From: Pseudolabrys sp.
GTDB lineage: Bacteria > Pseudomonadota > Alphaproteobacteria > Rhizobiales > Xanthobacteraceae
Direction of reading: 5' to 3'
DNA: 64,000 nucleotides
Assembly (NCBI GenBank): GCA_017849615.1
Contig: JAFIGS010000012.1
Span: 124,001 to 188,000 of the forward strand
The translations under genes and the position numbers were made by a program. Positions 1 to 64,000 of this stretch are shown here, one piece after another. Position 1 is the first letter of the stretch, and each line of letters starts with the position of its first letter. The notes under the pieces were generated by a model. That model was not told the DNA's origin, did not search any database, and was given only the letters and a program-made list of their open reading frames with translations.

Positions 1-1
1 G

Positions 2-226
2 CCCGGCGCCAGCGTGACGATGGAGTCATCGCGCACGCCGGCGCTGGATCAGCAGATTGTGCTGCTCACAGGCCGCATGGACATTACCGCGGGCGAAACG
101 ACGCACCGGCTCGAAGCCGGCGACTGCCTCTATCTGCATCTCGGCCAGCCGGTGTCGTTCCACAATCCCGCGACCAAGGCGGCGCAATACCTGGTCGTTG
201 TCGCGCAGCGCGCGCTGCGTTCCTGA
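2..226 (+). CDS. Cupin-domain transcriptional regulator, C-terminal fragment
   Basis: The gene is cut by the left edge; its frame is open from the first complete codon, so only about 74 C-terminal residues are visible. They form the second half of a cupin_2 beta-barrel: the stretch GETTHRLEAGDCLYL followed by a Pro and a His-Asn pair (PVSFHNP) is typical of the cupin tail of XRE-family helix-turn-helix regulators that sense a small molecule. The DNA-binding part lies outside the window, so a stand-alone cupin cannot be excluded. The GNAT gene starts 12 bases after its stop, suggesting a two-gene operon in which the acetyltransferase may be co-transcribed with the regulator. Confidence 0.6.
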   Translation, partial: PGASVTMESSRTPALDQQIVLLTGRMDITAGETTHRLEAGDCLYLHLGQPVSFHNPATKAAQYLVVVAQRALRS

Positions 227-238
227 AAGGTGACATCG

Positions 239-760
239 ATGAGCGCCATCGTCATTCGTGAACTCGATGCGGCTGAGGCGGGGCGGCGCATCGCCGAACT
301 CGGCGTCATCCTGCGCGACTCGGTGGAGGGCGGGGCGTCGGTGAATTTCCTCGCCGGCTTCACGCAGGGCGAAGCGGAAGCGTTCTGGCGCGGGCAGATC
401 CCGGGCATCGCCGATGGCAGCCGGCATCTGCTCGTCGCCGACGATGGCGAGCGGCTGGTCGGCACCGTCGTGCTGACTCTGGCGCCGCAGCCGAACCAGC
501 CGCACCGCGCCGATGTCGGCAAGATGCTGGTGCTCTCGGTGCTGCGGCGGCAGGGGATCGGCCGCAAACTGCTCGATGCCGTCGAGGCGCTGGCGCGCGC
601 CAAAGGCCGCACCCTGCTGATGCTCGACACGACGACGGGCTCTTCCGGCGATCTGCTCTATGCGAGCTGCGGCTGGACCCAGTTCGGCATCGTGCCGGGC
701 CACGCGCTGTCGACCCTCGGCATCCCGACCGCGACGAGTTTTTATTACAAGGAAGTGTGA
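239..760 (+). CDS. GNAT family N-acetyltransferase
   Basis: This predicted cytoplasmic acetyl-CoA-dependent N-acetyltransferase has about 173 residues. The acetyl-CoA binding motif A is clear near residues 98-112: KMLVLSVLRRQGIGRKLL contains the R-x-x-G-x-G pyrophosphate loop preceded by the beta-4 strand. A second conserved segment near the C-terminus (LLYASCGWTQFG) matches the usual Y-x-x-x-G-W/F motif. The ATG start is chosen because AAAGGTGA lies about six bases upstream; an in-frame GTG three codons earlier falls inside that ribosome-binding site. The substrate cannot be read from the sequence. The gene follows the cupin regulator closely and is followed by a repeat-rich spacer. Confidence 0.85.
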   Translation: MSAIVIRELDAAEAGRRIAELGVILRDSVEGGASVNFLAGFTQGEAEAFWRGQIPGIADGSRHLLVADDGERLVGTVVLTLAPQPNQPHRADVGKMLVLSVLRRQGIGRKLLDAVEALARAKGRTLLMLDTTTGSSGDLLYASCGWTQFGIVPGHALSTLGIPTATSFYYKEV

Positions 761-767
761 GCGAATT

Positions 768-914
768 TTCCCCTCCCCACACGAGCGCAGCGAGTGGCGG
801 GGAGGGGTCAGGGGTGGGGGGCTCTTTCCATAATGGCCATCCCCCCACCCTGGTTCGCATCGCAAAGCGACGCTCACCGACCCTCCCCACCGCTCCGCAG
901 GGGGAGGGGAAAGA
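768..914. repeat. C/G-rich dispersed intergenic repeat
   Basis: This spacer holds CCCTCCCC/GGGGAGGG arms around short hairpins and ends in GGGGAGGGGAAAGAG. It resembles, more loosely, the clearer copies before chvG, before polA and inside polA. It lies between the acetyltransferase and the GT39-like gene and carries no convincing ORF. Confidence 0.55.
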
Positions 915-1004
915 GAAGTGCGCTCGCGGGGGAGGGGAAAAGGACGCCGCCATGCGGGGTGGGTTGAGCGTGACGCCCGCCGTCCGCCGTGGCATAGGCA
1001 GGGC

Positions 1005-2528
1005 ATGCTTCGTCTGGCCCATATCCTCAAGAACTTCCGCGCTTCCGTCACCGATCCGGACAATGCCAATGTCACGGTGTTCTTCGCGCTGATCGCCTAT
1101 GCGGCGGTGTGGACCGCCTATGGCGTCATCACCAAGGGCCCGGCCGGCTTCCACCCGGACATGACCGAGATCATCGCCTGGTCGCGCGATCTCGACTTCG
1201 GCACCATCAAGCATCCGCCGCTGGCGGCCTGGCTGGTGCGCGGCTGGTTCGACATCGTGCCCGTCGCCAACTGGTCCTACTATCTGCTGGCAATGCTGAT
1301 GCCGGCCATCACGTTGTGGGTGATCTGGCTGATCTCGGCCGAATATCTGCCGCTCGACAAGCGCGTTGCGGGTCTGGCGATCATGACGCTGATCCCGTTC
1401 TTTTCGTTTCACGCGCTGAAGTTCAACGTGAACACCGTGCTGATGCCGCTGTGGGCGCTCACAACGATGTTCTTCCTGCGCTCCTACACGACGCGCAGTC
1501 CGCGCGCCGCGGCCTTCGCCGGCATCTTCGCCGCCGCCGCCATGCTGGGGAAATACTGGTCGATCTTCCTCATCGCCGGGCTCGTCGTCGCCGCGCTCGC
1601 CGACCGGCGGCGCAGCGCCTATTTCCGCTCGGCGGCGCCGTGGGTCACGGTGATGGTCGGCGCGGCGCTGATCGCGCCGCATATCATCTGGCTCGTCGAA
1701 CACGACTTCATCACCTTCAAATATGCCGCCGCGGTGCATGAGGCGAAGTCCTTCGGTGCGACGCTCGTCGCTTCCGCCGGCTATCTTGCCGGTTCGTTCG
1801 GCTACGTGGCTCTGCCCGCCATCATCGTGTTCGTGGCGGCGCGCGTGAACACCGCCACCTTGCGCGAGATCGTCTGGCCGCAAGACATGCACAATGACGA
1901 TGACCGCCGGCTGGTGGCGCTGGCATTCTGGGCGCCGCTCTTGTTGCCCATCGCCGGCGCGCTGCTGTCGGGAATGGAGATCACATCCTTGTGGTCCATG
2001 TCGGCCTGGACCTTGCTGCCGATCCTGCTGCTGTCGCCGAAAGAGGTGATGTGGCGGCCCGTCGATAGCGAGCGCGTCGCGATCTTCGCTACGGTGCTGC
2101 CGCTGATCCTTCTTGCCGCGTCGCCCTTCATCGCCGCGCAGAGTTCGCCCAAGGGGCCGCCGAGCGCGGCGGCGCAAGCGCCGCTGCTGGCCCGCGAGGT
2201 CGAGCGGCTGTGGCACCAGATCGTGCCTTATCCGCTGCGCTTCATTGGCGGCGACGGCGACATCGTGCTGCCGGTAACCGCTTATGCTCCCGAGCGGCCG
2301 CGCGCGCTGGTCCCGGATTTCATCCTGCCGCCCGACCCGGTGACATTGCGCCGCGCCGGCATGGTGCTGATCTGCTTTGCCGGCGACGAAGCCTGCCTGT
2401 CGCGCGCCAAGGCGGAGATGGCCGGCGCGCCGTTCCAGACCAACCAGACCACCATCGTCCAGACGCCGGGCCAGCCCGGCGCCGAGCCGCGACGTTATAC
2501 GGTCATGGTGGTGCCGCCGCGGTCGTGA
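1005..2528 (+). CDS. Glycosyltransferase family 39-like membrane protein
   Basis: This polytopic inner-membrane protein of about 507 residues has roughly ten hydrophobic segments. After the first segment comes a periplasmic loop with Asp and Glu residues (FHPDMTEIIAWSRDLDFG) followed by KHPPLAAWLVR. The HPPL signature is characteristic of the PMT_2/ArnT-like GT39 family, which moves a sugar from a polyprenyl-phosphate donor onto lipid, glycan or protein outside the cytoplasmic membrane. The acceptor is unknown. An ATG preceded by AGGCAGGG is preferred over the longer, Arg-rich upstream extension, which is encoded by repeat DNA. A second polyprenyl-linked glycosyltransferase follows 32 bases downstream, so the pair probably acts on the same envelope glycan. 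Confidence 0.8.
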   Translation: MLRLAHILKNFRASVTDPDNANVTVFFALIAYAAVWTAYGVITKGPAGFHPDMTEIIAWSRDLDFGTIKHPPLAAWLVRGWFDIVPVANWSYYLLAMLMPAITLWVIWLISAEYLPLDKRVAGLAIMTLIPFFSFHALKFNVNTVLMPLWALTTMFFLRSYTTRSPRAAAFAGIFAAAAMLGKYWSIFLIAGLVVAALADRRRSAYFRSAAPWVTVMVGAALIAPHIIWLVEHDFITFKYAAAVHEAKSFGATLVASAGYLAGSFGYVALPAIIVFVAARVNTATLREIVWPQDMHNDDDRRLVALAFWAPLLLPIAGALLSGMEITSLWSMSAWTLLPILLLSPKEVMWRPVDSERVAIFATVLPLILLAASPFIAAQSSPKGPPSAAAQAPLLAREVERLWHQIVPYPLRFIGGDGDIVLPVTAYAPERPRALVPDFILPPDPVTLRRAGMVLICFAGDEACLSRAKAEMAGAPFQTNQTTIVQTPGQPGAEPRRYTVMVVPPRS

Positions 2529-2560
2529 TATGGCCGAGCCGTTGACGAGAGGGCAGGGCC

Positions 2561-3790
2561 TTGGACACGAAAAGCGGGACCGCGAGCTTCTTCAGCTACG
2601 ATAACCTGTTGCGCATCGAGGATCGCGTCGCCGCGTTCTTCCTGCGCTATCCGTGGATCGGCTGGGCCCTGTGGATCGCCTTCCTGATCGCCACGCTGCT
2701 GCGCACGCATCCGCGCCGCTTCGGCTCGACCTTCCAGGCCTATCTCAACGCCGCGCACGGCTTCTGGAGCGGCGGGCAGGTCTACGACATGTCCACGCTC
2801 GGCGAGTATCTGTACTGGCCGGTGTCGCTCCTGGTGCTCGGGCCGCTGCCGATGTTCACGCCGGTGGTCGCCGCGGCCATCGCCACGGCCATCTCGGCGG
2901 CGCTGCTGACCTGGGCGGCGGTGGCGATGATGCGCATGCTGCTGCCGGAGCAAAGCCGCGCCGACGTTCTCAATCTCGCCGGCCTGCTGCTGGCGCTCAA
3001 CATCCCGAATGCCTGGTTCAATCTGAAATACGTGCAGGCGCAGGTCGGCATGACCGCCTTCATGATGCTGGCGGCGGTGGCGATCGCCAAGCGGCAGTGG
3101 ATCGTCGCGTCGCTGTGGCTGTTCTTCAGCATCGTCATCAAGCCGCTGTCGCTGGTGATGCTGCTGCTGTGCGGCGCGACCCAGCCGAAGATGCGGCTGT
3201 GGCTGGCGCTGGTGCTGGTCGCCGCGCTGGCGCTGCCTTTCGCCTTCGGCCATCCGGCCTATGTCGCCGAGCAGTACCGGCTCTGGATCGCCAAGCTGCA
3301 GCAGCTCACCACGGTGGAGCCGGGGCAGTGGCTCTATCAGGCCGATTTCGCCACCATGCTCGATACGTTCGGCATCGTGGTGCCGCACGGGCTGCAGACC
3401 GCGATCCGCCTCGCCGCCGCGCTCGGCTTCCTCGCTTTGGTGTGGCGCATCGCGCGCTACGGCAACATCGTCGTCTTCGCCGTGGCGGTGACGCTCTATG
3501 CCGCCTGCTACATCAACCTGTTCGGGCCGCGTAACGAGTTCCTGTCGTTCCTGGTGCTGACGCCGACGCTCGCGGGCCTCGCGCTGATGCTGCTCAGGCG
3601 CAACACGCACGACCAGCGCGCCTGGCTGCTGATGGCCGCCGTGCTCATCATCGCTTTCCACGGCGCGCTCGAGGTCGATCGCGTGGTCAAGCCGTTCCTC
3701 GCCTTCATCGTGCTCGGCTGGATGATCTGGATGACGATGGACGTGCGGCGCTGGGTGGACCTGCTCGGTCCCGCGGCGGCGGGGAAGTAA
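2561..3790 (+). CDS. GT87-like (DUF2029) polytopic glycosyltransferase
   Basis: This membrane protein of about 409 residues has around ten transmembrane helices. Its first periplasmic loop (HPRRFGSTFQAYLNAAHGFW, then QVYD) and the LNIPNAWFNLKYVQAQ segment resemble the GT87 family of polyprenyl-phosphomannose-dependent alpha-mannosyltransferases; this family is called from overall architecture, without a strict motif. A TTG start is used: AGAGGGCAGGG sits immediately upstream and no in-frame ATG is near. It probably forms an operon with the GT39-like gene before it. Two long inverted repeats separate it from the convergent ahcY and may end transcription from both sides. Confidence 0.7.
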   Translation: MDTKSGTASFFSYDNLLRIEDRVAAFFLRYPWIGWALWIAFLIATLLRTHPRRFGSTFQAYLNAAHGFWSGGQVYDMSTLGEYLYWPVSLLVLGPLPMFTPVVAAAIATAISAALLTWAAVAMMRMLLPEQSRADVLNLAGLLLALNIPNAWFNLKYVQAQVGMTAFMMLAAVAIAKRQWIVASLWLFFSIVIKPLSLVMLLLCGATQPKMRLWLALVLVAALALPFAFGHPAYVAEQYRLWIAKLQQLTTVEPGQWLYQADFATMLDTFGIVVPHGLQTAIRLAAALGFLALVWRIARYGNIVVFAVAVTLYAACYINLFGPRNEFLSFLVLTPTLAGLALMLLRRNTHDQRAWLLMAAVLIIAFHGALEVDRVVKPFLAFIVLGWMIWMTMDVRRWVDLLGPAAAGK

Positions 3791-3808
3791 AAAAGGCCGG
3801 AAAAACTT

Positions 3809-3855
3809 GTCCCGGGCGCAGTGCATCATGAAATGATGCGCTGCTGACCCGGGAC
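3809..3855. repeat. Inverted repeat between convergent genes
   Basis: Arms GTCCCGGG and CCCGGGAC enclose an inner stem (GCATCAT/ATGATGC) with a three-base loop. It could form a strong hairpin in transcripts from either strand between the GT87-like gene and ahcY. It lacks a T-run, so it is either a repeat of the GTCCCGG family or a factor-dependent terminator. Confidence 0.65.
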
Positions 3856-3880
3856 CGTAGCAAGCTCGGATTGTCTGGCG

Positions 3881-3929
3881 GTCCCGGATCAGCGGTGCAT
3901 CGCTAAGCGCGCTGCACCGCGTCCGGGAC
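3881..3929. repeat. Second inverted repeat, downstream of ahcY
   Basis: The outer arms GTCCCGGA/TCCGGGAC and inner arms GCGGTGCA/TGCACCGC close a 17-base loop. It lies ten bases past the ahcY stop and shares the GTCCCGG ends with the neighbouring hairpin, so both probably belong to one dispersed palindromic family that also appears between the phosphohexomutase and the flavoprotein gene. Confidence 0.65.
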
Positions 3930-3938
3930 AGGTAGTTC

Positions 3939-5351
3939 CTAGTAGCGATAGTGGTCGCTCTTGAACGGGCCTTCGACCTTGACGCCGATATAATCGGCCT
4001 GGTCCTTCTTCAGCTCCGTGAGCCTGACGCCGATCTTGGCCAGATGCAGGCGCGCGACCTTCTCGTCGAGCGACTTCGGCAGCACGTACACTTCCTTCTT
4101 GTACTTGCCGTCCTTGTTGTTGGCGTAGAGTTCGATCTGCGCCAGCGTCTGGTTGGTGAACGACGCCGACATCACGAAGCTCGGGTGGCCCATGGCGTTG
4201 CCGAGGTTCACCAGGCGGCCTTCCGACAGCATGATGATGCGGTGGCCGTCGGGGAAGGTGATTTCGTCCACCTGCGGCTTGATGTTGTTCCACTTCAGGT
4301 TCTTCAGCGAGGCGATCTGGATCTCGTTGTCGAAGTGGCCGATGTTGCAGACGATGGCGCGATCCTTCATCGCGCGCATGTGCTCGATCGTGATGATGTC
4401 CTTGTTGCCGGTGGCGGTGACGAAGATGTCGGCGATCGGCGCTGCGTCTTCCATCGTCACGACCTGATAGCCTTCCATCGCCGCCTGCAGCGCGCAGATC
4501 GGGTCGATTTCCGAGACCATCACGCGGCAGCCGGCCTGGCGCAGCGAGGCGGCCGAGCCCTTGCCGACGTCGCCGAAGCCGGCGACCATCGCGACCTTGC
4601 CCGACATCATGACGTCGGTGCCGCGGCGGATGCCGTCGACCAGCGATTCACGGCAGCCATAGAGGTTGTCGAACTTCGACTTGGTGACCGAGTCGTTGAC
4701 GTTGATGGCGGGCCACAGCAGCGTGCCGGCCTTCTGCATGTCGTAGAGACGGTGCACGCCGGTGGTGGTCTCTTCGGAGACGCCCTTGATGCTCTTGGCC
4801 ATCTCGGCGAAGTAGCCCTTCGGCTTCTCCTTGAGCTGCTTCTTGAGCAGCTTGAAGAAGATCACTTCTTCATCCGAGCCCGGCTTGTCGAGGAAGGCGG
4901 TGTCGCCGTTCTCGGCGCGCAGGCCGAGATGGACGTACATGGTGGCGTCGCCGCCGTCGTCGAGGATCATGTTCGGGAAGCCGCCGCCATGCCAGTCGAA
5001 CATCTTGGCGGTGTAGTCCCAGTATTCCTCAAGGCTCTCGCCCTTGACGGCGAACACCGGCACGCCGGCGGCGGCGATGGCGGCGGCGGCGTGGTCCTGC
5101 GTCGAATAGATGTTGCACGACACCCAGCGCACGTCGGCGCCGAGCGCGACCAAAGTCTCGATCAGCACGCCGGTCTGGATGGTCATGTGCAGCGAGCCGG
5201 CGATGCGGGCGCCCTTGAGCGGCTGCTTGGGCCCGTACTCCTCGCGCGTCGCCATCAGGCCCGGCATTTCGGTCTCGGCCAGCGACAATTCCTTGCGGCC
5301 GAAATCGGCGAGGCCGATGTCCTTGACGATGTATTCACTGGCGATAGGCAT
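3939..5351 (-). CDS. ahcY: Adenosylhomocysteinase
   Basis: The enzyme hydrolyses S-adenosylhomocysteine to adenosine and homocysteine in the cytoplasm, relieving product inhibition of methyltransferases in the activated-methyl cycle. The 470 residues are the full length of the longer bacterial form. Visible signatures are [15 protein letters not shown] near residue 80, the NAD-binding loop [12 protein letters not shown] near residue 255, the GNKDII and NIGHFDNEI segments, and the C-terminal KSDHYRY that contributes to the neighbouring subunit's cofactor site. GGAAGGA lies about seven bases before the ATG. A 28-base imperfect palindrome 70-97 bases upstream of the start is a candidate operator. 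In many alphaproteobacteria ahcY sits beside the HPr/EIIA genes; here a LysR gene and two Tad genes lie between them. Confidence 0.98.
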
Positions 5352-5420
5352 GCGCGATCCTTCCCGGGCGGGGTTTGATGGAATGGCGTGCCTATAACAG
5401 TCCCCGCCGCAGGCCGCAAC

Positions 5421-5448
5421 GCATATATAAGGATTTCTTTATGTCTGC
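5421..5448. promoter_or_regulatory. Palindromic candidate operator upstream of ahcY
   Basis: This 28-base imperfect palindrome has 10 of 14 positions symmetric around an AT-rich core (ATATAAGGAT-TTCTTTATGT). It lies about 70 bases before the ahcY start. ArsR-type SahR repressors control ahcY and methionine-cycle genes in many Proteobacteria through AT-rich ATAAAG-like palindromes, so a SahR-type site is the best guess. No such regulator is encoded in this window, and the assignment is inference. Confidence 0.45.
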
Positions 5449-5518
5449 GGGGGCGACGATATATGCAATAAATAGTATGTAAAATGGAACATTTGACAAT
5501 CTAGGCGGCGGTACTAAC

Positions 5519-5531
5519 TAACCATTGGTTA
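5519..5531. promoter_or_regulatory. Perfect 13-base palindrome before the LysR gene
   Basis: TAACCATTGGTTA is a perfect palindrome around one central base, 46 bases upstream of the LysR-family start. It has the T-rich/A-rich dyad form expected for LysR autoregulatory sites, though the usual T-N11-A box is not exact. Confidence 0.35.
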
Positions 5532-5577
5532 ATAGCGCGTCACTCAAGGTTCCATTTCACAGAACCGGAGTGCGCCA

Positions 5578-6543
5578 GTGCATCGCCGCCATCAGCCGAC
5601 GAATATTCCGACGGAAGTCATTCGCACCCTGGTGGCGATCGCCGAGGTGGGCAGCTTCTCCAAGGCAGGGGACCGCCTCAACCTCAGCCAGCCGGCCATC
5701 AGCGCCCAGATGAAGCGATTGCAGAGCGTGGTCGGCGGCGCGGTGTTCAGCAAGACGGCCGGTGGCGGGGTGGATTTCACGCCGCTCGGCAAGCTGGTGC
5801 TGGCCCATGCCCGCCGCCTGCTCCAGGCCAACGACCAGATCATGGCCATTGGCGGCGGCGCGCGAGATTGCCAGCCGATCCGCCTCGGCATGTCGGTGTT
5901 CTTTGCCGAGCGATTCCTCGAGCTTCTTCCCGGGGAGAAGTTGCCGCCGCTATACGTCCACTGCGACCGCTCGAAGGACCTCGTGCAAGGACTGGTGGAC
6001 GGCTACTTCGACATCATCTTCTCGCTGATGAACCCGCAGCGCGAAGCCAACATCGCGTTCGCCTGGAACGAGGAGGTGGTCTGGGTGCGGCGCGCGGATT
6101 TCGTCCTGAGCCCCGGCATGCCGTTGCCGCTGGTCGTCTGGCCGGGCGACTATGACGAACTCGCTGTCGAAGCCGTCGAACGCGCCGGCGCCTCATACCG
6201 GATCGCGTTCGCCGCCGCGGACCTTCGCGCACGCATGGCCGCGGTCGCCGCCGGCTTCGGCCTGATGCTGCTGCCCAGGCGATTGCTGCGGCCGCCGCTG
6301 ATCGCGGCATCCGACTATTATCTGCCGCAACCGCGGCGCACCAATGCCGGCGTTGAGCTGCGGCACGGCTTTGAAGCGGAGGGGCTCGACAAGCTCGTCG
6401 CGCTGCTGCGCCGGCTGGCGCCGGGTCCGGACGCGATCGTCGGGCCCGACAAGCCGGTCGAACCGGCCGCGCGCAGCGAAACTGATGAGCAATCAAAACC
6501 GCCGTCGGTATCGAAAGCTGGACACATTCAGTATCTCGGATGA
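5578..6543 (+). CDS. LysR family transcriptional regulator
   Basis: This DNA-binding regulator has about 321 residues. The winged helix-turn-helix occupies residues 9-68, with the recognition region GSFSKAGDRLNLSQPAIS and the following QMKRLQ helix typical of LysR proteins. The effector domain begins near residue 100 (IRLGMS) and is shorter and more divergent than usual, with a low-complexity Pro/Ser tail. A GTG start is chosen, with CCGGAG seven bases before it; no upstream ATG is in frame. It is divergent from ahcY and lies 43 bases before a TadE-like gene, but its target is not evident. Control of ahcY, of the minor pilin genes or of itself are all possible. Confidence 0.85.
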   Translation: MHRRHQPTNIPTEVIRTLVAIAEVGSFSKAGDRLNLSQPAISAQMKRLQSVVGGAVFSKTAGGGVDFTPLGKLVLAHARRLLQANDQIMAIGGGARDCQPIRLGMSVFFAERFLELLPGEKLPPLYVHCDRSKDLVQGLVDGYFDIIFSLMNPQREANIAFAWNEEVVWVRRADFVLSPGMPLPLVVWPGDYDELAVEAVERAGASYRIAFAAADLRARMAAVAAGFGLMLLPRRLLRPPLIAASDYYLPQPRRTNAGVELRHGFEAEGLDKLVALLRRLAPGPDAIVGPDKPVEPAARSETDEQSKPPSVSKAGHIQYLG

Positions 6544-6586
6544 TTCGCTAAACTGACGGGCAACGCGCGCGTGCGAGCCTTGCGCC

Positions 6587-7018
6587 ATGAACAGACATCT
6601 CTCGCCATCGTTTGCCGCCGACACGCAAGGCGCCTCCGCGGTCGAATTCGCGATCATCATGCCGGTGTTCGTATTGCTGATCGTCGGCATCTTCGCCTAC
6701 GGCAGTTACTTCGCGCTGGTTCACGGACTGCAGCAACTCACCGCCGAGGCGGCGCGCGCGTCAATCGGCGGTCTGACTGATGACGAGCGCCAGTCCCTGG
6801 CGCAGACAAGCATCGCCACGAATGCCGGCAAATACCCGCTCCTCACGGCGCACGAATTGACGCTCACCGGCGCCGCCACCGATCCGGCGACGAGCACTTT
6901 CACCGTGACAGTGAGCTACGACGCGTCCGGTCTGTTCATCTTCAACCTGCCAACCATCATCCCGATGCCGGCGCCGACCATCATCCGGACGGCGGCGATC
7001 CAGCGCGGCGGATACTGA
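6587..7018 (+). CDS. TadE-like minor pseudopilin
   Basis: This single-pass membrane protein of 143 residues starts with a short basic stretch and then GASAVEFAIIMPVFVLLIVG at about residues 16-35. The A-V-E-F-A motif with the conserved Glu is the prepilin-peptidase-type signal of TadE/TadF pseudopilins of Tad (type IVc) pili. The rest is a small extracytoplasmic domain without Cys. It is followed after eight bases by a TadG-like gene; the pair probably forms a minor-pilin unit feeding the Tad machinery whose core lies some 50 kb away in this window. Confidence 0.85.
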   Translation: MNRHLSPSFAADTQGASAVEFAIIMPVFVLLIVGIFAYGSYFALVHGLQQLTAEAARASIGGLTDDERQSLAQTSIATNAGKYPLLTAHELTLTGAATDPATSTFTVTVSYDASGLFIFNLPTIIPMPAPTIIRTAAIQRGGY

Positions 7019-7026
7019 GGTCTGCG

Positions 7027-8691
7027 ATGAGAATGCCGGTGCTGACCTCCTTCGTCGCGGATCGGCAGGGCGCGGTTGCGGTAACTTCCGCCATTCTGCT
7101 GACGACGCTGATCGGCTTCACCGCCCTCGGCGTCGATGTCGGCTCGGTCTACACCGACCGCCGCAAGGCGCAGGGCGTCGTCGATCTGGCGGCGCTGACC
7201 GCCGTTTCCGATCTCGCCAATGCCGACAAGGCGGCCGGCGCCACGATCGCCCGCAACAAGATCGCCGATGCGAGCTATAGTCTGGAATACGGCGTCTACA
7301 GCGCCAACCAGGCGCTCGCGCCCGACAAGCGGTTCGTTCCCTCGGATCAGGCCAGCGCCAACGCCGCGCGCGTGACGCTCTCATCCACGACGCCGCTTTT
7401 CTTCTCGCGCATTCTCACCGGCCGCGACAAATTCGACGTCAAAACCATGGCGACTGCGACGCAGTCATCCTTCGCGCAATTCGCCATCGGTTCGCGACTC
7501 CTGAAGATCGATGGCGGCCTGCTCAACGCGGTTCTCGGCGGCCTGCTCGGCACGACGCTGTCCCTGTCGGCGATGGACTACGACGCGCTGCTGTCGACGA
7601 AGATCGACGCCTTCGACTTTATCAACGCGCTCGCGACGCGAATGCAGATAACCGCCGGCACCTACGACGGCGTTCTGAGCGCCAGCGCCAATACCAGCGA
7701 CGTCATCGCGGCGATGGCCGGCATCGCGACGCGGCAATACGGCGCCTTCGATCGCGGCGCGGCGGCGCTGACGGCCATTTCGCAGCGACTGCGGAGCGGC
7801 AGCTCCAAGATCAAGGTGTTATCCATGATGGACCTCGGTCCCTACGCGGCAATGAGCGTCGGCCAGAAGCCAAAAGTGTCGGCCTCGTTCATGGCGCTCG
7901 ACATGGTGTCGGCCGCCGCCGGCGTCGCCAACGGCAGCAATCAGGTCGCCGTTGCGCTCAATGCCGGCATTCCGGGTATCGTCTCGGCTTCGATGAAAGT
8001 TGCGATCGGCGAGCGGCCGCGCGGCACGAGCTGGGTCGCCTTCGGCAGCACAGGCGCGACCGTCCACACCGCGCAGACGCGCGTTCTGCTCAATGTCCAG
8101 CTTGCCGGCGCGGCGCCATTCGGGGCGGTCAGTCTGCCGATCTACATCGAAATCGCATCGGGCACGGCGACATTGTCCAAAATGTCCTGCGGCTTCCCCG
8201 ATGTCTCGACCTCGCGGGTGACACTCGACGTCACGCCGGGCTTGATCGATGCCTGGATCGGCAACGTGTCGAACGTTCAGTTCACCAATTTCTCGAGCGC
8301 ACCCAACCCCGGCGCGGCCACATTGGTCGATATCGCCGGGCTCACGGTCACCGGCAAGGCGCATGTCAGCGTCAGCAACATGACGCCGACGCCGGTCACC
8401 TTCACCTACAGCGACATCCAGGCCTACCGGAAGCAGACCGTCAGCACGACCTCGTTTGCGGGATCGCTGGTAGCGAGCCTGCTCGGCAACACACAGCTCG
8501 GCGTCAACGCATTCGGCATCGGCCTCGGCACGCCGGTGCTGACATCGGGGATGACGACGATCCTCGGCAATGCGGCGTCGCCCGTCGATCAGTTGCTGTC
8601 GTCGGTATTGCAGACTCTCGGCGTCGGGCTCGGACAAGCCGATGTCTGGGTGACGAACCTGCGCTGCGATGGCGCGGTTCTGGTGATCTGA
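7027..8691 (+). CDS. TadG-like pilus assembly protein without vWA domain
   Basis: The protein has about 554 residues. Residues 12-45 (DRQGAVAVTSAILLTTLIGF and the following hydrophobic run) match the TadE/TadG-like N-terminal anchor, then comes the A-A-L-T-A-V segment typical of TadG heads. The remaining 450 residues are extracytoplasmic, rich in Ser, Thr, Ala and Val, with predicted beta structure and only two Cys. No MIDAS motif (D-x-S-x-S) is present, unlike the second TadG protein in the window. It probably acts with the preceding TadE-like protein on the periplasmic side. It ends seven bases from the convergent HPr gene. Confidence 0.8.
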   Translation: MRMPVLTSFVADRQGAVAVTSAILLTTLIGFTALGVDVGSVYTDRRKAQGVVDLAALTAVSDLANADKAAGATIARNKIADASYSLEYGVYSANQALAPDKRFVPSDQASANAARVTLSSTTPLFFSRILTGRDKFDVKTMATATQSSFAQFAIGSRLLKIDGGLLNAVLGGLLGTTLSLSAMDYDALLSTKIDAFDFINALATRMQITAGTYDGVLSASANTSDVIAAMAGIATRQYGAFDRGAAALTAISQRLRSGSSKIKVLSMMDLGPYAAMSVGQKPKVSASFMALDMVSAAAGVANGSNQVAVALNAGIPGIVSASMKVAIGERPRGTSWVAFGSTGATVHTAQTRVLLNVQLAGAAPFGAVSLPIYIEIASGTATLSKMSCGFPDVSTSRVTLDVTPGLIDAWIGNVSNVQFTNFSSAPNPGAATLVDIAGLTVTGKAHVSVSNMTPTPVTFTYSDIQAYRKQTVSTTSFAGSLVASLLGNTQLGVNAFGIGLGTPVLTSGMTTILGNAASPVDQLLSSVLQTLGVGLGQADVWVTNLRCDGAVLVI

Positions 8692-8698
8692 AGCGGGC

Positions 8699-9010
8699 CT
8701 ATTCCTCTTCGCCGAAGCGGTCGGACACCAGCGCGCACAGGTCGTCGATCGCGGCCTGGGCGTCCTTGCCGGTGGCCTTGATGGCGATCTTCGAGCCGGG
8801 GCCGGCGGCCAGCATCATCAGCCCCATGATCGAGGTGGCGCCGACGGTCTCGCCGCGGCAGGTGACGATGATGGCGGCGTCGTAGCGTTCGGCGTGCTGC
8901 ACGAACTTGGCGGAGGCCCTCGCGTGCAGGCCCTTTTTGTTGACGATCTCGACCTCGCGGCTGACGCCGGCGCCGTGGGGATCGGGGGCCTCGCTCCGCG
9001 GCAGCGTCAT
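8699..9010 (-). CDS. ptsH: HPr phosphocarrier protein of the nitrogen-type PTS
   Basis: This cytoplasmic phosphocarrier has 103 residues, with an N-terminal extension of about 15 residues before the HPr fold. NKKGLHARAS carries the phosphorylated His (residue 29, equivalent to His15), and ATSIMGLMMLA carries the Ser (residue 60, equivalent to Ser46) that HPr kinase modifies. Its start codon overlaps the EIIA stop (ATGA), indicating translational coupling. Together with EIIA and HPr kinase it forms the incomplete PTS of alphaproteobacteria, which lacks sugar permeases and reports PEP and nitrogen status to regulators rather than importing sugar. Enzyme I is not in the window. Confidence 0.95.
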   Translation of the reverse strand: MTLPRSEAPDPHGAGVSREVEIVNKKGLHARASAKFVQHAERYDAAIIVTCRGETVGATSIMGLMMLAAGPGSKIAIKATGKDAQAAIDDLCALVSDRFGEEE

Positions 9011-9408
9011 TTGCCGTTAAGCACGCGGCTGGCGATGGTACAGTATTTGCGGCCGGCTTCCTGGGCCGCGGCCACCGCGTCTTCCAGCGGACTGGTTTCG
9101 CGCACCTTGGCCAGCTTGATCAGCATCGGCAGATTGATGCCGGCGAGCACCTCGACCTTGGGCTGGCTCATCACCGAAATGGCGAGGTTGGAGGGGGTGC
9201 CGCCGAACATGTCGGTCAGGATGGCGACGCCCTCGCCGGAATCCACGCGTTTGACGGCGTCGAGAATGTTGGTGCGACATTGCTCGGCGTCATCATCGGG
9301 GCCGATGGTGACAGCCTCGATCTGGGTTTGCGGACCCACGACATGTTCAAGGGCCGAGCGAAACTCAGTGGCGAGCCGCCCGTGGGTCACTAATACGAGG
9401 CCGATCAT
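9007..9408 (-). CDS. manX: PTS EIIA, mannose family
   Basis: This 133-residue protein starts MIGLVLVTHGRLA; His9 in the V-T-H-G motif is the phosphorylation site of mannose-family EIIA domains. The middle segment AILTDMFGGTPSNLA is the family's most conserved region. GAGGAG lies seven bases before the chosen ATG, so the longer upstream reading frame is rejected. It lacks EIIB/C partners, as is usual for the alphaproteobacterial regulatory PTS, where it is known in related bacteria to influence the ChvG/ChvI system and PEP metabolism. It is translationally coupled to HPr downstream and lies 255 bases after HPr kinase. Confidence 0.95.
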   Translation of the reverse strand: MIGLVLVTHGRLATEFRSALEHVVGPQTQIEAVTIGPDDDAEQCRTNILDAVKRVDSGEGVAILTDMFGGTPSNLAISVMSQPKVEVLAGINLPMLIKLAKVRETSPLEDAVAAAQEAGRKYCTIASRVLNGK

Positions 9409-9663
9409 TCCGAACTCCTCGCGGGCGCCTTGTTGTTGTTGCGCCGCACGATTGGGGGCGCATTGAGGCGCATCCGCAGCCCCGTTGCAAGGGCTTGACT
9501 TGCTATATAGGCGTTCTGCTGCAACGCGGGAAGGCGATGTCAAAGCGCGCTCTATCTGGGGTTCCTGCTGCCGAAATCTACGCCCGGCATGGTTAATTTT
9601 CCTTAAGGAACGAGGGGCGACGAGGTACTCCAGCCTTGAATTGCGGTCAATTCCCCTTGCCGG

Positions 9664-10113
9664 CTATCCCCCGGTCATCGGGCGCGAGGTCAGGAAAGCA
9701 ACGATCAGGGGCAGGGGATTGTCCCCGGCTGCGACGGTAAGCCGCGGTAAATTGATACCAAAAATGTCGGTTTGGGCGGTTTTTCCGGGTGGAAGCCGCT
9801 CGGCGTCGGCGGCGCCGAGATCCGTGACCAGCCCGACGGCGGCCACCGGCTCATAGGGCAGCCGCCGGATACCGAGGCCGCGGACTTCGATCAGGCCGGC
9901 TAGCGCCGGAGCTGGCCGCACCAGCAGGCGTCCGCCGCGGGCCTCCAGGAGACAGCGATCGTCGGCGACCAGCCGGGTAAAGCGCAGCGGGCCCGGCGTT
10001 TGCGCATTGATCAGCGCCCAGGCCAGCCGCGACTTGCCGGCGCCGGAGGCGCCGCGGATCAGCACGGCCGTGGCGCCGATCAGGACGGCGGAGGCGTGGG
10101 TGGTGTCTGACAT
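9664..10113 (-). CDS. hprK: HPr kinase/phosphorylase, short alphaproteobacterial form
   Basis: This ATP-dependent HPr serine kinase has 149 residues and consists of the C-terminal catalytic domain only; the N-terminal domain of Firmicute enzymes is absent, as is normal in alphaproteobacteria. The Walker A loop GASGAGKS is at residues 21-28, the metal-binding VADDR segment follows, and the signature LIEVRGLGIRRLPY is near residues 88-101. The ATG giving MSDTTHAS is used; the upstream in-frame extension is encoded by a dispersed repeat. The gene lies between chvG and the EIIA/HPr pair on the same strand, the order found in many Rhizobiales. Confidence 0.93.
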   Translation of the reverse strand: MSDTTHASAVLIGATAVLIRGASGAGKSRLAWALINAQTPGPLRFTRLVADDRCLLEARGGRLLVRPAPALAGLIEVRGLGIRRLPYEPVAAVGLVTDLGAADAERLPPGKTAQTDIFGINLPRLTVAAGDNPLPLIVAFLTSRPMTGG

Positions 10114-10116
10114 GTT

Positions 10117-10273
10117 GTCATTCCGGGGCGCGGCCGAAGGCCGCGAGCCCGGAATCCATAACCCCTGTGAAGGTCTTTGGCACGGCATTCATTGTGCAAG
10201 GCTGCGGCGTATGGATTCCGGGTTCGCGTCCATGGCGCGTCGACGACGCGCTATGGACGCGCCCCGGAATGAC
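10117..10273. repeat. ATTCCGG-type dispersed inverted repeat
   Basis: The element begins GTCATTCCGGGGCGCG and ends CGCGCCCCGGAATGAC, with internal CCCGGAATCCAT and ATGGATTCCGGG arms. It fills the spacer between chvG and hprK. Related copies lie at 42631-42732 and 53854-53935. No ORF or transposase is associated. Confidence 0.75.
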
Positions 10274-10280
10274 GAAGTTG

Positions 10281-12128
10281 CTACTTCCCCGGCAGGCGCA
10301 CGACGAAGCGGGCGCCGAGGATGCGCGGCTCCGCGTCCGGCTTGTCGCCCGGCTTGGCCGCCGCGATGCGGTTCTCGGCGCGGATCGAGCCGCCATGGGC
10401 TTCGACGATCTGCTTGGAGATCGACAGGCCGAGACCGGAGTTCTGGCCGAAGCCCTGATGCGGCCGGTCGGTATAGAAGCGCTCGAATACCTTCTCCATG
10501 GCGTCGGGCTGGATGCCCGGGCCGTCGTCATCGACCAGGATCTCGATATCGCTTTTCAGCTTGCGACAGGTCACGCGCACGGTGCCGCCTTCGGGCGAGA
10601 ACGAGCGCGCATTGTCGATGAGGTTCGACACCACCTGACCGAGCCGCGAGTCATGGCCGGGCATTTTGAACTGCGAGGGCTGGCCGCCTTCGAAAGTCAG
10701 CGTCACCTTGGCCTTGCCGGCGTTCACCTCGTTGGCGGTCGAGACCAGCGCATCGAGCAGCCTGCCGAGATCGACGACCGCGACTTCCTGCCGCTGCAGC
10801 TCGGCATCGAGCCGGCTCGCATCGGAAATGTCGGTGATCAGGCGGTTGAGGCGCTTGACGTCGTGCTGGATGACTTCGAGCAACCGCGCGCGGTTGGCCT
10901 CGGTCTTGGCCATCGGCAAGGTCTCGACCGCCGAGCGCAGCGAGGTCAGCGGATTCTTCAGTTCGTGCGACACGTCGGCGGCGAAGCTCTCGATCGCCTC
11001 GATGCGGCTATATAGCGCATTGGTCATGTCGCGCAGCGCGCCGGACAGTTCGCCGATTTCGTCGCGGCGGCCGGTGAAATCCGGAATCTCGACGCGCGTC
11101 TTGATGCGGCGGCGCACGCGCTCTGCGGCGTCGGCCAGACGCCGCACCGGGCCGGCGATGGTGCCGGCGAGCAGGATCGACAGCAGCACCATCACGCCGG
11201 CGGCGACGAGGAACACCTTGACGATGGCGAGACGCTCCGCCTCCACCATGTCGTCGATGTCGGCGCCTTGCGTCGACAGCATCAGCGCGCCGCGCACCGC
11301 GCGGAAACGTTGTACCGGCACGGCGACCGAGACGATGACTTCGCCGCGGTCGTTGACGCGCACTTCGCTGGCGTGCAGGCCGGCGAGCGCCTGCCGCACT
11401 TCGCCGTAGCCTTTGCCGTTTTCCGGCCCGAGTTCGCGATAGGGCGGCAGGTCGCCGCGGCCGAGCCAGCGGCGGATGGCGATGTAGCCGCGCTCCATCA
11501 GGCCGGGCTCGACGGCGGTCGGCGAGGGCAGGTCGAAACGCAGGACGTCGCCGCGGCCGTAGAGATTGCGGCTGTCGAGAATGAGCACGCCGTCGCGGTC
11601 GTAGATGCGGGCGCGGGTCTTGGTCGGCGAAACGAGGCGGCGCAGCACCGGTGCGACGCGCTCGGGATTGATCGGGAATTCGATGCCGGACAGCGAATCC
11701 TCCGACGGGCCGTAGCTCTCGCCGGCCTGGAGTTCGAGCAGACGGTCGGGGTCGATGGTGACGGCGTCGCTTTCCACCGTCGCCGATGCGGCAATGGCGC
11801 CGGCGATGATCTCGCTCTGCACCAGCAGGCTCTGCACGCGGGCGTCGATCAGGCCGGCGCGGAATTGCGACAGATACATCACGCCGAACAGCAGCGCGCA
11901 CAGGCCGGCGAGGTTGAGGAAGACGATGCGGCGGGTGAGGCTGGAGAAGCTCAGCGTGACGAAGAAAGACCAGGCCGAGCCGAGCATGCGGCGCAGGCTC
12001 CAGTCGCGCTTCGCCGAAGCGGCGGCGGGCGCGTCGCCTTCCGTCGCTGCCTCGGCTTCGCGTGCCTGCTGCTCTGCGGTTCGATCGAGCACGATGTCTT
12101 GTCCAGCGGTCACTCGCGAATGCGACAT
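10281..12128 (-). CDS. chvG: ChvG/ExoS-type sensor histidine kinase
   Basis: This inner-membrane sensor of 615 residues belongs to the ChvG-ChvI two-component system, which responds to acid and envelope stress in Rhizobiales. Transmembrane helices lie near residues 67-88 and 303-327, bracketing a periplasmic sensor domain of about 210 residues; a HAMP domain follows (about 327-380). The H-box SFAADVSHELKNPLTSLRS places the phosphorylated His at residue 388. The N-box NLIDNA, G1 DDDGPGI and G2 GLGLSISKQIV motifs are intact. The cytoplasmic N-terminal tail of about 60 residues is typical of ChvG. chvI lies upstream on the same strand, separated by a C/G-rich repeat. Confidence 0.95.
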   Translation of the reverse strand: MSHSRVTAGQDIVLDRTAEQQAREAEAATEGDAPAAASAKRDWSLRRMLGSAWSFFVTLSFSSLTRRIVFLNLAGLCALLFGVMYLSQFRAGLIDARVQSLLVQSEIIAGAIAASATVESDAVTIDPDRLLELQAGESYGPSEDSLSGIEFPINPERVAPVLRRLVSPTKTRARIYDRDGVLILDSRNLYGRGDVLRFDLPSPTAVEPGLMERGYIAIRRWLGRGDLPPYRELGPENGKGYGEVRQALAGLHASEVRVNDRGEVIVSVAVPVQRFRAVRGALMLSTQGADIDDMVEAERLAIVKVFLVAAGVMVLLSILLAGTIAGPVRRLADAAERVRRRIKTRVEIPDFTGRRDEIGELSGALRDMTNALYSRIEAIESFAADVSHELKNPLTSLRSAVETLPMAKTEANRARLLEVIQHDVKRLNRLITDISDASRLDAELQRQEVAVVDLGRLLDALVSTANEVNAGKAKVTLTFEGGQPSQFKMPGHDSRLGQVVSNLIDNARSFSPEGGTVRVTCRKLKSDIEILVDDDGPGIQPDAMEKVFERFYTDRPHQGFGQNSGLGLSISKQIVEAHGGSIRAENRIAAAKPGDKPDAEPRILGARFVVRLPGK

Positions 12129-12158
12129 TAGCCGAAGCTGTGGCCGCGCGCACGGCGC

Positions 12159-12276
12159 GCTCCCTCTCCCCGCTGGGGAGAGGGCTGGGGTGAGGGGGCA
12201 AGTGAGCCAGCGAGATTGTAACCCCTCACCCGACGCACTTCGTGCGTCGACCTCTCCCTATGGGAGAGGTGAAGAA
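12159..12276. repeat. C/G-rich dispersed repeat, chvI-chvG spacer
   Basis: The element begins GCTCCCTCTCCCC and ends GGGAGAGGTGAAGAA, with an internal GACGCACTTCGTGCGTC hairpin. It fills nearly the whole gap between chvI and chvG. The copy before polA (29094-29203) is closely similar from end to end, and the same motifs occur inside polA. Confidence 0.75.
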
Positions 12277-12279
12277 CGA

Positions 12280-12978
12280 TTATTCCTTGAAGCGATAGCC
12301 GACGCCGTAGAGCGTCTCGATCATTTCGAAGTCGTCGTCGACCTGCTTGAACTTCTTGCGCAGGCGCTTGATGTGGCTGTCGATGGTGCGGTCGTCCACA
12401 TAGACCTGATCGTCATAGGCGGCGTCCATCAGCGCGTTGCGGCTCTTGACCACGCCGGGGCGGGTGGCGAGCGCCTGCAGGATCAGGAATTCGGTGACGG
12501 TGAGCGTCACCGGCTCGCCCTTCCAGGTGCAGGTGTGGCGCTCCGGGTCCATGCGCAGCAGGCCGCGCTCGAGAACCTTGGTGGTGTCGATTTCCTTCGG
12601 CGCGGCGCCGTCCTTCGGCGTGGCGCGGCGCAGCACGGCCTTGACGCGCTCGACCAGCAGGCGCTGGGAGAACGGTTTGCGGATGAAATCGTCGGCGCCC
12701 ATCTTGAGGCCGAACAACTCGTCGATCTCCTCGTCCTTGGAGGTGAGGAAGATGACCGGAACATCGGATTTCTGGCGCAGCCGGCGCAATGTCTCCATGC
12801 CGTCCATGCGCGGCATCTTGATGTCGAGAATGGCGAGGTCCGGCGGCGAGGTCTTGAACCCGTCGATGGCGGAGGCGCCGTCGGTATAGGTCATGATCCG
12901 ATAGCCTTCGGCCTCGAGTGCCATGGACACCGAGGTCAGGATATTGCGGTCATCGTCCACGAGCGCGATGGTTGGCAT
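12280..12978 (-). CDS. chvI: ChvI-type response regulator, OmpR family
   Basis: This DNA-binding response regulator has 232 residues. The receiver domain has the acidic triad VDDDRN at residues 7-12, the phospho-acceptor Asp52 in [13 protein letters not shown], and the FLTSKDEE segment with the conserved Lys. The C-terminal winged helix contains [17 protein letters not shown] and [16 protein letters not shown], typical of ChvI. AGAAGGGG precedes the ATG. It pairs with ChvG downstream. In related bacteria ChvI controls exopolysaccharide, motility and acid-response genes; whether it controls pckA or the Tad genes here is not shown by the sequence. Confidence 0.96.
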
Positions 12979-13134
12979 GAAAGCCCCTTCTGACGGTGTC
13001 GTCCCGCGCGATTTGAAGCCTGCAAACGGGGTTCGAATTGTGGCCTCTTTGCAACAACTATGTGATTCTGGGCCGAATTCAAGGGCAATTGGCGGGAAAA
13101 AGGCCCGGATTTCAATGTGCGAGGCGCGACGATC

Positions 13135-13929
13135 ATGAGCGAACGAACGAGCCCTCTCCCCGGTTCCATGCCCGGCCGTCTGCCGGAGAACGCTGCGCCC
13201 CCGGCCGACTTCGCGCCCGCGCCGGCCGCGCGGGACCTGTTGCGGCGGATCCGTTCGGGAACCCTGGCGACGCTGGATCGGAATACCGGGCACCCCTTCG
13301 CCTCGCTGGTGAACATCGGAACCGACGCCGACGGCTCGCCGGCGATCCTGATCTCGCGGCTGTCCACCCACACCGCCAATCTCGAGGCCGATGGCCGCGC
13401 CTCGATCATGCTGGCGGAAACCGGGAAAGGCGACGCGCTCGCCCATCCGCGGCTGACCGTGCTGGGCAGCTTTGCTCCGCTCGCGCGCGGTGCCGCCGAC
13501 GAAACGCGGCTGCGCCGGCGCTTTCTGGCGCACCATCCCAAGTCGGAGCTTTATGCCGGCTTCGCCGACTTCGCGTTGTGGCGGATGAAGGTGGTGTCGG
13601 CGCATTTGAACGGCGGATTCGCCCGCGCCGCCGATCTGGCAGCCGCCGACGTGCTGACCGATGTTGCGGACGCACAGGCGCTGATCGATGCCGAGGAAGG
13701 CGCGGTCGCGCACATGAACGAGGATCACGCCGCCGCGCTCAACCTCTACGCGGTCAAGCTGTGCGGCGCGCCGGATGGCATCTGGCGCTGCACCGGCATC
13801 GATCCCGACGGCATCGATCTGCAGAACGGGCCGTTGTCATTGCGGTTGCCGTTTCCGCACCGTGTCGTCCACGCCGACGTTCTGCGTGCGGTATTGAAGA
13901 GTCTGGCCGAACAAGCCCGGGCGATGTGA
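13135..13929 (+). CDS. HugZ-like FMN-binding split-barrel protein with DUF2470 domain
   Basis: The protein has about 264 residues. Residues 30-170 form a pyridoxamine-5-phosphate-oxidase-like split barrel ([20 protein letters not shown], then [20 protein letters not shown]). Residues 178-255 match DUF2470 ([20 protein letters not shown]). This pairing is typical of HugZ/HutZ-type haem-utilisation proteins and related flavin reductases; a haem role is possible but no haem-uptake gene is nearby. The ATG is preceded by GAGGCG. It is divergent from chvI and lies between chvI and pckA, two genes that are often closer neighbours. Confidence 0.8.
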
Positions 13930-13952
13930 CTGTTTTTGTCGCTGTGCACCAT

Positions 13953-13977
13953 TGATCAGTCATCATATGACTCATCA
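13953..13977. promoter_or_regulatory. 25-base palindrome upstream of pckA
   Basis: The arms TGATCAGTCAT and ATGACTCATCA match at 10 of 11 positions around a three-base centre. The site lies 24 bases after the HugZ-like gene and 213 bases before the pckA start. It has no following T-run, so a dimeric repressor or activator site fits better than a terminator. pckA is under a LacI-type regulator (PckR) in Sinorhizobium; whether this site is related is not known. Confidence 0.4.
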
Positions 13978-14189
13978 AGCTTTGTGAAACCCGCGGGCGG
14001 CTCGCAGCGTTAAGTCATTGATGCAGTGCAATGCCGGCCCTTTCTAATGCATGGCATTTGATCTTGGCATTCACGGCGCTGATGACTATGGTCGCGCGCC
14101 TTAGCAAGGTCATCAGACGAAAGTCTTAAATGGAATTCGGCCACAGCGGCCGCGGCGGGTAATTGCCCTGTCGGATCGGGAGAGTAAGC

Positions 14190-15812
14190 GTGCAGGAAAC
14201 GGGTGTACGGAATGCCGCATACGGCGCCGACAAGTTCGGCTTCACCGGACTTCAGGGCGTCAACTGGAACCTGACCGAGCCCAAGCTCTACGAACACGCC
14301 CTCATCAACGGCGAAGCCAACATCGTCGCGGGCGGCGCGCTTTGCGCCGAGACCGGCCATCACACCGGCCGCTCGCCGAAGGACAAGCACACCGTCGAAG
14401 ACGATTTGACGCGCGACGTTTTGTGGTGGGACGGCAACCGCAAGATGTCGAAGGAAAACTTCGACAATATGCTCGCCGACTTCCAGGCGCACTGCAAAGG
14501 CAAGACCCTGTTCGCGCAGGATCTGGTCGGCGGCGCCGACCCGACGCATCGGATCAAGGTGCGCGTGTTCACCGAACTCGCCTGGCACTCGCTGTTCATC
14601 CGTCAGCTTCTCATCCGTCCGGAGCGCGCGGCGCTCGCCGATTATGTGCCGGAGATGACGATCGTCGATCTGCCCTCGTTCAAGCCGGACGCCAAGCGTC
14701 ACGGCGGCCGCGAAGGCTCCGACACGATGGTGGCGATCGACTTCACGCGCAAGATCGTGCTGATCGCGGGCTCGTCCTATGCCGGCGAAATGAAGAAGTC
14801 GGTGTTCACCACGCTCAACTTCTATCTGCCGGCCAAGAACGTGATGCCGATGCACTGCTCCGCCAACGTCTCGAAGGACGGCAAGGAGAGCGCGCTTTTC
14901 TTCGGCCTGTCCGGCACCGGCAAGACCACGCTGTCGGCCGACCCGAACCGCATTCTCATCGGCGACGACGAGACCGGCTGGAGCGAGAACGGCATCTTCA
15001 ATTTCGAAGGCGGCTGCTACGCCAAGACCATCAAGCTCAGCCAGGAAGCCGAGCCGATGATCTGGGACGCCACCAACCGTTTCGGCTCGGTGCTTGAGAA
15101 CGTCGTGTTCGATCCGGATACGCGCGTGCCGGATTATGACGACGGCTCCAAGACCGAGAACACCCGCTCGGCCTATCCGCTCGATTTCATCCCGAACGCC
15201 TCGCGCACCGGCCGCGCCTCGCATCCGAAGAACATCATCTTCCTCACCGCCGACGCTTACGGCGTCATGCCGCCGGTCGCGAAGCTGACGCCCGAGCAGG
15301 CGATGTATCACTTCCTGTCGGGCTACACCGCGAAGGTGGCGGGCACCGAAAAGGGCCTCGTCGGCGTGCAGCCGGAATTCTCGACCTGCTTCGGCTCGCC
15401 GTTCCTGCCGCGCCACCCGTCGGTCTATGCCGACCTGCTCAAGGAATACATCAACAAGCACAATGTCGATGTCTGGCTGGTGAACTCCGGCTGGACCGGC
15501 GGCATTTACGGCGTCGGCCGCCGCATGCCGATCAAGGCGACGCGTACCCTGGTGACCGCGGCGCTGAACGGCTCGCTCAAGGATGCCGACTTCCGCACCG
15601 ATCCCTATTTCGGCTTCTCGGTGCCGACCTCGGTGCCGGGCGTCGAGCCGCACCTGCTTAACCCGTTCAAGACCTGGAAGGACAAGGCCGCGTTTGACAA
15701 GACCGCGCGCGAGCTGGTCGGCATGTTCCAGAAGAACTTCGAGAAGTACGAGAAGCACGTCTCGCCGGACATCCGCGCCGCCGCGCCGGAAGTGAAGATC
15801 GCGGCGGAGTAG
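14190..15812 (+). CDS. pckA: Phosphoenolpyruvate carboxykinase (ATP)
   Basis: This cytoplasmic enzyme converts oxaloacetate and ATP to phosphoenolpyruvate, CO2 and ADP, the entry step of gluconeogenesis from organic acids. It has about 540 residues, the normal length. Signatures are [10 protein letters not shown] near residue 55, the active-site MPMHCSANV, the P-loop [11 protein letters not shown] starting at residue 239, the metal-binding IGDDE and the adenine-binding [17 protein letters not shown] start is preferred: GGGAGAG lies six bases upstream and the N-terminus then matches the family. Its product PEP feeds the nearby regulatory PTS. A strong terminator follows. Confidence 0.97.
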
Positions 15813-15830
15813 GCGCGCGCTTGCAAAAGA

Positions 15831-15864
15831 TAAAAAGGGCGGCCTCATGGGCCGCCTTTTTTTT
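15831..15864 (+). terminator. Rho-independent terminator of pckA
   Basis: The stem GGCGGCC/GGCCGCC with a five-base loop is flanked by an A-run on the left and eight T residues on the right, 18 bases past the pckA stop. The A-run means it could also end the convergent small gene. Confidence 0.9.
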
Positions 15865-16117
15865 ATGCCGAGTGCGAGGGGCTGCCTTCGAGCGCGGCCT
15901 TGTAGACGGCGCGGCGATAGACATGCGTCGTGCGCTGCCAGCGAACCAGCGACATGGTTTGCGCCGATGCTTCGCGCAGGGCCTGGAGCGCTTCGTCGAG
16001 CGCGATGCGCGAGGCCTGATCCCGGGCGGCGAGGCCGGCGGCGCTTGCGACGCGGTCCATGAGAATATCGCGGCGCGCGCTATTCGGGGCGGCGGCGGGG
16101 CGGGCAGGGTCGGCCAT
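15863..16117 (-). CDS. Small hypothetical protein, 84 residues
   Basis: I do not recognise this family. The product is Ala- and Arg-rich, probably helical and soluble, with no signal peptide, membrane segment or Cys. GGAGAG lies eight bases before the ATG, and the gene ends exactly at the pckA terminator, which suggests it is real. A TTAA-N7-TTTA sequence about 50 bases upstream of the start resembles a CtrA box. Its only neighbours are convergent pckA and, upstream, the end of the LTXXQ-protein gene, so context gives no function. Confidence 0.6.
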   Translation of the reverse strand: MADPARPAAAPNSARRDILMDRVASAAGLAARDQASRIALDEALQALREASAQTMSLVRWQRTTHVYRRAVYKAALEGSPSHSA

Positions 16118-16165
16118 AAGGTGCTCTCCGAGCAGGATCGGAGAGCAACTGTGGGATCCTCATGG

Positions 16166-16180
16166 TTAATAAACTATTTA
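16166..16180. promoter_or_regulatory. CtrA-box-like sequence before the 84-residue gene
   Basis: TTAA-N7-TTTA differs by one base from the TTAA-N7-TTAA consensus of the alphaproteobacterial cell-cycle regulator CtrA. It lies 49 bases upstream of the small minus-strand gene, in an AT-rich stretch that could hold its promoter. The match is short enough to occur by chance. Confidence 0.25.
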
Positions 16181-16195
16181 TAACGCCGAGAGCCC

Positions 16196-16220
16196 AAGGG
16201 CGGCCTTGGCGGCCGCCCTT
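16196..16220 (-). terminator. Hairpin after the LTXXQ-protein gene
   Basis: Perfect ten-base arms AAGGGCGGCC/GGCCGCCCTT close a five-base loop, 13 bases past the stop of the minus-strand LTXXQ gene. There is only a short T-run, so it may act with Rho or merely protect the 3' end. Confidence 0.55.
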
Positions 16221-16232
16221 GTCCTTGCTGCG

Positions 16233-18056
16233 TTATTGCGCCGCCTGACCGACGGTGAGGTCGCGGCCCATGCGATTGAAGCGCGCCTTCTGCTCCGCCG
16301 TCAGCGAGGCGTAGAAATCGCCGAGCGGCTGCTTCACGGTGTTGCCGGCGTCGACCATGGCTTTCAGACGCGTCTCGATGGCTTCGAGACGGCCGGGCGG
16401 GGTGATCGGCGTTTCGCTCGGGCAGGCGGCCTGCAGAATGCCGACCGCCTTCACCGTCGCTTCGCCGAGACGATCGAGCGACGCCTGCTGCTGCTCGGTC
16501 GGCCTGACCGCGTCCTCGATCTGCTCGATCGGCAGATTGGTGAGGCCGGATTTGTTCTCGCCGCACTTCCTGGCGTCGTCGGGCAGCGCTTCCTTCGCCT
16601 CGGCATTGGCGACATTCTTGCCGGGACCGATGGCGTTGAAGCGCTCCTTCTGCTCGTCGCTGAGCGAGTCATAGAACGTCGCCAGCGGCGGCCGCACGGT
16701 CTCCACCGCCTGCAAGGTCGCATCGAGCCGCGCCGTCATCGCGGCGAGACGGCCGGGAGGCGTCAGCGGGTAGGCGTTCTCCGACGGGCAGGTCTGCCTG
16801 AACACATCCGCGGCGCGCTTGCCGGCATTCTCCACGCCGGCGAGCAAGGCCTTCTGATCGGCGTTCAGCCCGACCTTGGTTTCGATCTCCGCGATCGGCC
16901 AGGCGGTGATGCCGTTGCCGGGCTGCTGGCAGAGATTCTGCACGGACTTGAAGGTCAGCGGCTGCGCCGACGCGCGCGGCGCCGATGCCTCGATCGCGCC
17001 GACATAATCCGCCGGCGGTCCGTACTCGCCGTAATAGACGCCGTCGAAGAAGTCGTCATAGGCGTAGTACCAGTAGCCCTCGTCATAGCCCGACGGGAAG
17101 AACGTGTACTCGAAGATGTCCGAATAGGCATAAGGCCAGAACACCGGGCCGAACCACGCCACGAAATTGGCGCGGTGGCCGGTGCGCCAGGCCTGGCGCG
17201 GCGCGGTGCGCTGCCAGCGTTGCGTGCCGACGGCGGCGGCCGCGCTGGCGGCAATCGTGCCCTGACGCCCGGCGAAGGCGCCGGCGAAGCGGCCCTGCCG
17301 CGAAGCCTGCGGCGTGATGCGCGGCTGACCGTTGCGGCGAAGCTGCGGCTGCGCCGGGCTGGCCGCCGCGGCGTTGACGCGCGCGTTCGGCTGCACGGCC
17401 TGCGGCTGCGCCTGTTGCTGACGCTGCGCCGCGCGCTGCTGGCGCGCCTGCTCGAACTGCTGACGACGCGCGGCGCGTTGTGCCGGCGGCAGATTGCGCA
17501 GCACGCGCTGCTCGCGGCGCTGTTGCAGTTGTTCCTGTCGCGCAACGGCGCGCTGTTGCGCGGCGGTCGGCGCGGCGCGTTGCACGGAGGGGACGTTGTT
17601 GGGCTGCGCTGCCGGTGCGTTCGGCGCATTGCGGCGTTCGGCGCGGTTTATGATGCGCGGATGGGCCGACGGCCCCGCATTCTGCGCTGCCGGGCGCTGC
17701 GGGCGATTGGCCTGTTGCGGCGCGACACGCTGCGGCGCCTGCGGCCGGGCGAAATTCGGCGGCGGCCGATGGGCCGGCGGTTGCGGGCGCGACATCTGCG
17801 GCGGCGCCTGACGGACCGCCGGCGGCTGGGGCCGCGCCATCGGCGGCGGTGCGGAAGGACGCGCCATCGGCGGGGGCGCCGGGCGCGCGGCGGGCGGCGC
17901 GGGCCGCGCGGCCGGAGGCGGCGCAGCGGGGCGGGACGCGGCCGGCGGCTTGCGCTTGTCGGTATCGGGCTGCTGCGCGAGCGCGGCCAAAGGCAGCGTC
18001 ACGGCGAGCAGGGTTACGGCGGCGTGGGTCAAAATGCGAGGTGTGGACATGAGCAT
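16233..18056 (-). CDS. Secreted LTXXQ-motif (Spy/CpxP-like) protein with Pro/Gln-rich region
   Basis: This exported protein has about 607 residues. A signal peptide occupies residues 1-28 (hydrophobic core AVTLLAVTLPLAALA). Residues 30-265 are extremely rich in Pro, Ala, Arg and Gln and are probably disordered. Residues 299-345 are packed with Tyr, Phe, Trp and Asp. The C-terminus contains two copies of a module of about 110 residues, each with a Cys pair, a TPPGRL motif and an L-T/S-x-E-Q-K-x-R-F-N ending (SLSDEQKERFN, SLTAEQKARFN), the LTXXQ signature of the Spy/CpxP periplasmic chaperone group. The start with GGAG five bases upstream is used. Function in envelope stress is a guess. Confidence 0.8.
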   Translation of the reverse strand: MLMSTPRILTHAAVTLLAVTLPLAALAQQPDTDKRKPPAASRPAAPPPAARPAPPAARPAPPPMARPSAPPPMARPQPPAVRQAPPQMSRPQPPAHRPPPNFARPQAPQRVAPQQANRPQRPAAQNAGPSAHPRIINRAERRNAPNAPAAQPNNVPSVQRAAPTAAQQRAVARQEQLQQRREQRVLRNLPPAQRAARRQQFEQARQQRAAQRQQQAQPQAVQPNARVNAAAASPAQPQLRRNGQPRITPQASRQGRFAGAFAGRQGTIAASAAAAVGTQRWQRTAPRQAWRTGHRANFVAWFGPVFWPYAYSDIFEYTFFPSGYDEGYWYYAYDDFFDGVYYGEYGPPADYVGAIEASAPRASAQPLTFKSVQNLCQQPGNGITAWPIAEIETKVGLNADQKALLAGVENAGKRAADVFRQTCPSENAYPLTPPGRLAAMTARLDATLQAVETVRPPLATFYDSLSDEQKERFNAIGPGKNVANAEAKEALPDDARKCGENKSGLTNLPIEQIEDAVRPTEQQQASLDRLGEATVKAVGILQAACPSETPITPPGRLEAIETRLKAMVDAGNTVKQPLGDFYASLTAEQKARFNRMGRDLTVGQAAQ

Positions 18057-18185
18057 TATCACTCCGTCACGGACCAAAGGTTCCGGGTTCGCGATTCAAC
18101 GAATGAACCCGTTAATTCCCTTCGCTCGCGTGCGCCGATATCGCGAATGTGATCGGCGATGAACTCCTGTTCATAATCGCCATGT

Positions 18186-19031
18186 TTATGACGCGCCGTG
18201 TGTCCGCGGATAGGCGCTGCGCTGCGGCGAGCGCCAGCCGGCGAGGGCGCCTTCGGCGGGCGCGAAAATCTCGACCTTGAGCGGATAGCATTTCGCCACA
18301 TCGCTGGAATGCTCGGCGCCGCAATCGCCGCCGGGGCAGGCCGACAGCGCGCCGAGCAGATCGATCTCGGCGAAGAACTCGATGAAGTCGCCGGGCCGCA
18401 CCGGGCTCGCCTTCATGAAATACTGGTGCGTCTGCTTGGTGAAGCCGGTGCACATGAAGACATTGAGCACGTCGTGCACGTGCATCTCGGCGTCGCGCAC
18501 ATCCATGTTGCGCGCCGCCGCCAGCGCGCGCGTCAGGTTGGAATGGCAGCAGTGATGATAGTCGCCGCCGGACAGAAGCCGGTGGGTGTAGGGATCGCAG
18601 CGCGTGCCGATGACGTCATGAACGCCGCCGCCGTCGGCGTCGAAGCCGTACCAGCCGAGCGTGTCATGCGTGATGGTGGCGAGCGGCCGCAAATTCGGCA
18701 GCGTGCTCCAGAGCCGGTTGCCGGTGGTGACATGGGTGGCATGCAGCGCGCGCGTCTTGCCGCTGAAGAACCGCTCCGACAGATCCCGCGCATTCCATAA
18801 ATTGAGATCGCCCACCTGCGGGCCTTCGATCGAGACGATGCGGAAGAAGTGCCCGGCCGGCGCCTCGAAGGTTCGCGCGTCGCGCGGCGGCACGATGGTC
18901 TCCGACACCTTGCGCAACGTCTCGCGCGCCCGCCCCAGCATGGCCATGTCGGGCTGCGGCAGCGTCTCGACCGGATAGCAGACCACCGCGGGCCTGCCGC
19001 GGCGTTCGGCGGCGTCGGCGGGTTCGGTCAA
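18186..19031 (-). CDS. DUF1989 (urea carboxylase-associated) family protein
   Basis: The protein has 281 residues. The family's marks are visible: VPPRDARTFEAPAGHFFRI near residue 48, GDLNLWNARD, RDAEMHVHDVLNVFMCTGF and the C-terminal RPGDFIEFFAEIDLL with a Cys pair (CPGGDC). DUF1989 members accompany urea carboxylase and other amine-catabolic genes; some are thought to be amidases or amidinohydrolase-like, but the reaction is not established. It is the last gene of a probable operon after the alpha/beta hydrolase (11 bases) and the epimerase, so a role in degrading a nitrogen compound is likely. Confidence 0.8.
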   Translation of the reverse strand: MTEPADAAERRGRPAVVCYPVETLPQPDMAMLGRARETLRKVSETIVPPRDARTFEAPAGHFFRIVSIEGPQVGDLNLWNARDLSERFFSGKTRALHATHVTTGNRLWSTLPNLRPLATITHDTLGWYGFDADGGGVHDVIGTRCDPYTHRLLSGGDYHHCCHSNLTRALAAARNMDVRDAEMHVHDVLNVFMCTGFTKQTHQYFMKASPVRPGDFIEFFAEIDLLGALSACPGGDCGAEHSSDVAKCYPLKVEIFAPAEGALAGWRSPQRSAYPRTHGAS

Positions 19032-19042
19032 GCGGCTCTCCT

Positions 19043-20005
19043 CTATGCGTGCGATTCCACGAAGGCCGCGATGCCGGCAATGGCGTCGAGCGACTTCGGC
19101 AGCAGTTTGGGGCGCGACAGGAAGCCGTGCATCTGGCCGGGAAAGCGCGTCACCGTCACCGGCACGCCTTCGGCCTTCAGGCGCGCGGCATAGGCCTCGC
19201 CTTCATCGTAGAGCGGATCGAAGCCGGCGAGGATGATCAGCGCCGGCGGCAGGCCCTTGAGGCTCTGCGCGAAGAACGGCGAGCAGCGCCAGTCGCGGCG
19301 CTGGCCGACGTCCGGTACATATTTGTCGATGAAGTCGCGCATGCCGCCATTGTTCAGGGCGACGCCCTTCTCGAAGCGCTCGTCATATTCGAAGGTCAGA
19401 TCGACGATCGGATAAGTGAGAACCTGCGCGCGCAGCTTGATGTGGGCGTCGTCGCGCAGCGCCAGGGCAACGGTCGCGGCGAGATTGCCGCCGGCGCTGT
19501 CGCCGCCGACAAAGATGCGCTCGGGGTCGATCTTGAGCATCGCGGCATTGGCGAAAACCCAGCGCGTCGCGGCGACGGCGTCGTCGAAGGCGGCGGGAAA
19601 GACATGCTCGGGCGCGAGGCGATAATCGACGCTGACCACGGCGCAGTTGGCGGCGTTGGCGACGGCGCGGCAAACCCAGTCATGGCTGTCGAGATCGCCG
19701 ATCACCCAGCCGCCGCCGTGGAAATAGACCTGCACCGGCAATGCGTCGTCGGTGAGCGTCGCGTTGCCGCGATAGTAGCGAACCTGGAACGCGCCGCCTT
19801 TGCCCGGCACCGTGAATTCGCGCGTCATCGCCACATGCGGCAGGTCGGGCTGGTTGAACGGCCGCGCCCGGCGCATGCCTTCACGCGCCAGTTCCGGCGT
19901 CGGCGGGGTGGCCGGCGGCGGCGGCTGCAAGGTCATGTAGGCGCTGGACTCGGGGTCCATGTCGCCGAGCGAAGCGCGGAACGTGACGGTGGAAGCAACA
20001 CTCAT
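19043..20005 (-). CDS. Alpha/beta hydrolase, hormone-sensitive lipase family
   Basis: This serine hydrolase of about 320 residues is of the HSL/acetyl-esterase type. The oxyanion motif HGGGW (residues 93-97), the nucleophile elbow GDSAGGN, the catalytic Asp in AGFDPLYDEGE and the His in GQMHGF are all present, so it should be active. No signal peptide is apparent. AGGA lies eight bases before the chosen ATG. It sits between the epimerase (49 bases upstream) and the DUF1989 gene (11 bases downstream) on the same strand. It may hydrolyse an ester or lactone in the same catabolic path; the substrate is unknown. Confidence 0.88.
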   Translation of the reverse strand: MSVASTVTFRASLGDMDPESSAYMTLQPPPPATPPTPELAREGMRRARPFNQPDLPHVAMTREFTVPGKGGAFQVRYYRGNATLTDDALPVQVYFHGGGWVIGDLDSHDWVCRAVANAANCAVVSVDYRLAPEHVFPAAFDDAVAATRWVFANAAMLKIDPERIFVGGDSAGGNLAATVALALRDDAHIKLRAQVLTYPIVDLTFEYDERFEKGVALNNGGMRDFIDKYVPDVGQRRDWRCSPFFAQSLKGLPPALIILAGFDPLYDEGEAYAARLKAEGVPVTVTRFPGQMHGFLSRPKLLPKSLDAIAGIAAFVESHA

Positions 20006-20054
20006 AAGCAGATCCTGATTGACGGGGAAACGGCGCCGGGGTGGGACCGGTCGA

Positions 20055-21056
20055 TCAGCCCACCTGGAAGCCGTGGGCCAGCGGGTCGCGGTCATCGACG
20101 AAGATGGTGTTGTGGCCGATGACCTGGGCCCAGCCGGCGACGCTGGGGCGGATGGCGCGATGATTGCCGACGGTGGTTTCGGATTCGACGCGGCAATCGA
20201 ACATCGTGCCGATGATGCTCTCGTGGATGAACTCCTGGCCGGACTTTAGTTTCCCCTTGCCGGCGAGCTGCGCCATGCGCGCCGACGAACCGGTGCCGCA
20301 AGGGCTGCGGTCGATGGCCTTGTCGCCGTAGAACACGGCATTGCGCGCATGGGCGCGCGCGGCGCGCGGCCTGTCGGTCCATTGCACATGGGTGACGTCG
20401 CGGATGCGCGAATCCTCGGGATGCACCGGCGCGACCTTCTCCTGTGCCGCCTTGCGCACCAGCGGCGAGAGACGCTGGATTTCGGACACCGGCATGGTGT
20501 CGAGGCCGGGCCAGTTCTTCTGCGGCTCGATGATGGCGTAGTAATTGCCGCCATAGGCGACATCGAGCGTGATGGCGCCGAGTGTCGGCACCTCGATCTC
20601 GACATCGGTGGCGTGCAGATAGCTGGCGATGTTGTAGAGGCGCACCTGATCGACGAAGCGGCCGTTCTGCGTGTATTCGATGGCGACGCGGCCGGCCGGC
20701 GCCTCGATGGCGAGCTTGCCCGGCTCGCGCGGCGTCACGAGGCCTTCCTCGATGGCGACGGTGACGGTGCCGATGGTGCCGTGGCCGCACATCGGCAGGC
20801 AGCCCGACACTTCGATGTACAAGACGCCGACGTCGCAATCCTCGCGCGTCGAGGGATAAAGGATCGAGCCCGACATCACGTCATGGCCGCGCGGCTCGAA
20901 CATCAGCGCGCGGCGGACCCAGTCGTGATCGCGCAGGAAGATCTCGCGCTTGTCGAGCATCGGCACATGCGGCAGCAGCGGCCCGCCGCCGGCGACGACG
21001 CGCACCGGATTGCCGCAGGTATGCGCATCGATGCAGAAGAAGGTGTTGCGCGCCAT
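20055..21056 (-). CDS. Proline racemase family, probable 4-hydroxyproline 2-epimerase
   Basis: This cofactor-independent epimerase of 333 residues carries both catalytic Cys: Cys90 in CLPMCGHGTIG and Cys253 in DRSPCGTGSS. Two Cys fit proline racemase or 4-hydroxyproline 2-epimerase, whereas dehydratase members have Thr at the second site. Members of this type convert trans-4-hydroxy-L-proline to cis-4-hydroxy-D-proline for degradation. No D-amino-acid oxidase, deaminase or semialdehyde dehydrogenase of that pathway is in the window; instead a hydrolase and a DUF1989 gene follow. The substrate may therefore be a related imino acid. Confidence 0.85.
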   Translation of the reverse strand: MARNTFFCIDAHTCGNPVRVVAGGGPLLPHVPMLDKREIFLRDHDWVRRALMFEPRGHDVMSGSILYPSTREDCDVGVLYIEVSGCLPMCGHGTIGTVTVAIEEGLVTPREPGKLAIEAPAGRVAIEYTQNGRFVDQVRLYNIASYLHATDVEIEVPTLGAITLDVAYGGNYYAIIEPQKNWPGLDTMPVSEIQRLSPLVRKAAQEKVAPVHPEDSRIRDVTHVQWTDRPRAARAHARNAVFYGDKAIDRSPCGTGSSARMAQLAGKGKLKSGQEFIHESIIGTMFDCRVESETTVGNHRAIRPSVAGWAQVIGHNTIFVDDRDPLAHGFQVG

Positions 21057-21091
21057 GGGGAACTCCGCTGGTCGCGGCAGTTAAACACTCC

Positions 21092-21152
21092 GTTCATCCC
21101 GGCGAAAGCGGGAATCCAGAAGGTCTGGGCCCCCGCTTTCGCGGGGGCGACG
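21092..21152. repeat. Short ATCCCGGCGAAAGCGGG-type repeat
   Basis: TTCATCCCGGCGAAAGCGGG is followed by CCCCCGCTTTCGCGGGGGCGAC, giving two CGAAAGCG/CGCTTTCG inverted arms. It lies between the epimerase start and the transglycosylase stop. It may act as a processed 3' hairpin for the transglycosylase transcript. Confidence 0.6.
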
Positions 21153-21158
21153 GTGAGA

Positions 21159-22709
21159 TCAACAGCGCCGATATTCCCGGGCCTTTTCCGGCGACATGCG
21201 CAAGGTCAGGCAGCCCTGCACGGTCCAGACCCGCACGGTGACCCGGTCGCGCGACGCGGACGGCGGCGGCGCGGCGGCCGGCTCGTCAACCGGCTGCGCG
21301 GTGGCGGCGCGGTTCGGGCGCGGGCGCGGCGTTTCGATGGCAGGCTCGCTCGGCGCGGCGGTGACAGGCGCGCTTGAGACCGGCGCGGCGGTGACCGGCG
21401 GAGCGGGCTTAGGCGACGTTGCCGGACGTTCCGCAGCTTTGGTCTCGGTCCCGGGCTTGCGGGCGAGCGGCGCCACGGGCGCCGGATTTCGTTCGCTCTG
21501 CAGGCGCGCGATCAACTCCTCGGTCGGCCAGGCGTCGGCCGGCATGCCGTATTTGACCTGCATGGTCGCCACCGCCTTGCGCGTGCCGGCGCCGAGACGG
21601 CCATCGACCTCGCCGACGTCGAGCCCGCGCTTGGACAACTGGCGCTGCAATTCCATCATCTGCTCGGTGGTGATGGGCTTGATGTCGCGCGCGCCCGTCT
21701 CGTTGACCGGCGGCGCGCCGCCGAGGCGCGTGGCGAAATAGGCGACCGTGGTGGCGTAAACGAACGACGCGTTCCAGTCGGTGAAGACGTGGAAGTTCTG
21801 ATAGCCGAGAAACGCGGGGCCCTTGCGGCCCATCGGCAAGATCAGCGAGGCCGGCATGTTGTCACGCGGCAGCGCCGCGCCATGCGCGGACTTCACGCCC
21901 CACGCGACCCACTGCGAACGCGGATGCTGCGTATCGAGGTCGGCCTCATGCCAGGGCAACTCGTCCGGCACCGTGACTTCCTGCAGCCAGGGCTCGCCGC
22001 GGCGCCAGCCGATCGCGTGCAGATAGTTGGCGGCCGAGGCCAAAGTGTCGGGAATGCTGTTGACGAGATCGCGGTGGCCGTCGCCGTCGAAATCGACGCC
22101 GTATTTGATGTAATTCGACGGCGTGAACTGCATGCCGCCGAATTCGCCGGCCCAGTTGCCGGTCATCTGATCGACGGTCTTGTCGCCGCGCTGGATGATC
22201 CTGAGCGCGTCGATCAATTCCTCGCGAAATTTGTCGCCGCGCCGGCAGTCATAAGCGAGGGTGGTCAGCGCCGGAAGGATCTTGAACTTGCCGAACAGCG
22301 CGCCGTAATCGCTCTCGAGCCCCCACACCGCGGTGATGACCTCGGCCGGCACGCCGTATGTTTTCTCGATGCGATTGAACAGGGAGCGATGTTCCTGGAT
22401 CTTCGCCATGCCGTTCGGGATGCGCTTGCCCCCGAGCAGGCGGTTCGAGAACTGGATGAAGGTGAGCTGGAAGACGCCCTGGCCGGAATCGCGCCTGATC
22501 ACCGATTCATCGAAGACCATTTCGGGCGAAGCGGCGTTCAGCGTCTCGCGGTTGATGCCGTGGGCGAGGGCGTCCTTCTTGAAGTCGGCGAGCCATTTGC
22601 TGAAGTCGTGGGTGTTGACGCAGCGTGGCGCGGCCTGCGCCGTGCCGGTCATGCCGAAGCCCGCCAGGGCAAAGGTGGCCGCCAGAACCAGCGCCGCTCG
22701 CCGCATCAT
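21159..22709 (-). CDS. Lytic murein transglycosylase (MltB family) with peptidoglycan-binding domain
   Basis: This periplasmic enzyme of about 516 residues cleaves peptidoglycan with formation of anhydromuramic ends. A signal peptide covers residues 1-27 (core LVLAATFALAGF, ending AQA). The SLT_2 catalytic domain spans about 30-320, with the catalytic Glu132 in VWGLESDYGALFGKF and the EFGGMQFTPSNY segment. A PG_binding_1 domain follows at about 335-390 (LQRQLSKRGLDVGEVDGRLG). The tail is Pro/Ala-rich and ends with a short Cys-containing stretch. The MMRR start is chosen for the signal peptide; a start nine codons earlier is possible. Its job is wall turnover or insertion of envelope machines. 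Confidence 0.9.
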   Translation of the reverse strand: MMRRAALVLAATFALAGFGMTGTAQAAPRCVNTHDFSKWLADFKKDALAHGINRETLNAASPEMVFDESVIRRDSGQGVFQLTFIQFSNRLLGGKRIPNGMAKIQEHRSLFNRIEKTYGVPAEVITAVWGLESDYGALFGKFKILPALTTLAYDCRRGDKFREELIDALRIIQRGDKTVDQMTGNWAGEFGGMQFTPSNYIKYGVDFDGDGHRDLVNSIPDTLASAANYLHAIGWRRGEPWLQEVTVPDELPWHEADLDTQHPRSQWVAWGVKSAHGAALPRDNMPASLILPMGRKGPAFLGYQNFHVFTDWNASFVYATTVAYFATRLGGAPPVNETGARDIKPITTEQMMELQRQLSKRGLDVGEVDGRLGAGTRKAVATMQVKYGMPADAWPTEELIARLQSERNPAPVAPLARKPGTETKAAERPATSPKPAPPVTAAPVSSAPVTAAPSEPAIETPRPRPNRAATAQPVDEPAAAPPPSASRDRVTVRVWTVQGCLTLRMSPEKAREYRRC

Positions 22710-22843
22710 TGATTGTCCGCCGTTGTTGACCGTCATCAGCCCCGAATCTTCCCATATGGCGGCCAAGGTCAAGGCCGCTCGGGAAACGGCGTTAAGGGCG
22801 ATTCTTGGGCAAAAGATGGTGCCGGAAGGCCGGCGGGGCGCGG

Positions 22844-23602
22844 TTAACGCCGCAGCGCCGGGGCTTCGACGCGGGCGCTGAGTGCGGCGCGCGGGATCGA
22901 GGCCGTGACTTCGCCGGCCTGCGGCGCGGGCGAGGCGATGCGGGCGTCGCTCAGCTTCTCGCGCGTCGCGCGGGACAGACCATTGTAGTTCTGCACCGGC
23001 GTGAAGTTGGCGGCGACATTGCTGCGGTCGGCGCCGCGGCCGGTATAGGCAAGAAGGCCGGTCTCGGTGGCGACGATATCGCCCGGACGCAAGGTCGGGT
23101 CGGTGGTGGCGTCGATATGGGCGAGGCCGAAGGGCGTGCGGCCGTTGCAGGAACAGTTCGAGGCGATCTTCTTGCGATAGGCATAGGCGTTCGGCATGTC
23201 GCTGTAGCGGCTGCCGTCATTCGCCGTCGCGTAGTCGATATCGCTGCCCATGTAGAGCTTGGTCTGGGCCGCCGGACAGAACGACGAGCAGGCTTCCGCG
23301 GTGCTCATGCCGTTGCTCGACGACACGGGGAAGTAGTGGCCGTCGCAGGAGCGCACGCAGAATGCCTTGGACGGGCCGGTGTTCTCGGCGCGCACGCGGC
23401 TGTCGTCGCCGGCATTCAACTGCTCGAAAAAGCCGTTCGGCGCGGGCGGCGGCGCGGCGCCCTCGATGGCGCGGCTGATGCCGCCGAACAGACGATCGAA
23501 AAAACCCGCAGAGGCGGATTGCGGCATGGTCAAAACCGCGAGCACCAGCGCTCCGGCGCCGACAACCACCCGAAAAGCTTGCCTTTTACCGGCCCACGCC
23601 AT
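22844..23602 (-). CDS. DUF2865 family secreted protein
   Basis: This protein of 252 residues has a signal peptide (residues 1-32, ending SASA before GFFDRLFGG). The DUF2865 core at about 75-160 is recognisable: KAFCVRSCDGHYFPV, then a C-x-x-x-C pair (ACSSFCPAAQTK), NAYAYRKK and the CSCNGR motif, giving six conserved Cys probably in disulfides. The family is common in Hyphomicrobiales and uncharacterised. The C-terminal 60 residues are low complexity. It is upstream of the transglycosylase on the same strand, 134 bases away, so a cell-envelope role is plausible only by context. Confidence 0.85.
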   Translation of the reverse strand: MAWAGKRQAFRVVVGAGALVLAVLTMPQSASAGFFDRLFGGISRAIEGAAPPPAPNGFFEQLNAGDDSRVRAENTGPSKAFCVRSCDGHYFPVSSSNGMSTAEACSSFCPAAQTKLYMGSDIDYATANDGSRYSDMPNAYAYRKKIASNCSCNGRTPFGLAHIDATTDPTLRPGDIVATETGLLAYTGRGADRSNVAANFTPVQNYNGLSRATREKLSDARIASPAPQAGEVTASIPRAALSARVEAPALRR

Positions 23603-23858
23603 GACGACCCTGCCTTCGCCTCAATTCCAACGCCGCACCAACGCCTCATCATGGCGAAAGTTGCGCGGAACCGGGCCTCGAGCCGGCGGCACCATAGCGT
23701 CGGCATGGTAAAGGCGCGGTTAGTGGCGTCCCTGCCGCGCCGCGGCGGTAACCGGCGACGCTTCGAAGCGCCGTCGCGCGGTTACAGCAGCTTTATTTGA
23801 TATCCCGCTTGACGCCGTCCACTGTCGCGCCACATCGTGCGGTCTGCGGAGGTGGATG

Positions 23859-24224
23859 ATGGGTTTGTTCGATGCGCTCGGCGGCGTCGTCAAAGGCGTG
23901 CTGCAGCAGGAAGGCGGCCAGCTCGAAGGCGCGCTGCTGTCGCAGGTTCTCGCCAACACCAATCTCGGCGATCTCGGCGGCCTGGTGCAGAAGCTGCAAA
24001 GCGGCGGGCTGGCCGGTGAGGTGGCCTCGTGGCTCGGCAACGGCTCGAACATGCCGGTGACCGCGGAGCAGCTTCAGGCCGCGCTCGGCAACAGCCATGT
24101 TCAGGACATCGCGCGCTCGATGGGCATCCCGGTCGAGACGCTGATGCCGATGCTGGCGCAGCAACTGCCCGCGCTGATCGACAAGCTCAGCCCCAATGGC
24201 AGGCTGGCCGCACCGGCCGCCTGA
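23859..24224 (+). CDS. YidB-like (DUF937) protein
   Basis: This small Gly/Leu-rich protein of 121 residues contains QVLANTNLGDLGGLVQKLQS and the segment GLAGEVASWLGNGSNMPVTA, then LGNSHVQDIARSMGI, the conserved pattern of YidB/DUF937 proteins. The family's function is unknown. Of the two adjacent ATGs, the second is chosen because GGAGGT then lies five bases upstream. It has no signal peptide. A secreted-protein gene follows 31 bases later on the same strand. Confidence 0.85.
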   Translation: MGLFDALGGVVKGVLQQEGGQLEGALLSQVLANTNLGDLGGLVQKLQSGGLAGEVASWLGNGSNMPVTAEQLQAALGNSHVQDIARSMGIPVETLMPMLAQQLPALIDKLSPNGRLAAPAA

Positions 24225-24255
24225 TCCCAGGTTCTATCCAACGGAGGAAACCGGA

Positions 24256-24744
24256 ATGCTCAAATCGCTCAATCATGGCGTGGCGGCCGCTGTCGCGGCG
24301 CTGGTGGCGCTGGCCGTCTGGCCCGCGGCGCCGGCCTCGGCGCTGACGATGCAGGAATGCAGCGCCAAATACGAGGCCGCCAAGAAGGCGAATACGCTTG
24401 GCACCATGAAGTGGAACGACTTCCGCAAGGCGCAGTGCGGCGACACGGCGGCGGCGGCGCCGGCAACAACAACAACACCGCCGCCGCCCGCCCCCGCCAC
24501 GGCGGCGAAGCCTGCAGCGACGCCGCCCGCAGCCGCCAAGCCTGCGGCGCCAGCAACCGCCGCCGTCTTCCCCAAGGCGGTCGATCCGAAATACGCCAAG
24601 GAAAAAGCCGGCACCGCGCGCGAGAAAACCTGCGTCGATCAGTACAACGCCAACAAGGCGAACAACGCCAATGGCGGCATGAAGTGGACCGAAAAGGGCG
24701 GCGGCTACTGGAGCGCCTGCAACAAGGCGCTCAAGGGCGCCTGA
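24256..24744 (+). CDS. Secreted protein with duplicated Cys motif
   Basis: The product has 162 residues. Residues 1-30 are a signal peptide (AAAVAALVALAVWPAAPASA). Two related motifs of about 30 residues flank a Pro/Ala/Thr linker (residues 65-105): ECSAKYEAAKKANTLGTMKW ending in QC, and CVDQYNANKANNANGGMKW ending in AC. Each has two Cys spaced 24-35 residues apart, likely forming a disulfide. Similar proteins are frequent in Rhizobiales but I know no function. GGAGGAAACC precedes the ATG. A strong terminator follows the stop. Confidence 0.75.
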   Translation: MLKSLNHGVAAAVAALVALAVWPAAPASALTMQECSAKYEAAKKANTLGTMKWNDFRKAQCGDTAAAAPATTTTPPPPAPATAAKPAATPPAAAKPAAPATAAVFPKAVDPKYAKEKAGTAREKTCVDQYNANKANNANGGMKWTEKGGGYWSACNKALKGA

Positions 24745-24760
24745 ACCATTCGCTTCGATG

Positions 24761-24795
24761 AAAAGCCGCCGGGTTCGCGCCCGGCGGTTTTTTTA
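24761..24795 (+). terminator. Rho-independent terminator
   Basis: The stem GCCGCCGGG/CCCGGCGG with a loop of six bases and seven T residues begins 17 bases after the stop of the Cys-repeat secreted protein. An A-run on the other side may let it serve the convergent DUF6614-like gene as well. Confidence 0.9.
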
Positions 24796-24821
24796 TTGAG
24801 AAGGCGTGTGGAGGACCGGGC

Positions 24822-25172
24822 CTAGAATTTTTCGCTGCCGCGCTGCCGTTCGGCGTCGGGAAAATCGCGGTACAGCGCGAAGCGCGCATTCTGCGCCAGA
24901 GAATTGACGCCGAAGTGGAAGCCTTCGACCGGCTCGCCGCGTGACGCGACGTGGCCGAAGGCGCGGTCGAGCTGGGCGAGGTCGCGCACCTCCATCATCA
25001 GATGGAATTCGCCGAGCCCCTCGCCGCCGAGGCCGAGCTTGCGCCGCGTCAGCCGCCAGCTTTCGATCAGGTCCTGCGATTGCAGATAACCCAGGTATTT
25101 GGCAACGCCGTCGCTGAAATCGGTGTCGCGCACGCCCGGTTTCAGGTCGCACCACGCATGATAAATGTTCAT
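24822..25172 (-). CDS. DUF6614-like small protein, probable ferredoxin-fold dimer
   Basis: This protein of 116 residues begins MNIYHAWCDLKPGVRDTDF and has alternating strands and helices ending in FALYRDFPDAERQR. It resembles the small alpha+beta-barrel proteins grouped as DUF6614; I recall the family by appearance and give it low weight. No motif suggests an active site. It starts 13 bases after the LysE-type exporter stop on the same strand, so the two are probably co-transcribed. Confidence 0.65.
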   Translation of the reverse strand: MNIYHAWCDLKPGVRDTDFSDGVAKYLGYLQSQDLIESWRLTRRKLGLGGEGLGEFHLMMEVRDLAQLDRAFGHVASRGEPVEGFHFGVNSLAQNARFALYRDFPDAERQRGSEKF

Positions 25173-25185
25173 TACAGCCGTTACC

Positions 25186-25815
25186 CTATTTGCGGCCTTC
25201 CAGCGCCATGCGCACGGCGAGGCCGCCGAGCATGGTGCCCATGATCCAGCGCTGCGCCAAGAGCCACCTCGGTCGCGTCATCAGGAATGTCGCAATCGAG
25301 CCGGCGGCACAGGCGATCATCGAATTGATGACGATGCTGATGACGATGTGCGTGGAGCCGAGCACGAGCGATTGCAGCAGCACATTACGCTCGGGGTCGA
25401 TGAAATTCGGCAGCAGGGCGAGGTAGAAGATCGCCATCTTCGGATTGAGCAGGCTGGTCACCAGCCCGGCGAGGAACAGCCGGCGCGGGCCGACTGGCGG
25501 CAGGGTGCGCACCTGGAACGGCGACTTGCCGCCCGGCCGTAGCGCCTCGAAGGCGAGCCAGCCGATATAGGCGGCGCCGGCAAAGCGCAGCACGTCATAG
25601 GCATAAGGCACCGCGAAGACGATGGCGGTCAGGCCGAAGGCTGCACACAGCAGGAAGATGACGAAGCCGACGGCGACGCCGGAGAAGGCGATCAGCCCGG
25701 CGAGGCGGCCCTGCGTGATGGCGCGCGAGATCATGTAGATCATGTTCGGCCCCGGCGTCAGCACGACGGCGAAAGCGAGAGAGGCGAAGGCGAAAAGGGA
25801 AGTGGTGGTGGGCAT
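25186..25815 (-). CDS. LysE/RhtB family amino-acid exporter
   Basis: This inner-membrane exporter of 209 residues has six hydrophobic segments. The family signature is at the N-terminus: VVLTPGPNMIYMISRAITQGRLAG. A second signature, FLAGLVTSLLNPKMAIFYLALLP, lies near residue 115. LysE/RhtB proteins export amino acids or their derivatives by proton exchange; the substrate cannot be told. It lies after a dispersed repeat and before the DUF6614-like gene. Confidence 0.92.
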   Translation of the reverse strand: MPTTTSLFAFASLAFAVVLTPGPNMIYMISRAITQGRLAGLIAFSGVAVGFVIFLLCAAFGLTAIVFAVPYAYDVLRFAGAAYIGWLAFEALRPGGKSPFQVRTLPPVGPRRLFLAGLVTSLLNPKMAIFYLALLPNFIDPERNVLLQSLVLGSTHIVISIVINSMIACAAGSIATFLMTRPRWLLAQRWIMGTMLGGLAVRMALEGRK

Positions 25816-25851
25816 GGAATCCGTTCGGCTTGTCTCTTAGACTGTCTCCGG

Positions 25852-25955
25852 CCTCATCCTGAGGAGCCGCGCGCTACGCGCGGCGGCTCGAAGGATGGGT
25901 CGGCCTCATGGTTCGAGCCGCGCGGGCTGCGCCGCGTTCCTCACCATGAGGGTTG
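25852..25955. repeat. CCTCATCCTGAGG-type intergenic repeat
   Basis: CCTCATCCTGAGGAGCCGCG is followed by a CGCGCTACGCGCG hairpin, GAAGGATGGGTCGGCCTCATGG and CTCACCATGAGGGTTGG. It occupies the gap between the LysE gene and the polA stop. This type of sequence is a familiar dispersed repeat in Bradyrhizobium-like genomes; only one copy is in this window. Confidence 0.65.
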
Positions 25956-25957
25956 GA

Positions 25958-28900
25958 TCAATGCGCCTCGTCCCAGTTGTCGGCGGCGCGCGCTTCGACC
26001 TGCAATGGCACGTTCATGGCGATGGCCGGGTGCGGCGCGCTTTCCATGACGTCCTTGATGATCGGCAGCGTGTCGGCGACTTCCTTCTCGGGTACCTCGA
26101 AGATCAATTCGTCGTGCACCTGCAGCAGCATTTTCGCGTTGAGTTTTGCCAGCGCGAGTTCGCCCTCCATGCGCATCATGGCGCGACGGATGATGTCGGC
26201 GGCCGAGCCCTGCAGGCGCGCATTGATGGCGGCGCGCTCGTTGAAGGCGCGCAGCGACGGATTCGACGCTTTGATGTCCGGGTAATGGCACTTGCGGCCG
26301 AACAAAGTGAGCACATAGCCGTGCGTGCGGCAGTACTCGCGCGTTTCATCCATGTAGTCGCGGATGCCGGGGAAGCGCTCGAAATACTTCTTGATGTACT
26401 CGCCCGCTTCGCCGCGCTCGATGCCGAGCTGGTTGGCGAGGCCGAAAGCCGAGATGCCGTAAATAATGCCGAAGTTGATGGCCTTGGCGCGGCGGCGCAC
26501 TTCGCCCGGCATGTCCTTGACCGGCACGCCGAACATTTCGGACGCCGTCATGGCGTGAATGTCGATGCCGTCCTTGAATGCCTGCCGCAGCGTCGGCACG
26601 TCGGCGACCTCGGCGAGCAGGCGCAGTTCGATCTGCGAATAGTCGGCCGACACCAGCTTGTTGCCGGCCGCGGCGACGAAAGCCTTCCTGATTTTCCGGC
26701 CTTCCTCGGTGCGGATCGGGATGTTCTGCAAATTCGGCTCGGACGATGACAGGCGTCCGGTCGAGGTGGCGGCCAGCGAATATGACGTGTGCACGCGGCC
26801 GGTGTTCGGATTGACGTAGTTCGGCAGCGCCTCGGTATAGGTCGAGCGCAGCTTCGACACCTGACGCCAGTCGATGATGACCTTCGGCAGCTTATGGCCC
26901 TGCTCGGCGAGCTCCTCGAGCTCGCGCGCGGTGGTGGACCATTGTCCGGTCTTGGTCTTGGAGCCGCCGGGCAGGCCGAGCTGGCCGAACAGGATATCGC
27001 CAAGCTGCTTGGGCGAGCCGGGATTGACCGGCGTGCCGGCGATCTCGTTGATCTCCTCCTCGAGCGCGACCTGCCTCTTGCCGAAGTCGTTGGACAATTT
27101 CGCCAGCACGGCGCGGTCGATGGAAATGCCACGGCCTTCCATGCGGCCGAGCACCGCCGGCATCTGCCGCTCCAAAGTCTCGTAAACGGCGGTGACCTGT
27201 TCGGCGGCCATGCGCGGCTTAAGGCCGTGCCAGAGGCGCAGGATGATGTCGGCATCCTCGGCGGCGTAGGTCGCGGCGCGGCCGATCGGCGTCGCCTCCG
27301 CGGTGAACAGCGCCTTGTCCTTGTTCTTCACGTCATTGAAGCGCGACGGCATGCGGTCGAGATAGCGGCTGCCGAGCGCCGCCGTGTCGTGCCCGCCCTT
27401 GCCGGCGTCGAGCACGTAGGAGATCAGCATCACGTCGTCGGTGGCGCCGAGATCGATGCCGCGGGTGCTCAGCACCAGCCGGTCGCGCTTGATGTCGTGG
27501 CCGATCTTGGTGACGCAGTTGTCCTCGAGCAGCGGCTTGAGGATGGCGAGAGCTGTGTGCTCCTCGATCTGGCCGTCGCTGAGCTTGGCGGCGAACAGGC
27601 CGGACTGGTCGCCTTCGCTGGCGTCGCGGTGGCCGAGCGGCAGATAGTAGGCTTCGTTCGGCGCCACGGCGAATGCCAGGCCGCAAAGCGAGGTCTGCAA
27701 GGGATCGAGCGCGCTGGTCTCGGTCTTGATGGCGAGCGTGCCGGTGTCGAGAGCGCGCGCGATCAGCGCCTTGAGCGCATCGGCCGTATCGATGGCGCTG
27801 TATTTGCCCATGTCGAAGGGTGCGTTGCGCAGCCGCTCGAGACGGCGGGCGGCGAGGGAAATGGGGGTGAGCGCCGCGCCGGGCTCACTCCCTCCCCCGC
27901 TTGCGGGGGAGGGTTGGGGAGGGGGTGCAAATAGATCGCCGGTTCCCCCTCCCGCCGGCCTTTGGCCGGCGACCTCCCCCGCTTGCGGGGGAGGTGAAGA
28001 GAGTTTGGCATCCGCGCTGATCGCGCCCGCGTCGATGCCGGTCTTCTCGGCGATGCGGCGGGTGATGGTGGTGAACTCCATCGCCTTGAGGAAGGCGATG
28101 AGGTTCTTGTAGTCCGGCTCGTGCACGGCGAGGTCGGCGACGTCGGTGTCGAGCGGCACATTCCGGTCGAGCGTGACGAGGCGCTTGGAAACGCGCGCCT
28201 GCTCGGCGAACTGGATGATGTTCTCGCGGCGCTTCGCCTGCTTGATCTCGGACGCGCGCGCCAGCAGGGTTTCGAGATCGCCATAGGTGCCGATCAGTTC
28301 GGCGGCGGTCTTGGGCCCGATGCCGGGAACGCCGGGCACGTTGTCCGAGGTGTCGCCGATCAGCGCCTGCGCCTCGATCACCTTCTCCGGCGGCACGCCG
28401 AACTTCTCGATCACCTCGGCGCGGCCGATGCGCTTGTCCTTCATGGTGTCGTACATGACGACGGTGTCGCCGACGAGCTGCATCAGGTCCTTGTCGGAGG
28501 AGACGATGGTCGTCGTGGCGCCGGCCTCGCAGGCCAGCCGCGCATAGGTCGCGATGAGGTCGTCGGCCTCGTAGCCGGCCTGCTCGAGGCACGGGATTTC
28601 GAAGGCGCGCACGGCGTCGCGGATCAGCGGGAATTGCGGGCGCAGGTCTTCCGGCGCTTCCGGACGGTGCGCCTTGTAGTCGGGGTAGAAATCGGTGCGG
28701 AAGGTCTTCTCGGACTTGTCGAAAATGACGGCGAGATGAGTCGGCTTCTCCTCCGGCTTCATCTCTGCCAGCAGCTTCCACAGCATGTTGCAGAATCCGA
28801 GCACGGCATTTACCTGCAGGCCATCCGACTTGCGGGTCAGCGGCGGCAGCGCGTGGTAGGCGCGGAAAATGTAGCCCGAGCCGTCGACCAGGAAGACGTG

Positions 28901-29017
28901 ATCGCCCTTTTTCAGCGCGCGGCCGTCGGGGCTTGCCGGCGCGGCAGCGGCTGGAGCCGGAGCCTTTGACTTGGCGGCGGATTTCGGGGCGGCTTTGGAC
29001 GTTTTGGATGTTGGCAT
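25958..29017 (-). CDS. polA: DNA polymerase I
   Basis: This repair and Okazaki-fragment-processing polymerase has 1019 residues. The 5'-3' exonuclease domain spans about 38-335 (VDGSGYIFRAYHALPP, GDTSDNVPGVPGIGPKTA). A degenerate 3'-5' exonuclease domain spans about 400-620. The polymerase domain to the C-terminus shows motif A VSADYSQIELRLLAE, motif B RRRAKAINFGIIYG and motif C VHDELIFEV. Two oddities are visible. Residues about 339-377 are a Pro/Gly-rich linker encoded by a dispersed palindromic repeat read in frame. In the exonuclease domain the D-x-E metal motif reads I-K-T-E-T, with Lys431 where Escherichia coli has Asp355. The later Asp and the Tyr-Ala-Ala-Glu-Asp-Ala-Asp motif remain. 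Confidence 0.97.
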   Translation of the reverse strand: MPTSKTSKAAPKSAAKSKAPAPAAAAPASPDGRALKKGDHVFLVDGSGYIFRAYHALPPLTRKSDGLQVNAVLGFCNMLWKLLAEMKPEEKPTHLAVIFDKSEKTFRTDFYPDYKAHRPEAPEDLRPQFPLIRDAVRAFEIPCLEQAGYEADDLIATYARLACEAGATTTIVSSDKDLMQLVGDTVVMYDTMKDKRIGRAEVIEKFGVPPEKVIEAQALIGDTSDNVPGVPGIGPKTAAELIGTYGDLETLLARASEIKQAKRRENIIQFAEQARVSKRLVTLDRNVPLDTDVADLAVHEPDYKNLIAFLKAMEFTTITRRIAEKTGIDAGAISADAKLSSPPPQAGEVAGQRPAGGGTGDLFAPPPQPSPASGGGSEPGAALTPISLAARRLERLRNAPFDMGKYSAIDTADALKALIARALDTGTLAIKTETSALDPLQTSLCGLAFAVAPNEAYYLPLGHRDASEGDQSGLFAAKLSDGQIEEHTALAILKPLLEDNCVTKIGHDIKRDRLVLSTRGIDLGATDDVMLISYVLDAGKGGHDTAALGSRYLDRMPSRFNDVKNKDKALFTAEATPIGRAATYAAEDADIILRLWHGLKPRMAAEQVTAVYETLERQMPAVLGRMEGRGISIDRAVLAKLSNDFGKRQVALEEEINEIAGTPVNPGSPKQLGDILFGQLGLPGGSKTKTGQWSTTARELEELAEQGHKLPKVIIDWRQVSKLRSTYTEALPNYVNPNTGRVHTSYSLAATSTGRLSSSEPNLQNIPIRTEEGRKIRKAFVAAAGNKLVSADYSQIELRLLAEVADVPTLRQAFKDGIDIHAMTASEMFGVPVKDMPGEVRRRAKAINFGIIYGISAFGLANQLGIERGEAGEYIKKYFERFPGIRDYMDETREYCRTHGYVLTLFGRKCHYPDIKASNPSLRAFNERAAINARLQGSAADIIRRAMMRMEGELALAKLNAKMLLQVHDELIFEVPEKEVADTLPIIKDVMESAPHPAIAMNVPLQVEARAADNWDEAH
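27886..28002. repeat. Palindromic repeat inside the polA coding sequence
   Basis: About 117 bases hold two CTCCCCCGC-TT-GCGGGGGAG hairpins and a GCCGGCC-TTT-GGCCGGC hairpin, plus the GAGGGTTGGGGAGGGGGTGC and GGGGAGGTGAAGA motifs also seen in the spacers at 12159-12276 and 29094-29203. It stays in frame with polA and has no stop, giving peptides such as PPPQAGEVAGQRPAGGG between two nuclease domains. Confidence 0.85.
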
Positions 29018-29093
29018 GGCCCGAATGTGGGCCGGAGCGCGGGATGAATCAATGCGCCTGATCTGGCCTGTGGACTCGCGACGAACTCGGAGT

Positions 29094-29203
29094 GCTCCCT
29101 CTCCCCTTGGGGGAGAGGGTTGGGGTGAGGGGGCAAGTGCCTATCGGTAGTTTGTAACCCCTGCTTCGCAATCCGACCTCTCCCTGTGGGAGAGGTGAAG
29201 AAA
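29094..29203. repeat. C/G-rich dispersed repeat upstream of polA
   Basis: The element runs from GCTCCCTCTCCCC to GGGAGAGGTGAAGAAAG, closely matching the chvI-chvG copy in its ends, its GGGGTGAGGGGGCAAGTG stretch and its TTTGTAACCCCT/ATTGTAACCCCT centre. It fills the space between the acyltransferase stop and the polA start. Confidence 0.75.
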
Positions 29204-29205
29204 GA

Positions 29206-30264
29206 CTACTCCGCTGGCTGCATGGCCAGGCGCGGTTCGTGCTTTTTCTTGTCCGGAACCAGCCAGAACATGGCCGGTCGCTCGAACAGGAATTTCAGCG
29301 GCGTGAAGCGCACGGCCCAGAAGATCGCCAGCGCCCCGATCACGCCGGTGGCGGTGACCAGCGCCGAGATGGTGCCGATGTCGGTGACGATGCCGGTCTT
29401 GGTGAGGACGGTGCGGCTCGCCGCCATCGGCAGGAAGAAGGCGAGATAGATGACGATCGAGTTGCGGCCGCAATAGCGCAGCGGCTTGAACACATCGTGC
29501 TGCGCCAGCAGCGCCGAAACGGTGACGACCGCCACCGCGCCGATCAGGCCGAGCGTCAGCGAATAGAATGGCAGCGCCGCAACGCCGGCTTTCACCAGCA
29601 GGCCGTTGCCGATGCCCCAGATCACCAGGCCGGTCATGGCCAGCGCCGGGGCGGACTGCGCCCGCGCGGCGATAGCGAAGATGTACCGCGCGGCGATGTA
29701 GCCCGTATAGAAATAGACGAAGCGCGAGGCGAATTCGTCCGGCACCATCCAACCGGTCTGCACCTGCGAAATTTCCATCGCGGCGCCGATGAGCCAGATT
29801 ACCGGCCATGGCACGCGCTTCGTCAGCTTCACGACGATGAAGAAGATCGGCAGCAGGTAGATGAACCACAGAGTGCCGAAAGGTTCGACGAACGACATGA
29901 GGTAAGCGTGCGCCACGCCCATGACGCCCTGTTCGGCGATGAAGCCCGGCGCCTTGAAGGCGAATTGAATCGCGGTCCACAGCAGATAGAAATAGAAGAA
30001 GTGAACAACCTTGCGATCGATGTAGGTGCGCCAGTCGCGATCGATCACCTTGGCAAGGAACAGGCCCGAAATGAGGAAGAAGTCGGGCATGCGGAACGGC
30101 CGCGCGAATTCGACGACGTGGTGCAACCAGCCTTCCTTGCCGGTCACCGCTTCGACGCCGAGCGTCGAATGCATCATCACGACGAAGACGATGCAGAAGC
30201 CCTTGGCGTAATCGACCCAGTCGACCCGCCCATCGTGTATGCCGGTGTGCAATTCGTTCTGCAT
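29206..30264 (-). CDS. Acyltransferase family 3 membrane protein
   Basis: This polytopic membrane protein of about 352 residues has roughly ten helices. The N-terminus VDWVDYAKGFCIVFVVMMH has the R/D-x-x-D-x-x-K-G-x-x-I/M start and the putative catalytic His typical of acyltransferase_3 proteins, which O-acylate glycans, lipids or peptides. FRMPDFFLISGLFLAK is a second family motif. Its target is unknown, but the divergent neighbour makes UDP-glucuronate, so surface polysaccharide modification is plausible. The start with GGGACGGATAAA upstream is chosen; one six codons earlier is possible. Confidence 0.85.
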   Translation of the reverse strand: MQNELHTGIHDGRVDWVDYAKGFCIVFVVMMHSTLGVEAVTGKEGWLHHVVEFARPFRMPDFFLISGLFLAKVIDRDWRTYIDRKVVHFFYFYLLWTAIQFAFKAPGFIAEQGVMGVAHAYLMSFVEPFGTLWFIYLLPIFFIVVKLTKRVPWPVIWLIGAAMEISQVQTGWMVPDEFASRFVYFYTGYIAARYIFAIAARAQSAPALAMTGLVIWGIGNGLLVKAGVAALPFYSLTLGLIGAVAVVTVSALLAQHDVFKPLRYCGRNSIVIYLAFFLPMAASRTVLTKTGIVTDIGTISALVTATGVIGALAIFWAVRFTPLKFLFERPAMFWLVPDKKKHEPRLAMQPAE

Positions 30265-30446
30265 TTTATCCGTCCCGTTCATGATGACATTGTGACGGGC
30301 CAAGGTTTCACTCCCCTTTACGCGCCTGAATAAAATGGGGCCGGTTTGAGGCAACTCGCAATCGCGAAACGGCTCTGCTAGACCGCCGCCGGTGGCCCCG
30401 ATATCATTTGATTAACCAACGGCGGCCGGATGGGTGTGGTTAAGAT

Positions 30447-31760
30447 ATGCGCGTTGCGATGATCGGTTCAGGTTATGTGGGTCTCGTGTCGGGAGCCTGC
30501 TTCGCGGACTTCGGCCACGAAGTGATATGCGTCGACAAGGACAAGTCGAAGATCGACGCGCTCAACGGCGGCCATGTGCCGATCTACGAGCCGGGACTGA
30601 CCGAACTGGTGGCAACCAACGTCAAGGCCGGGCGGCTCAAATTTACCATGGACCTCGCCGCCGCGGTCAAAAAGACCGACGCGGTGTTCATCGCCGTGGG
30701 CACGCCGTCGCGCCGCGGCGACGGTCACGCCGATTTAACATTCGTTTACGATGCCGCGAAGGAGATTGCCGCCGCGGTCGATGGCTTCACCGTCGTCGTC
30801 ACCAAGTCCACCGTGCCGGTCGGCACGGGCGATGAGGTCGAGCGTATCATCCGCGAAGCGCGGCCCGACGCGTCCGTTGCGGTGGTGTCGAACCCTGAGT
30901 TTCTGCGCGAAGGCGCGGCCATCAAGGACTTCAAGCATCCCGACCGCATCGTGGTCGGCACCGACGACGAGCGCGCGCGGGCGGTGATGTCGGGGCTGTA
31001 TCGGCCGCTCTATCTGAACCGCTCGCCGGTGATGTTCACCGGGCGGCGCACCGCGGAGCTGATCAAATACGCGGCCAATGCGTTCCTCGCCACCAAGATC
31101 ACCTTCATCAACGAGATCGCCGATCTCGCCGAGAAGGCGGGCGCCGACGTGCAGGAGATCGCGCGCGGCATCGGCCTCGACAACCGCATCGGCGGCAAGT
31201 TCCTGCATGCCGGCCCCGGCTATGGCGGATCGTGTTTCCCCAAGGACACGCTGGCGCTGCTCAAGACCGGACAGGATCACGACACGCCGCTGCGCATCAT
31301 CGAGGCGGTGGTGGCGGTGAACGACAACCGCAAGCGCGCGATGGCGCGCAAGGTCTCGCACGCGCTGAACGGCGATATCCGCGGCAAGACCATCGCCGTG
31401 CTCGGCCTGACCTTCAAGCCGAACACCGATGACATGCGCGAGGCGCCGTCGATCCCGCTGATCGCGGCCCTCCAGGACATGGGCGCGCAGGTGCGGGCCT
31501 ACGATCCGGTCGGTATGGAGCAGTCGCGCGCCTATCTCAAGAACGTGGCCTTCTGCAACGACGCGTACGATTGCGCGCAAGGCGCCTCGGCGCTGGTGAT
31601 CGTCACCGAGTGGGAGCAGTTCCGCGCGCTCGACTTCGCGCGTCTCAAGGACGCGATGGTCAAGCCGGTGCTGGTCGATCTGCGCAACATCTACCAGCCC
31701 GACGAACTCGCCCGCCACGGCTTCGCCTATGAAGGCGTCGGCCGCGGTTCAGCAGGATGA
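30447..31760 (+). CDS. ugd: UDP-glucose 6-dehydrogenase
   Basis: This cytoplasmic NAD-dependent enzyme oxidises UDP-glucose to UDP-glucuronate for exopolysaccharide, capsule or lipid A sugars. Its 437 residues start with the Rossmann motif MIGSGYVGLVSGACFADFGH. The substrate segment VGTPSRRGDGHADLTFV, KYAANAFLATKITFINEIAD and the catalytic Cys263 in GPGYGGSCFPKDTLAL are intact, and the C-terminal domain LGLTFKPNTDDMREAPS follows. Its last 12 bases overlap the convergent TadE-like gene. It is divergent from the acyltransferase. Confidence 0.95.
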   Translation: MRVAMIGSGYVGLVSGACFADFGHEVICVDKDKSKIDALNGGHVPIYEPGLTELVATNVKAGRLKFTMDLAAAVKKTDAVFIAVGTPSRRGDGHADLTFVYDAAKEIAAAVDGFTVVVTKSTVPVGTGDEVERIIREARPDASVAVVSNPEFLREGAAIKDFKHPDRIVVGTDDERARAVMSGLYRPLYLNRSPVMFTGRRTAELIKYAANAFLATKITFINEIADLAEKAGADVQEIARGIGLDNRIGGKFLHAGPGYGGSCFPKDTLALLKTGQDHDTPLRIIEAVVAVNDNRKRAMARKVSHALNGDIRGKTIAVLGLTFKPNTDDMREAPSIPLIAALQDMGAQVRAYDPVGMEQSRAYLKNVAFCNDAYDCAQGASALVIVTEWEQFRALDFARLKDAMVKPVLVDLRNIYQPDELARHGFAYEGVGRGSAG

Positions 31761-32333
31761 CGGCGTCGTGAGATACTGCACGCAGGCGCTGCTGCGCGGC
31801 GTCGCGTACAGATTATCGGTGAGATTGATCGGCCCCGTGATCGCCCCGCCAAATAGCGGCGTGTAGGTGTAGCTGACCTCGGCATAGATCAGATAACACG
31901 GGAAGCTGTTGCACGGCTTGGTCGTCTTGAACTGCGACGGCAGGTTCGACCACGCCGCGCCGGCGGTGTAGGCTGCGCCCTGCGTGGCATAGCTCCAGCT
32001 GACGACCGCGTTGGCGGTCGAGGTCATCTTGATCTGCGTGATCTTGCTAGTCACCGAACTTGACGGGAACGGCGACAGGATCGCGGCGGTGGCGCCGACG
32101 ATCGACGCCATATCCGTGGTGCCGATATTGTTGGTGCCGGTGGTGTACTGATTGGTGATCGTGGCCAGCGCCGCGGTCGCCGAGCGGACCTTGATATGGA
32201 CCGCGAAGGCCCGCCCGATGTCGTAGGTCGAAAGCATCGTCAGCAGCAGGAACGGGGCAATGATGGCGAACTCGATGGCGGCGACGCCGTCGATTCCTCG
32301 CGCAAAACGTCGCAGCAGTTTCGATCCGGTCAT
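31749..32333 (-). CDS. TadE-like minor pseudopilin
   Basis: The protein has 194 residues. A basic start is followed by GVAAIEFAIIAPFLLLTMLS at about residues 16-35, with the A-I-E-F-A motif and conserved Glu of TadE/TadF pseudopilins. The extracytoplasmic part is rich in Thr, Ser, Ala and Tyr and holds two Cys pairs, at CNSFPC and at CVQYLTTPSSC. It is the second gene of a probable operon, nine bases after another TadE-like gene. Its 3' end overlaps the convergent ugd by 12 bases. Confidence 0.85.
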   Translation of the reverse strand: MTGSKLLRRFARGIDGVAAIEFAIIAPFLLLTMLSTYDIGRAFAVHIKVRSATAALATITNQYTTGTNNIGTTDMASIVGATAAILSPFPSSSVTSKITQIKMTSTANAVVSWSYATQGAAYTAGAAWSNLPSQFKTTKPCNSFPCYLIYAEVSYTYTPLFGGAITGPINLTDNLYATPRSSACVQYLTTPSSC

Positions 32334-32342
32334 CAGGACAAC

Positions 32343-32891
32343 CTAATAGGACGGCTCGACCCGGAATGCGGTCACGCCCAGCATTTCGGCCTGGTTGTTC
32401 GGCAACGTGGCAAAGGAGAAGCCAAGTGGCCCCGATATCACCGTCCAGGGATAGACGAGCTGCACCACCATCACCTGGCCCGGCGTGCCGGGGCTGTAGG
32501 CCCAGTTCATGACCGGATTGCCGTTGTTGTAGAGCGCCGGCGCCGACGTGCTGGCGCTGGCGAAATCGCTGTAGCTTTGCACGATCACGATCAGATTGGC
32601 GCAGGTGAAGATCGCGCTCGGCAGGTAGTTGTTGCAGATCGACTGCTTGTACTGCGTCTGCGACAGGTTTTGGCCGCTGTTGGTCAGGAACAGCCGGCCG
32701 GCCTCGATGGCGGCGTTCTGCAGCGCCTGCTGGGCGAACATATAGATGCAGAGTTGGAAGATCGCGATCAGGGTGCCGAGAAACAGCGGCGCGATCATCG
32801 CGAATTCAACGGCGGTCGCGCCGCGCTGCGCCCGGCCAAATCGCCGGAGCGCCCGGCCACGACGCGCGCAGCTTTGACGGGTCGCATGCAT
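32343..32891 (-). CDS. TadE/TadF-like minor pseudopilin
   Basis: The protein has 182 residues. RGATAVEFAMIAPLFLGTLI at about residues 23-42 is the TadE-type signal with the conserved Glu at position five of the mature protein. A Cys-bearing extracytoplasmic domain follows (SICNNYLPSAIFTCANLI). The basic N-terminus has three Cys-free Arg clusters apart from one early Cys. It heads a two-gene minus-strand operon and diverges from a vWA-containing TadG gene across a 113-base AT-rich promoter region. The set looks like a complete TadE-TadF-TadG minor-pilin module. Confidence 0.85.
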   Translation of the reverse strand: MHATRQSCARRGRALRRFGRAQRGATAVEFAMIAPLFLGTLIAIFQLCIYMFAQQALQNAAIEAGRLFLTNSGQNLSQTQYKQSICNNYLPSAIFTCANLIVIVQSYSDFASASTSAPALYNNGNPVMNWAYSPGTPGQVMVVQLVYPWTVISGPLGFSFATLPNNQAEMLGVTAFRVEPSY

Positions 32892-33004
32892 GCGCGCGAC
32901 ATGTGCATTTTCGAGTAAATATCGTCTTTATTATCTCTATATTTGACTTCGAATAGGCTGTCGGCGTTCGCTTATTTATTGATTCTTTATGGCGGCGCGC
33001 CGGC
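32892..33004. promoter_or_regulatory. AT-rich divergent promoter region of the second TadE/TadG locus
   Basis: This gap is markedly richer in A and T than its surroundings (GTAAATATCGTCTTTATTAT and TTGACTTCGAATAGG are examples). It must hold the promoters of both the TadE-TadE pair and TadG. I see no clear operator or repeat. Confidence 0.5.
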
Positions 33005-34552
33005 ATGCTGGACCTTATCAAGCGACGACTGGCCGGGCTGAGATCCGCCCTGTGGGGCGGTCGCCTACGGAATTTCGCGCGCGACCGGCGCGGTAACATC
33101 GCGATCATCACGGCGCTATCGGCGTTGCCCATGCTGGCGACCATGGGCTGCATGGTCGATTTCACGATCGCGTCCATGGTCAGAATCAAGCTGAACAACG
33201 CCGCCGACGCCGCGGCGCTGGCGACGGTCTCGTCGGCCTCGCCGGTGGTGGCGACGGCGAAGGCCAGCAATTCCGTCTCGAACGGCAAGGCATTCGCGGA
33301 CAGCTTCTTCAATGCGGTCGCGAACAGCCTGATCTCGTCGTTCAAGCTCAGCGTCACCGAGACATCGACGGTGACCCTGAGCTCCCGCACGGTCACGGCC
33401 ACCGTAAGCTATACCGGGACCTATCCAGCCTATTTCCTCGGCCTGATCGGCAAGTCGACGATCGCGCTCGCCGGCACCTCGACCGCCGCCTATACGCTGC
33501 CGGCCAACATCGACTTCTACCTGATGATCGATGTGTCCGGCTCGATGGGTATGGCGTCGACGAATGCCGAGCAGGTGAGGCTGCAGTCGGTCAATCCCGA
33601 CAATCTCAGCGACTATCCTTCAGGCTGCACTTTCGCCTGCCACTTCTCCGGCAGTCAGGGCTTCCAGATCTCGCGCATCGGCACGACGCCGGCGAATATC
33701 TCCAGCGGCACCTATCCGACCAACAGTTCTCGCATCAACTGGTCGGCGACGCCCGTCAGTTCCTGCGCGAGCCCGGGTACGACATCGTGCATCCAGTTGC
33801 GTGCCGATGCGGTCGGCTACGCCGTCAATGCGCTGCTGACGCAGGCCAACACGACGCAGACGAATACCGGAACACCCAACCAGTTTCGTGTCGGCATCTA
33901 CCCCTTCATTCAGTACCTTTGCAGCGCCTCGAACGGCAGCAGCAATTCGTGCTCGGTCGGACTGACGACCAGCCTGACCGGCTCGACGATCACGAGCTTC
34001 GCCGCGCAGCTCGCGAACCTGCTGGACACCGGCGCCAATGCGACGCTCGGCTCCGGCGGTACGCATTACGAAAACGCCTTCAGCAAAATGCTGTCCAGCG
34101 TCTTGCCCGCGACCGGCGGCACAGGGACGTCGACAAGCCCGCTGACATATCTCTTCATTATCGGCGACGGCTCGCAGGACTATCAAACGCAGTGGAACGG
34201 CAACTGGTCGTCGCAGAACTGGAGCCCCACGGCGGCGGTGCCCTATCAGAACTCGGCCACCATTATTCCGCCGAACTCCGTCGACTCGACGGACTACTGC
34301 GCCCAGATCAAGGCGCGTGGCATCACCATTTCGGTGCTCTATATTCCGTACCAGACCATCGGCAACGCCAACGCCTCATTCGCGAGCAACGAGGACGGCT
34401 ATGCCAACGCCAATATTCCGAAAGTTCCGGCGGCGCTGCAGAGCTGCGCCTCGCCGAGCTTTTTCTTCACCGCCAGTACGCCCGCGGCCATCCAGTCCGC
34501 GCTGCTGACCATGTTTCAGCAGGCCGTGAGCACCGCGCACATCTCGCAATAG
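33005..34552 (+). CDS. TadG-like pilus protein with von Willebrand A domain
   Basis: The protein has 515 residues. Residues 27-60 (DRRGNIAIITALSALPMLAT and beyond) are the TadG N-terminal anchor, followed by LNNAADAAALAT, a hallmark of the family. A vWA fold begins near residue 168: the MIDAS motif is DVSGS with Asp176, Ser178 and Ser180, and a later LTYLFIIGDG strand fits. The head is Ser/Thr/Asn-rich with about eight Cys. TadG proteins act at the periplasmic face of Tad pili; vWA forms may bind a metal-dependent adhesion partner. The C-terminus ends in a helix after FFFTAS. Confidence 0.85.
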   Translation: MLDLIKRRLAGLRSALWGGRLRNFARDRRGNIAIITALSALPMLATMGCMVDFTIASMVRIKLNNAADAAALATVSSASPVVATAKASNSVSNGKAFADSFFNAVANSLISSFKLSVTETSTVTLSSRTVTATVSYTGTYPAYFLGLIGKSTIALAGTSTAAYTLPANIDFYLMIDVSGSMGMASTNAEQVRLQSVNPDNLSDYPSGCTFACHFSGSQGFQISRIGTTPANISSGTYPTNSSRINWSATPVSSCASPGTTSCIQLRADAVGYAVNALLTQANTTQTNTGTPNQFRVGIYPFIQYLCSASNGSSNSCSVGLTTSLTGSTITSFAAQLANLLDTGANATLGSGGTHYENAFSKMLSSVLPATGGTGTSTSPLTYLFIIGDGSQDYQTQWNGNWSSQNWSPTAAVPYQNSATIIPPNSVDSTDYCAQIKARGITISVLYIPYQTIGNANASFASNEDGYANANIPKVPAALQSCASPSFFFTASTPAAIQSALLTMFQQAVSTAHISQ

Positions 34553-34579
34553 CCGCGGAGGCGTGTATAAGCACGCGCT

Positions 34580-37033
34580 GTGCGAAGCTTCGATTCACCC
34601 CTGCCGATCGACGACGCGCTGCCGCGCCTCATTGGGGCGCTGCGCGTGCGTGAGGCCGCCGTGCTGGTGGCGCCGCCCGGCGCCGGCAAGACCACACGTG
34701 TGCCGCTGGTGCTGATCGACGAAGCCTGGGCCGCCGGAAAGAAAATCCTGCTGCTGGAGCCGCGCCGGCTGGCGGCCCGTGCCGCCGCGGCGCGCATGGC
34801 GGCGACGCTGGGCGAGCAGGTCGGCGAGACGGTTGGCCTGCGCGTGCGCTTCGGCTCGAAGATTTCGAAGAAGACCCGCATCGAGGTTGTCACCGAAGGC
34901 GTGTTTACCCGCCTGGTGCTCGACGATCCCTCGCTCGACGGCATCGCCGCCGTGCTGTTCGACGAATTTCATGAACGGTCTCTGGATGCCGATCTCGGGC
35001 TCGCTCTGGCGCGCGACGTGCAACAGGGTCTCCGCGACGATCTCAAGGTGCTGGTGATGTCGGCGACGCTCGACGGCGCGCGCGTCGCGGCGCTGATCGG
35101 CGACGCGCCGATCGTCGAGAGCGAGGGCCGCGCCTTTCCGGTGGAGACGCGTTATCTCGGCCGCAGCCCGACGGAGCGCATCGAGCGGCAGGTGGCCGAT
35201 GCGGTGAAACGTGCGCTGCGCGCCGACGCCGGTTCGGCGCTGGTCTTTCTGCCCGGCGCCGGCGAAATCCGCCGCACCGAGACGATCCTCAAGGACGAAG
35301 TGCGCGACGCGGACGTCGACATCGTCGCGCTCTATGGCGCGCTGGAGGCACGCGACCAGGATCGCGCTATTTCGCCGGCGCCGCCCGGCAAGCGCAAGGT
35401 GGTGCTGGCGACTTCGATCGCCGAAACCTCGCTGACCATCGAAGGCGTCCGCGTCGTCATCGACTCGGGGCTGGCGCGGGTGCCGCGCTATGAGCCGGAT
35501 GTCGGTTTGACGCGGCTGGAGACCGTCCGGGTGTCGCGCGCCGCCGCCGACCAGCGCCGCGGCCGCGCCGGCCGCACCGAGCCCGGCGTTTGCTACCGTT
35601 TATGGGACGAGCCGCAGACCGGCTCGTTCGACGCCTATACCCGGCCGGAGATTCTCTCCGCCGACCTGTCCAGTTTCGTGCTCGATCTGGCGCAATGGGG
35701 CGCCGGCGCCGCCGCCGGGCTCTCATTCCTTGATGCGCCGCCGTCCGCCGCCATGAAGGAGGCGAAGGCATTGCTGACTGAGCTCGGCGCGCTCGATGCG
35801 CAGGGCCGCATCACCGAGGAAGGCCGCAAGCTGCGGGCCCTGCCATTGCCGCCGCGGCTGGCGCGCATGGTGGTGGATGCCGGCGAACAGGGCGCGGGCG
35901 ATCAGGCGGCGAACATCGCGGCAATCGTCACGGAGCGCGGGCTTGGCGGCGACGACGTCGATCTCACGCATCGTCTCGATCAATTCCGGCGCGAGCGTTC
36001 GCGCCGCGCCGACGACGCGCGGGCGATGGCGAAGCGGTGGGCCTCCGGCAAGGGCGGCGGCGATATGTCCGTCGGCGCTATCCTTTCGCTCGCTTACCCG
36101 GAGCGCGTCGCCAAAAATCGCGGCGCGAGCGGCGCGTTCCTGCTGGCGAACGGCCGCGGCGGCAATGTCGATCCGGCATCGACGCTGGCCCGCCAGCCTT
36201 TCATCGTCGTCGCCGAATTGACCGGCACGGCCAACAACAGCCGCATCGTTCTGGCTGCGCCGATCACGTTCGAAGAAATCGAGCGGCGCTTCGCCGGCAG
36301 GATCGAAGACCGTGATGCCGTCACTTTCGATAGTGCCTCGGCGTCCCTGCGGGCGCGGCGCACGCGGCGGCTCGGTTCGATCGTGCTCGCCGAGCAGGTC
36401 AAGCAGGTGGCGCCGGATGAAGGCACTGCGCGCATCTTCGCAGAGGGCCTGATCGCGCAAGGTCTCGGCAAGCTCGACTGGAGCAAGGCGGCGCTTCAAT
36501 TGCGCACGCGCGTTCAATTCCTGCGCAAGGCTGAAGGCGACGAGTGGCCGGACCTGTCCGATGAAGGTCTAGCGCTATCCGCCGCCGATTGGCTCGAGCC
36601 GCTGCTGATCGACAAGACATCGCGCGGGCAGATCGGCGCCGGCGAGTTGTTCGATGCTGTCAGCAACCTGGTGCTGTGGAATCTGCGCCGCCGCCTCGAT
36701 GACGAAGCGCCGACCCACTTCACCGCGCCGACCGGCACCAACGTCGCCATCGACTACGAGGCGGAGCAGGGACCGACCATTTCCATCCGCTTGCAGGAGC
36801 TGTTCGGTCTGTCCAAGCATCCGTCGATCGCCGGCGGCCGCATCCCGCTGGTCATCGAATTGCTGTCGCCCGGTCACAAGCCGGTTCAGATCACCCGCGA
36901 CCTGCCGGGCTTCTGGCGCGGCTCCTATGCCGACGTCCGCACCGACATGCGCGGGCGGTACCCGCGTCACCCCTGGCCGGACGATCCGGCCTCGGCGCTG
37001 CCAACCCGACGGGCCAAACCCCGTGGGACATAA
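34580..37033 (+). CDS. hrpB: ATP-dependent RNA helicase HrpB
   Basis: This DExH-box helicase has 817 residues. Walker A APPGAGKTT is at residues 31-39, the DEFH box VLFDEFHERSLD near 126-137, motif III SATLDG, motif V TSIAETSLTIEGV, and motif VI QRRGRAGR. The C-terminal HrpB_C region runs to the end. HrpB is a cytoplasmic DEAH-type helicase of uncertain physiological role; loss is tolerated in several bacteria. A GTG start is used because the frame begins with the usual F-x-x-P-L-P-I-D sequence. It follows TadG by 27 bases but is unrelated in function. Confidence 0.95.
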   Translation: MRSFDSPLPIDDALPRLIGALRVREAAVLVAPPGAGKTTRVPLVLIDEAWAAGKKILLLEPRRLAARAAAARMAATLGEQVGETVGLRVRFGSKISKKTRIEVVTEGVFTRLVLDDPSLDGIAAVLFDEFHERSLDADLGLALARDVQQGLRDDLKVLVMSATLDGARVAALIGDAPIVESEGRAFPVETRYLGRSPTERIERQVADAVKRALRADAGSALVFLPGAGEIRRTETILKDEVRDADVDIVALYGALEARDQDRAISPAPPGKRKVVLATSIAETSLTIEGVRVVIDSGLARVPRYEPDVGLTRLETVRVSRAAADQRRGRAGRTEPGVCYRLWDEPQTGSFDAYTRPEILSADLSSFVLDLAQWGAGAAAGLSFLDAPPSAAMKEAKALLTELGALDAQGRITEEGRKLRALPLPPRLARMVVDAGEQGAGDQAANIAAIVTERGLGGDDVDLTHRLDQFRRERSRRADDARAMAKRWASGKGGGDMSVGAILSLAYPERVAKNRGASGAFLLANGRGGNVDPASTLARQPFIVVAELTGTANNSRIVLAAPITFEEIERRFAGRIEDRDAVTFDSASASLRARRTRRLGSIVLAEQVKQVAPDEGTARIFAEGLIAQGLGKLDWSKAALQLRTRVQFLRKAEGDEWPDLSDEGLALSAADWLEPLLIDKTSRGQIGAGELFDAVSNLVLWNLRRRLDDEAPTHFTAPTGTNVAIDYEAEQGPTISIRLQELFGLSKHPSIAGGRIPLVIELLSPGHKPVQITRDLPGFWRGSYADVRTDMRGRYPRHPWPDDPASALPTRRAKPRGT

Positions 37034-37200
37034 GCCGCGGGCGTTTAAACTGTCACAGGAAGACTGTGTCCGCCTTTTTCCGGCCGGTTTGCCGGAGCAA
37101 TTTGGCTGCGAGAGGCGTTAGGGTAATCAACTGGCAATTCCCGCCGCCTATTGTCGCGACAATTTCCTGCCCATTTCCGGCTATCCCCTTCGAGGAATTA

Positions 37201-38700
37201 ATGTATCCGACCCCAAAGCCTTCGCTTAAGCCGAATACCTATGCCTACGAGTCCTCGCCGCTGGTGAAGCCGACCGGCTTCCGGGAATACGACGCGCGCT
37301 GGCTCCTGGAAAAAGAAATCAACCTGATGGGTGTTCAGGCCCTCGGCATGGGCCTCGGCACGCTGATCAAGGAAATGGGCGTCAAGCCGGAGATCGTCAC
37401 CGGCCACGACTTCCGCGGCTATTCCGCCTCGGTGAAGATGGCGCTGATCTCGGGCCTGCTCGCGGCCGGCTGCAAGGTGCACGACATCGGCCTGTGCATG
37501 ACGCCGATGGCCTATTTCGCGCAATTCGAACTCGACGTGCCCTGTGTCGCCATGGTCACGGCCTCGCACAACGACAATGGCTGGACCGGCGTGAAGATGG
37601 GGGCAAACCGGCCGCTCACTTTCGGCCCGAAGGAAATGACCCGGCTGAAGGAGATCGTGCTCGGGGCGAAGTTCGATCTCTCCGGCAACGGTTCGTATCA
37701 TTTCGTCGAGAATTTCCCGGAGCGCTACATCGCCGATCTCACCAAGCGGCCGAAGATCAAGCGCAAGCTCAAGGTCGTCGCCGCCTGCGGCAACGGTACA
37801 GCCGGCGCTTTCGCCCCGCGCATTCTCGAAGCCATCGGCTGCGAGGTGGTGCCGCTCGATTGCGAGCTCGACCACACCTTCCCGCGCTACAATCCGCACA
37901 CCGAAGACATGAAGATGCTGCACGCCATGCGCGACGCGGTGCTCATGAACAAGGCCGACGTCGCGCTCGGCTTCGACGGCGACGGCGACCGCTGCGGCGT
38001 CGTCGATAACGAGGGCGAGGAGATTTTCGCCGACAAGGTCGGCGTCATGCTGGCGCGCGACATGTCGGCGTTGCACAAGAATTCGACCTTCGTCGTCGAC
38101 GTGAAATCAACCGGCCTGTTCCTCACGGATCCGGTGCTGAAGGCAAACGGCGTCAAGGCGGATTACTGGAAGACCGGCCATTCCTACATCAAGCGCCGCG
38201 TCAACGAGCTCGGCGCCGTCGCGGGTTTCGAGAAGTCGGGCCACTTCTTCTTCAACAAGCCGTTCGGCCGCGGCTATGACGACGGCATGATCTTCGCGCT
38301 GGCGGTTTGCGACATGCTCGACCGCAACCCCGACAAGACCATGGCCGACCTGCGCAAGGCGCTGCCCAAGACCTGGGGCTCGCCGACCATGGCGCCGCAT
38401 TGCGACGACGAGAAGAAATACGGCATCGTCGATGCGGTGGTGAAGCACTTCGAGGACATGAAGAAGGACGGCATACGCTTCGCCGGCCAGCCGATCCGCG
38501 ATCTCGTCACCGTCAACGGCGTGCGCGTCACGGTCGAGGACGGCACCTGGGGTCTGGTGCGCGCGTCGTCGAACAAGCCGGAATTGGTGGTCGTCGTCGA
38601 AAGTCCGGTGTCGGAAGCGCGCATGCGCGAGATGTTCAAGGCGGTGGACGGCGTGCTGCGCACGCATCCGGAAGTCGGCGAGTATAATCAGACGATTTGA
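37201..38700 (+). CDS. Phosphomannomutase/phosphoglucomutase
   Basis: This cytoplasmic phosphohexomutase has 499 residues and interconverts the 1- and 6-phosphates of glucose and/or mannose to supply nucleotide sugars. The catalytic Ser122 lies in VTASHNDNGWTG, the metal loop is GFDGDGDRCGV, the sugar-binding loop is FEKSGHFFF, and the phosphate-binding segment is VRASSNKPEL near the C-terminus. GAGGAATTA precedes the chosen ATG; a longer frame upstream lacks a ribosome-binding site. It would support ugd and the glycosyltransferases of this window. It stands alone, with a repeat downstream. Confidence 0.93.
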   Translation: MYPTPKPSLKPNTYAYESSPLVKPTGFREYDARWLLEKEINLMGVQALGMGLGTLIKEMGVKPEIVTGHDFRGYSASVKMALISGLLAAGCKVHDIGLCMTPMAYFAQFELDVPCVAMVTASHNDNGWTGVKMGANRPLTFGPKEMTRLKEIVLGAKFDLSGNGSYHFVENFPERYIADLTKRPKIKRKLKVVAACGNGTAGAFAPRILEAIGCEVVPLDCELDHTFPRYNPHTEDMKMLHAMRDAVLMNKADVALGFDGDGDRCGVVDNEGEEIFADKVGVMLARDMSALHKNSTFVVDVKSTGLFLTDPVLKANGVKADYWKTGHSYIKRRVNELGAVAGFEKSGHFFFNKPFGRGYDDGMIFALAVCDMLDRNPDKTMADLRKALPKTWGSPTMAPHCDDEKKYGIVDAVVKHFEDMKKDGIRFAGQPIRDLVTVNGVRVTVEDGTWGLVRASSNKPELVVVVESPVSEARMREMFKAVDGVLRTHPEVGEYNQTI

Positions 38701-38707
38701 CCTAAGT

Positions 38708-38837
38708 GTCGTCCCGGGCGACCGAAGGGAGGCCCGGGACCCATACTCCGCAGCCAATCGATGGGTCACGGCGTATGGGTCGCCGCCTTAGGCGTTCGAA
38801 GAACGCCGTCCTTTGGACGGCTATGCGCGGGGACGAC
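38708..38837. repeat. GTCGTCCCGGG-type dispersed repeat
   Basis: The element begins GTCGTCCCGGGCGACC and ends GGGGACGAC, with internal CCCGGGACCCATACTCCG and CGGCGTATGGGTCGCC arms. It shares GTCCCGGG and CCCGGGAC arms with the two hairpins beside ahcY. It lies between the phosphohexomutase and the flavoprotein gene. Confidence 0.65.
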
Positions 38838-38891
38838 GGAGCGAACTATCTTTCCCTGCCGTCCGCCCTTGTGCTGTGACACACTCCCGCC

Positions 38892-40019
38892 ATGCGCATT
38901 GCCATTCTCGGCGCCGGCCCGGCCGGCCTTTACCTCTCGTTCCTGATCAAGCGCCGCGCGCCGAACGCGGACGTCACCGTCATCGAGCAGAACCCGGCCG
39001 ACGCCACTTTCGGTTTCGGCGTGGTGTTCTCTGACCGGGCGCTGGAATTCCTGCGCGAGGACGATGAGGAAACCTACGCCGCCATCGTGCCGGCGATGGT
39101 GTCCTGGCGCGATATGACGCTCAACCATCCCGCCGAGCGCATCGTCATCGATGGCATCGGCTTCGCCGCCATCGAGCGCCTGAAGCTGCTGCAACTGCTG
39201 CAGGCGCGCGCCGCGTCGGCGAATGTCACGGCGATCTATGGCTGCGCGGTGAAGTCGCTGGACGAACTCGATGACTTCGATGTCGTCATCGGCGCCGACG
39301 GCGTCAATTCGCTGGTGCGGCGTACCTATGCGAGGGAGCTTGGCGCGAGCGTCGGGCATCTCACCAATCGCTTCGCCTGGTTCGGCACCGGGCAGGTGTT
39401 CGAGACACTGACGCAGACTTTCGTCGATACCGAATGGGGCCCGTTCAACGCGCATCATTATCGCTACGCGCCGGACCGCTCAACCTTCATCGTCGAGACC
39501 GGCGCCGACACTTTTGCGCGCGCCGGCCTCGCGAGTATGACTCAGGCGCAATCGCAGGCCTTCTGCGAGAAGATTTTTGCCGCAACGCTCGATGGCGAGC
39601 CGCTGATAACCAATAATTCGATCTGGCGGCAGTTTCCTCTGATCCACAACGAACGCTGGTCGCACGGCAAGTATGTGCTGATGGGCGACGCGCTGCACAC
39701 CGCTCATTTTTCTATCGGTTCCGGCACGCGCCTCGCGCTGGAAGACGCCATCGCTCTCGGCAAGGCGCTCGCCGCGCATCCCAAGGACACCTCGGCGGCT
39801 TTTGCCGCCTACGAGGAGGCGCGGCGGCCGGTGCTGGAGAAGCTCGTCGGCGGCGCCAATGACAGCGCGGCCTGGTACGAGAATTTCGGCGCGCATATGA
39901 AGCTTGTGCCCGCCGATTTCGCCATGAGTTACATCACGCGCTCGGGCCGCGTCGACATCGAGCGGCTGCGCAAATTGTCGCCGCAGTTTGTGACATGGTG
40001 GGAGAAGGCAAATACATAA
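38892..40019 (+). CDS. FAD-dependent aromatic monooxygenase, salicylyl-CoA-hydroxylase-like
   Basis: The protein has 375 residues. The N-terminal FAD motif GAGPAGLYLSFLIKRR, the FGFGVVFSD segment, the DG motif VVIGADGVNSLVRR and the GDALHTAHFSIGSGTRLALE motif define a group A flavin monooxygenase. The closest pattern I recall is the N-terminal half of the bifunctional salicylyl-CoA 5-hydroxylase/2-aminobenzoyl-CoA monooxygenase proteins, which carry a C-terminal Old Yellow Enzyme domain; that domain is absent here. A CoA ligase partner is not in the window. It is convergent with a hypothetical secreted protein, 13 bases away. Confidence 0.82.
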   Translation: MRIAILGAGPAGLYLSFLIKRRAPNADVTVIEQNPADATFGFGVVFSDRALEFLREDDEETYAAIVPAMVSWRDMTLNHPAERIVIDGIGFAAIERLKLLQLLQARAASANVTAIYGCAVKSLDELDDFDVVIGADGVNSLVRRTYARELGASVGHLTNRFAWFGTGQVFETLTQTFVDTEWGPFNAHHYRYAPDRSTFIVETGADTFARAGLASMTQAQSQAFCEKIFAATLDGEPLITNNSIWRQFPLIHNERWSHGKYVLMGDALHTAHFSIGSGTRLALEDAIALGKALAAHPKDTSAAFAAYEEARRPVLEKLVGGANDSAAWYENFGAHMKLVPADFAMSYITRSGRVDIERLRKLSPQFVTWWEKANT

Positions 40020-40032
40020 CGGGCAGCGTCAT

Positions 40033-41301
40033 TCACTCGCTGCAGTCGCCGCCCGGCTTGTGGATCTTGACGGCGGAAAGGACAATTGTATTGCGCGACC
40101 ACGCCAGTCTGATGTCGGCAGTGCCGCCCGTGGGGCAGGCATTGCTGTCGTTCTTGCGCCATAGCGGCGTGCGCGCCATTAGCGTCTTGTAGTTCGGGAA
40201 AATGCCTTTCCACGCGCCCAGGCCGGCTGGCAGGCGCTTCTCCAGCGTCTTGCGCCAGGAGTCCGTATCGACGTCGGTCCAGCGGCCGTCGCGCCAAAGA
40301 TAAAGGGCCTCGTGGTTGAAATTGCCGGTACCGCTTGCCGAGCCGGGAATATGCAGGAGGGTTCTTGAACCGGTGCGCAAAATCTCCGGCGTGCCGAAGG
40401 TGACGTTGTCGTCATCCGGCGCCAGCCGGAGCCGCAGCTTCCCATCGCTGCGTCGTTCGAAGATGGCGGTGCGCGTTTCGGTGACGATGTCTTTCTTGGT
40501 GGCGGCGATGGCGTAGAGCGCGTAAACGAAGGTCCGGCCGTCCACCGCGCCGACGTTGCCGAATGTCTTGACCGTGCAGGTTTCGCCTTTGAGCAGGTCC
40601 AGGGCGTCCTGGATGCAGTCGCTTCGCGCGCCGGCTTCCGTAAAGGCCACGTCGAACGGCGTCGGAGCATAGGCCGAATCGCAGGTCGTCGCTTGTGTGC
40701 CGCAGGCCCGCTCGTTCCAGCCGCGCAATGGCTTGGCCTTGGGCGCGATCGACGGCGCCAGTCTGATTGTCACATCGACAAAATGGCCGGCGCAGCCGTG
40801 AACGGCCATCACGTCGTAACTGTCCGGCCCGTAGCGACTGCCGTCCTTGAACTCGCCGGAGAGCTTCGCGATCGCCTTGGCGTCGACGTCCGGCGCATCG
40901 CGGAGCACGCCGCCGCCCAGCGTAAAACCAACCAAGCGTCCGGAAATCCAGCCGGGCCCCTTGAACACCAGCTTGTCATCCGATCTGGCGCGCGCGTCGC
41001 GGATCAGAAGCCAGCCGTCCGTGGCGCCGATGACATGAAATTCGGCGCCGACGAGATCGGTCGCGCCGGGCTCGATCGGTTCGCGTGGCGGGAGGTGGCC
41101 GACAATCGGTGCCCGCGTGCTCGGGGTGGCACGCAGGTTAGTGCCGCGAGGATCGGTGTCTTTGTTGTAGCCTCCGGTGTCGCATCGGTCGATGCCTGCG
41201 GTATCGACCTGCGTCGCCGGTGCCGGCGAAGCCAGAAAGCAAGCGATCGCCAGAATAACCCAACCGGCCCGTGTCGTTTTCGCGCAGTGCATCTTCGCCA
41301 T
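40033..41301 (-). CDS. Hypothetical secreted protein with SH3-like region
   Basis: I do not recognise a family over the whole length of 422 residues. A signal peptide occupies about residues 1-29 (VILAIACFLASPAPA). The next 90 residues look like a bacterial SH3 segment (GTNLRATPSTRAPIVGHLPP, then GWLLIRD and WISGRLVGF). The remainder contains several Cys (HGCAGHFV, ERACGTQATTC, SDCIQDALD) likely in disulfides. The stop lies 13 bases from the convergent flavoprotein. It precedes the SDR gene by 33 bases in the same orientation but is downstream of it. Confidence 0.7.
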   Translation of the reverse strand: MAKMHCAKTTRAGWVILAIACFLASPAPATQVDTAGIDRCDTGGYNKDTDPRGTNLRATPSTRAPIVGHLPPREPIEPGATDLVGAEFHVIGATDGWLLIRDARARSDDKLVFKGPGWISGRLVGFTLGGGVLRDAPDVDAKAIAKLSGEFKDGSRYGPDSYDVMAVHGCAGHFVDVTIRLAPSIAPKAKPLRGWNERACGTQATTCDSAYAPTPFDVAFTEAGARSDCIQDALDLLKGETCTVKTFGNVGAVDGRTFVYALYAIAATKKDIVTETRTAIFERRSDGKLRLRLAPDDDNVTFGTPEILRTGSRTLLHIPGSASGTGNFNHEALYLWRDGRWTDVDTDSWRKTLEKRLPAGLGAWKGIFPNYKTLMARTPLWRKNDSNACPTGGTADIRLAWSRNTIVLSAVKIHKPGGDCSE

Positions 41302-41334
41302 GCTATTGCTCCATCCGCCTGCGCGCGGCAGCCG

Positions 41335-42120
41335 TCAGGCGTTGCGCATTTGCTTCCGCAGTGTCGGCAAACCAATTCCGGTCGAATCGAAGCCGCCATC
41401 GACGCACAGGATTTGCCCGGTGATGTAGCTCGCCCGCTCGCTCGACAGGAAGAAGATGGCCTCCGCCAGTTCCTCCTCGAGCCCGTAGCGGTTGAGCGGC
41501 ATGTGGTCGTGATAGTCGGCGCGGATTTCCGGCGTGTGCACCGCCTTCGCCATCGCCGTATCCACCGGCCCCGGCGCCACGGCGTTGACGCGGATGCTGT
41601 ATTGCGCGAGCTCCGCCGCCTGCTGCTTGGTCAAATGCGCCAGCCCCGCCTTGCTGGTGCCGTAGGCGGTGCGCAGCGTTGAGGCGCGGAGGCCGGAGAT
41701 CGACGTGATGTTGACGATCGCGCCGCCGCCGCCGTCGCGCATTAACGGCGCCGCCGCCTGCGCGCACAAAAACGGCCCGGTCAGGTTCACCGCCATCACC
41801 CGCGACCAGTCCTCGTAGGTGACGTCGAGGATCGGCTTGAAAATCGCGATGCCGGCATTGTTGACGAGGGCATCGAGCCGGCCGAACTGGCGGGCGACGG
41901 CGTCGAAAGCCAGCATCACCGCGTCCGGCTGCGCCACGTCGCATTCGATGGCCATGATGTCGTGCTCATGGGCCAGCGCGGCATGGGCGGCGTGCAGGGT
42001 CTCGGAATTGATGTCGAGCAGCGCGACCTTGTAGCCCTCGGCCAGAAAGCGCTTCGCCGCCGCGAGCCCGATGCCGCGCGCGGCCCCGGTGACCAGCGCC
42101 ACTTTGTCAGTTGTCGTCAT
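41335..42120 (-). CDS. Short-chain dehydrogenase/reductase
   Basis: This NAD(P)-dependent oxidoreductase has 261 residues. The cofactor motif TGAARGIG is at residues 12-19, NNAGIA near 88, the catalytic Ser in ITSISGL, and Tyr-x-x-x-Lys in AYGTSKAG. The acidic Asp in LLDINSE after beta-2 favours NAD over NADP. GGGAGG lies five bases before the ATG. The substrate is unknown. It heads a minus-strand pair with the SH3-like secreted protein and is divergent from a small eRF1-like gene. Confidence 0.9.
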   Translation of the reverse strand: MTTTDKVALVTGAARGIGLAAAKRFLAEGYKVALLDINSETLHAAHAALAHEHDIMAIECDVAQPDAVMLAFDAVARQFGRLDALVNNAGIAIFKPILDVTYEDWSRVMAVNLTGPFLCAQAAAPLMRDGGGGAIVNITSISGLRASTLRTAYGTSKAGLAHLTKQQAAELAQYSIRVNAVAPGPVDTAMAKAVHTPEIRADYHDHMPLNRYGLEEELAEAIFFLSSERASYITGQILCVDGGFDSTGIGLPTLRKQMRNA

Positions 42121-42235
42121 GATGCCTCCCGTGCCCGCCATTATGAGGTAGATCAAAACAGGCCGGCCGGCTTCGCGCCAGTATGCGCACGAATTGAGGC
42201 CTGCCAAGGTCGTTATCGTTCAAGGGGTTGCCGAC

Positions 42236-42622
42236 ATGAGCCACTTTCACGCCGTCGTCTGGATCGATCACCGCGAGGCGCGGGTGTTTCACTTCAACCC
42301 GACCGAGGCGGACAAGCAGGTCATCCATCCGGACAAGCCGTCCAAACATCTGCACCACAAGGCGGGCGAACTGGGCTCGGGCCATGCCGGCGCCGATCAC
42401 GATTTCCTGCATGCCGTGGCGCGGGCTTTCGCCGATGCCGGCGCGGTCCTGATCACAGGGCCCGGCAACGCCAAGAGCCAGCTCGTCAAGCACGTCGAGA
42501 CCCACGACGCGGCGCTGAAGAAGCTGATCGCCGGCGTCGAGACCATCGATCACCCGAGCGACGGCCAGCTCCTTGCCCACGCCCGCAAATACTTCAAGGC
42601 CGAAGACCGCATGACGCGGTGA
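42236..42622 (+). CDS. Small eRF1/baeRF-like protein (annotated elsewhere as translational machinery protein)
   Basis: This protein of 128 residues starts HAVVWIDHREARVFHF, with a central DHDFLHAVARAFADAGAVL, GPGNAK and a C-terminal DHPSDGQLLAHARKYF. This is the pattern of compact proteins resembling domain 3 of archaeal/eukaryotic release factor eRF1, found across Rhizobiales. GPGNAKSQLVKHV resembles the Gly-rich turn and following helix of that fold. Its biological role is unknown. AAGGGG lies nine bases before the ATG. A repeat follows it. Confidence 0.7.
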   Translation: MSHFHAVVWIDHREARVFHFNPTEADKQVIHPDKPSKHLHHKAGELGSGHAGADHDFLHAVARAFADAGAVLITGPGNAKSQLVKHVETHDAALKKLIAGVETIDHPSDGQLLAHARKYFKAEDRMTR

Positions 42623-42630
42623 TGGCTCCG

Positions 42631-42732
42631 GTCATTCCGGGGCGCGCATAGGCGCGAACCCGGAATCCAATAACATATGCCGAGTCCGCGTCTGGATTCC
42701 GGGTCCGCACCTTCGGTGCGTTCCGGAATGAC
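42631..42732. repeat. ATTCCGG-type dispersed inverted repeat
   Basis: The element begins GTCATTCCGGGGCGCG and ends TTCCGGAATGAC with internal AACCCGGAATCCA and TGGATTCCGGGTCC arms. It matches the chvG-hprK copy in all four conserved blocks. It separates the eRF1-like gene from the convergent pheA and could end both transcripts. Confidence 0.75.
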
Positions 42733-42739
42733 GGCAACG

Positions 42740-43609
42740 TCAGTCGTCGCTGTCTTCCTTGAAGGTGTTGCGATAGGCGTGCGCCGGATAGACGCCGAGG
42801 ATGCGCAATTCCTTGGAGAAGAAGGCGAGTTCTTCCAGCGCATGGACCAGCGCGGTGTCGTCGGGGTGGCCCTCGACGTCGGCGTAGAACTGGGTGGCGA
42901 AGAAGTTGCCGCCGACCATGTAGCTTTCCAGCTTGGTCATGTTGACGCCGTTGGTGGCGAAGCCGCCCATCGCCTTGTAGAGCGCGGCCGGCAGGTTGCG
43001 CACCCGGAACACGAAGGTGGTAATGACCTTGCCGTTGCCGGGCGTCGGCGGTTTGGCCCATTTCTTCTCCGGCGACAGCACGACGAAGCGGGTGGTCGAG
43101 TTTGACTCATCCTCGACATTCTCCTTGAGAATGTTGAGGCCGTAGATTTCGGCGGCCAGCCGCGAGCCGATGGCGGCGCGGGTGATGTCCTTGGCGTCCG
43201 AGATTTCGCGCGCCGAGCCGGCGGTGTCGGCGCCGATGACCGGCGTGAGCTTGAGTTCGCGGATGACCTTGCGGCACTGGCCAAGCGCCATCACGTGGCT
43301 CTGCACGGTCTTGATGGTTTCGAGCGTCGCGCCCTTGGGCGCCATCAACTGGTTGCGGATCGGCAGAAACCATTCGCCGATGATGTGCAGCTTCGCGGTC
43401 GGCATCAGGTGATGGATGTCGGCGACGCGGCCGGCGACCGAATTCTCGATCGGGATCATGCCGAGATCGACCTCGCCGCTTTCCAGCGCGGTGAAGCAGT
43501 CCTCGAACGTAGCGGCGGGCACCGGCTCGTGGTCGGGATAGGCTTCGCGGCAGGCGAGGTCGGAATTGGCGCCGCGCTCGCCCTGGAAGATGATTTTCTT
43601 GGTGGCCAT
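42740..43609 (-). CDS. pheA: Prephenate dehydratase
   Basis: This enzyme of 289 residues converts prephenate to phenylpyruvate in phenylalanine synthesis. The catalytic domain shows FQGERGANSD, IPIENSVAGRV near residue 53, and the essential STTRFVVL motif near 177. A C-terminal ACT domain (about 200-280) carries NMTKLESYMVGG, the phenylalanine-binding ESRP-like site with Tyr in place of Arg. There is no chorismate mutase domain, as usual in alphaproteobacteria. GAGCGGA lies five bases before the chosen ATG; another ATG is six codons earlier. It follows kdsB on the same strand. Confidence 0.93.
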   Translation of the reverse strand: MATKKIIFQGERGANSDLACREAYPDHEPVPAATFEDCFTALESGEVDLGMIPIENSVAGRVADIHHLMPTAKLHIIGEWFLPIRNQLMAPKGATLETIKTVQSHVMALGQCRKVIRELKLTPVIGADTAGSAREISDAKDITRAAIGSRLAAEIYGLNILKENVEDESNSTTRFVVLSPEKKWAKPPTPGNGKVITTFVFRVRNLPAALYKAMGGFATNGVNMTKLESYMVGGNFFATQFYADVEGHPDDTALVHALEELAFFSKELRILGVYPAHAYRNTFKEDSDD

Positions 43610-43661
43610 GATCGTCCGCTCGTTCATTCTGCCGGTGCGTTACACGCTTTGGCTTGGCTTG

Positions 43662-44396
43662 TCATGATGCTGACGGCAGCATCTTTCGCGCCTTGTCGAG
43701 GTCCTCGGGCGTATCGACGCCGAGCGGCACCGAGCCCACCACGGCGATGTCGATCCGCATGCCGGCATCCAGCGCGCGCAGTTGCTCCAGCCGCTCGCGC
43801 TGCTCGTTGGCCGACGGCGGCAGCTTGACGAAACGCTCCAGCGCCGGCCGCTTGTAGGCATAAAGGCCGATGTGGTGGTAGTGCGGGCCGGGGCCTTCGG
43901 CGTCGGCGCGGGTGAAGGTCGTGGCGCGCAGGTGGCCGGCGGCGATCGTGGTGCCCTTGGCCTTGACCACGTTCGGGTTGGTCAGTTCGGCCGGATCGTG
44001 GATCACGGCCGCCAGCGTGGCGATATCGACGGCGGGGTCGGCGAGGGGCGCCAGGGCCGCGCGGATGTCCCCGGGCGCGATGGTCGGCAGGTCGCCCTGG
44101 ACATTGACGATCCGGGCCACCCGATGCTCCGGATCGAGGGCTTCCAGAGCCTCGAAGATGCGGTCGGAGCCGGAGGCGTGGTCCGTGCTCGTCATCACCG
44201 CGCGGCCGCCGGCCTTCTCAACCGCCGCCTGCACCGCCTCGGAATCGGTCGCCACCACGACCTCGCCGATATGGGCTTCCTGCGCCCGGCGCAGCACCTG
44301 GACGATCATCGGCAGGCCGTTGATGTCCGCCAAGGGCTTGCCGGGCAGGCGGGTCGAGGCCATGCGGGCCGGTATGAGAATGATGGTCGCAGCCAT
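43662..44396 (-). CDS. kdsB: 3-deoxy-manno-octulosonate cytidylyltransferase
   Basis: This cytoplasmic enzyme of 244 residues activates Kdo with CTP to CMP-Kdo for lipopolysaccharide inner core synthesis. The N-terminal nucleotide-binding segment [20 protein letters not shown], the [15 protein letters not shown] motif and the VNVQGDLP metal-binding motif are clear, with HIGLYAYKR and [10 protein letters not shown] further on. pheA follows 52 bases downstream and a membrane cytochrome c gene diverges from it; this three-gene order is common in Rhizobiales. Confidence 0.96.
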
Positions 44397-44515
44397 GGCC
44401 TGAGGACACCAAAATGTAGCGGGTGGACGGGCTTATACGGGTTGCCACGGGGCCGGCAAACCGGCTATTTGTCCGCCAGGTTTGGTCCGCATCCCTTCCT
44501 CGGGAACCGATTTTC

Positions 44516-45136
44516 ATGAACTCCTTCGAACTGAACAAGATTCTCGGCGCCGTGCTGGCGACCTGCCTCATGCTGCTGGCGCTGAATATCGGCGCGTCCG
44601 CGCTGTTCGCTCCCGAGAAGCCGGAAAAGCCGGGCTACAACATCGCCGTCAAGGAAGAGGGCGCGGGCGGCCCCGCCGCCGCGGGCGAGCCGGAAAAGCC
44701 GATCGCCGTGCTGCTCGCCAGCGCCTCGGTGGAAAAGGGCCAGGCCGCCGCCAAGCAGTGCGCCTCCTGCCACACCTTCGAAAAGGGCGGCCCGAACCGC
44801 GTCGGCCCGAACCTCTACGACATCATCGGCCACGAGCGCGGCACCGGCCGCGGCGGCTTCAACTTCTCGGCCGCGATGAAGGCCAAGGGCGGCAACTGGA
44901 GCTTCGAGGACCTCAACGAATTCCTCAAGAACCCGCGCGCCGCCATCCCGGGCACCAACATGACCTTCGCCGGCGTTTCGCGCGATACGGTCCGCGCCGA
45001 CCTTCTCGTCTATCTGCGCTCGCTCTCGGACAGCCCGCAGCCGCTCCCGGCCGCGGCGGACGCTGGCGCCGCACCGGCCAACGGCAAACCCGCCAATGGC
45101 GCGCCGGCCAAGCCGGGCGAGGCGCCGAAGCACTAA
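44516..45136 (+). CDS. Membrane-anchored cytochrome c (CycM-like)
   Basis: This electron carrier of 206 residues has an uncleaved N-terminal anchor (residues 8-31, KILGAVLATCLMLLALNIGA), a linker, and a class I cytochrome c domain at about 72-172. The haem-binding motif is CASCH (Cys82, Cys85, His86), and the distal ligand Met is in GTNMTFAGV. The C-terminus is a Pro/Ala/Lys tail. CycM-like proteins pass electrons from the bc1 complex to cytochrome c oxidase at the periplasmic face of the inner membrane. A hairpin follows the stop. Confidence 0.93.
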   Translation: MNSFELNKILGAVLATCLMLLALNIGASALFAPEKPEKPGYNIAVKEEGAGGPAAAGEPEKPIAVLLASASVEKGQAAAKQCASCHTFEKGGPNRVGPNLYDIIGHERGTGRGGFNFSAAMKAKGGNWSFEDLNEFLKNPRAAIPGTNMTFAGVSRDTVRADLLVYLRSLSDSPQPLPAAADAGAAPANGKPANGAPAKPGEAPKH

Positions 45137-45163
45137 GCGGCGCAATTATCGAACTTCGATCGA

Positions 45164-45193
45164 ACGGCCGGGCCCAAAAGCCCGGCCGTTTCG
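45164..45193 (+). terminator. Terminator hairpin after the cytochrome c gene
   Basis: Ten-base arms ACGGCCGGGC/GCCCGGCCGT with a six-base loop are followed by TTCGTT, 28 bases after the cytochrome c stop. The T-run is broken, so efficiency is uncertain. Confidence 0.7.
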
Positions 45194-45371
45194 TTACGAG
45201 CTTGTAATTGCGGCCATTGGCCACGGAGATTTGAGGACATTCAGCGCCTGCGACAGCCCCGGCTCTGGCAGGGGACCGAAAAACCGACATAATCGGAACC
45301 GAACTCGTCATGGTCGGCTTGAGCCGGCGGAACCTCGCCCTGACCCGAAATTTCGACAAGACGGCCCGCCC

Positions 45372-47270
45372 ATGAAAATTTCACGACGCAGCCTCCTCCA
45401 ATTGACCGCCGCAGCCGTCGCGGCGCCGGCCCTTGGAGGCATCGGCGCGATGTCGTGGGGAGCGGCCGCAACGGCGCAGGACAAGGCGCAGGGGCAGCCC
45501 TGGAAACATGGGCTTTCCCTGTTCGGCGATGTGAAATACCCCGCCGGCTTCAAGAATTTCGACTACGTCAACGCGTCGGCGCCGCAGGGCGGCATCGTGC
45601 GCCTCGGCGCTTTCGGCACCTTCGACAACTTCAATGAAGTCGTCGCCATGGTGAAGGGCAACCTCGCCGGCGGCGTCGGGCTCATGAGCGAATCGCTGAT
45701 GACTCAGGCCTTCGACGAAGTCTCGACCGAATACGGCCTGCTCGCCGACGGCGTGCGCTATGCCGACGATTTCTCGTGGGTGACCTATCGCATCAACGCC
45801 AAGGCACGCTGGCACGACGGCAAGCCGGTCACGGTGGACGACGTCATCTTCTCCTTCAACACCTTGAAGGAGAACCGCCCGGATCTCGCCGCCTATTACA
45901 ATCACGTCGTCAAGGCGGAGAAGACCGGCGAGCGCGAGATCACCTTCACTTTCGACGCGCCGGGCAACCGCGAACTGCCGCACATTGTCGGCCAGCTCAC
46001 CATTCTGCCGAAGCACTGGTGGGAAGGGACAGACAACTCCGGCCGCAAGCGCGACGTCACCGCGACGACGCTGGAGCCGCCGATCGGCTCGGGCCCGTAC
46101 CGCCTCAAGGAGTTCGTGCCCGGCCGCACCATCGTGTTCGAGAAGGTCGCCGACTACTGGGGCAAGGACCTCAACGTCAATATCGGCACCAACAACTTCG
46201 CGCAGATCCGCTACGAGTATTTCCGCGACATGACGGTGTCGCTCGAGGCATTCAAGGGCGACCAGATCGACTGGCGCACCGAATCCAGCGCCAAGGACTG
46301 GGCGACCGGCTACGACTTCCCGGCCGTGCGCGATAAGAAGGTGGTGCGCGAAGAATTCCCGATGACCAGCTCCGGGATCATGCAGGCTTTCGCCTTCAAC
46401 ATCCGCCGCGACAAGTTCAAGGATGCCCGGCTGCGCCGCGCCTTCAATTTCGTGTTCGACTTCGACGAGATGAACCGGCAGTTGTTCTACGGCCAGTACA
46501 AGCGCATCAACAGTTATTTCTACGGCACCGAACTCGCCTGTTCCGGCGTGCCGCAGGGTGCTGAGCTGGACATCCTCAACGAGGTAAAGGCTGACGTGCC
46601 GGCCGAACTGTTCACGCAAGCTTATGAAAATCCGCCGGGCGGCGGCCCCGAGGTTCTGCGCAACAATCTGCGCGCGGCGCTCGGTCTGATGCGTGAAGTG
46701 GGTTACGAGATCAAGGATACCAAACTGGTTGACAAGAGCGGCCGGCAGTTGTCTGTGGAATTCCTGCTAACGCAATCGCAAAGCCAATTCGAGCGGGTCG
46801 TTCTCACCTACAAATCATCGCTGGAGCGGCTTGGCATCGAGGTGTCGCTGCGCACCGTCGATACCTCGCAATACGAGAACCGCCTGCGCCAGTGGGACTA
46901 CGACATCATCGTGTCGAGTTGGGGCCAGTCGCTGTCGCCCGGCAACGAGCAGCGCGAATTCTGGGGTTCGAAAGCGGCGGATCGTCCCGGCTCGCGCAAT
47001 TCCATCGGCATCAGTAATCCGGCGGTGGACAAGCTGATCGAGCGCGTCATCTACGCCAAGAGCCGCGAGGAGCTGGTCGCGGCGACCCATGCGCTCGACC
47101 GCGTGTTGCTCTGGAACAACTATGTCGTGCCGCAGTGGAGCTATCCGTTCCAGCGCACCGCGCGCTGGGATCGCTTCAGCCGTCCCGAGAACATGCCGAA
47201 ATACGCCGCATCGGCGTTTCCGACCGTGTGGTGGTGGGACGAGGCCAAGGCGGCCAAGGCGCGAAGGTGA
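45372..47270 (+). CDS. yejA: Peptide ABC transporter substrate-binding protein, first copy
   Basis: This periplasmic SBP_bac_5 protein has 632 residues. The N-terminus MKISRRSLLQLTAAAVAAPA has a twin-arginine signal. KHGLSLFGDVKYPAGFKNFD and the following YVNASAPQGG are the pattern that marks YejA-type binding proteins; GLLADGVRY, WHDGKPVTVDDVIFSF, ILPKHWW and IGSGPYRLK follow. It would capture oligopeptides for the YejBEF importer encoded immediately downstream. Its stop TGA shares one base with the next ATG. The ATG is the only start giving a signal peptide. Confidence 0.92.
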   Translation: MKISRRSLLQLTAAAVAAPALGGIGAMSWGAAATAQDKAQGQPWKHGLSLFGDVKYPAGFKNFDYVNASAPQGGIVRLGAFGTFDNFNEVVAMVKGNLAGGVGLMSESLMTQAFDEVSTEYGLLADGVRYADDFSWVTYRINAKARWHDGKPVTVDDVIFSFNTLKENRPDLAAYYNHVVKAEKTGEREITFTFDAPGNRELPHIVGQLTILPKHWWEGTDNSGRKRDVTATTLEPPIGSGPYRLKEFVPGRTIVFEKVADYWGKDLNVNIGTNNFAQIRYEYFRDMTVSLEAFKGDQIDWRTESSAKDWATGYDFPAVRDKKVVREEFPMTSSGIMQAFAFNIRRDKFKDARLRRAFNFVFDFDEMNRQLFYGQYKRINSYFYGTELACSGVPQGAELDILNEVKADVPAELFTQAYENPPGGGPEVLRNNLRAALGLMREVGYEIKDTKLVDKSGRQLSVEFLLTQSQSQFERVVLTYKSSLERLGIEVSLRTVDTSQYENRLRQWDYDIIVSSWGQSLSPGNEQREFWGSKAADRPGSRNSIGISNPAVDKLIERVIYAKSREELVAATHALDRVLLWNNYVVPQWSYPFQRTARWDRFSRPENMPKYAASAFPTVWWWDEAKAAKARR

Positions 47271-49120
47271 TGATTACACGGCGTCACGCGCTTCTCCTGT
47301 CTGCCGGCGCGATTGCCGCCGCTCAATGGCCGCCGCGCACCAAGGCGCAAAGCCAGCCCATCGATCTCGATGTCGAACGCCACGGCATGTCGGCCTTCGG
47401 CGATCTCGCGCTGCCGGCGGACTTCAGGCATTTCCCCTACGTCAATCCCGATGCCCCGAAGGGCGGCGCCTTCTCCGAATGCATTTCGCGGCGGACCTAT
47501 AACGGCTCGTTCCTCACGTTCAATTCGCTTAACACCTACATCCTCAAGGGCGACGGCGCCTACGGCATGGACTGGACCTTCGCCACCCTGATGGTGAAGG
47601 CCGGGGATGAGCTGGACGCCATGTATGGCCTCGCCGCCAAGAGCGTGCGCATTTCCGACAACGGCGCGACCTATCGCTTCACCTTGCGCGACAAGCTGAC
47701 TTTCCATGACGGCTCGCCGCTGACGGCGCATGACGTCCTCTGGTCGCTGAACACGCTCAAGGAGAAGGGCCACCCGATCATCACGCAGCTTCTGGCCGAT
47801 CTCGAAAAAGCCGAAGCCGAAGGCGATGGCGTCGTGATCGCGCGCTTCAAGCCGGGCCGTGGCCGCGAGGTGCCGCTGTTCGTCGCCGGGCTGCCGATCC
47901 TGTCGAAGGCCTACTACAGCAAGAAGCCGTTCGACGAATCGACGCTCGATATTCCCCTCGGCAGCGGGCCCTACAAGGTGAGCCGCGTCGATGCCGGGCG
48001 CTATATCGAGTATGAGCGCGTGAAGGACTGGTGGGGGGCGAAGCTGCCGGTCGAAGTCGGGCAGAACAATTTCGACACCATCCGCTATGAATATTACCGC
48101 GACCGCGAGGTCGCCTTCGTGGGCTTCACGGCGCGCAACTACACCTTCCGGGAGGAGTTCACCGCGCGCACCTGGGCGACGCGTTACGACTTTCCGGCGA
48201 TCAAGGACGGCCGCGTCAAGCGCGACACCACGCGCGACGACACGCCGTCAGGCGCGCAGGGCTGGTTCATCAATACGCGGCGCGACAAGTTCAAGGACCG
48301 CCGCGTGCGTGAGGCGCTGATCGACGCCTTCGACTTCGAATACACCAACAAGAACATCATGTACGACGCCTATCTGCGCACGCACTCGGTGTTTCAGAAC
48401 TCGCCGATGATGGCGCAGGGGCAGCCGGGCGAGGCCGAACTGAAGCTGCTCGAGCCGTTCCGTGGGAAGGTGCCGGACGAGGTATTCGCGGCGCCGTATG
48501 TACCGCCGGTGTCCGACGCCTCGGGCCAGGACCGCCGCGTGCTGCGCCTCGCGGCCGGCAAGCTCAACGAGGCCGGCATTGTCTTGAAGGACGGCAAACG
48601 TGTGCTGCCGAACGGCCAGCCCTTCACCATCGAGTTCTTGAGCGAAGAGCCGAGCTTCAACCCGCATCATCTTGCGTACATCAAGAACCTCGAGCTGCTC
48701 GGCGTGCAGGCAAGCCTGCGCGTCGTCGATCCGGTGCAATACCGCGCGCGCGTCGATGCTTTCGACTTCGACCTTACCGTCGAGCGCATGGGTTTTTCAT
48801 CGACGCCGGGAGATTCGCTGCGCAGCTATTTCGCCTCGAGCGCGGCGAAGATCAACGGCTCGAAGAATCTCGCCGGCATCGTCGATCCGGCGATCGACGC
48901 GCTGGTCGAGAAGATCGTCTCGGCGGCGACGCGCGAGGATCTGATCGCCGCCTGCAAGGCGCTGGACCGCGTCGTGCGCGCCGGGCGGTACTGGGTCCCG
49001 CAATGGTATCTGGCGTCTCACCGCATCTCCTATTGGGACGTGTTCGGGCGGCCGGAGCGCCAGCCGCGCTACGACCGCGGCATTCCCGACACCTGGTGGG
49101 CGGCCGAGAAGAAGGGGTGA
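47270..49120 (+). CDS. yejA: Peptide ABC transporter substrate-binding protein, second copy
   Basis: This protein of 616 residues is paralogous to the preceding gene. It also begins with a twin-arginine-like signal (MITRRHALLLSAGAIAAAQW) and repeats the family pattern: RHGMSAFGDLALPADFRHFP, then YVNPDAPKGG, FHDGSPLTAHDVLWS and IPLGSGPYK. Its start codon overlaps the upstream stop, implying translational coupling. Two binding proteins per permease is a common arrangement in Rhizobiales Yej operons and could broaden the range of peptides. The permease gene follows after 39 bases. Confidence 0.92.
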   Translation: MITRRHALLLSAGAIAAAQWPPRTKAQSQPIDLDVERHGMSAFGDLALPADFRHFPYVNPDAPKGGAFSECISRRTYNGSFLTFNSLNTYILKGDGAYGMDWTFATLMVKAGDELDAMYGLAAKSVRISDNGATYRFTLRDKLTFHDGSPLTAHDVLWSLNTLKEKGHPIITQLLADLEKAEAEGDGVVIARFKPGRGREVPLFVAGLPILSKAYYSKKPFDESTLDIPLGSGPYKVSRVDAGRYIEYERVKDWWGAKLPVEVGQNNFDTIRYEYYRDREVAFVGFTARNYTFREEFTARTWATRYDFPAIKDGRVKRDTTRDDTPSGAQGWFINTRRDKFKDRRVREALIDAFDFEYTNKNIMYDAYLRTHSVFQNSPMMAQGQPGEAELKLLEPFRGKVPDEVFAAPYVPPVSDASGQDRRVLRLAAGKLNEAGIVLKDGKRVLPNGQPFTIEFLSEEPSFNPHHLAYIKNLELLGVQASLRVVDPVQYRARVDAFDFDLTVERMGFSSTPGDSLRSYFASSAAKINGSKNLAGIVDPAIDALVEKIVSAATREDLIAACKALDRVVRAGRYWVPQWYLASHRISYWDVFGRPERQPRYDRGIPDTWWAAEKKG

Positions 49121-49159
49121 GCGCGTGACGGACCGGCCATACTGCGCTAACAGGAACCC

Positions 49160-50275
49160 ATGACCGCCTATATTCTCCGCCGCATCCTGTTCATGATCCC
49201 GACGATGATCGGCATCATGCTGGTGTCATTCGTCGTGGTGCAGTTCGCGCCGGGCGGGCCGGTCGAGCAGGTCATCGCCAAGCTGCAGGGCTCCGACACC
49301 AGCGCGACCTCGCGCATTTCCGGCTCCGCCGGCGGCGACTTCGGCAGCCGCGGCATGGCGCAGGGCGGTTCCGGCGTCGATGCGACGACCTCGAAATACC
49401 GCGGCGCGCAGGGCATGGACCCGGCCTTCATCAAGAAGCTGGAGCAGCAATTCGGCTTCGACAAGCCGGCCCACGAGCGCTTCCTGTTGATGATGTGGAA
49501 CTACATCCGCTTCGATTTCGGCTCGAGCTATTTCCGCGACGTCACGGTGCTGCAGCTCATCAAGGAGAAGCTGCCGGTGTCGATGTCGCTCGGCATCTGG
49601 ATGACCTTGCTGACCTACCTCATCTCGATCCCGCTCGGCATCAAGAAGGCGGTCGACGCCGGCTCGCGCTTCGACATGTGGACCTCGACGGTCATCATCA
49701 TCGGCTACGCCATTCCGGGCTTCCTGTTCGCGATCCTGCTGATCATCCTGTTCGCCGGCGGCTCGTTCTTCAACTGGTTCCCGTTGCGCGGGCTGACATC
49801 CGACGATTTCTGGGCGATGCCCTGGTACAAGCAGATCCTCGACTATTTCTGGCACCTCACGCTGCCGATCATCGCCATGGCGCTGTCGGCCTTCGCCACC
49901 ATGACCCTGCTGACCAAGAACTCGTTCCTCGACGAGATCCGCAAGCAGTATGTGCTCACCGCTCGCGCCAAGGGCTGCTCGAACAATCAGGTGTTGTACG
50001 GCCACGTGTTCCGCAACGCGATGCTGATCGTGGTGGCGGGCTTTCCCTCGGCCTTCGTATCGGCCTTCTTCGCCGGTTCGCTGCTGATCGAGACCATCTT
50101 CTCGCTCGACGGTCTCGGCCTCCTCGGCTTCGAAAGCGTGCTCAACCGCGACTATCCGGTGGTGTTCGCCACGCTCTACATCTTCTCGCTGGTCGGCGTG
50201 GTGGTGAACCTGATCTCCGATCTCGCCTACACCTGGATCGATCCGCGTATCGATTTCGAGTCGCGGGAGGTGTGA
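49160..50275 (+). CDS. yejB: Peptide ABC transporter permease YejB
   Basis: This inner-membrane permease has 371 residues and six probable helices. The N-terminal LRRILFMIPTMIGIMLVSFV and VVQFAPGGPVEQVI match the DppB/YejB type. A long periplasmic Gly/Ser insert follows (about residues 42-80), typical of YejB. The EAA loop facing the ATPase is near residues 265-285 (YVLTARAKGCSNNQVLYGHV). AGGA lies upstream of the ATG. It is followed three bases later by yejE. Confidence 0.94.
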   Translation: MTAYILRRILFMIPTMIGIMLVSFVVVQFAPGGPVEQVIAKLQGSDTSATSRISGSAGGDFGSRGMAQGGSGVDATTSKYRGAQGMDPAFIKKLEQQFGFDKPAHERFLLMMWNYIRFDFGSSYFRDVTVLQLIKEKLPVSMSLGIWMTLLTYLISIPLGIKKAVDAGSRFDMWTSTVIIIGYAIPGFLFAILLIILFAGGSFFNWFPLRGLTSDDFWAMPWYKQILDYFWHLTLPIIAMALSAFATMTLLTKNSFLDEIRKQYVLTARAKGCSNNQVLYGHVFRNAMLIVVAGFPSAFVSAFFAGSLLIETIFSLDGLGLLGFESVLNRDYPVVFATLYIFSLVGVVVNLISDLAYTWIDPRIDFESREV

Positions 50276-50278
50276 GCC

Positions 50279-51457
50279 GTGGACGCACGCTCCGCTAACA
50301 CCGCGACCGTGACGCCGACCGGGCCCGCGCCCGCGCCGCGGCCGTGGATCAAGGTGTCGCCGCTGAACCGGCGGCGCTGGCAGAACTTCAAGCAGAACCG
50401 GCGCGGCTACTGGTCGCTGTGGATCTTCATGATCCTGTTCGTGGTCTCGCTGTTCGCCGAGTTCGTCGCCAACGACAAGCCGATCTTCATTCACGTCAAC
50501 GGCCAGTCGTTTTTTCCGGCGGTCGTCACCTATCCGGACACGGCCTTCGCCAAGGAGAAAGACCCGCTGCTTTTCGGTACGGCGGCCGATTATCGCGACG
50601 ATTACCTGATGGACCTGATCAAGAAGGAGAACGGCTTCATCGTCTGGCCGCCGATCAGGTTCTCCTATTCGACGCAGGTGTCGCGGCCGCCGTCGCCGTT
50701 TCCGTCGAAGCCGACCTGGGCGCTGACGCAGGCCGATTGCGATTTCGCCGCCAAGAACAATTTCGCCAAATGCGGAACGCTGGAGGCGAACTGGCTGGGC
50801 ACCGATGACGGCGGCCGCGACGTGATGGCGCGGCTGATCTATGGCTTCCGCATCTCGGTGCTGTTCGGCCTGTGCCTCACGATCGCATCGTCGATCATCG
50901 GCATCGCCGCCGGCGCCGTGCAGGGTTATTTCGGCGGCTGGACCGATCTCTTGTCGCAGCGCGTCATCGAGATCTGGACCTCGGTGCCGGAGCTGTACCT
51001 GCTGCTCATCATCTCGTCGATTCTGGTGCCGGGCTTCTTCGTTCTCCTGGGCATTCTGCTGCTGTTCTCCTGGGTCAGGCTGGTCGGCCTCGTGCGCGCC
51101 GAATTCCTGCGCGGGCGGAATTTCGAATACATCCAGGCGGCGCGCGCGCTCGGAGTCTCCAGCGCCACCATTATCTTCCGCCATCTGCTGCCGAACGCGA
51201 TGGTCGCGACGCTCACGTTCCTGCCGTTCATCCTATCGTCGTCGGTGATGACGCTGACGGCGCTCGACTTCCTCGGCTTCGGCCTGCCGCCGGGTTCGCC
51301 GTCGCTCGGCGAACTGCTCAGCCAGGGCAAGGCCAACATCCAGGCGCCGTGGCTCGGCCTCACCGGCTTCTTTGCTATCGCCATCATGCTGTCGCTGCTG
51401 ATCTTCATCGGCGAGGCGGTGCGCGACGCCTTCGATCCGCGGAAGACCTTCTCATGA
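50279..51457 (+). CDS. yejE: Peptide ABC transporter permease YejE
   Basis: The second permease subunit has 392 residues. The N-terminus has the OppC-type NRRRWQNFKQNRRGYWSLWI, then a long periplasmic domain (about 65-170) typical of YejE, the WLGTDDGGRDVMARLIYGFR motif, and the EAA loop EYIQAARALGVSSATIIFRH. A GTG start is chosen three bases after the yejB stop. Its stop overlaps the ATG of the ATPase gene (ATGA). With YejB it forms the membrane channel. Confidence 0.94.
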   Translation: MDARSANTATVTPTGPAPAPRPWIKVSPLNRRRWQNFKQNRRGYWSLWIFMILFVVSLFAEFVANDKPIFIHVNGQSFFPAVVTYPDTAFAKEKDPLLFGTAADYRDDYLMDLIKKENGFIVWPPIRFSYSTQVSRPPSPFPSKPTWALTQADCDFAAKNNFAKCGTLEANWLGTDDGGRDVMARLIYGFRISVLFGLCLTIASSIIGIAAGAVQGYFGGWTDLLSQRVIEIWTSVPELYLLLIISSILVPGFFVLLGILLLFSWVRLVGLVRAEFLRGRNFEYIQAARALGVSSATIIFRHLLPNAMVATLTFLPFILSSSVMTLTALDFLGFGLPPGSPSLGELLSQGKANIQAPWLGLTGFFAIAIMLSLLIFIGEAVRDAFDPRKTFS

Positions 51458-53082
51458 CCGAACCGCTTCTCAAGGTCGAGAATCTCTCCGTCGCCTTCGG
51501 CCTCGGCACGCATGAGGTCCACGCCGTCAAGGGCGTGTCGTTCGAGATCGGCAAGGGCGAGACGGTGGCGCTGGTCGGCGAGTCCGGTTCGGGCAAGTCG
51601 GTGACGGCGCTGAGCGTGATGAAGCTGCTGCCTTATCCATCGGCGCGCCATCCCTCGGGCACGATCACGTTCAAGGGCCAGGAACTGCTGGCGATGCCGG
51701 AACGCGACATCCGCAAGGTGCGCGGCAACGACATCACCATCATCTTCCAGGAGCCGATGACGTCGCTGAACCCGCTGCACACCATCGAGAAGCAGATCGC
51801 CGAAGTGCTGCTGCTGCACAAGGGCCTGACCGGGCAGGCGGCGCGAACGCGCATCATCGAACTGCTGACCCAGGTCGGCATTCCCGATCCCGAAGGGCGC
51901 CTCGAAAGCTATCCGCATCAGATGTCCGGCGGCCAGCGCCAGCGTGTCATGATCGCCATGGCGCTGGCGAACGAGCCGGACCTGCTGATCGCCGACGAGC
52001 CGACCACCGCGCTCGACGTCACCGTGCAGGCGCAGATATTGAAGCTGCTGAAGGACATCCAGACGCGGCTCGGCATGTCGATGCTGTTCATCACCCACGA
52101 CCTCGGCATCGTGCGAAAGCTCGCCGACCGGGTCTGCGTCATGCAGCGCGGCGAGATCGTCGAGCAGGGCCCGGTGGAGGAGGTGTTCACCAGACCGCAG
52201 CATCCCTACACGCAGGCGCTGCTTGCCGCCGAGCCCAAGCCCGACCCGGCGCCGCCGAAGCCGGATGCGCCGGTCGTGGTCAAGACGGGCGACCTCAAGG
52301 TGTGGTTTCCGATCAAGCGCGGCGTGCTGCGCAAGGTGGTCGGCCACATCAAGGCGGTCGATGGCGTTTCGGTCGAACTGCGCAAGGGCGAAACGCTCGG
52401 CGTCGTCGGCGAATCGGGTTCGGGCAAGACCACGCTCGGTCTCGCCATCCTGCGCCTGATCTCGTCGAACGGACCCATCGTGTTCATGGGCGAGCCGCTG
52501 CAGGGCCTGACGTTCAAGGAAATGCGGCCGCACCGCCGCCAGATGCAAATCGTTTTCCAGGATCCCTACGGCTCGCTGAGCCCGCGCATGTCGGTGTCCG
52601 ACATCATCGAGGAAGGCTTGTGGGTGCACCACGCCGGCATGAACGACGCCGAACGGGAGCGGCGCGTGGTGGCGGCGCTGGACGATGTTGGCCTCGATCC
52701 GGCGACCCGTCATCGCTACCCGCACGAATTCTCAGGCGGTCAGCGCCAGCGTATCGCTATCGCCCGGGCTCTGGTGCTGGAGCCGACCTTCATCGTGCTC
52801 GACGAGCCCACGTCGGCGCTGGACATGCTGATCCAGGCGCAGATGGTCGATCTTCTGCGCGACCTGCAGAAGAAGCGCGATCTCACCTACATGTTCATCT
52901 CGCACGATTTGCGCGTGGTCGCGGCCTTGGCCTCGCGGCTGCTGGTGATGCGCAACGGCAAGATGGTGGAAGAAGGCGCCGCCGCCGAACTGTTCAAGAA
53001 TCCGAAGAGCGACTACACCCGCGCGCTGTTCGCCGCCGCCTTCCGCATCGAGACCGCGGCCGTCCCCGCGCCGGCGTTGTAG
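51454..53082 (+). CDS. yejF: Peptide ABC transporter ATP-binding protein YejF (two ABC domains)
   Basis: This cytoplasmic ATPase of 542 residues is a fusion of two nucleotide-binding domains. The first (about 5-265) has Walker A GESGSGKS at 42-49, the Q-loop FQEP, the signature MSGGQRQRV and Walker [13 protein letters not shown]. The second (about 280-535) has Walker [29 protein letters not shown] and [10 protein letters not shown]. Each ends with the HPYTQALL or SDYTRALF tail of oligopeptide-type ATPases. It is coupled to yejE by an ATGA overlap. Confidence 0.95.
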
Positions 53083-53163
53083 CCGTCTCACGCTTTCTTG
53101 ATTCGGACTTGAGTGCGCCGGTCGGGCATGAGCGTCGTGTCATTTGTGGAGATCTCGATCGTG

Positions 53164-53847
53164 ATGCCGTTACGCTTTGGTTTCGCCGCCGCTTTGCTGC
53201 TTGCGCTTGCCGCGCCACTGTCGGCACGCGCCGATGACGCGGCGCAGTTTCCGATCATCGCCGATGACGGCAGCATCATCGCCAATCACAGCGTCTCCAC
53301 CGACCTTGTCGCTCGCATCGAGAAGCTCAAGAATATCGTCGTCGTCGGCAACCCGGCGGGCAAGGTGACGTTGTACGAATTCTACGATCTCAATTGTCCC
53401 TACTGCCGCCGCGCTTCGGCGGACATCGACGAACTGCTGCAAAGCAATACGAGCGTCCGTCTCGTGCTGGTGCCGTTTCCGGTGCTGGGCATTCCCTCGA
53501 TCCTGGCGGCCCGCGTCGAATATGCCGTGAACCGCATGTCGAACGCGGAAAACGCCTATAAATTCCACCGCGCCGTCTATCAGGGGCGAGGCACCATCGA
53601 CGATCAGCGCGCCTTCGCCGCGGCGCAGTCCCTGGGCCTCGAAAGCGTCGAACTGCGCAAGATCGCCAATGACGACGCCTTCGGCACGGTGATGAAAGAG
53701 CACCTGCGCGTCGGCGATGCGCTCGGCATTCAGGCTACGCCGGGGCTTGTGCTCGGCGGCGTCGTCATCGTCGGCTATCCGGGCAAGAAGGCACTGACCG
53801 AGGCGGTCAATTCGGTGGCTAAATGCGGCACGGTGATGTGCCCGTGA
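53164..53847 (+). CDS. DsbA/ScsC-like periplasmic thiol protein
   Basis: This exported protein has about 227 residues. The signal peptide is residues 1-23 (FAAALLLALAAPLSARA). The thioredoxin-like domain shows VTLYEFYDLNCPYCRRAS with active-site Cys78-Pro-Tyr-Cys81, and the cis-Pro loop GIQATPGLVLGG. It is a DsbA-family protein and may oxidise or isomerise disulfides; a DsbB partner is not in the window. Cys-rich envelope proteins encoded in this window (DUF2865, LTXXQ, minor pilins) are possible clients, but that is inference. The start is uncertain; GTG one codon earlier is possible. Confidence 0.85.
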   Translation: MPLRFGFAAALLLALAAPLSARADDAAQFPIIADDGSIIANHSVSTDLVARIEKLKNIVVVGNPAGKVTLYEFYDLNCPYCRRASADIDELLQSNTSVRLVLVPFPVLGIPSILAARVEYAVNRMSNAENAYKFHRAVYQGRGTIDDQRAFAAAQSLGLESVELRKIANDDAFGTVMKEHLRVGDALGIQATPGLVLGGVVIVGYPGKKALTEAVNSVAKCGTVMCP

Positions 53848-53853
53848 TATCGC

Positions 53854-53935
53854 GTCAGTCCGGGGTGCGCTGAAGGCGCGAACCCGGAATCCAACGCTGG
53901 ATTCCGGATCGCCGCTGTGCGGCGTCCGGAATGAC
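53854..53935. repeat. ATTCCGG-type dispersed inverted repeat
   Basis: The element has the shape GTCAGTCCGGGG, AACCCGGAATCCA, TGGATTCCGG and GTCCGGAATGAC, matching the copies at 10117-10273 and 42631-42732 with a shorter middle. It lies between the convergent DsbA-like and NlpC/P60 genes. Confidence 0.7.
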
Positions 53936-53942
53936 GGCATGC

Positions 53943-54785
53943 CTACACCCTCTTCACGCTCGTCACTTCGCTTCCAGCCGCCTTGATGCGCGCGATAGCC
54001 TCGGCCGCCGGTTCGCTCGCGACCATCATGTGATGGGCGTTGGCGTGAAGCAGCGTGCCGGCGTCGCGGGCGATGGCGACATGGCCCTTCCAGAACACGA
54101 GATCGCCACGGCGCAGGTCGCCGAGCGCAACGGGTGAGCCCAGCGCGCGCTCCTGCATATAGGTGTCGCGCGGGCAGGGGTGGCCGGCTGCATTCATCGC
54201 CAGTTGGACGAGGCCGGAGCAGTCGATGCCAAGCGAGGACTTGCCGCCCCACAGGTAAGGCACGCCGGCGAACATCTCGGCGACGGCGACGAAGTCGTTA
54301 TGCTTCGCACTGAGCGGTGCGACATGGCCGAGCGGATAATGCCAGCCATAGCCGTCGATGGCGAAGGTGTCGGTCGTACGCGCGATTGCGATGCCCGCGC
54401 CCATCGGCAGCGCGATCATCGGCGGCAGCTTGATGTTGGCGGCGGGAAAGCCGAAGGTGCGCGGCACGCAGACGCGGTGCGTTGGCTTAAGCCCGACCGG
54501 GCCGAGCGCATTGGCCGATAGATAGCCGACATAACCGTCGCTCTCGATCTGGCCCCAGGCCCAGCCTTCCTCGCTCGTCTCATAGACCGTGACGCGTTCG
54601 CCCTTGAGCGCCTGGGTATCGAGCGCTGCCTCATGCGCGGGGTCGCGGCGCATGTCGGCAATCGGCTCGATGACCTCACACACGTCACCTTCGACAAACC
54701 GCGCCGCCTCGACCTTTCCGTGCAAATGCGCGGCGGCGATGTCCTTGCGATAAGGGTTCAAGCGAGGGTCAAGCATCTCAGCCAT
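53943..54785 (-). CDS. NlpC/P60 cell-wall peptidase with SH3 domain
   Basis: The protein has 280 residues. Residues 30-100 resemble a bacterial SH3 domain (VYETSEEGWAWGQIESDGYV). The NlpC/P60 domain at about 165-275 has the catalytic Cys189 in SLGIDCSGLVQ, His235 in WKGHVAIA and His247 in LLHANAHH. Such enzymes cut gamma-D-glutamyl-diamino acid bonds in peptidoglycan fragments. There is no signal peptide, so it may act on imported muropeptides. Its start overlaps the end of the aminopeptidase gene by eight bases; a joint role in cytoplasmic peptide recycling is plausible. Confidence 0.88.
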   Translation of the reverse strand: MAEMLDPRLNPYRKDIAAAHLHGKVEAARFVEGDVCEVIEPIADMRRDPAHEAALDTQALKGERVTVYETSEEGWAWGQIESDGYVGYLSANALGPVGLKPTHRVCVPRTFGFPAANIKLPPMIALPMGAGIAIARTTDTFAIDGYGWHYPLGHVAPLSAKHNDFVAVAEMFAGVPYLWGGKSSLGIDCSGLVQLAMNAAGHPCPRDTYMQERALGSPVALGDLRRGDLVFWKGHVAIARDAGTLLHANAHHMMVASEPAAEAIARIKAAGSEVTSVKRV

Positions 54786-56148
54786 AGCGCTCGACGAGCA
54801 CCGCGTAGAGCGCCCGTGCCGCCATCAATTCGCCGCCCTCGGGCCGGCCGGGCCGCGCCGACGGCGTCCAGGCGAAGATGTCGAGATGCACCCAGGACGG
54901 CGCGTCGACGAACTTCTTGAGGAACAACGCCGCAGTGATGGAGCCGGCCATGCCGTCGCTGCCGACATTGTTGATGTCGGCGGCCTTGGAATCGAGCTGC
55001 GCCTCGTAAGGCTGCCACAGCGGCAGCCGCCACACCGGATCGTTCTCGGCGAGTCCGGCTTTGCTGATGTCGGCCGCGAGTTTGTCGTCATCGGTGAACA
55101 TCGCCGGCAGTTGCGTGCCGAGCGCGACACGCGCCGCGCCGGTGAGCGTGGCGAAGTCGGCCAGCAGGGCCGGCTTGTCCTCGCTCGCCAAGGCCAGGGC
55201 GTCGGCGAGGATGAGACGGCCTTCGGCATCGGTGTTGCCGATCTCGACGGTGAGGCCCTTGCGCGAATTGAAGATGTCGCGCGGCCGGAAACTCTTGCCG
55301 GATACCGAATTTTCGACCGCCGGGATGAGCACGCGCAGGCGCAGCTTCATCTTGCCGGCCATGATCATGTGGGCGAGGCCGAGCACGGTGGCGGCGCCGC
55401 CCATATCCTTCTTCATGTTGAGCATGCCGCTTGACGGCTTGATGTCGAGGCCGCCGGTGTCGAAGCACACGCCCTTGCCGACCAAAGTCACCTTTGGGTC
55501 TTTCTCCTTACCCCAGGTGATGTCGATGAGCCGCGGCGCGCGTGGCGAGCCCATGCCGACGGCGTGGATCAGCGGGAATTCCTTCGCGAGCTTGTCGCCG
55601 CTCGTGACCTGAATCTTCGCACCGTGCTGGTCGGCGAGTTTTCGCGCCGCGGCTTCGAGCTCGTCGGGCCCCAGATCGTTGGCCGGCGTGTTGATGAGGT
55701 CGCGTGCCAGGGCCACGCCTTCGGCAATGCGGCTGGCCTCGTCGCCATCGACGCCCTTGGGAAGAGCCAGCTTGATCTTGCGGGTCTCGGCCTTGCGGTA
55801 GCGCGTGAACTGGTAGGCGCCGGTGGCGAAAGCCAGCGCGGCGAGGCGCACGTCATGCGGGTCGTTGGCGAAGCGGTAGGTGCCGGCGGGCAACAGATTG
55901 ACCAGCGCGCCGGGGCGGAACGCATCGATCGCGTCGCCGGGCCGTTCGAGGCCGAAAAGCACGCCGGCCAGTTTACCGTCCTGTGCGGGGATCAGCAGCA
56001 GACGGCCAGGCTTGGGCTCGAAGCCGGCGGCCTTGGCGAAATTGCGCTCGCGCTCGCCGAAACCGGCCAGCACGGTTTCGGCGTTGCCGCCATGAACGAA
56101 CCAGATCGGGATGCCGCGCTCGCTGGTCGCCGCAAAGACAGGGTGCAT
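54778..56148 (-). CDS. Leucyl aminopeptidase family protein (M17)
   Basis: This cytoplasmic metallo-exopeptidase has about 456 residues. The M17 catalytic domain shows VGKGVCFDTGGLDIKPSSGM with metal ligands, KKDMGGAATVLG, VENSVSGKSFRPRDIF and the family signature NTDAEGRLILADAL. It removes N-terminal amino acids from peptides. It ends in overlap with the NlpC/P60 gene; the pair sits downstream of the peptide importer region and could process imported peptides. The chosen ATG avoids an Arg-rich extension; AGAGAG lies about 11 bases upstream. Confidence 0.93.
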   Translation of the reverse strand: MHPVFAATSERGIPIWFVHGGNAETVLAGFGERERNFAKAAGFEPKPGRLLLIPAQDGKLAGVLFGLERPGDAIDAFRPGALVNLLPAGTYRFANDPHDVRLAALAFATGAYQFTRYRKAETRKIKLALPKGVDGDEASRIAEGVALARDLINTPANDLGPDELEAAARKLADQHGAKIQVTSGDKLAKEFPLIHAVGMGSPRAPRLIDITWGKEKDPKVTLVGKGVCFDTGGLDIKPSSGMLNMKKDMGGAATVLGLAHMIMAGKMKLRLRVLIPAVENSVSGKSFRPRDIFNSRKGLTVEIGNTDAEGRLILADALALASEDKPALLADFATLTGAARVALGTQLPAMFTDDDKLAADISKAGLAENDPVWRLPLWQPYEAQLDSKAADINNVGSDGMAGSITAALFLKKFVDAPSWVHLDIFAWTPSARPGRPEGGELMAARALYAVLVERYG

Positions 56149-56215
56149 TGCTGTGTCGTCTCTCTGAAGGGTTTTTCGCCGTCGCCGTCGCGCGACACTA
56201 GCCGAATTCGCGCGG

Positions 56216-56230
56216 TTAACCACTCGTTAG
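56216..56230. promoter_or_regulatory. CtrA-box-like sequence between aminopeptidase and tadD
   Basis: TTAA-N7-TTAG differs by one base from the CtrA consensus TTAA-N7-TTAA. It overlaps a GGTTAAC direct repeat (56214-56220 and 56231-56237, 17 bases apart), 57 bases before the tadD start and 68 bases before the aminopeptidase. Pilus genes are CtrA targets in Caulobacter, which makes the position attractive, but the match is short. Confidence 0.4.
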
Positions 56231-56286
56231 GGTTAACGTTTTATTGCTCGGATATGCCGCCGGAAACCTCCCCTCGCACAAGCGGG

Positions 56287-57111
56287 ATGTCCATGCGCCT
56301 CTCCTCGCGCCCCCCGTATCGCAAAGCCTCATCCCGCAGGGGACGCTTGCTGGCCGCGGCCGGACTGGCGCTGGCGCTCGGTCTTGCCGGCTGCAAGACC
56401 AGCAACGACATTACCGGATCGATCGGCGGCCGGACCGCCCAGCCCGTTACCGAAGGCGACTGGCGCTCCGCCCTGGACACCTGGGGCGAGCGCTACAAGG
56501 CCGATCCGTCCAATGCGGAAGCTGCCATCAATTACGCCCGCGCCCTGCGCGCCACCGACCAGCGGGCGCAGGCCGTCGCGGTGCTGGAGCAGGCCGCCAT
56601 CCGCAATCCGACCAACATGGCGCTGCTCGGCGCCTATGGCCGCGCCCTGGCCGCGGTCGGCAACTATCAGCAGGCGCTCGACGCGCTCGGCCGGGCGCAT
56701 ACGCCGGACAATCCGGACTGGAGCATCCTCAACGCCCAGGGCGCGGTGCTCGACCAGATGGGCCGCAGCGCCGAGGCGCAGCGGCATTACTCGGCGGCGC
56801 TCAAGATCGTGCCGGACGAGCCGTCGGTGCTGTCGAACCTTGGCCTGTCCTATGTTCTCACCAAGGATCTCAAACGCGCCGAGGTCACGTTGCGCCGGGC
56901 GGTGGCGCAGCCGGGCGCCAACCCGAAGGTGCGGCAGAACCTCGCGCTGGTTCTGGGGCTGCGCGGCAAAAACGCCGAGGCCGAACAGGTGGCCGGTGAG
57001 GGGCTGCCGCCCGACGCGGCCGCGGCGAATGTCGCGAACCTGCGGCAGGTGCTGTCGCAGCGCCAGAAGGGCGGCCGAGGCTATCTGCCGTCGCCGAGCG
57101 ACGGCGGCTAG
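56287..57111 (+). CDS. tadD: TadD-like TPR lipoprotein of the Tad pilus
   Basis: The protein has about 274 residues. A lipoprotein signal ends in LGLAGC, giving lipid-anchored Cys near residue 36, followed by KTSNDITGSI, which is typical of Rhizobiales TadD. Four to five tetratricopeptide repeats fill about 60-240 (AAINYARALRATDQRAQAVA, NLGLSYVLTKDLKRAEVTLR). TadD is a pilotin-like outer-membrane lipoprotein helping secretin assembly and pilus function. It is encoded opposite to tadC, overlapping its end by four bases, so it has its own promoter. An in-frame ATG 11 codons earlier lacks a ribosome-binding site. Confidence 0.88.
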   Translation: MSMRLSSRPPYRKASSRRGRLLAAAGLALALGLAGCKTSNDITGSIGGRTAQPVTEGDWRSALDTWGERYKADPSNAEAAINYARALRATDQRAQAVAVLEQAAIRNPTNMALLGAYGRALAAVGNYQQALDALGRAHTPDNPDWSILNAQGAVLDQMGRSAEAQRHYSAALKIVPDEPSVLSNLGLSYVLTKDLKRAEVTLRRAVAQPGANPKVRQNLALVLGLRGKNAEAEQVAGEGLPPDAAAANVANLRQVLSQRQKGGRGYLPSPSDGG

Positions 57112-58082
57112 TTGATCGCCATCACCTTGATGGCGGCGGGCCCGAGAATCACGACGAACAGCACCGGCAGGAAGAACAGGATCATCGGCACGGTGAGCTT
57201 GGGCGGCAGGCCGGCGGCCTTCTTCTCGGCTTCCGACATGCGCATGTCGCGGTTCTCCTGCGCCATGACGCGCAGCATGTTGGCGAGCGGCGTGCCGTAC
57301 TTCTCGGCCTGCGTCAGCGCCATGCAGACCGATTTGACGCCTTCGAGGTCGGTGCGCTTGGCGAGGTTCTCATAGGCCTGACGGCGGTCGGGCAGGTAGG
57401 ACAGCTCCGCGGTCGTCAGCGTCAGTTCCTCGGCCAGTGGCACGGACTGCGTGCCGATTTCCTCGCTGACCTTCTTGAGCGCGGCTTCGATCGACATGCC
57501 GGATTCGACGCAGATCAGCAGCAGGTCGAGCGTGTCGGGGAAGGCGCGCCTGATCGAAAGCTGCCGCTTCTGGATCTTGTTCTTGAGCAGCATCAGCGGC
57601 ATGTGCATGCCGAGATAGGCGGCGCCGATGCACAGGCCGAGCTTGACACTCAAGGGCTGGTCGAAATCGGTCACGACGAACATATAGAAGGCGGCAAAGA
57701 GCGTGGCCGCGATCGGCGTCACCATGCGGAAGAACAGGAAGGTGACGTAAGGCGCTTGGCCGCGATAGCCGGCCTGCACCAGTTTCAAACGGGCTTCTTC
57801 CTGGCCGAACCACTTGTTCAGGTTGAAGCCGTCGACCACGCGCTGGATGTATTGCTTCGGCGACTGTCGCAGCGACACCCGCTCGTTCTCCTTGGCCAGA
57901 CGCTCGCGCTCCCGGGCGCGGATCTTCTCGCGCTCGATGGCGACGGCCTTCATGCGCTTGTCGAGCGGATTGGCGAAAACGAGCGGCATGGCAATGGTGA
58001 GCACGGTCGCCATGGCGGCGATCGCGGCGAAGATCACCGTCAGCGATTGTGTGTTCAGCGTGCTGGCGATCTGGTCGATCAT
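57108..58082 (-). CDS. tadC: Tad pilus inner-membrane platform protein TadC
   Basis: This GspF-type membrane protein of 324 residues has a hydrophobic segment near the N-terminus, two or three in the middle and one at the end. The T2SSF domain lies at about 180-310 (FPDTLDLLLICVESGMSIEA, LTQAEKYGTPLANMLRVMAQ). With TadB it forms the inner-membrane platform on which the ATPase CpaF drives pilin extrusion. It starts ten bases after the tadB stop. Its 3' end overlaps the convergent tadD by four bases. Confidence 0.94.
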   Translation of the reverse strand: MIDQIASTLNTQSLTVIFAAIAAMATVLTIAMPLVFANPLDKRMKAVAIEREKIRARERERLAKENERVSLRQSPKQYIQRVVDGFNLNKWFGQEEARLKLVQAGYRGQAPYVTFLFFRMVTPIAATLFAAFYMFVVTDFDQPLSVKLGLCIGAAYLGMHMPLMLLKNKIQKRQLSIRRAFPDTLDLLLICVESGMSIEAALKKVSEEIGTQSVPLAEELTLTTAELSYLPDRRQAYENLAKRTDLEGVKSVCMALTQAEKYGTPLANMLRVMAQENRDMRMSEAEKKAAGLPPKLTVPMILFFLPVLFVVILGPAAIKVMAIN

Positions 58083-58092
58083 GGCCCGGCCG

Positions 58093-59070
58093 TCAGAAAT
58101 CGAAGTTGATCATCTTCTTCATCACCAGAACGCCCATCGTCATCCAGACCGCCGAACCGGCGAGCATGATGTTTCCGAGCTGTTCGGTGAACAGAAGACT
58201 GATGTAGGAAGGGCTGGTGATCCAGACGAGCGTCATCACGGCGATCGGCAAGGCGCCGATGATGGCGGCGGAGGCCTTCGCCTCCTGCGACATGGCCTGG
58301 ATCTTGGCCTTCATTTTCTTGCGGTCGCGCAACACGCGCGACAGGTTGGCCAGGGTTTCGGAGAGGTTGCCGCCGGCCTTCTGCTGGATGGCGATGACAA
58401 TGCCGAAGAAGTTGGCTTCCGGCACAGGCATGCGCTCGTAGAGCTTGCCACAGGCTTCGCCCAGCGGCATGCCGATCGCCTGCGTCTCGAGGATGGCGCG
58501 GAATTCCGAGCGCACCGGCTCGGGCGCATCGATGGTGATCATCTTGATACAGTCGAGCAGCGGCAGGCCGGCCTTGATGCCGCGCACGATGACGTCGACC
58601 GCGTCCGGAAACCCATTGAGAAACTTCTGCTCGCGGCGCCGCTTCAGGAAGCCCAAGAGCCAGTGCGGAATACCGAAGGCGCCGGCGAAGCCGAGACCCA
58701 TCGAGGCCAGCAGACCGGCGTTGGCCAGCGTGCCGAGAAGGAACATGCCAACGCCGATCGCGCCGGAAACGATGAAGAAGGTCTGCTTGGACCAGCTCAG
58801 GCCTGCCTGGGTGATGCGGACCGGGAGAGGCGGCGACTTGCGATTGCGGTTGCGCTCCTCGAATTCCTTCAGAGTGTTTTCGATGGTGTCGCGCCGGCTC
58901 TTCTGCGGGCCGCGCGTCTTGCGCGCCATCGGCTCGGCGCGCGCCACGTTGGCGACGCGCTGCTCGGCCTTCTTCTCGCCCGAGAGGAGCGGATAAAGGA
59001 AGACATAGGCCACGCCGCCGATGGCGACGGCGGCGAGGAAGAAGACGGCGATCGCGTTCATCTCCGGCAT
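58093..59070 (-). CDS. tadB: Tad pilus inner-membrane platform protein TadB
   Basis: The protein has 325 residues. A helix near residues 5-27, a charged cytoplasmic region with QKSRRDTIENTLKEFEER, then a pair of helices near 95-135 and the T2SSF domain (FPDAVDVIVRGIKAGLPLLD, AIQQKAGGNLSETLANLSRV) are the TadB layout. It pairs with TadC. It starts two bases after the cpaF stop, so translation is probably coupled. Confidence 0.94.
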   Translation of the reverse strand: MPEMNAIAVFFLAAVAIGGVAYVFLYPLLSGEKKAEQRVANVARAEPMARKTRGPQKSRRDTIENTLKEFEERNRNRKSPPLPVRITQAGLSWSKQTFFIVSGAIGVGMFLLGTLANAGLLASMGLGFAGAFGIPHWLLGFLKRRREQKFLNGFPDAVDVIVRGIKAGLPLLDCIKMITIDAPEPVRSEFRAILETQAIGMPLGEACGKLYERMPVPEANFFGIVIAIQQKAGGNLSETLANLSRVLRDRKKMKAKIQAMSQEAKASAAIIGALPIAVMTLVWITSPSYISLLFTEQLGNIMLAGSAVWMTMGVLVMKKMINFDF

Positions 59071-59072
59071 GG

Positions 59073-60605
59073 CTAGCCTCGCATCGATTGCGCGGCTTCC
59101 TCGGCCGCATCGAGCGCGGCGGCGAGCCGCTTTTCCTCGCCGTAATAGCGCGCACGGTCCCAGAAGCGCGGCCGGCCGATGCCGGTCGAGCGATGGCGGC
59201 CGAGGATGTTGCCGTCGGCGTCCTCGCCAACCATTTCGTAGAGGAACAGGTCCTGGGTGATGATGACCTCGCCTTCCAGCCCCATCACTTCGGTGATGTG
59301 GGTGATGCGGCGCGAGCCGTCGCGCAGGCGCGCCGCCTGAACCACGACATCGATGGAAGCCACGATCATCTCGCGGATGGTTTTCGACGGCAGCGAGAAG
59401 CCGCCCATGGTGATCATGGATTCAAGTCGCGACAGCGCTTCGCGCGGGTTGTTGGCGTGCAGCGTACCCATGGAACCGTCATGGCCGGTGTTCATAGCCT
59501 GCAGCAGATCGAACGCCTCGGGTCCGCGGACTTCGCCGACGATGATGCGTTCCGGGCGCATACGCAGACAGTTGCGCACCAGTTCGCGCATTGTCACCTG
59601 GCCTTCGCCCTCGAGGTTGGGCGGCCGGGTTTCCAGGCGAACCACGTGCGGCTGCTGCAACTGAAGTTCGGCGGCGTCTTCGCAGGTGATGATGCGCTCG
59701 TCGGCGTCGATGAACTGCGTCAGGCAGTTGAGCAGGGTGGTCTTGCCGGAGCCAGTGCCGCCGGACACCAGCGTGTTGACGCGGCAGCGGCCGAGGACGC
59801 GCAGGATCTCGGCGCCCTGTTCGGTGATCGAGCCGAACTTGACGAGCTGATCGAGCGTCAGCTTGTCCTTCTTGAACTTACGAATGGTCAGGGCCGGGCC
59901 GTCGATCGAGAGCGGCGGCACAATGGCGTTGACGCGCGAACCGTCCGGCAAGCGCGCGTCGCAGATCGGCGAGGCTTCGTCGACGCGGCGGCCGACCTGG
60001 CTGACGATGCGCTGGCAGATGTTCAGAAGCTGCTGGTTGTCGCGGAAACGGATACCGGTACGCTGAATCTTGCCTTTGACTTCGATATAGACCGTGCCGG
60101 AGCCATTCACCATGATGTCGGCGATGTCGTCGCGCGCGAGCAAAGGTTCGAGCGGGCCGAAGCCGAGTACGTCGTTGCAGATGTCGTCGAGCAGTTCTTC
60201 CTGCTCCGAGATCGACATCACGATGTTCTTGATCGCGATGATCTCGTTGACGATGTCGCGGATTTCCTCGCGCGCGGATTCGGCGTCGAGACGGGCGAGC
60301 TGCGCCAGATCGATCGCTTCGATCAGCGCGCCGAAGATGGTGCCCTTGGTGGTGTAATAGGCTTCCGAGCGGCGCGAATCGACCGCCGGCATGTTGACGG
60401 CGGCTTGGCGGCGCTCCGGCGTCGGCGCGGCGACGAGCGGCGCACCGAGTCCGTCGGATGGAAATGGCGTGCGGCCGGTTTCGGTGGGCGCCGTCGGCGG
60501 CGACGGCACATGAGCGGCCGGAGCAGGCGCGGGCGCATGCGGCGCCGGCTGCATCGCCGGGGCTGGGCTGCGAATATCGGCGGTGCCGCCACGCTTACCG
60601 AACAC
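59073..60605 (-). CDS. cpaF: Tad pilus ATPase CpaF/TadA
   Basis: This cytoplasmic secretion ATPase has 510 residues and powers both extension and retraction in Tad systems. After a Pro/Ala-rich N-terminal region (1-75), the GspE/VirB11 fold shows [19 protein letters not shown], Walker [11 protein letters not shown] at 281-290, the Asp box [11 protein letters not shown], Walker [14 protein letters not shown] and the His box [18 protein letters not shown] start is used, with GGAG about 11 bases upstream. It follows cpaE after 47 bases and precedes tadB by two. Confidence 0.96.
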
Positions 60606-60652
60606 GTCGATTTACTCCGGACACTTCAAGGCAGGTCAACAGCGCGCAGGCA

Positions 60653-61933
60653 TCAGCCCGCGCGCTTGAGCAGTTTTCCGAGCAGGCTCTGGCGACCGCG
60701 CTTGGCTTCGGCGCGGCCGGTCATGACCTGGGCCATCTGGCGGAACAGGTCCGCCGTTTTGTGGTTGGCCGCGACTTCGGCGATCATCTGGCCGTTATTG
60801 GCGGCCGTGCCGAACAATTGCGGCTCGAACGGGATCACCGTGAGCGGCTGATCTTCCAGCGCCTTGGCGAAGTCCGCAGGCGCGATCTCCGGCCGTTTCG
60901 GCACGCCGATCTGGTTAAGGCAATAGTGCGGCGGATGGTCGTTCGGCCGCGCCGCACGCAGCAGGTCCACCAGGTTCTTGGCGTTGCGCAGATTGGCGAG
61001 GTCGGGACCGGCGACGATGAGGATTTCGTCGGCGCTGATCAGCAGACGCCGGGTCCAGCCGGACCAGATGTGCGGCACGTCGAGGACGACGCAGGGGATC
61101 GACGCCCGCATCGAGTCGAGAATGGCGTCGAAAGCCTCGGCGCCGAAATCGTAGACGCGGTCGAGCGTCGCCGGCGCGGCCAGCAGGCTCAGGTGGTCGG
61201 TGCACTTCGACAGCAGGCGGTCGACGAATGCGGTGTCGATGCGGTCCGGCGAGAACACCGCGTCGGCGATGCCCTGCGGTGGGTCCTGATTGTAATCGAG
61301 GCCGGCGGTGCCGAAGGCGAGATCAAGATCGGTGACGACGCTGTCGAGGTTGAGATCGCGCGCGATCGCCCAGGCGATGTTGTGGGCAACGGTGGAAGCG
61401 CCGACGCCGCCCTTGGCGCCGACAACGGCGATGATGCGGCCGACCGGCTTGGCCTCCGGCGAGTGGAACAGGCCGCAGACCGAGCGGACAACGTCCAGCG
61501 TCGAAACGGGCGCGATCAGATAATCGCTGACACCGCGGCGGGTGAGCTCACGATACAGCGTCACGTCGTTGATGCGACCCACGACGATGACGCGGGTGCC
61601 GGCGTCGCACACCTCGGCGAGCTGATCGAGGCGCGTCAGGATGGAATCGCCGCGGCCTTCGGCTTCGATGATGATGACGTTCGGCGTTGGCGACATCCGG
61701 TAGGCTTCGACCGCAGCCGCGGCGCCGCCCATCTGGATCTTAACATGCGCCTTGGCCAGACGCCGGTCTTCGCCCGCCGACTGCACGGCGGCGGCGGTTT
61801 CCACGGTGTCGCAGAAGGCCTGCACCGAAACGCGCGGCGCCGGCGCGATGTGCTCGTCAGACGGCAAGGCCGCGGAGGCCGCCGTCTGGCTGCCGTCGTT
61901 CGCCTGGCCGAGCAGATGGGCGTTCTTGATCAT
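60653..61933 (-). CDS. cpaE: Tad pilus localisation ATPase CpaE
   Basis: This cytoplasmic protein of 426 residues has a receiver-like N-terminal domain (about 30-155), which in CpaE lacks phosphorylation, and a MinD/ParA-type ATPase domain. The deviant Walker A VVGAKGGVGAST is at residues 170-181, VVTDLDLAFGTAGLDYNQDP follows, and LDVPHIWSGW is the switch II region. CpaE positions the Tad machine at the cell pole. Its start overlaps the cpaD stop (ATGA). Confidence 0.94.
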   Translation of the reverse strand: MIKNAHLLGQANDGSQTAASAALPSDEHIAPAPRVSVQAFCDTVETAAAVQSAGEDRRLAKAHVKIQMGGAAAAVEAYRMSPTPNVIIIEAEGRGDSILTRLDQLAEVCDAGTRVIVVGRINDVTLYRELTRRGVSDYLIAPVSTLDVVRSVCGLFHSPEAKPVGRIIAVVGAKGGVGASTVAHNIAWAIARDLNLDSVVTDLDLAFGTAGLDYNQDPPQGIADAVFSPDRIDTAFVDRLLSKCTDHLSLLAAPATLDRVYDFGAEAFDAILDSMRASIPCVVLDVPHIWSGWTRRLLISADEILIVAGPDLANLRNAKNLVDLLRAARPNDHPPHYCLNQIGVPKRPEIAPADFAKALEDQPLTVIPFEPQLFGTAANNGQMIAEVAANHKTADLFRQMAQVMTGRAEAKRGRQSLLGKLLKRAG

Positions 61934-62676
61934 TTTCCGATATCGCTGATTTTGCCGCTGTCGAAGCCGCTGGATGAGTTCTGATAGGTACCGCTCGGGT
62001 TTTCACCCTTGCGATACTTGTCGAGCGCGACCGAGCGCCGCGCCGCGTAAGCCGGCTGTTCGCCGCGCGGCTGCACGAGATCCGCCGGGTTGTCGACCAT
62101 CGAGGCCAGGTTGCGCTGCGTCGAACAGCCGAAATTCCAGTAGGGCCGGTTCTGTCCGTAGCCCTTGTTCATGGACGGGCCGAGGTCGTCGGGCCATTCG
62201 CCACACGGACCGGCCTCGGCAACCATCTTGGTGTATTCGATCTTGATCGAGACCAGCGACGCCGATTCAGGACGATAGGGCCGCACATAGACGGCCTTGG
62301 CCGGCACGCCCGACGCCGCGAAGATGGAGTGAATTTCGCGCATGGAGTCGGCGGCGGCGCGATCGGCGTGGCTGCCGCGCGGCACCTGCACGACGATGCC
62401 GCTATTGGCTTCGCGCCTCCACCACTGGGCGAAGGCCAGCACGTCGGCGCGCTGTGCCGCCGTCAGGCCGCCGCGATTCTTGCCGATGAACACATCGACC
62501 TGACGTGCGCCCTCGCGCACAGTGATCGGGTGGCGATCGCGGTAGTCGAACGGATACTCGCTTCTCGCCGTCTGGGTCTGGTTGCAGGCCCCGAGCACAC
62601 TGGTGAGCGCGGCGGCGGCGAGCAGACGCAGCGCCATCTGGCGCCGCTTGCCCGGAAGATTTCGCGAACTCGTCAT
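61930..62676 (-). CDS. cpaD: Tad pilus lipoprotein CpaD
   Basis: This outer-membrane lipoprotein has 248 residues. The signal ends in TSVLGACNQT, giving a lipid-modified Cys near residue 31. The CpaD/TadZ-type core shows DYRDRHPITVREGARQVDVF near residue 45, EYTKMVAEAGPCGEWPDDLG and NFGCSTQRNLASMVDNPADL, a highly conserved family motif. It supports the secretin CpaC encoded just upstream. GGAG lies eight bases before the chosen ATG. It couples to cpaE by an ATGA overlap. Confidence 0.94.
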   Translation of the reverse strand: MTSSRNLPGKRRQMALRLLAAAALTSVLGACNQTQTARSEYPFDYRDRHPITVREGARQVDVFIGKNRGGLTAAQRADVLAFAQWWRREANSGIVVQVPRGSHADRAAADSMREIHSIFAASGVPAKAVYVRPYRPESASLVSIKIEYTKMVAEAGPCGEWPDDLGPSMNKGYGQNRPYWNFGCSTQRNLASMVDNPADLVQPRGEQPAYAARRSVALDKYRKGENPSGTYQNSSSGFDSGKISDIGK

Positions 62677-62693
62677 GGCATGGTCTCCGCCGC

Positions 62694-64000
62694 TCAATCG
62701 AGGATGAACCCGTATTTGCTCTGGGAAGGACCGGCGGGCGCCGGGCCCGGCTGCGGCTCGTTGCCGCCGTAGATCCGGTTCAGACGGCCGAGCAGCACGG
62801 TCGAGGGATCGCTCGGATCCGCAAAGCCGTCATCGGGCCGCGACAACTGCTTCTGCGCGACCGCGCGCACCACGTAGGGCGTGACGATGACAACGAGCTC
62901 GGTCTGGTTGTTGACGTAGTCGCGGCTCTTGAACAGCGAGCCGAGGATCGGCAACTGCATCAGGCCGGGGACGCCGTTGATCTGCTGCTTGGTCTTTTCC
63001 TGGATCATGCCGGCCAGCGCCAGCGAGCCGCCCGACGGAATTTCGACGGTGGTCTCGGCGCGGCGCGTCGAGATCGACGGCACGGTGAGCGCTGACGAGG
63101 CGCCCGGCACGGTGAGGGTCATCGAGTTGTCCGTCGACAGGTCGGACACTTCGGTCATCACCTTCAGCGAGATGCGGCCTTCCGACAGCACCACCGGGGT
63201 GAAGACCAGGCCGACGCCGAACTTCTTGAATTCGATCTGCGGCTGACAGACCGGCGGTGATTTCGTCGTGTCGCAGGACAGGCCGGACGGGATCGGGAAC
63301 TCGCCGCCGGCGACGAAGCTCGCGGTTTCGCCGGAGATCGCCGTCAGGTTCGGCTCGGCGAGCGTGCGCAGCACGCCGGCCCGGTCCATCGCCCGCAAGG
63401 TCGCGGTCACGTTCTTGCTGATACCGGCGAGGTTCGTGTTGCTGAGCGTCTGGCCGGTCGCCGAGAACGGGTTCTGCGTGTTGAGGTTGATGGTATTGCC
63501 GCCGTAGTTGAACGAGCCCGACACGTCGATGCCGAGCTGCTTGATGACGTCGCGACGCACTTCCGCAACCGTCACCTTGAGCATCACCTGGTCGCGGCCG
63601 CGGATGGTGATGCCATTGACCACACGGGTGCTGTCGCCGACGAGCCGCGAGGCAAGGTCGAAAGCCTGCTGCGATTCCGCGGCGCTTGAGGCCGAGCCGG
63701 TGAGCATCACGCCTTCGCCGACGCCCTCGATGCGGATATCGGCTTCCGGCATGCTCTGCTTGAGCGCGGCGCGCAGGCCGTTGAGATCGCGCGTGACAGC
63801 GATGTCGAAGCCGGCGATCTGCCGGCCGGCGGCGTCGAAGAAGAAGATGTTGGTTTGCCCGATCTTGACGCCGATCATGTAGACGCGGCGCGACGTGCGC
63901 ACCACGGCGTTGGCGATGGTCGGGTCGGCGACCAGAACGTCCTTGATGTCGGCCGGCAGATCGATCGCGACCGACTTGCCGATGCCGAGCGGCACGAAGC
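62694..64000 (-). CDS. cpaC: Tad pilus secretin CpaC (5' end missing)
   Basis: This outer-membrane secretin is cut by the right edge; about 435 residues are visible and the signal peptide is missing. The frame is open to the edge, so the internal GTG at its apparent start is not the true one. The N-terminal N0-like domain (LGIGKSVAIDLPADIKDVLV), a BON-like domain with GSASSAAESQQAFDLASRLV, and the secretin domain with TAISGETASFVAGGEFPIP, PSGGSLALAGMIQ and LGSLFKSRDYVNNQTELVVI are clear. It forms the pilus pore. Upstream genes, presumably cpaB, cpaA and the pilin, should lie just outside the window. Confidence 0.95.
   Translation of the reverse strand, partial: FVPLGIGKSVAIDLPADIKDVLVADPTIANAVVRTSRRVYMIGVKIGQTNIFFFDAAGRQIAGFDIAVTRDLNGLRAALKQSMPEADIRIEGVGEGVMLTGSASSAAESQQAFDLASRLVGDSTRVVNGITIRGRDQVMLKVTVAEVRRDVIKQLGIDVSGSFNYGGNTINLNTQNPFSATGQTLSNTNLAGISKNVTATLRAMDRAGVLRTLAEPNLTAISGETASFVAGGEFPIPSGLSCDTTKSPPVCQPQIEFKKFGVGLVFTPVVLSEGRISLKVMTEVSDLSTDNSMTLTVPGASSALTVPSISTRRAETTVEIPSGGSLALAGMIQEKTKQQINGVPGLMQLPILGSLFKSRDYVNNQTELVVIVTPYVVRAVAQKQLSRPDDGFADPSDPSTVLLGRLNRIYGGNEPQPGPAPAGPSQSKYGFILD

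Follow-up and report, generated by a model that had tools for sequence, protein, structure and literature searches.

Palindromic repeats that are read through inside protein-coding genes have been described from several bacteria. A survey published in 2013 (PMC3733652) reported REPs of the GTAG and CGTC types inside open reading frames, many of them in genes for DNA synthesis and repair, and the targets named in its main text include DNA polymerase I, UvrD, excinuclease subunits, DnaE2, DNA ligase and TruB. The same text weighs flexible linkers and mutator effects, the latter as speculation, and it describes genes of the same category as holding REPs at different sites, with recB of two Xanthomonas species as the exception. 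Its criteria for a CGTC REP are a stem of 8-9 bp with AT first, a loop of 4-5 bases, a CCA tail and a CGTC or TGTC tag. Rickettsia palindromic elements (RPE), as characterized in passages of PMC10969869 and PMC3733652, are dispersed, about 150 bp long and in frame in unrelated genes. In Bradyrhizobium, a related member of the Hyphomicrobiales, the palindromic repeats Br-REP1 and Br-REP2 are placed in intergenic regions and 3'-UTRs by the corresponding passages of PMC5082802, with three stem-loops at the Br-REP1 locus.

The window analyzed here, a stretch of 64,000 nucleotides, comes from a Pseudolabrys genome labelled G000, in which polA, the gene for DNA polymerase I, contains a palindromic repeat of about 120 bases (27887-28006, coding strand minus). 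We refer to its family as A and to two further families, obtained from relatives, as B and C; these names were coined here. The occurrence of repeats inside DNA polymerase I and repair genes is not new as such (PMC3733652), and the repeats of this genus resemble the GTAG and CGTC REPs, as that paper describes them, in being dispersed palindromes that lie in frame in the same kinds of target genes. Similar targets recur here although both the repeats and the bacterial family are different ones, so that the target bias is repeated independently. The distribution differs from the different sites of the earlier survey: in this genus, three families occupy a single polA hinge. Families A and B are also built differently from the 20-40 bp, tagged GTAG and CGTC REPs of PMC3733652, being longer than 100 nt, with several stems and no tag; the ends are TTCACCTCC / GGGAGGG in A and TTATCCCTCC / GGGATAA in B. 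Family C, with a 9-bp stem beginning AT, a 5-base loop and a CCA tail, agrees with the CGTC REP type in the published description (PMC3733652). The Br-REP1 and Br-REP2 consensus given in PMC5082802 is unlike A, B and C by eye. The repeats recall MITEs in the sense outlined in PMC3733652 and PMC10969869, being short, without a gene of their own and with ends that may be read as inverted, and differ from them in that neither a clear target duplication (at the empty sites in DnaE2 and UvrC) nor a parent insertion sequence was found here (PF01797 was the transposase family searched). In the consensus structures the ends are able to pair with each other in A, and in B over 11 pairs, fewer than the 15-30 bp that PMC3733652 gives for a MITE, and each end is itself palindromic. 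In the literature covered, mainly abstracts and passages with few subscription journals, neither family A or B nor a polA hinge reused by several repeats was found, and 'Pseudolabrys' and 'polA' have 0 occurrences in the main text of PMC3733652.

A parallel with the Rickettsia elements had been drawn in a preliminary description of this DNA, and it is apt as far as a dispersed palindrome read in frame is concerned, with such inserts in PolA, UvrC, UvrD, a DEXH helicase, DnaE2, DNA ligase and PDH E2. RPE belong to a different host order, and the likeness is one of description. The original RPE papers are reportedly those of Ogata from 2000 and 2002.

The features of the window to which we refer are the following.
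25958..29017, minus strand: polA, DNA polymerase I, 1019 aa plus stop (open reading frame; Pfam matches).
27884..28009, minus strand: interdomain hinge between the 5' nuclease and the 3'-5' exonuclease, 42 codons between alignment anchors, pLDDT <50.
27887..28006, minus strand: family-A element, in frame, residues ~339-377 (profile match of 83.3 bits; blastn to other genome sites; alignment and consensus structure).
27890..27913: hairpin at one end of the element, CCCTCCCCCGCttGCGGGGGAGGG = CCCTCCCCCGC-tt-GCGGGGGAGGG (sequence and family-A alignment).
27916..27953: central stem GGGGAGGGGG / CCCCCTCCC with its loop (sequence; consensus pairs 66-74/110-118).
27954..27970: hairpin GCCGGCctttgGCCGGC = GCCGGC-ctttg-GCCGGC (sequence and consensus structure).
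27972..27995: hairpin at the other end of the element, ACCTCCCCCGCttGCGGGGGAGGT = ACCTCCCCCGC-tt-GCGGGGGAGGT (sequence and family-A alignment).
29088..29211: family-A copy between the polA start (29017) and the next open reading frame (29206-30354, overlapping by a few bases; genome search and open reading frames).
12153..12285: family-A copy of the CTCTCCC subtype, crossed by an open reading frame without a protein family match.

Pfam places the 5'-3' exonuclease of PolA at residues 41-303, the 3'-5' exonuclease at 406-603 and the polymerase at 637-1017, and the frame runs uninterrupted through the element. Three perfect hairpins and the central stem lie within 27887-28006; the arms GGGGAGGGGG and CCCCCTCCC are able to pair across a loop (27926-27944) that encodes TGDLFA. 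The hairpin at 27954-27970 is the part that varies most between copies, with pairing kept, and both sides are changed in 5 of its 7 consensus pairs. The preliminary description had located a repeat at 27886..28002, read in frame as a Pro/Gly-rich linker, with further copies near 12159 and 29094. Its hairpins, its open frame (the 1019-aa reading frame), the composition of the hinge and the position of the repeat all hold, and both other copies belong to family A; only the extent has to be corrected, the element being slightly wider. A search of Rfam over 11900-30500 of the window gave matches only below the gathering score.

Searches of G000 that took the polA copy and the 12153-12285 copy as queries gave at least 25 and at least 30 matches, respectively, at E <= 1e-3, which merge into at least 40 distinct sites of whole and partial copies; the repeat is thus dispersed, as first described, with six of the sites inside identified genes. 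Alignment of 24 family-A copies, that of the window included, gave one common consensus structure in which the two ends pair mutually and each also forms its own hairpin, a small hairpin keeps its pairing while its sequence varies, and a variable loop is enclosed by a long stem. Of the 32 consensus pairs, 11 are altered on both sides and remain paired. Family B is built like A, beginning TATCCCTCCCC and ending GGGGAGGGATA, and family C consists of two hairpins of the CGTC REP type (consensus TTGTCATGGCCGGGCTTGACCCGGCCATCCA). Profiles were made from copies outside polA, trimmed by 12 bases per end, with 48 (A, some loci being duplicates), 16 (B) and 24 (C) sequences before a length filter. The orientation of family A in UvrC was inspected and left unused, since a palindrome gives similar scores on its two strands. 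Family-A copies have 2.66 of 6 frames open, no more than dinucleotide shuffles (2.74), so that an open frame alone proves nothing; in family C open frames are fewer than in shuffles (1.54 vs 2.14 of 6). That the repeat is specially suited to read-through is ruled out for A and B, in which open frames equal those of shuffles. Mobilization by a RAYT is not supported, as G000 has 0 matches to the family PF01797, for which only 4 of the genus's 43 genomes score above the cut-off; in the search for this family, neither A nor B could be connected with a transposase.

The comparison set consisted of these 43 genomes (Pseudolabrys and kin), G000 included, many of them metagenome bins. The genus is taken to be Pseudolabrys from PolA sequences, the nearest named loci being Pseudolabrys and the hinge of Pseudolabrys sp. 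Root1462 being identical to that of G041. A repeat was found in the polA hinge of 19 of the 43 genomes (profile match of at least 20 bits), with three families represented at the one site. Eight genomes carry family A (G000, G012, G002, G006, G013 and G052, with the right half only in G055 and G051), five carry family B (G004, G020, G021, G043, G048) and four family C (G005, G022, G053, G054), and in two (G042, G044) overlapping profile matches, judged by eye, look like a chimera of B-left and A-right. A further hinge, that of G017, looks like a decayed B by eye and was counted as having none, as it gave no profile match. In G022 and G054, the C copy comes directly after 13 bases identical (by eye) to B's left end, and this B-end remnant suggests nesting. 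In five of the 43 genomes (G002, G006, G013, G017, G052) contig ends split polA at the hinge, and these hinges are partly unseen.

Residues 340-380 have pLDDT <50 and no secondary structure in an AlphaFold model made with a 30-row alignment, which is of moderate quality overall (mean pLDDT 74.2, pTM 0.58), and the hinge is accordingly predicted to be disordered. Complete hinges with a repeat measure 38-61 aa (mean 48.9, n=15) and those without one 24-46 aa (mean 36.6, n=22; Mann-Whitney p 2e-6, with species counted as independent, which they are not). This gap of about 12 residues is smaller than the 38-40 residues that the element encodes, which argues that native residues were lost. Of the preliminary claim that the repeat had added about 39 residues, the encoded stretch (residues ~339-377) stands, and a simple gain of 39 residues is ruled out by the hinge lengths. 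The pattern [DN]LF or QL[ADPS][LF] occurs in 27 of 37 complete hinges of the genus, against 0.17 expected from shuffled hinges, and in 27 of 73 other named PolA loci (0.35 expected); these figures are flattering because the pattern was picked after the hinges had been seen. It is missing from all four C hinges and from three B hinges. The motif resembles the beta-clamp consensus QLSLF given in PMC4549789, where clamp binding by DNA polymerase I is cited as well (from passages of that paper). It is central and retained in most hinges, and it may serve a function as a short motif that either persisted in the element's loop or arose there anew. Its position is inside the loop of A and some B copies, and it may be native, with the repeat arms arriving separately around it, or have been regained after insertion.

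Even sisters differ in hinge composition, and an alignment of PolA from relatives does not give one linker common to all. Pairs of this kind are G053 (C) and G017, G005 (C) and G021 (B), and G054 (C) and G058 (none). A quick PolA tree from which the hinge was omitted requires at least 18 changes for the five hinge states of 42 genomes; taken separately, the minimum is 7 for A, 6 for B with the chimeras, 4 for C, and 11 for any repeat vs none. G001, a contaminated bin with two polA genes, was left out of this tree. For 20 labelled rows the count was 11, compared with a mean of 11.7 for shuffled labels, and was as low in 81 of 200 shuffles (G017 was labelled B in this 20-row tree and none in the 42-genome tree). 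Hinge identity was then set against eight flank windows in each of 20 chosen pairs. Among five close pairs with different contents, the hinge was below every flank window in four (G053-G017, 67% vs 83-96; G005-G021, 60% vs 80-88; G054-G058, 69% vs 78-92; G000-G004, 76% vs 79-93) and within the flank range in G000-G010. Same-family pairs had the hinge above every flank window in 4 of 12 cases, namely G000-G012 (91% vs 64-80), G004-G043 (90% vs 54-81), G021-G020 and G000-G002; in the other eight, including all four C pairs, it was within the flank range, as descent would give. By these identities, hinge and flanks have separate histories for A and part of B, a pattern that the C figures do not show.

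PolA is one of several genes that carry the repeat. Open reading frames of at least 120 codons through each of the at least 40 sites of G000 were collected and the longest one or two scanned with NCBIfam, Pfam or both; three sites had no such frame, leaving 37 that were scanned. The six sites in identified genes fall in five genes, four of which are repair genes (PolA, UvrC, UvrD and the ligase-associated DNA damage response DEXH helicase) and the fifth PDH E2. UvrD has two of them, one in the helicase core and the other beyond the family match, in the C-terminal part; at this second place G042 likewise has a repeat, with matching sequence on both sides. Copies before or after a family match, or where the start is unclear, were seen at TruB, ThiC, QueG, an SDR, DUF559 (two sites) and a methyltransferase-like open reading frame. 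An in-frame insertion in TruB was rejected since the element precedes the family match and could lie 5' of the real start, which leaves the case ambiguous; QueG, the SDR, the methyltransferase-like frame, DUF559 and YsxC are ambiguous in the same way, and in ThiC the element is past the family match. The remaining G000 sites have no family match, a weaker statement than intergenic. In the case of YsxC it is a C copy, at locus L194, that stands before the gene.

A second sample comprised the best family-A locus in each of 29 other genomes, at least 34 of the 43 genomes having a match; outside G000, only open reading frames of at least 150 codons with at least 40 codons on each side of the element were scanned. 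Three of these loci are polA itself, which the query favoured, and of the other 26, six are in or at identified genes, all repair genes: DnaE2 (G002, G054), the DEXH helicase (G048, G008), the C-terminal part of UvrD (G042) and the 5' region of PdeM, before the family match (G017). One more locus (L195) has a YfbR-like frame that is recognized by Pfam, with the element ahead of the matched part, and by none of the NCBIfam models. For family B, 2 of 20 loci outside polA are in identified genes, a cisplatin-response DNA ligase (G011) and the C-terminal part of UvrD (G054, where the element scores as A), and for family C 0 of 26 loci were placed in an identified gene. The preliminary description had presented the polA element as what would be a natural case of a repeat adding protein sequence; it is not a lone one, given the 19 of 43 genomes and the other, mostly repair, genes.

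Two of these genes offer clean empty sites. At the DnaE2 site, examined in nine genomes, filled versions span 115 aa (G002) or 125 aa (G012, G054) and empty ones exactly 73 aa (G058, G057, G052, G018, G008), while G013 stops at a contig end. The UvrC site, examined in 17 genomes, spans 110 aa in G000 and 119 aa in G010 when filled and 78 aa when empty (G004, G040, G045, G041); it measures 73 aa in G014, G012, G058 and G054, and 81 aa, with a short remnant, in G046. UvrC is also long in G008 (106 aa) and G009 (87 aa), both without a profile match, and the G008 case means that length alone is no proof of a repeat. No clear target-site duplication could be discerned where DnaE2 and UvrC are empty.

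Counting loci with an element of at least 20 bits inside the homologous span, we found repeats in 9 of 30 loci for DnaE2 (best 30 of 35 genomes with a match; 21 internal elements, four of them in G023), in 6 of 30 for UvrC (best 30 of 41 genomes with a match), in 4 of 31 for PDH E2, G000's own included, and in 0 of 30 for the linker-rich control IF-2. Carriers may be favoured in the DnaE2 and UvrC counts, as both queries themselves held the insert and the best loci were taken; the 11 UvrC genomes outside the best 30 had no match across the insert. An element in DnaE2 of G010, seen separately, was missed by the open-reading-frame rule of the count. IF-2 is essential, whereas repair genes are mostly non-essential, and dispensability could explain the difference between them. 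IF-2 has a long N-terminal part yet zero elements, a zero that linker tolerance alone does not predict, and the copies in PDH E2 show that a carrier need not be a repair gene.

A chance likeness between the repeat and an ordinary GC-rich Pro/Gly linker is practically excluded. Open frames in family A being no commoner than in dinucleotide shuffles is compatible with it, but the hinge scores 83.3 bits against a profile made from copies outside polA, whereas none of 680 codon-shuffled and 680 base-shuffled linkers gave a match, nor did any of 337 other polA segments (150 bases each, from 20 polA genes). Of the 357 segments run in total, only those starting at 900, which overlap the hinge start, matched, and segments starting at 951-1249 had been excluded beforehand. 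The perfect stems and the differing families in relatives point the same way. It is also hardly credible that contigs were misjoined at repeats. Although polA is split at the hinge in five genomes and junk occurs at some contig ends, in G000 a single frame spans the hinge with polA on both sides, and G004, which carries B, is a single contig; moreover, with hinge residues 336-384 as query, 16 of 16 database proteins found (protein sets P0012 and P0013 being partial) carry polymerase I family domains, and the repeat peptide is present in all five inspected, among them a protein with 96% identity to PolA of the window. The best explanation is insertion-like arrival combined with tolerance in a disordered hinge: a genome-wide repeat was probably copied into polA as a mobile repeat and kept because the stretch is a hinge predicted to be disordered. 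The repeat would move by a transposition-like step, most in-gene insertions would be purged, with survivors keeping the frame and falling in a hinge or loop, and native residues would be lost, holding hinge length within limits. The DLF motif within the loop runs counter to this account, as it is not accounted for if a complete element was inserted next to a native motif.

How often repeats arrived is the point on which another reading has a chance somewhat short of even, namely that few old entries into polA were followed by recombination between species and decay of old copies, which together produced the patchwork. B copies in polA are 84-88% identical to the G048 copy and at most 80% to other long copies, and C copies 80-81% to the G054 copy and at most 79% over 92-96 bases to other long copies, in each case among the matches listed; since polA copies are closer to each other across species, some of them are related by descent, and not every one is a fresh insertion. 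The four C pairs with hinges inside the flank range and the decayed B of G017 fit this reading as well, and repeat-free hinge types are also mixed on the tree: the hinge of G046 is 77% identical to G041 vs 63% to its sister G040, the left flank 88-93% to G041 vs 75-89% to G040, and the right flank 80-87% to G040 vs 63-81% to G041, which looks like a recombination break at the hinge. Yet sisters with different families at one site, the B remnant before C and the B/A chimeras would need several arrivals anyway and speak for repeated arrival at one hinge site, and distant G000 and G012 have A copies far more alike in the hinge than outside it. On these comparisons the PolA hinge has likely been invaded by repeats again and again. 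Selection of repair-gene repeats for lowered or altered repair, a mutator route put forward as speculation in the main text of PMC3733652, would suit the share of repair genes in G000 and the 21 DnaE2 elements in 9 of 30 best loci; it is quite improbable, as the open frames and the family domains around the elements do not indicate loss of function, dispensability of repair genes could yield the same bias, and PDH E2 has copies too. Doubtful, if less so, is the idea that the hinge is a reusable landing pad, in which several unrelated families arrive, nest and displace one another, and that the same repeats accumulate in further repair genes (UvrC, UvrD, DnaE2 with up to four copies, the ligase-associated helicase) because of repair itself, for example through altered hairpin repair feeding the element's own spread, and not through mere linker tolerance.

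This genus offers a natural experiment on a question left by the 2013 survey, why in-gene palindromic repeats concentrate in repair genes. It contains closely related species of which some have an insert at a given position of PolA, UvrC or DnaE2 and others lack it, and the PolA inserts are of different families and read in different frames, so that the effect on repair, the route of insertion and the speed of turnover are measurable. The repeats also represent a route by which a core replication enzyme may gain new disordered sequence from non-coding repeats. For metagenomics they carry a warning, since such repeats break assemblies inside core genes; poly-C or poly-G junk was present at some of the contig ends that split the polA hinge.

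Outside the comparison set, 7 of 73 other named PolA loci (L098-L170, some of which may belong to the genus) match at 20 bits or more in the hinge: L098, L100, L103, L104, L105, L124 and L136, with Rhodoplanes piscinae and Rhodopseudomonas infernalis among them. In the hinge of L136, the family-A score is 43.7 bits for the opposite strand vs 7.0 for the usual strand.

The polA hinge, the stretch of the protein between the 5' nuclease and 3'-5' exonuclease domains, was interrupted by contig ends in 5 of the 43 genomes of the genus group (G002, G006, G013, G017 and G052), and the hinge repeat thus seems to disrupt assemblies within a core gene. The fragments are as follows:

L072-L081: polA pieces of G002, G006, G013, G017 and G052

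Some of the contig ends inside the hinge carried poly-C or poly-G junk. Among complete PolA hinges of the genus, a DLF or QLxL motif was retained in 27 of 37, and its sequence resembles a beta-clamp binding motif. The motif is located in the loop of the repeat (27926-27944 in the window).

Different parts of polA in G046 (L060) had different closest relatives, with the left flank and hinge nearer G041 and the right flank nearer the sister genome G040, and a recombination break at the hinge is therefore possible from these sequence affinities. The G001 bin contained two differing polA genes (L045 and L084), one of which fell outside the genus on the PolA tree, and this bin is therefore likely contaminated.

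Repeats were also observed in DnaE2, an error-prone DNA polymerase. In G023 the gene (L328) holds four copies of family A, the dispersed palindromic repeat of about 120 bases, within a single ORF of 1330 codons:

L328, 865-1001: family-A element, in frame
L328, 2286-2413: family-A element, in frame
L328, 3295-3436: family-A element, in frame
L328, 3620-3776: family-A element, in frame

One dnaE2 gene of G054 (L199/L340) has two repeat-coded inserts whose near identity to each other suggests recent copying; a third element lies downstream of the pair.

In the ligase-associated DEXH helicase, repeats occupied, by eye, one shared position in G000 (the genome of the window; L018), G048 (L175) and G008 (L198), with sequence or frame differing among the three species. 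A long insert separates two helicase motifs in UvrD of G000 (L288), and looks like a row of several distinct repeats, partly of non-family-A type. Family-A copies were additionally observed in several genomes near infB, on the same contigs, or 5' of truB (L002, L085, L087, L089).
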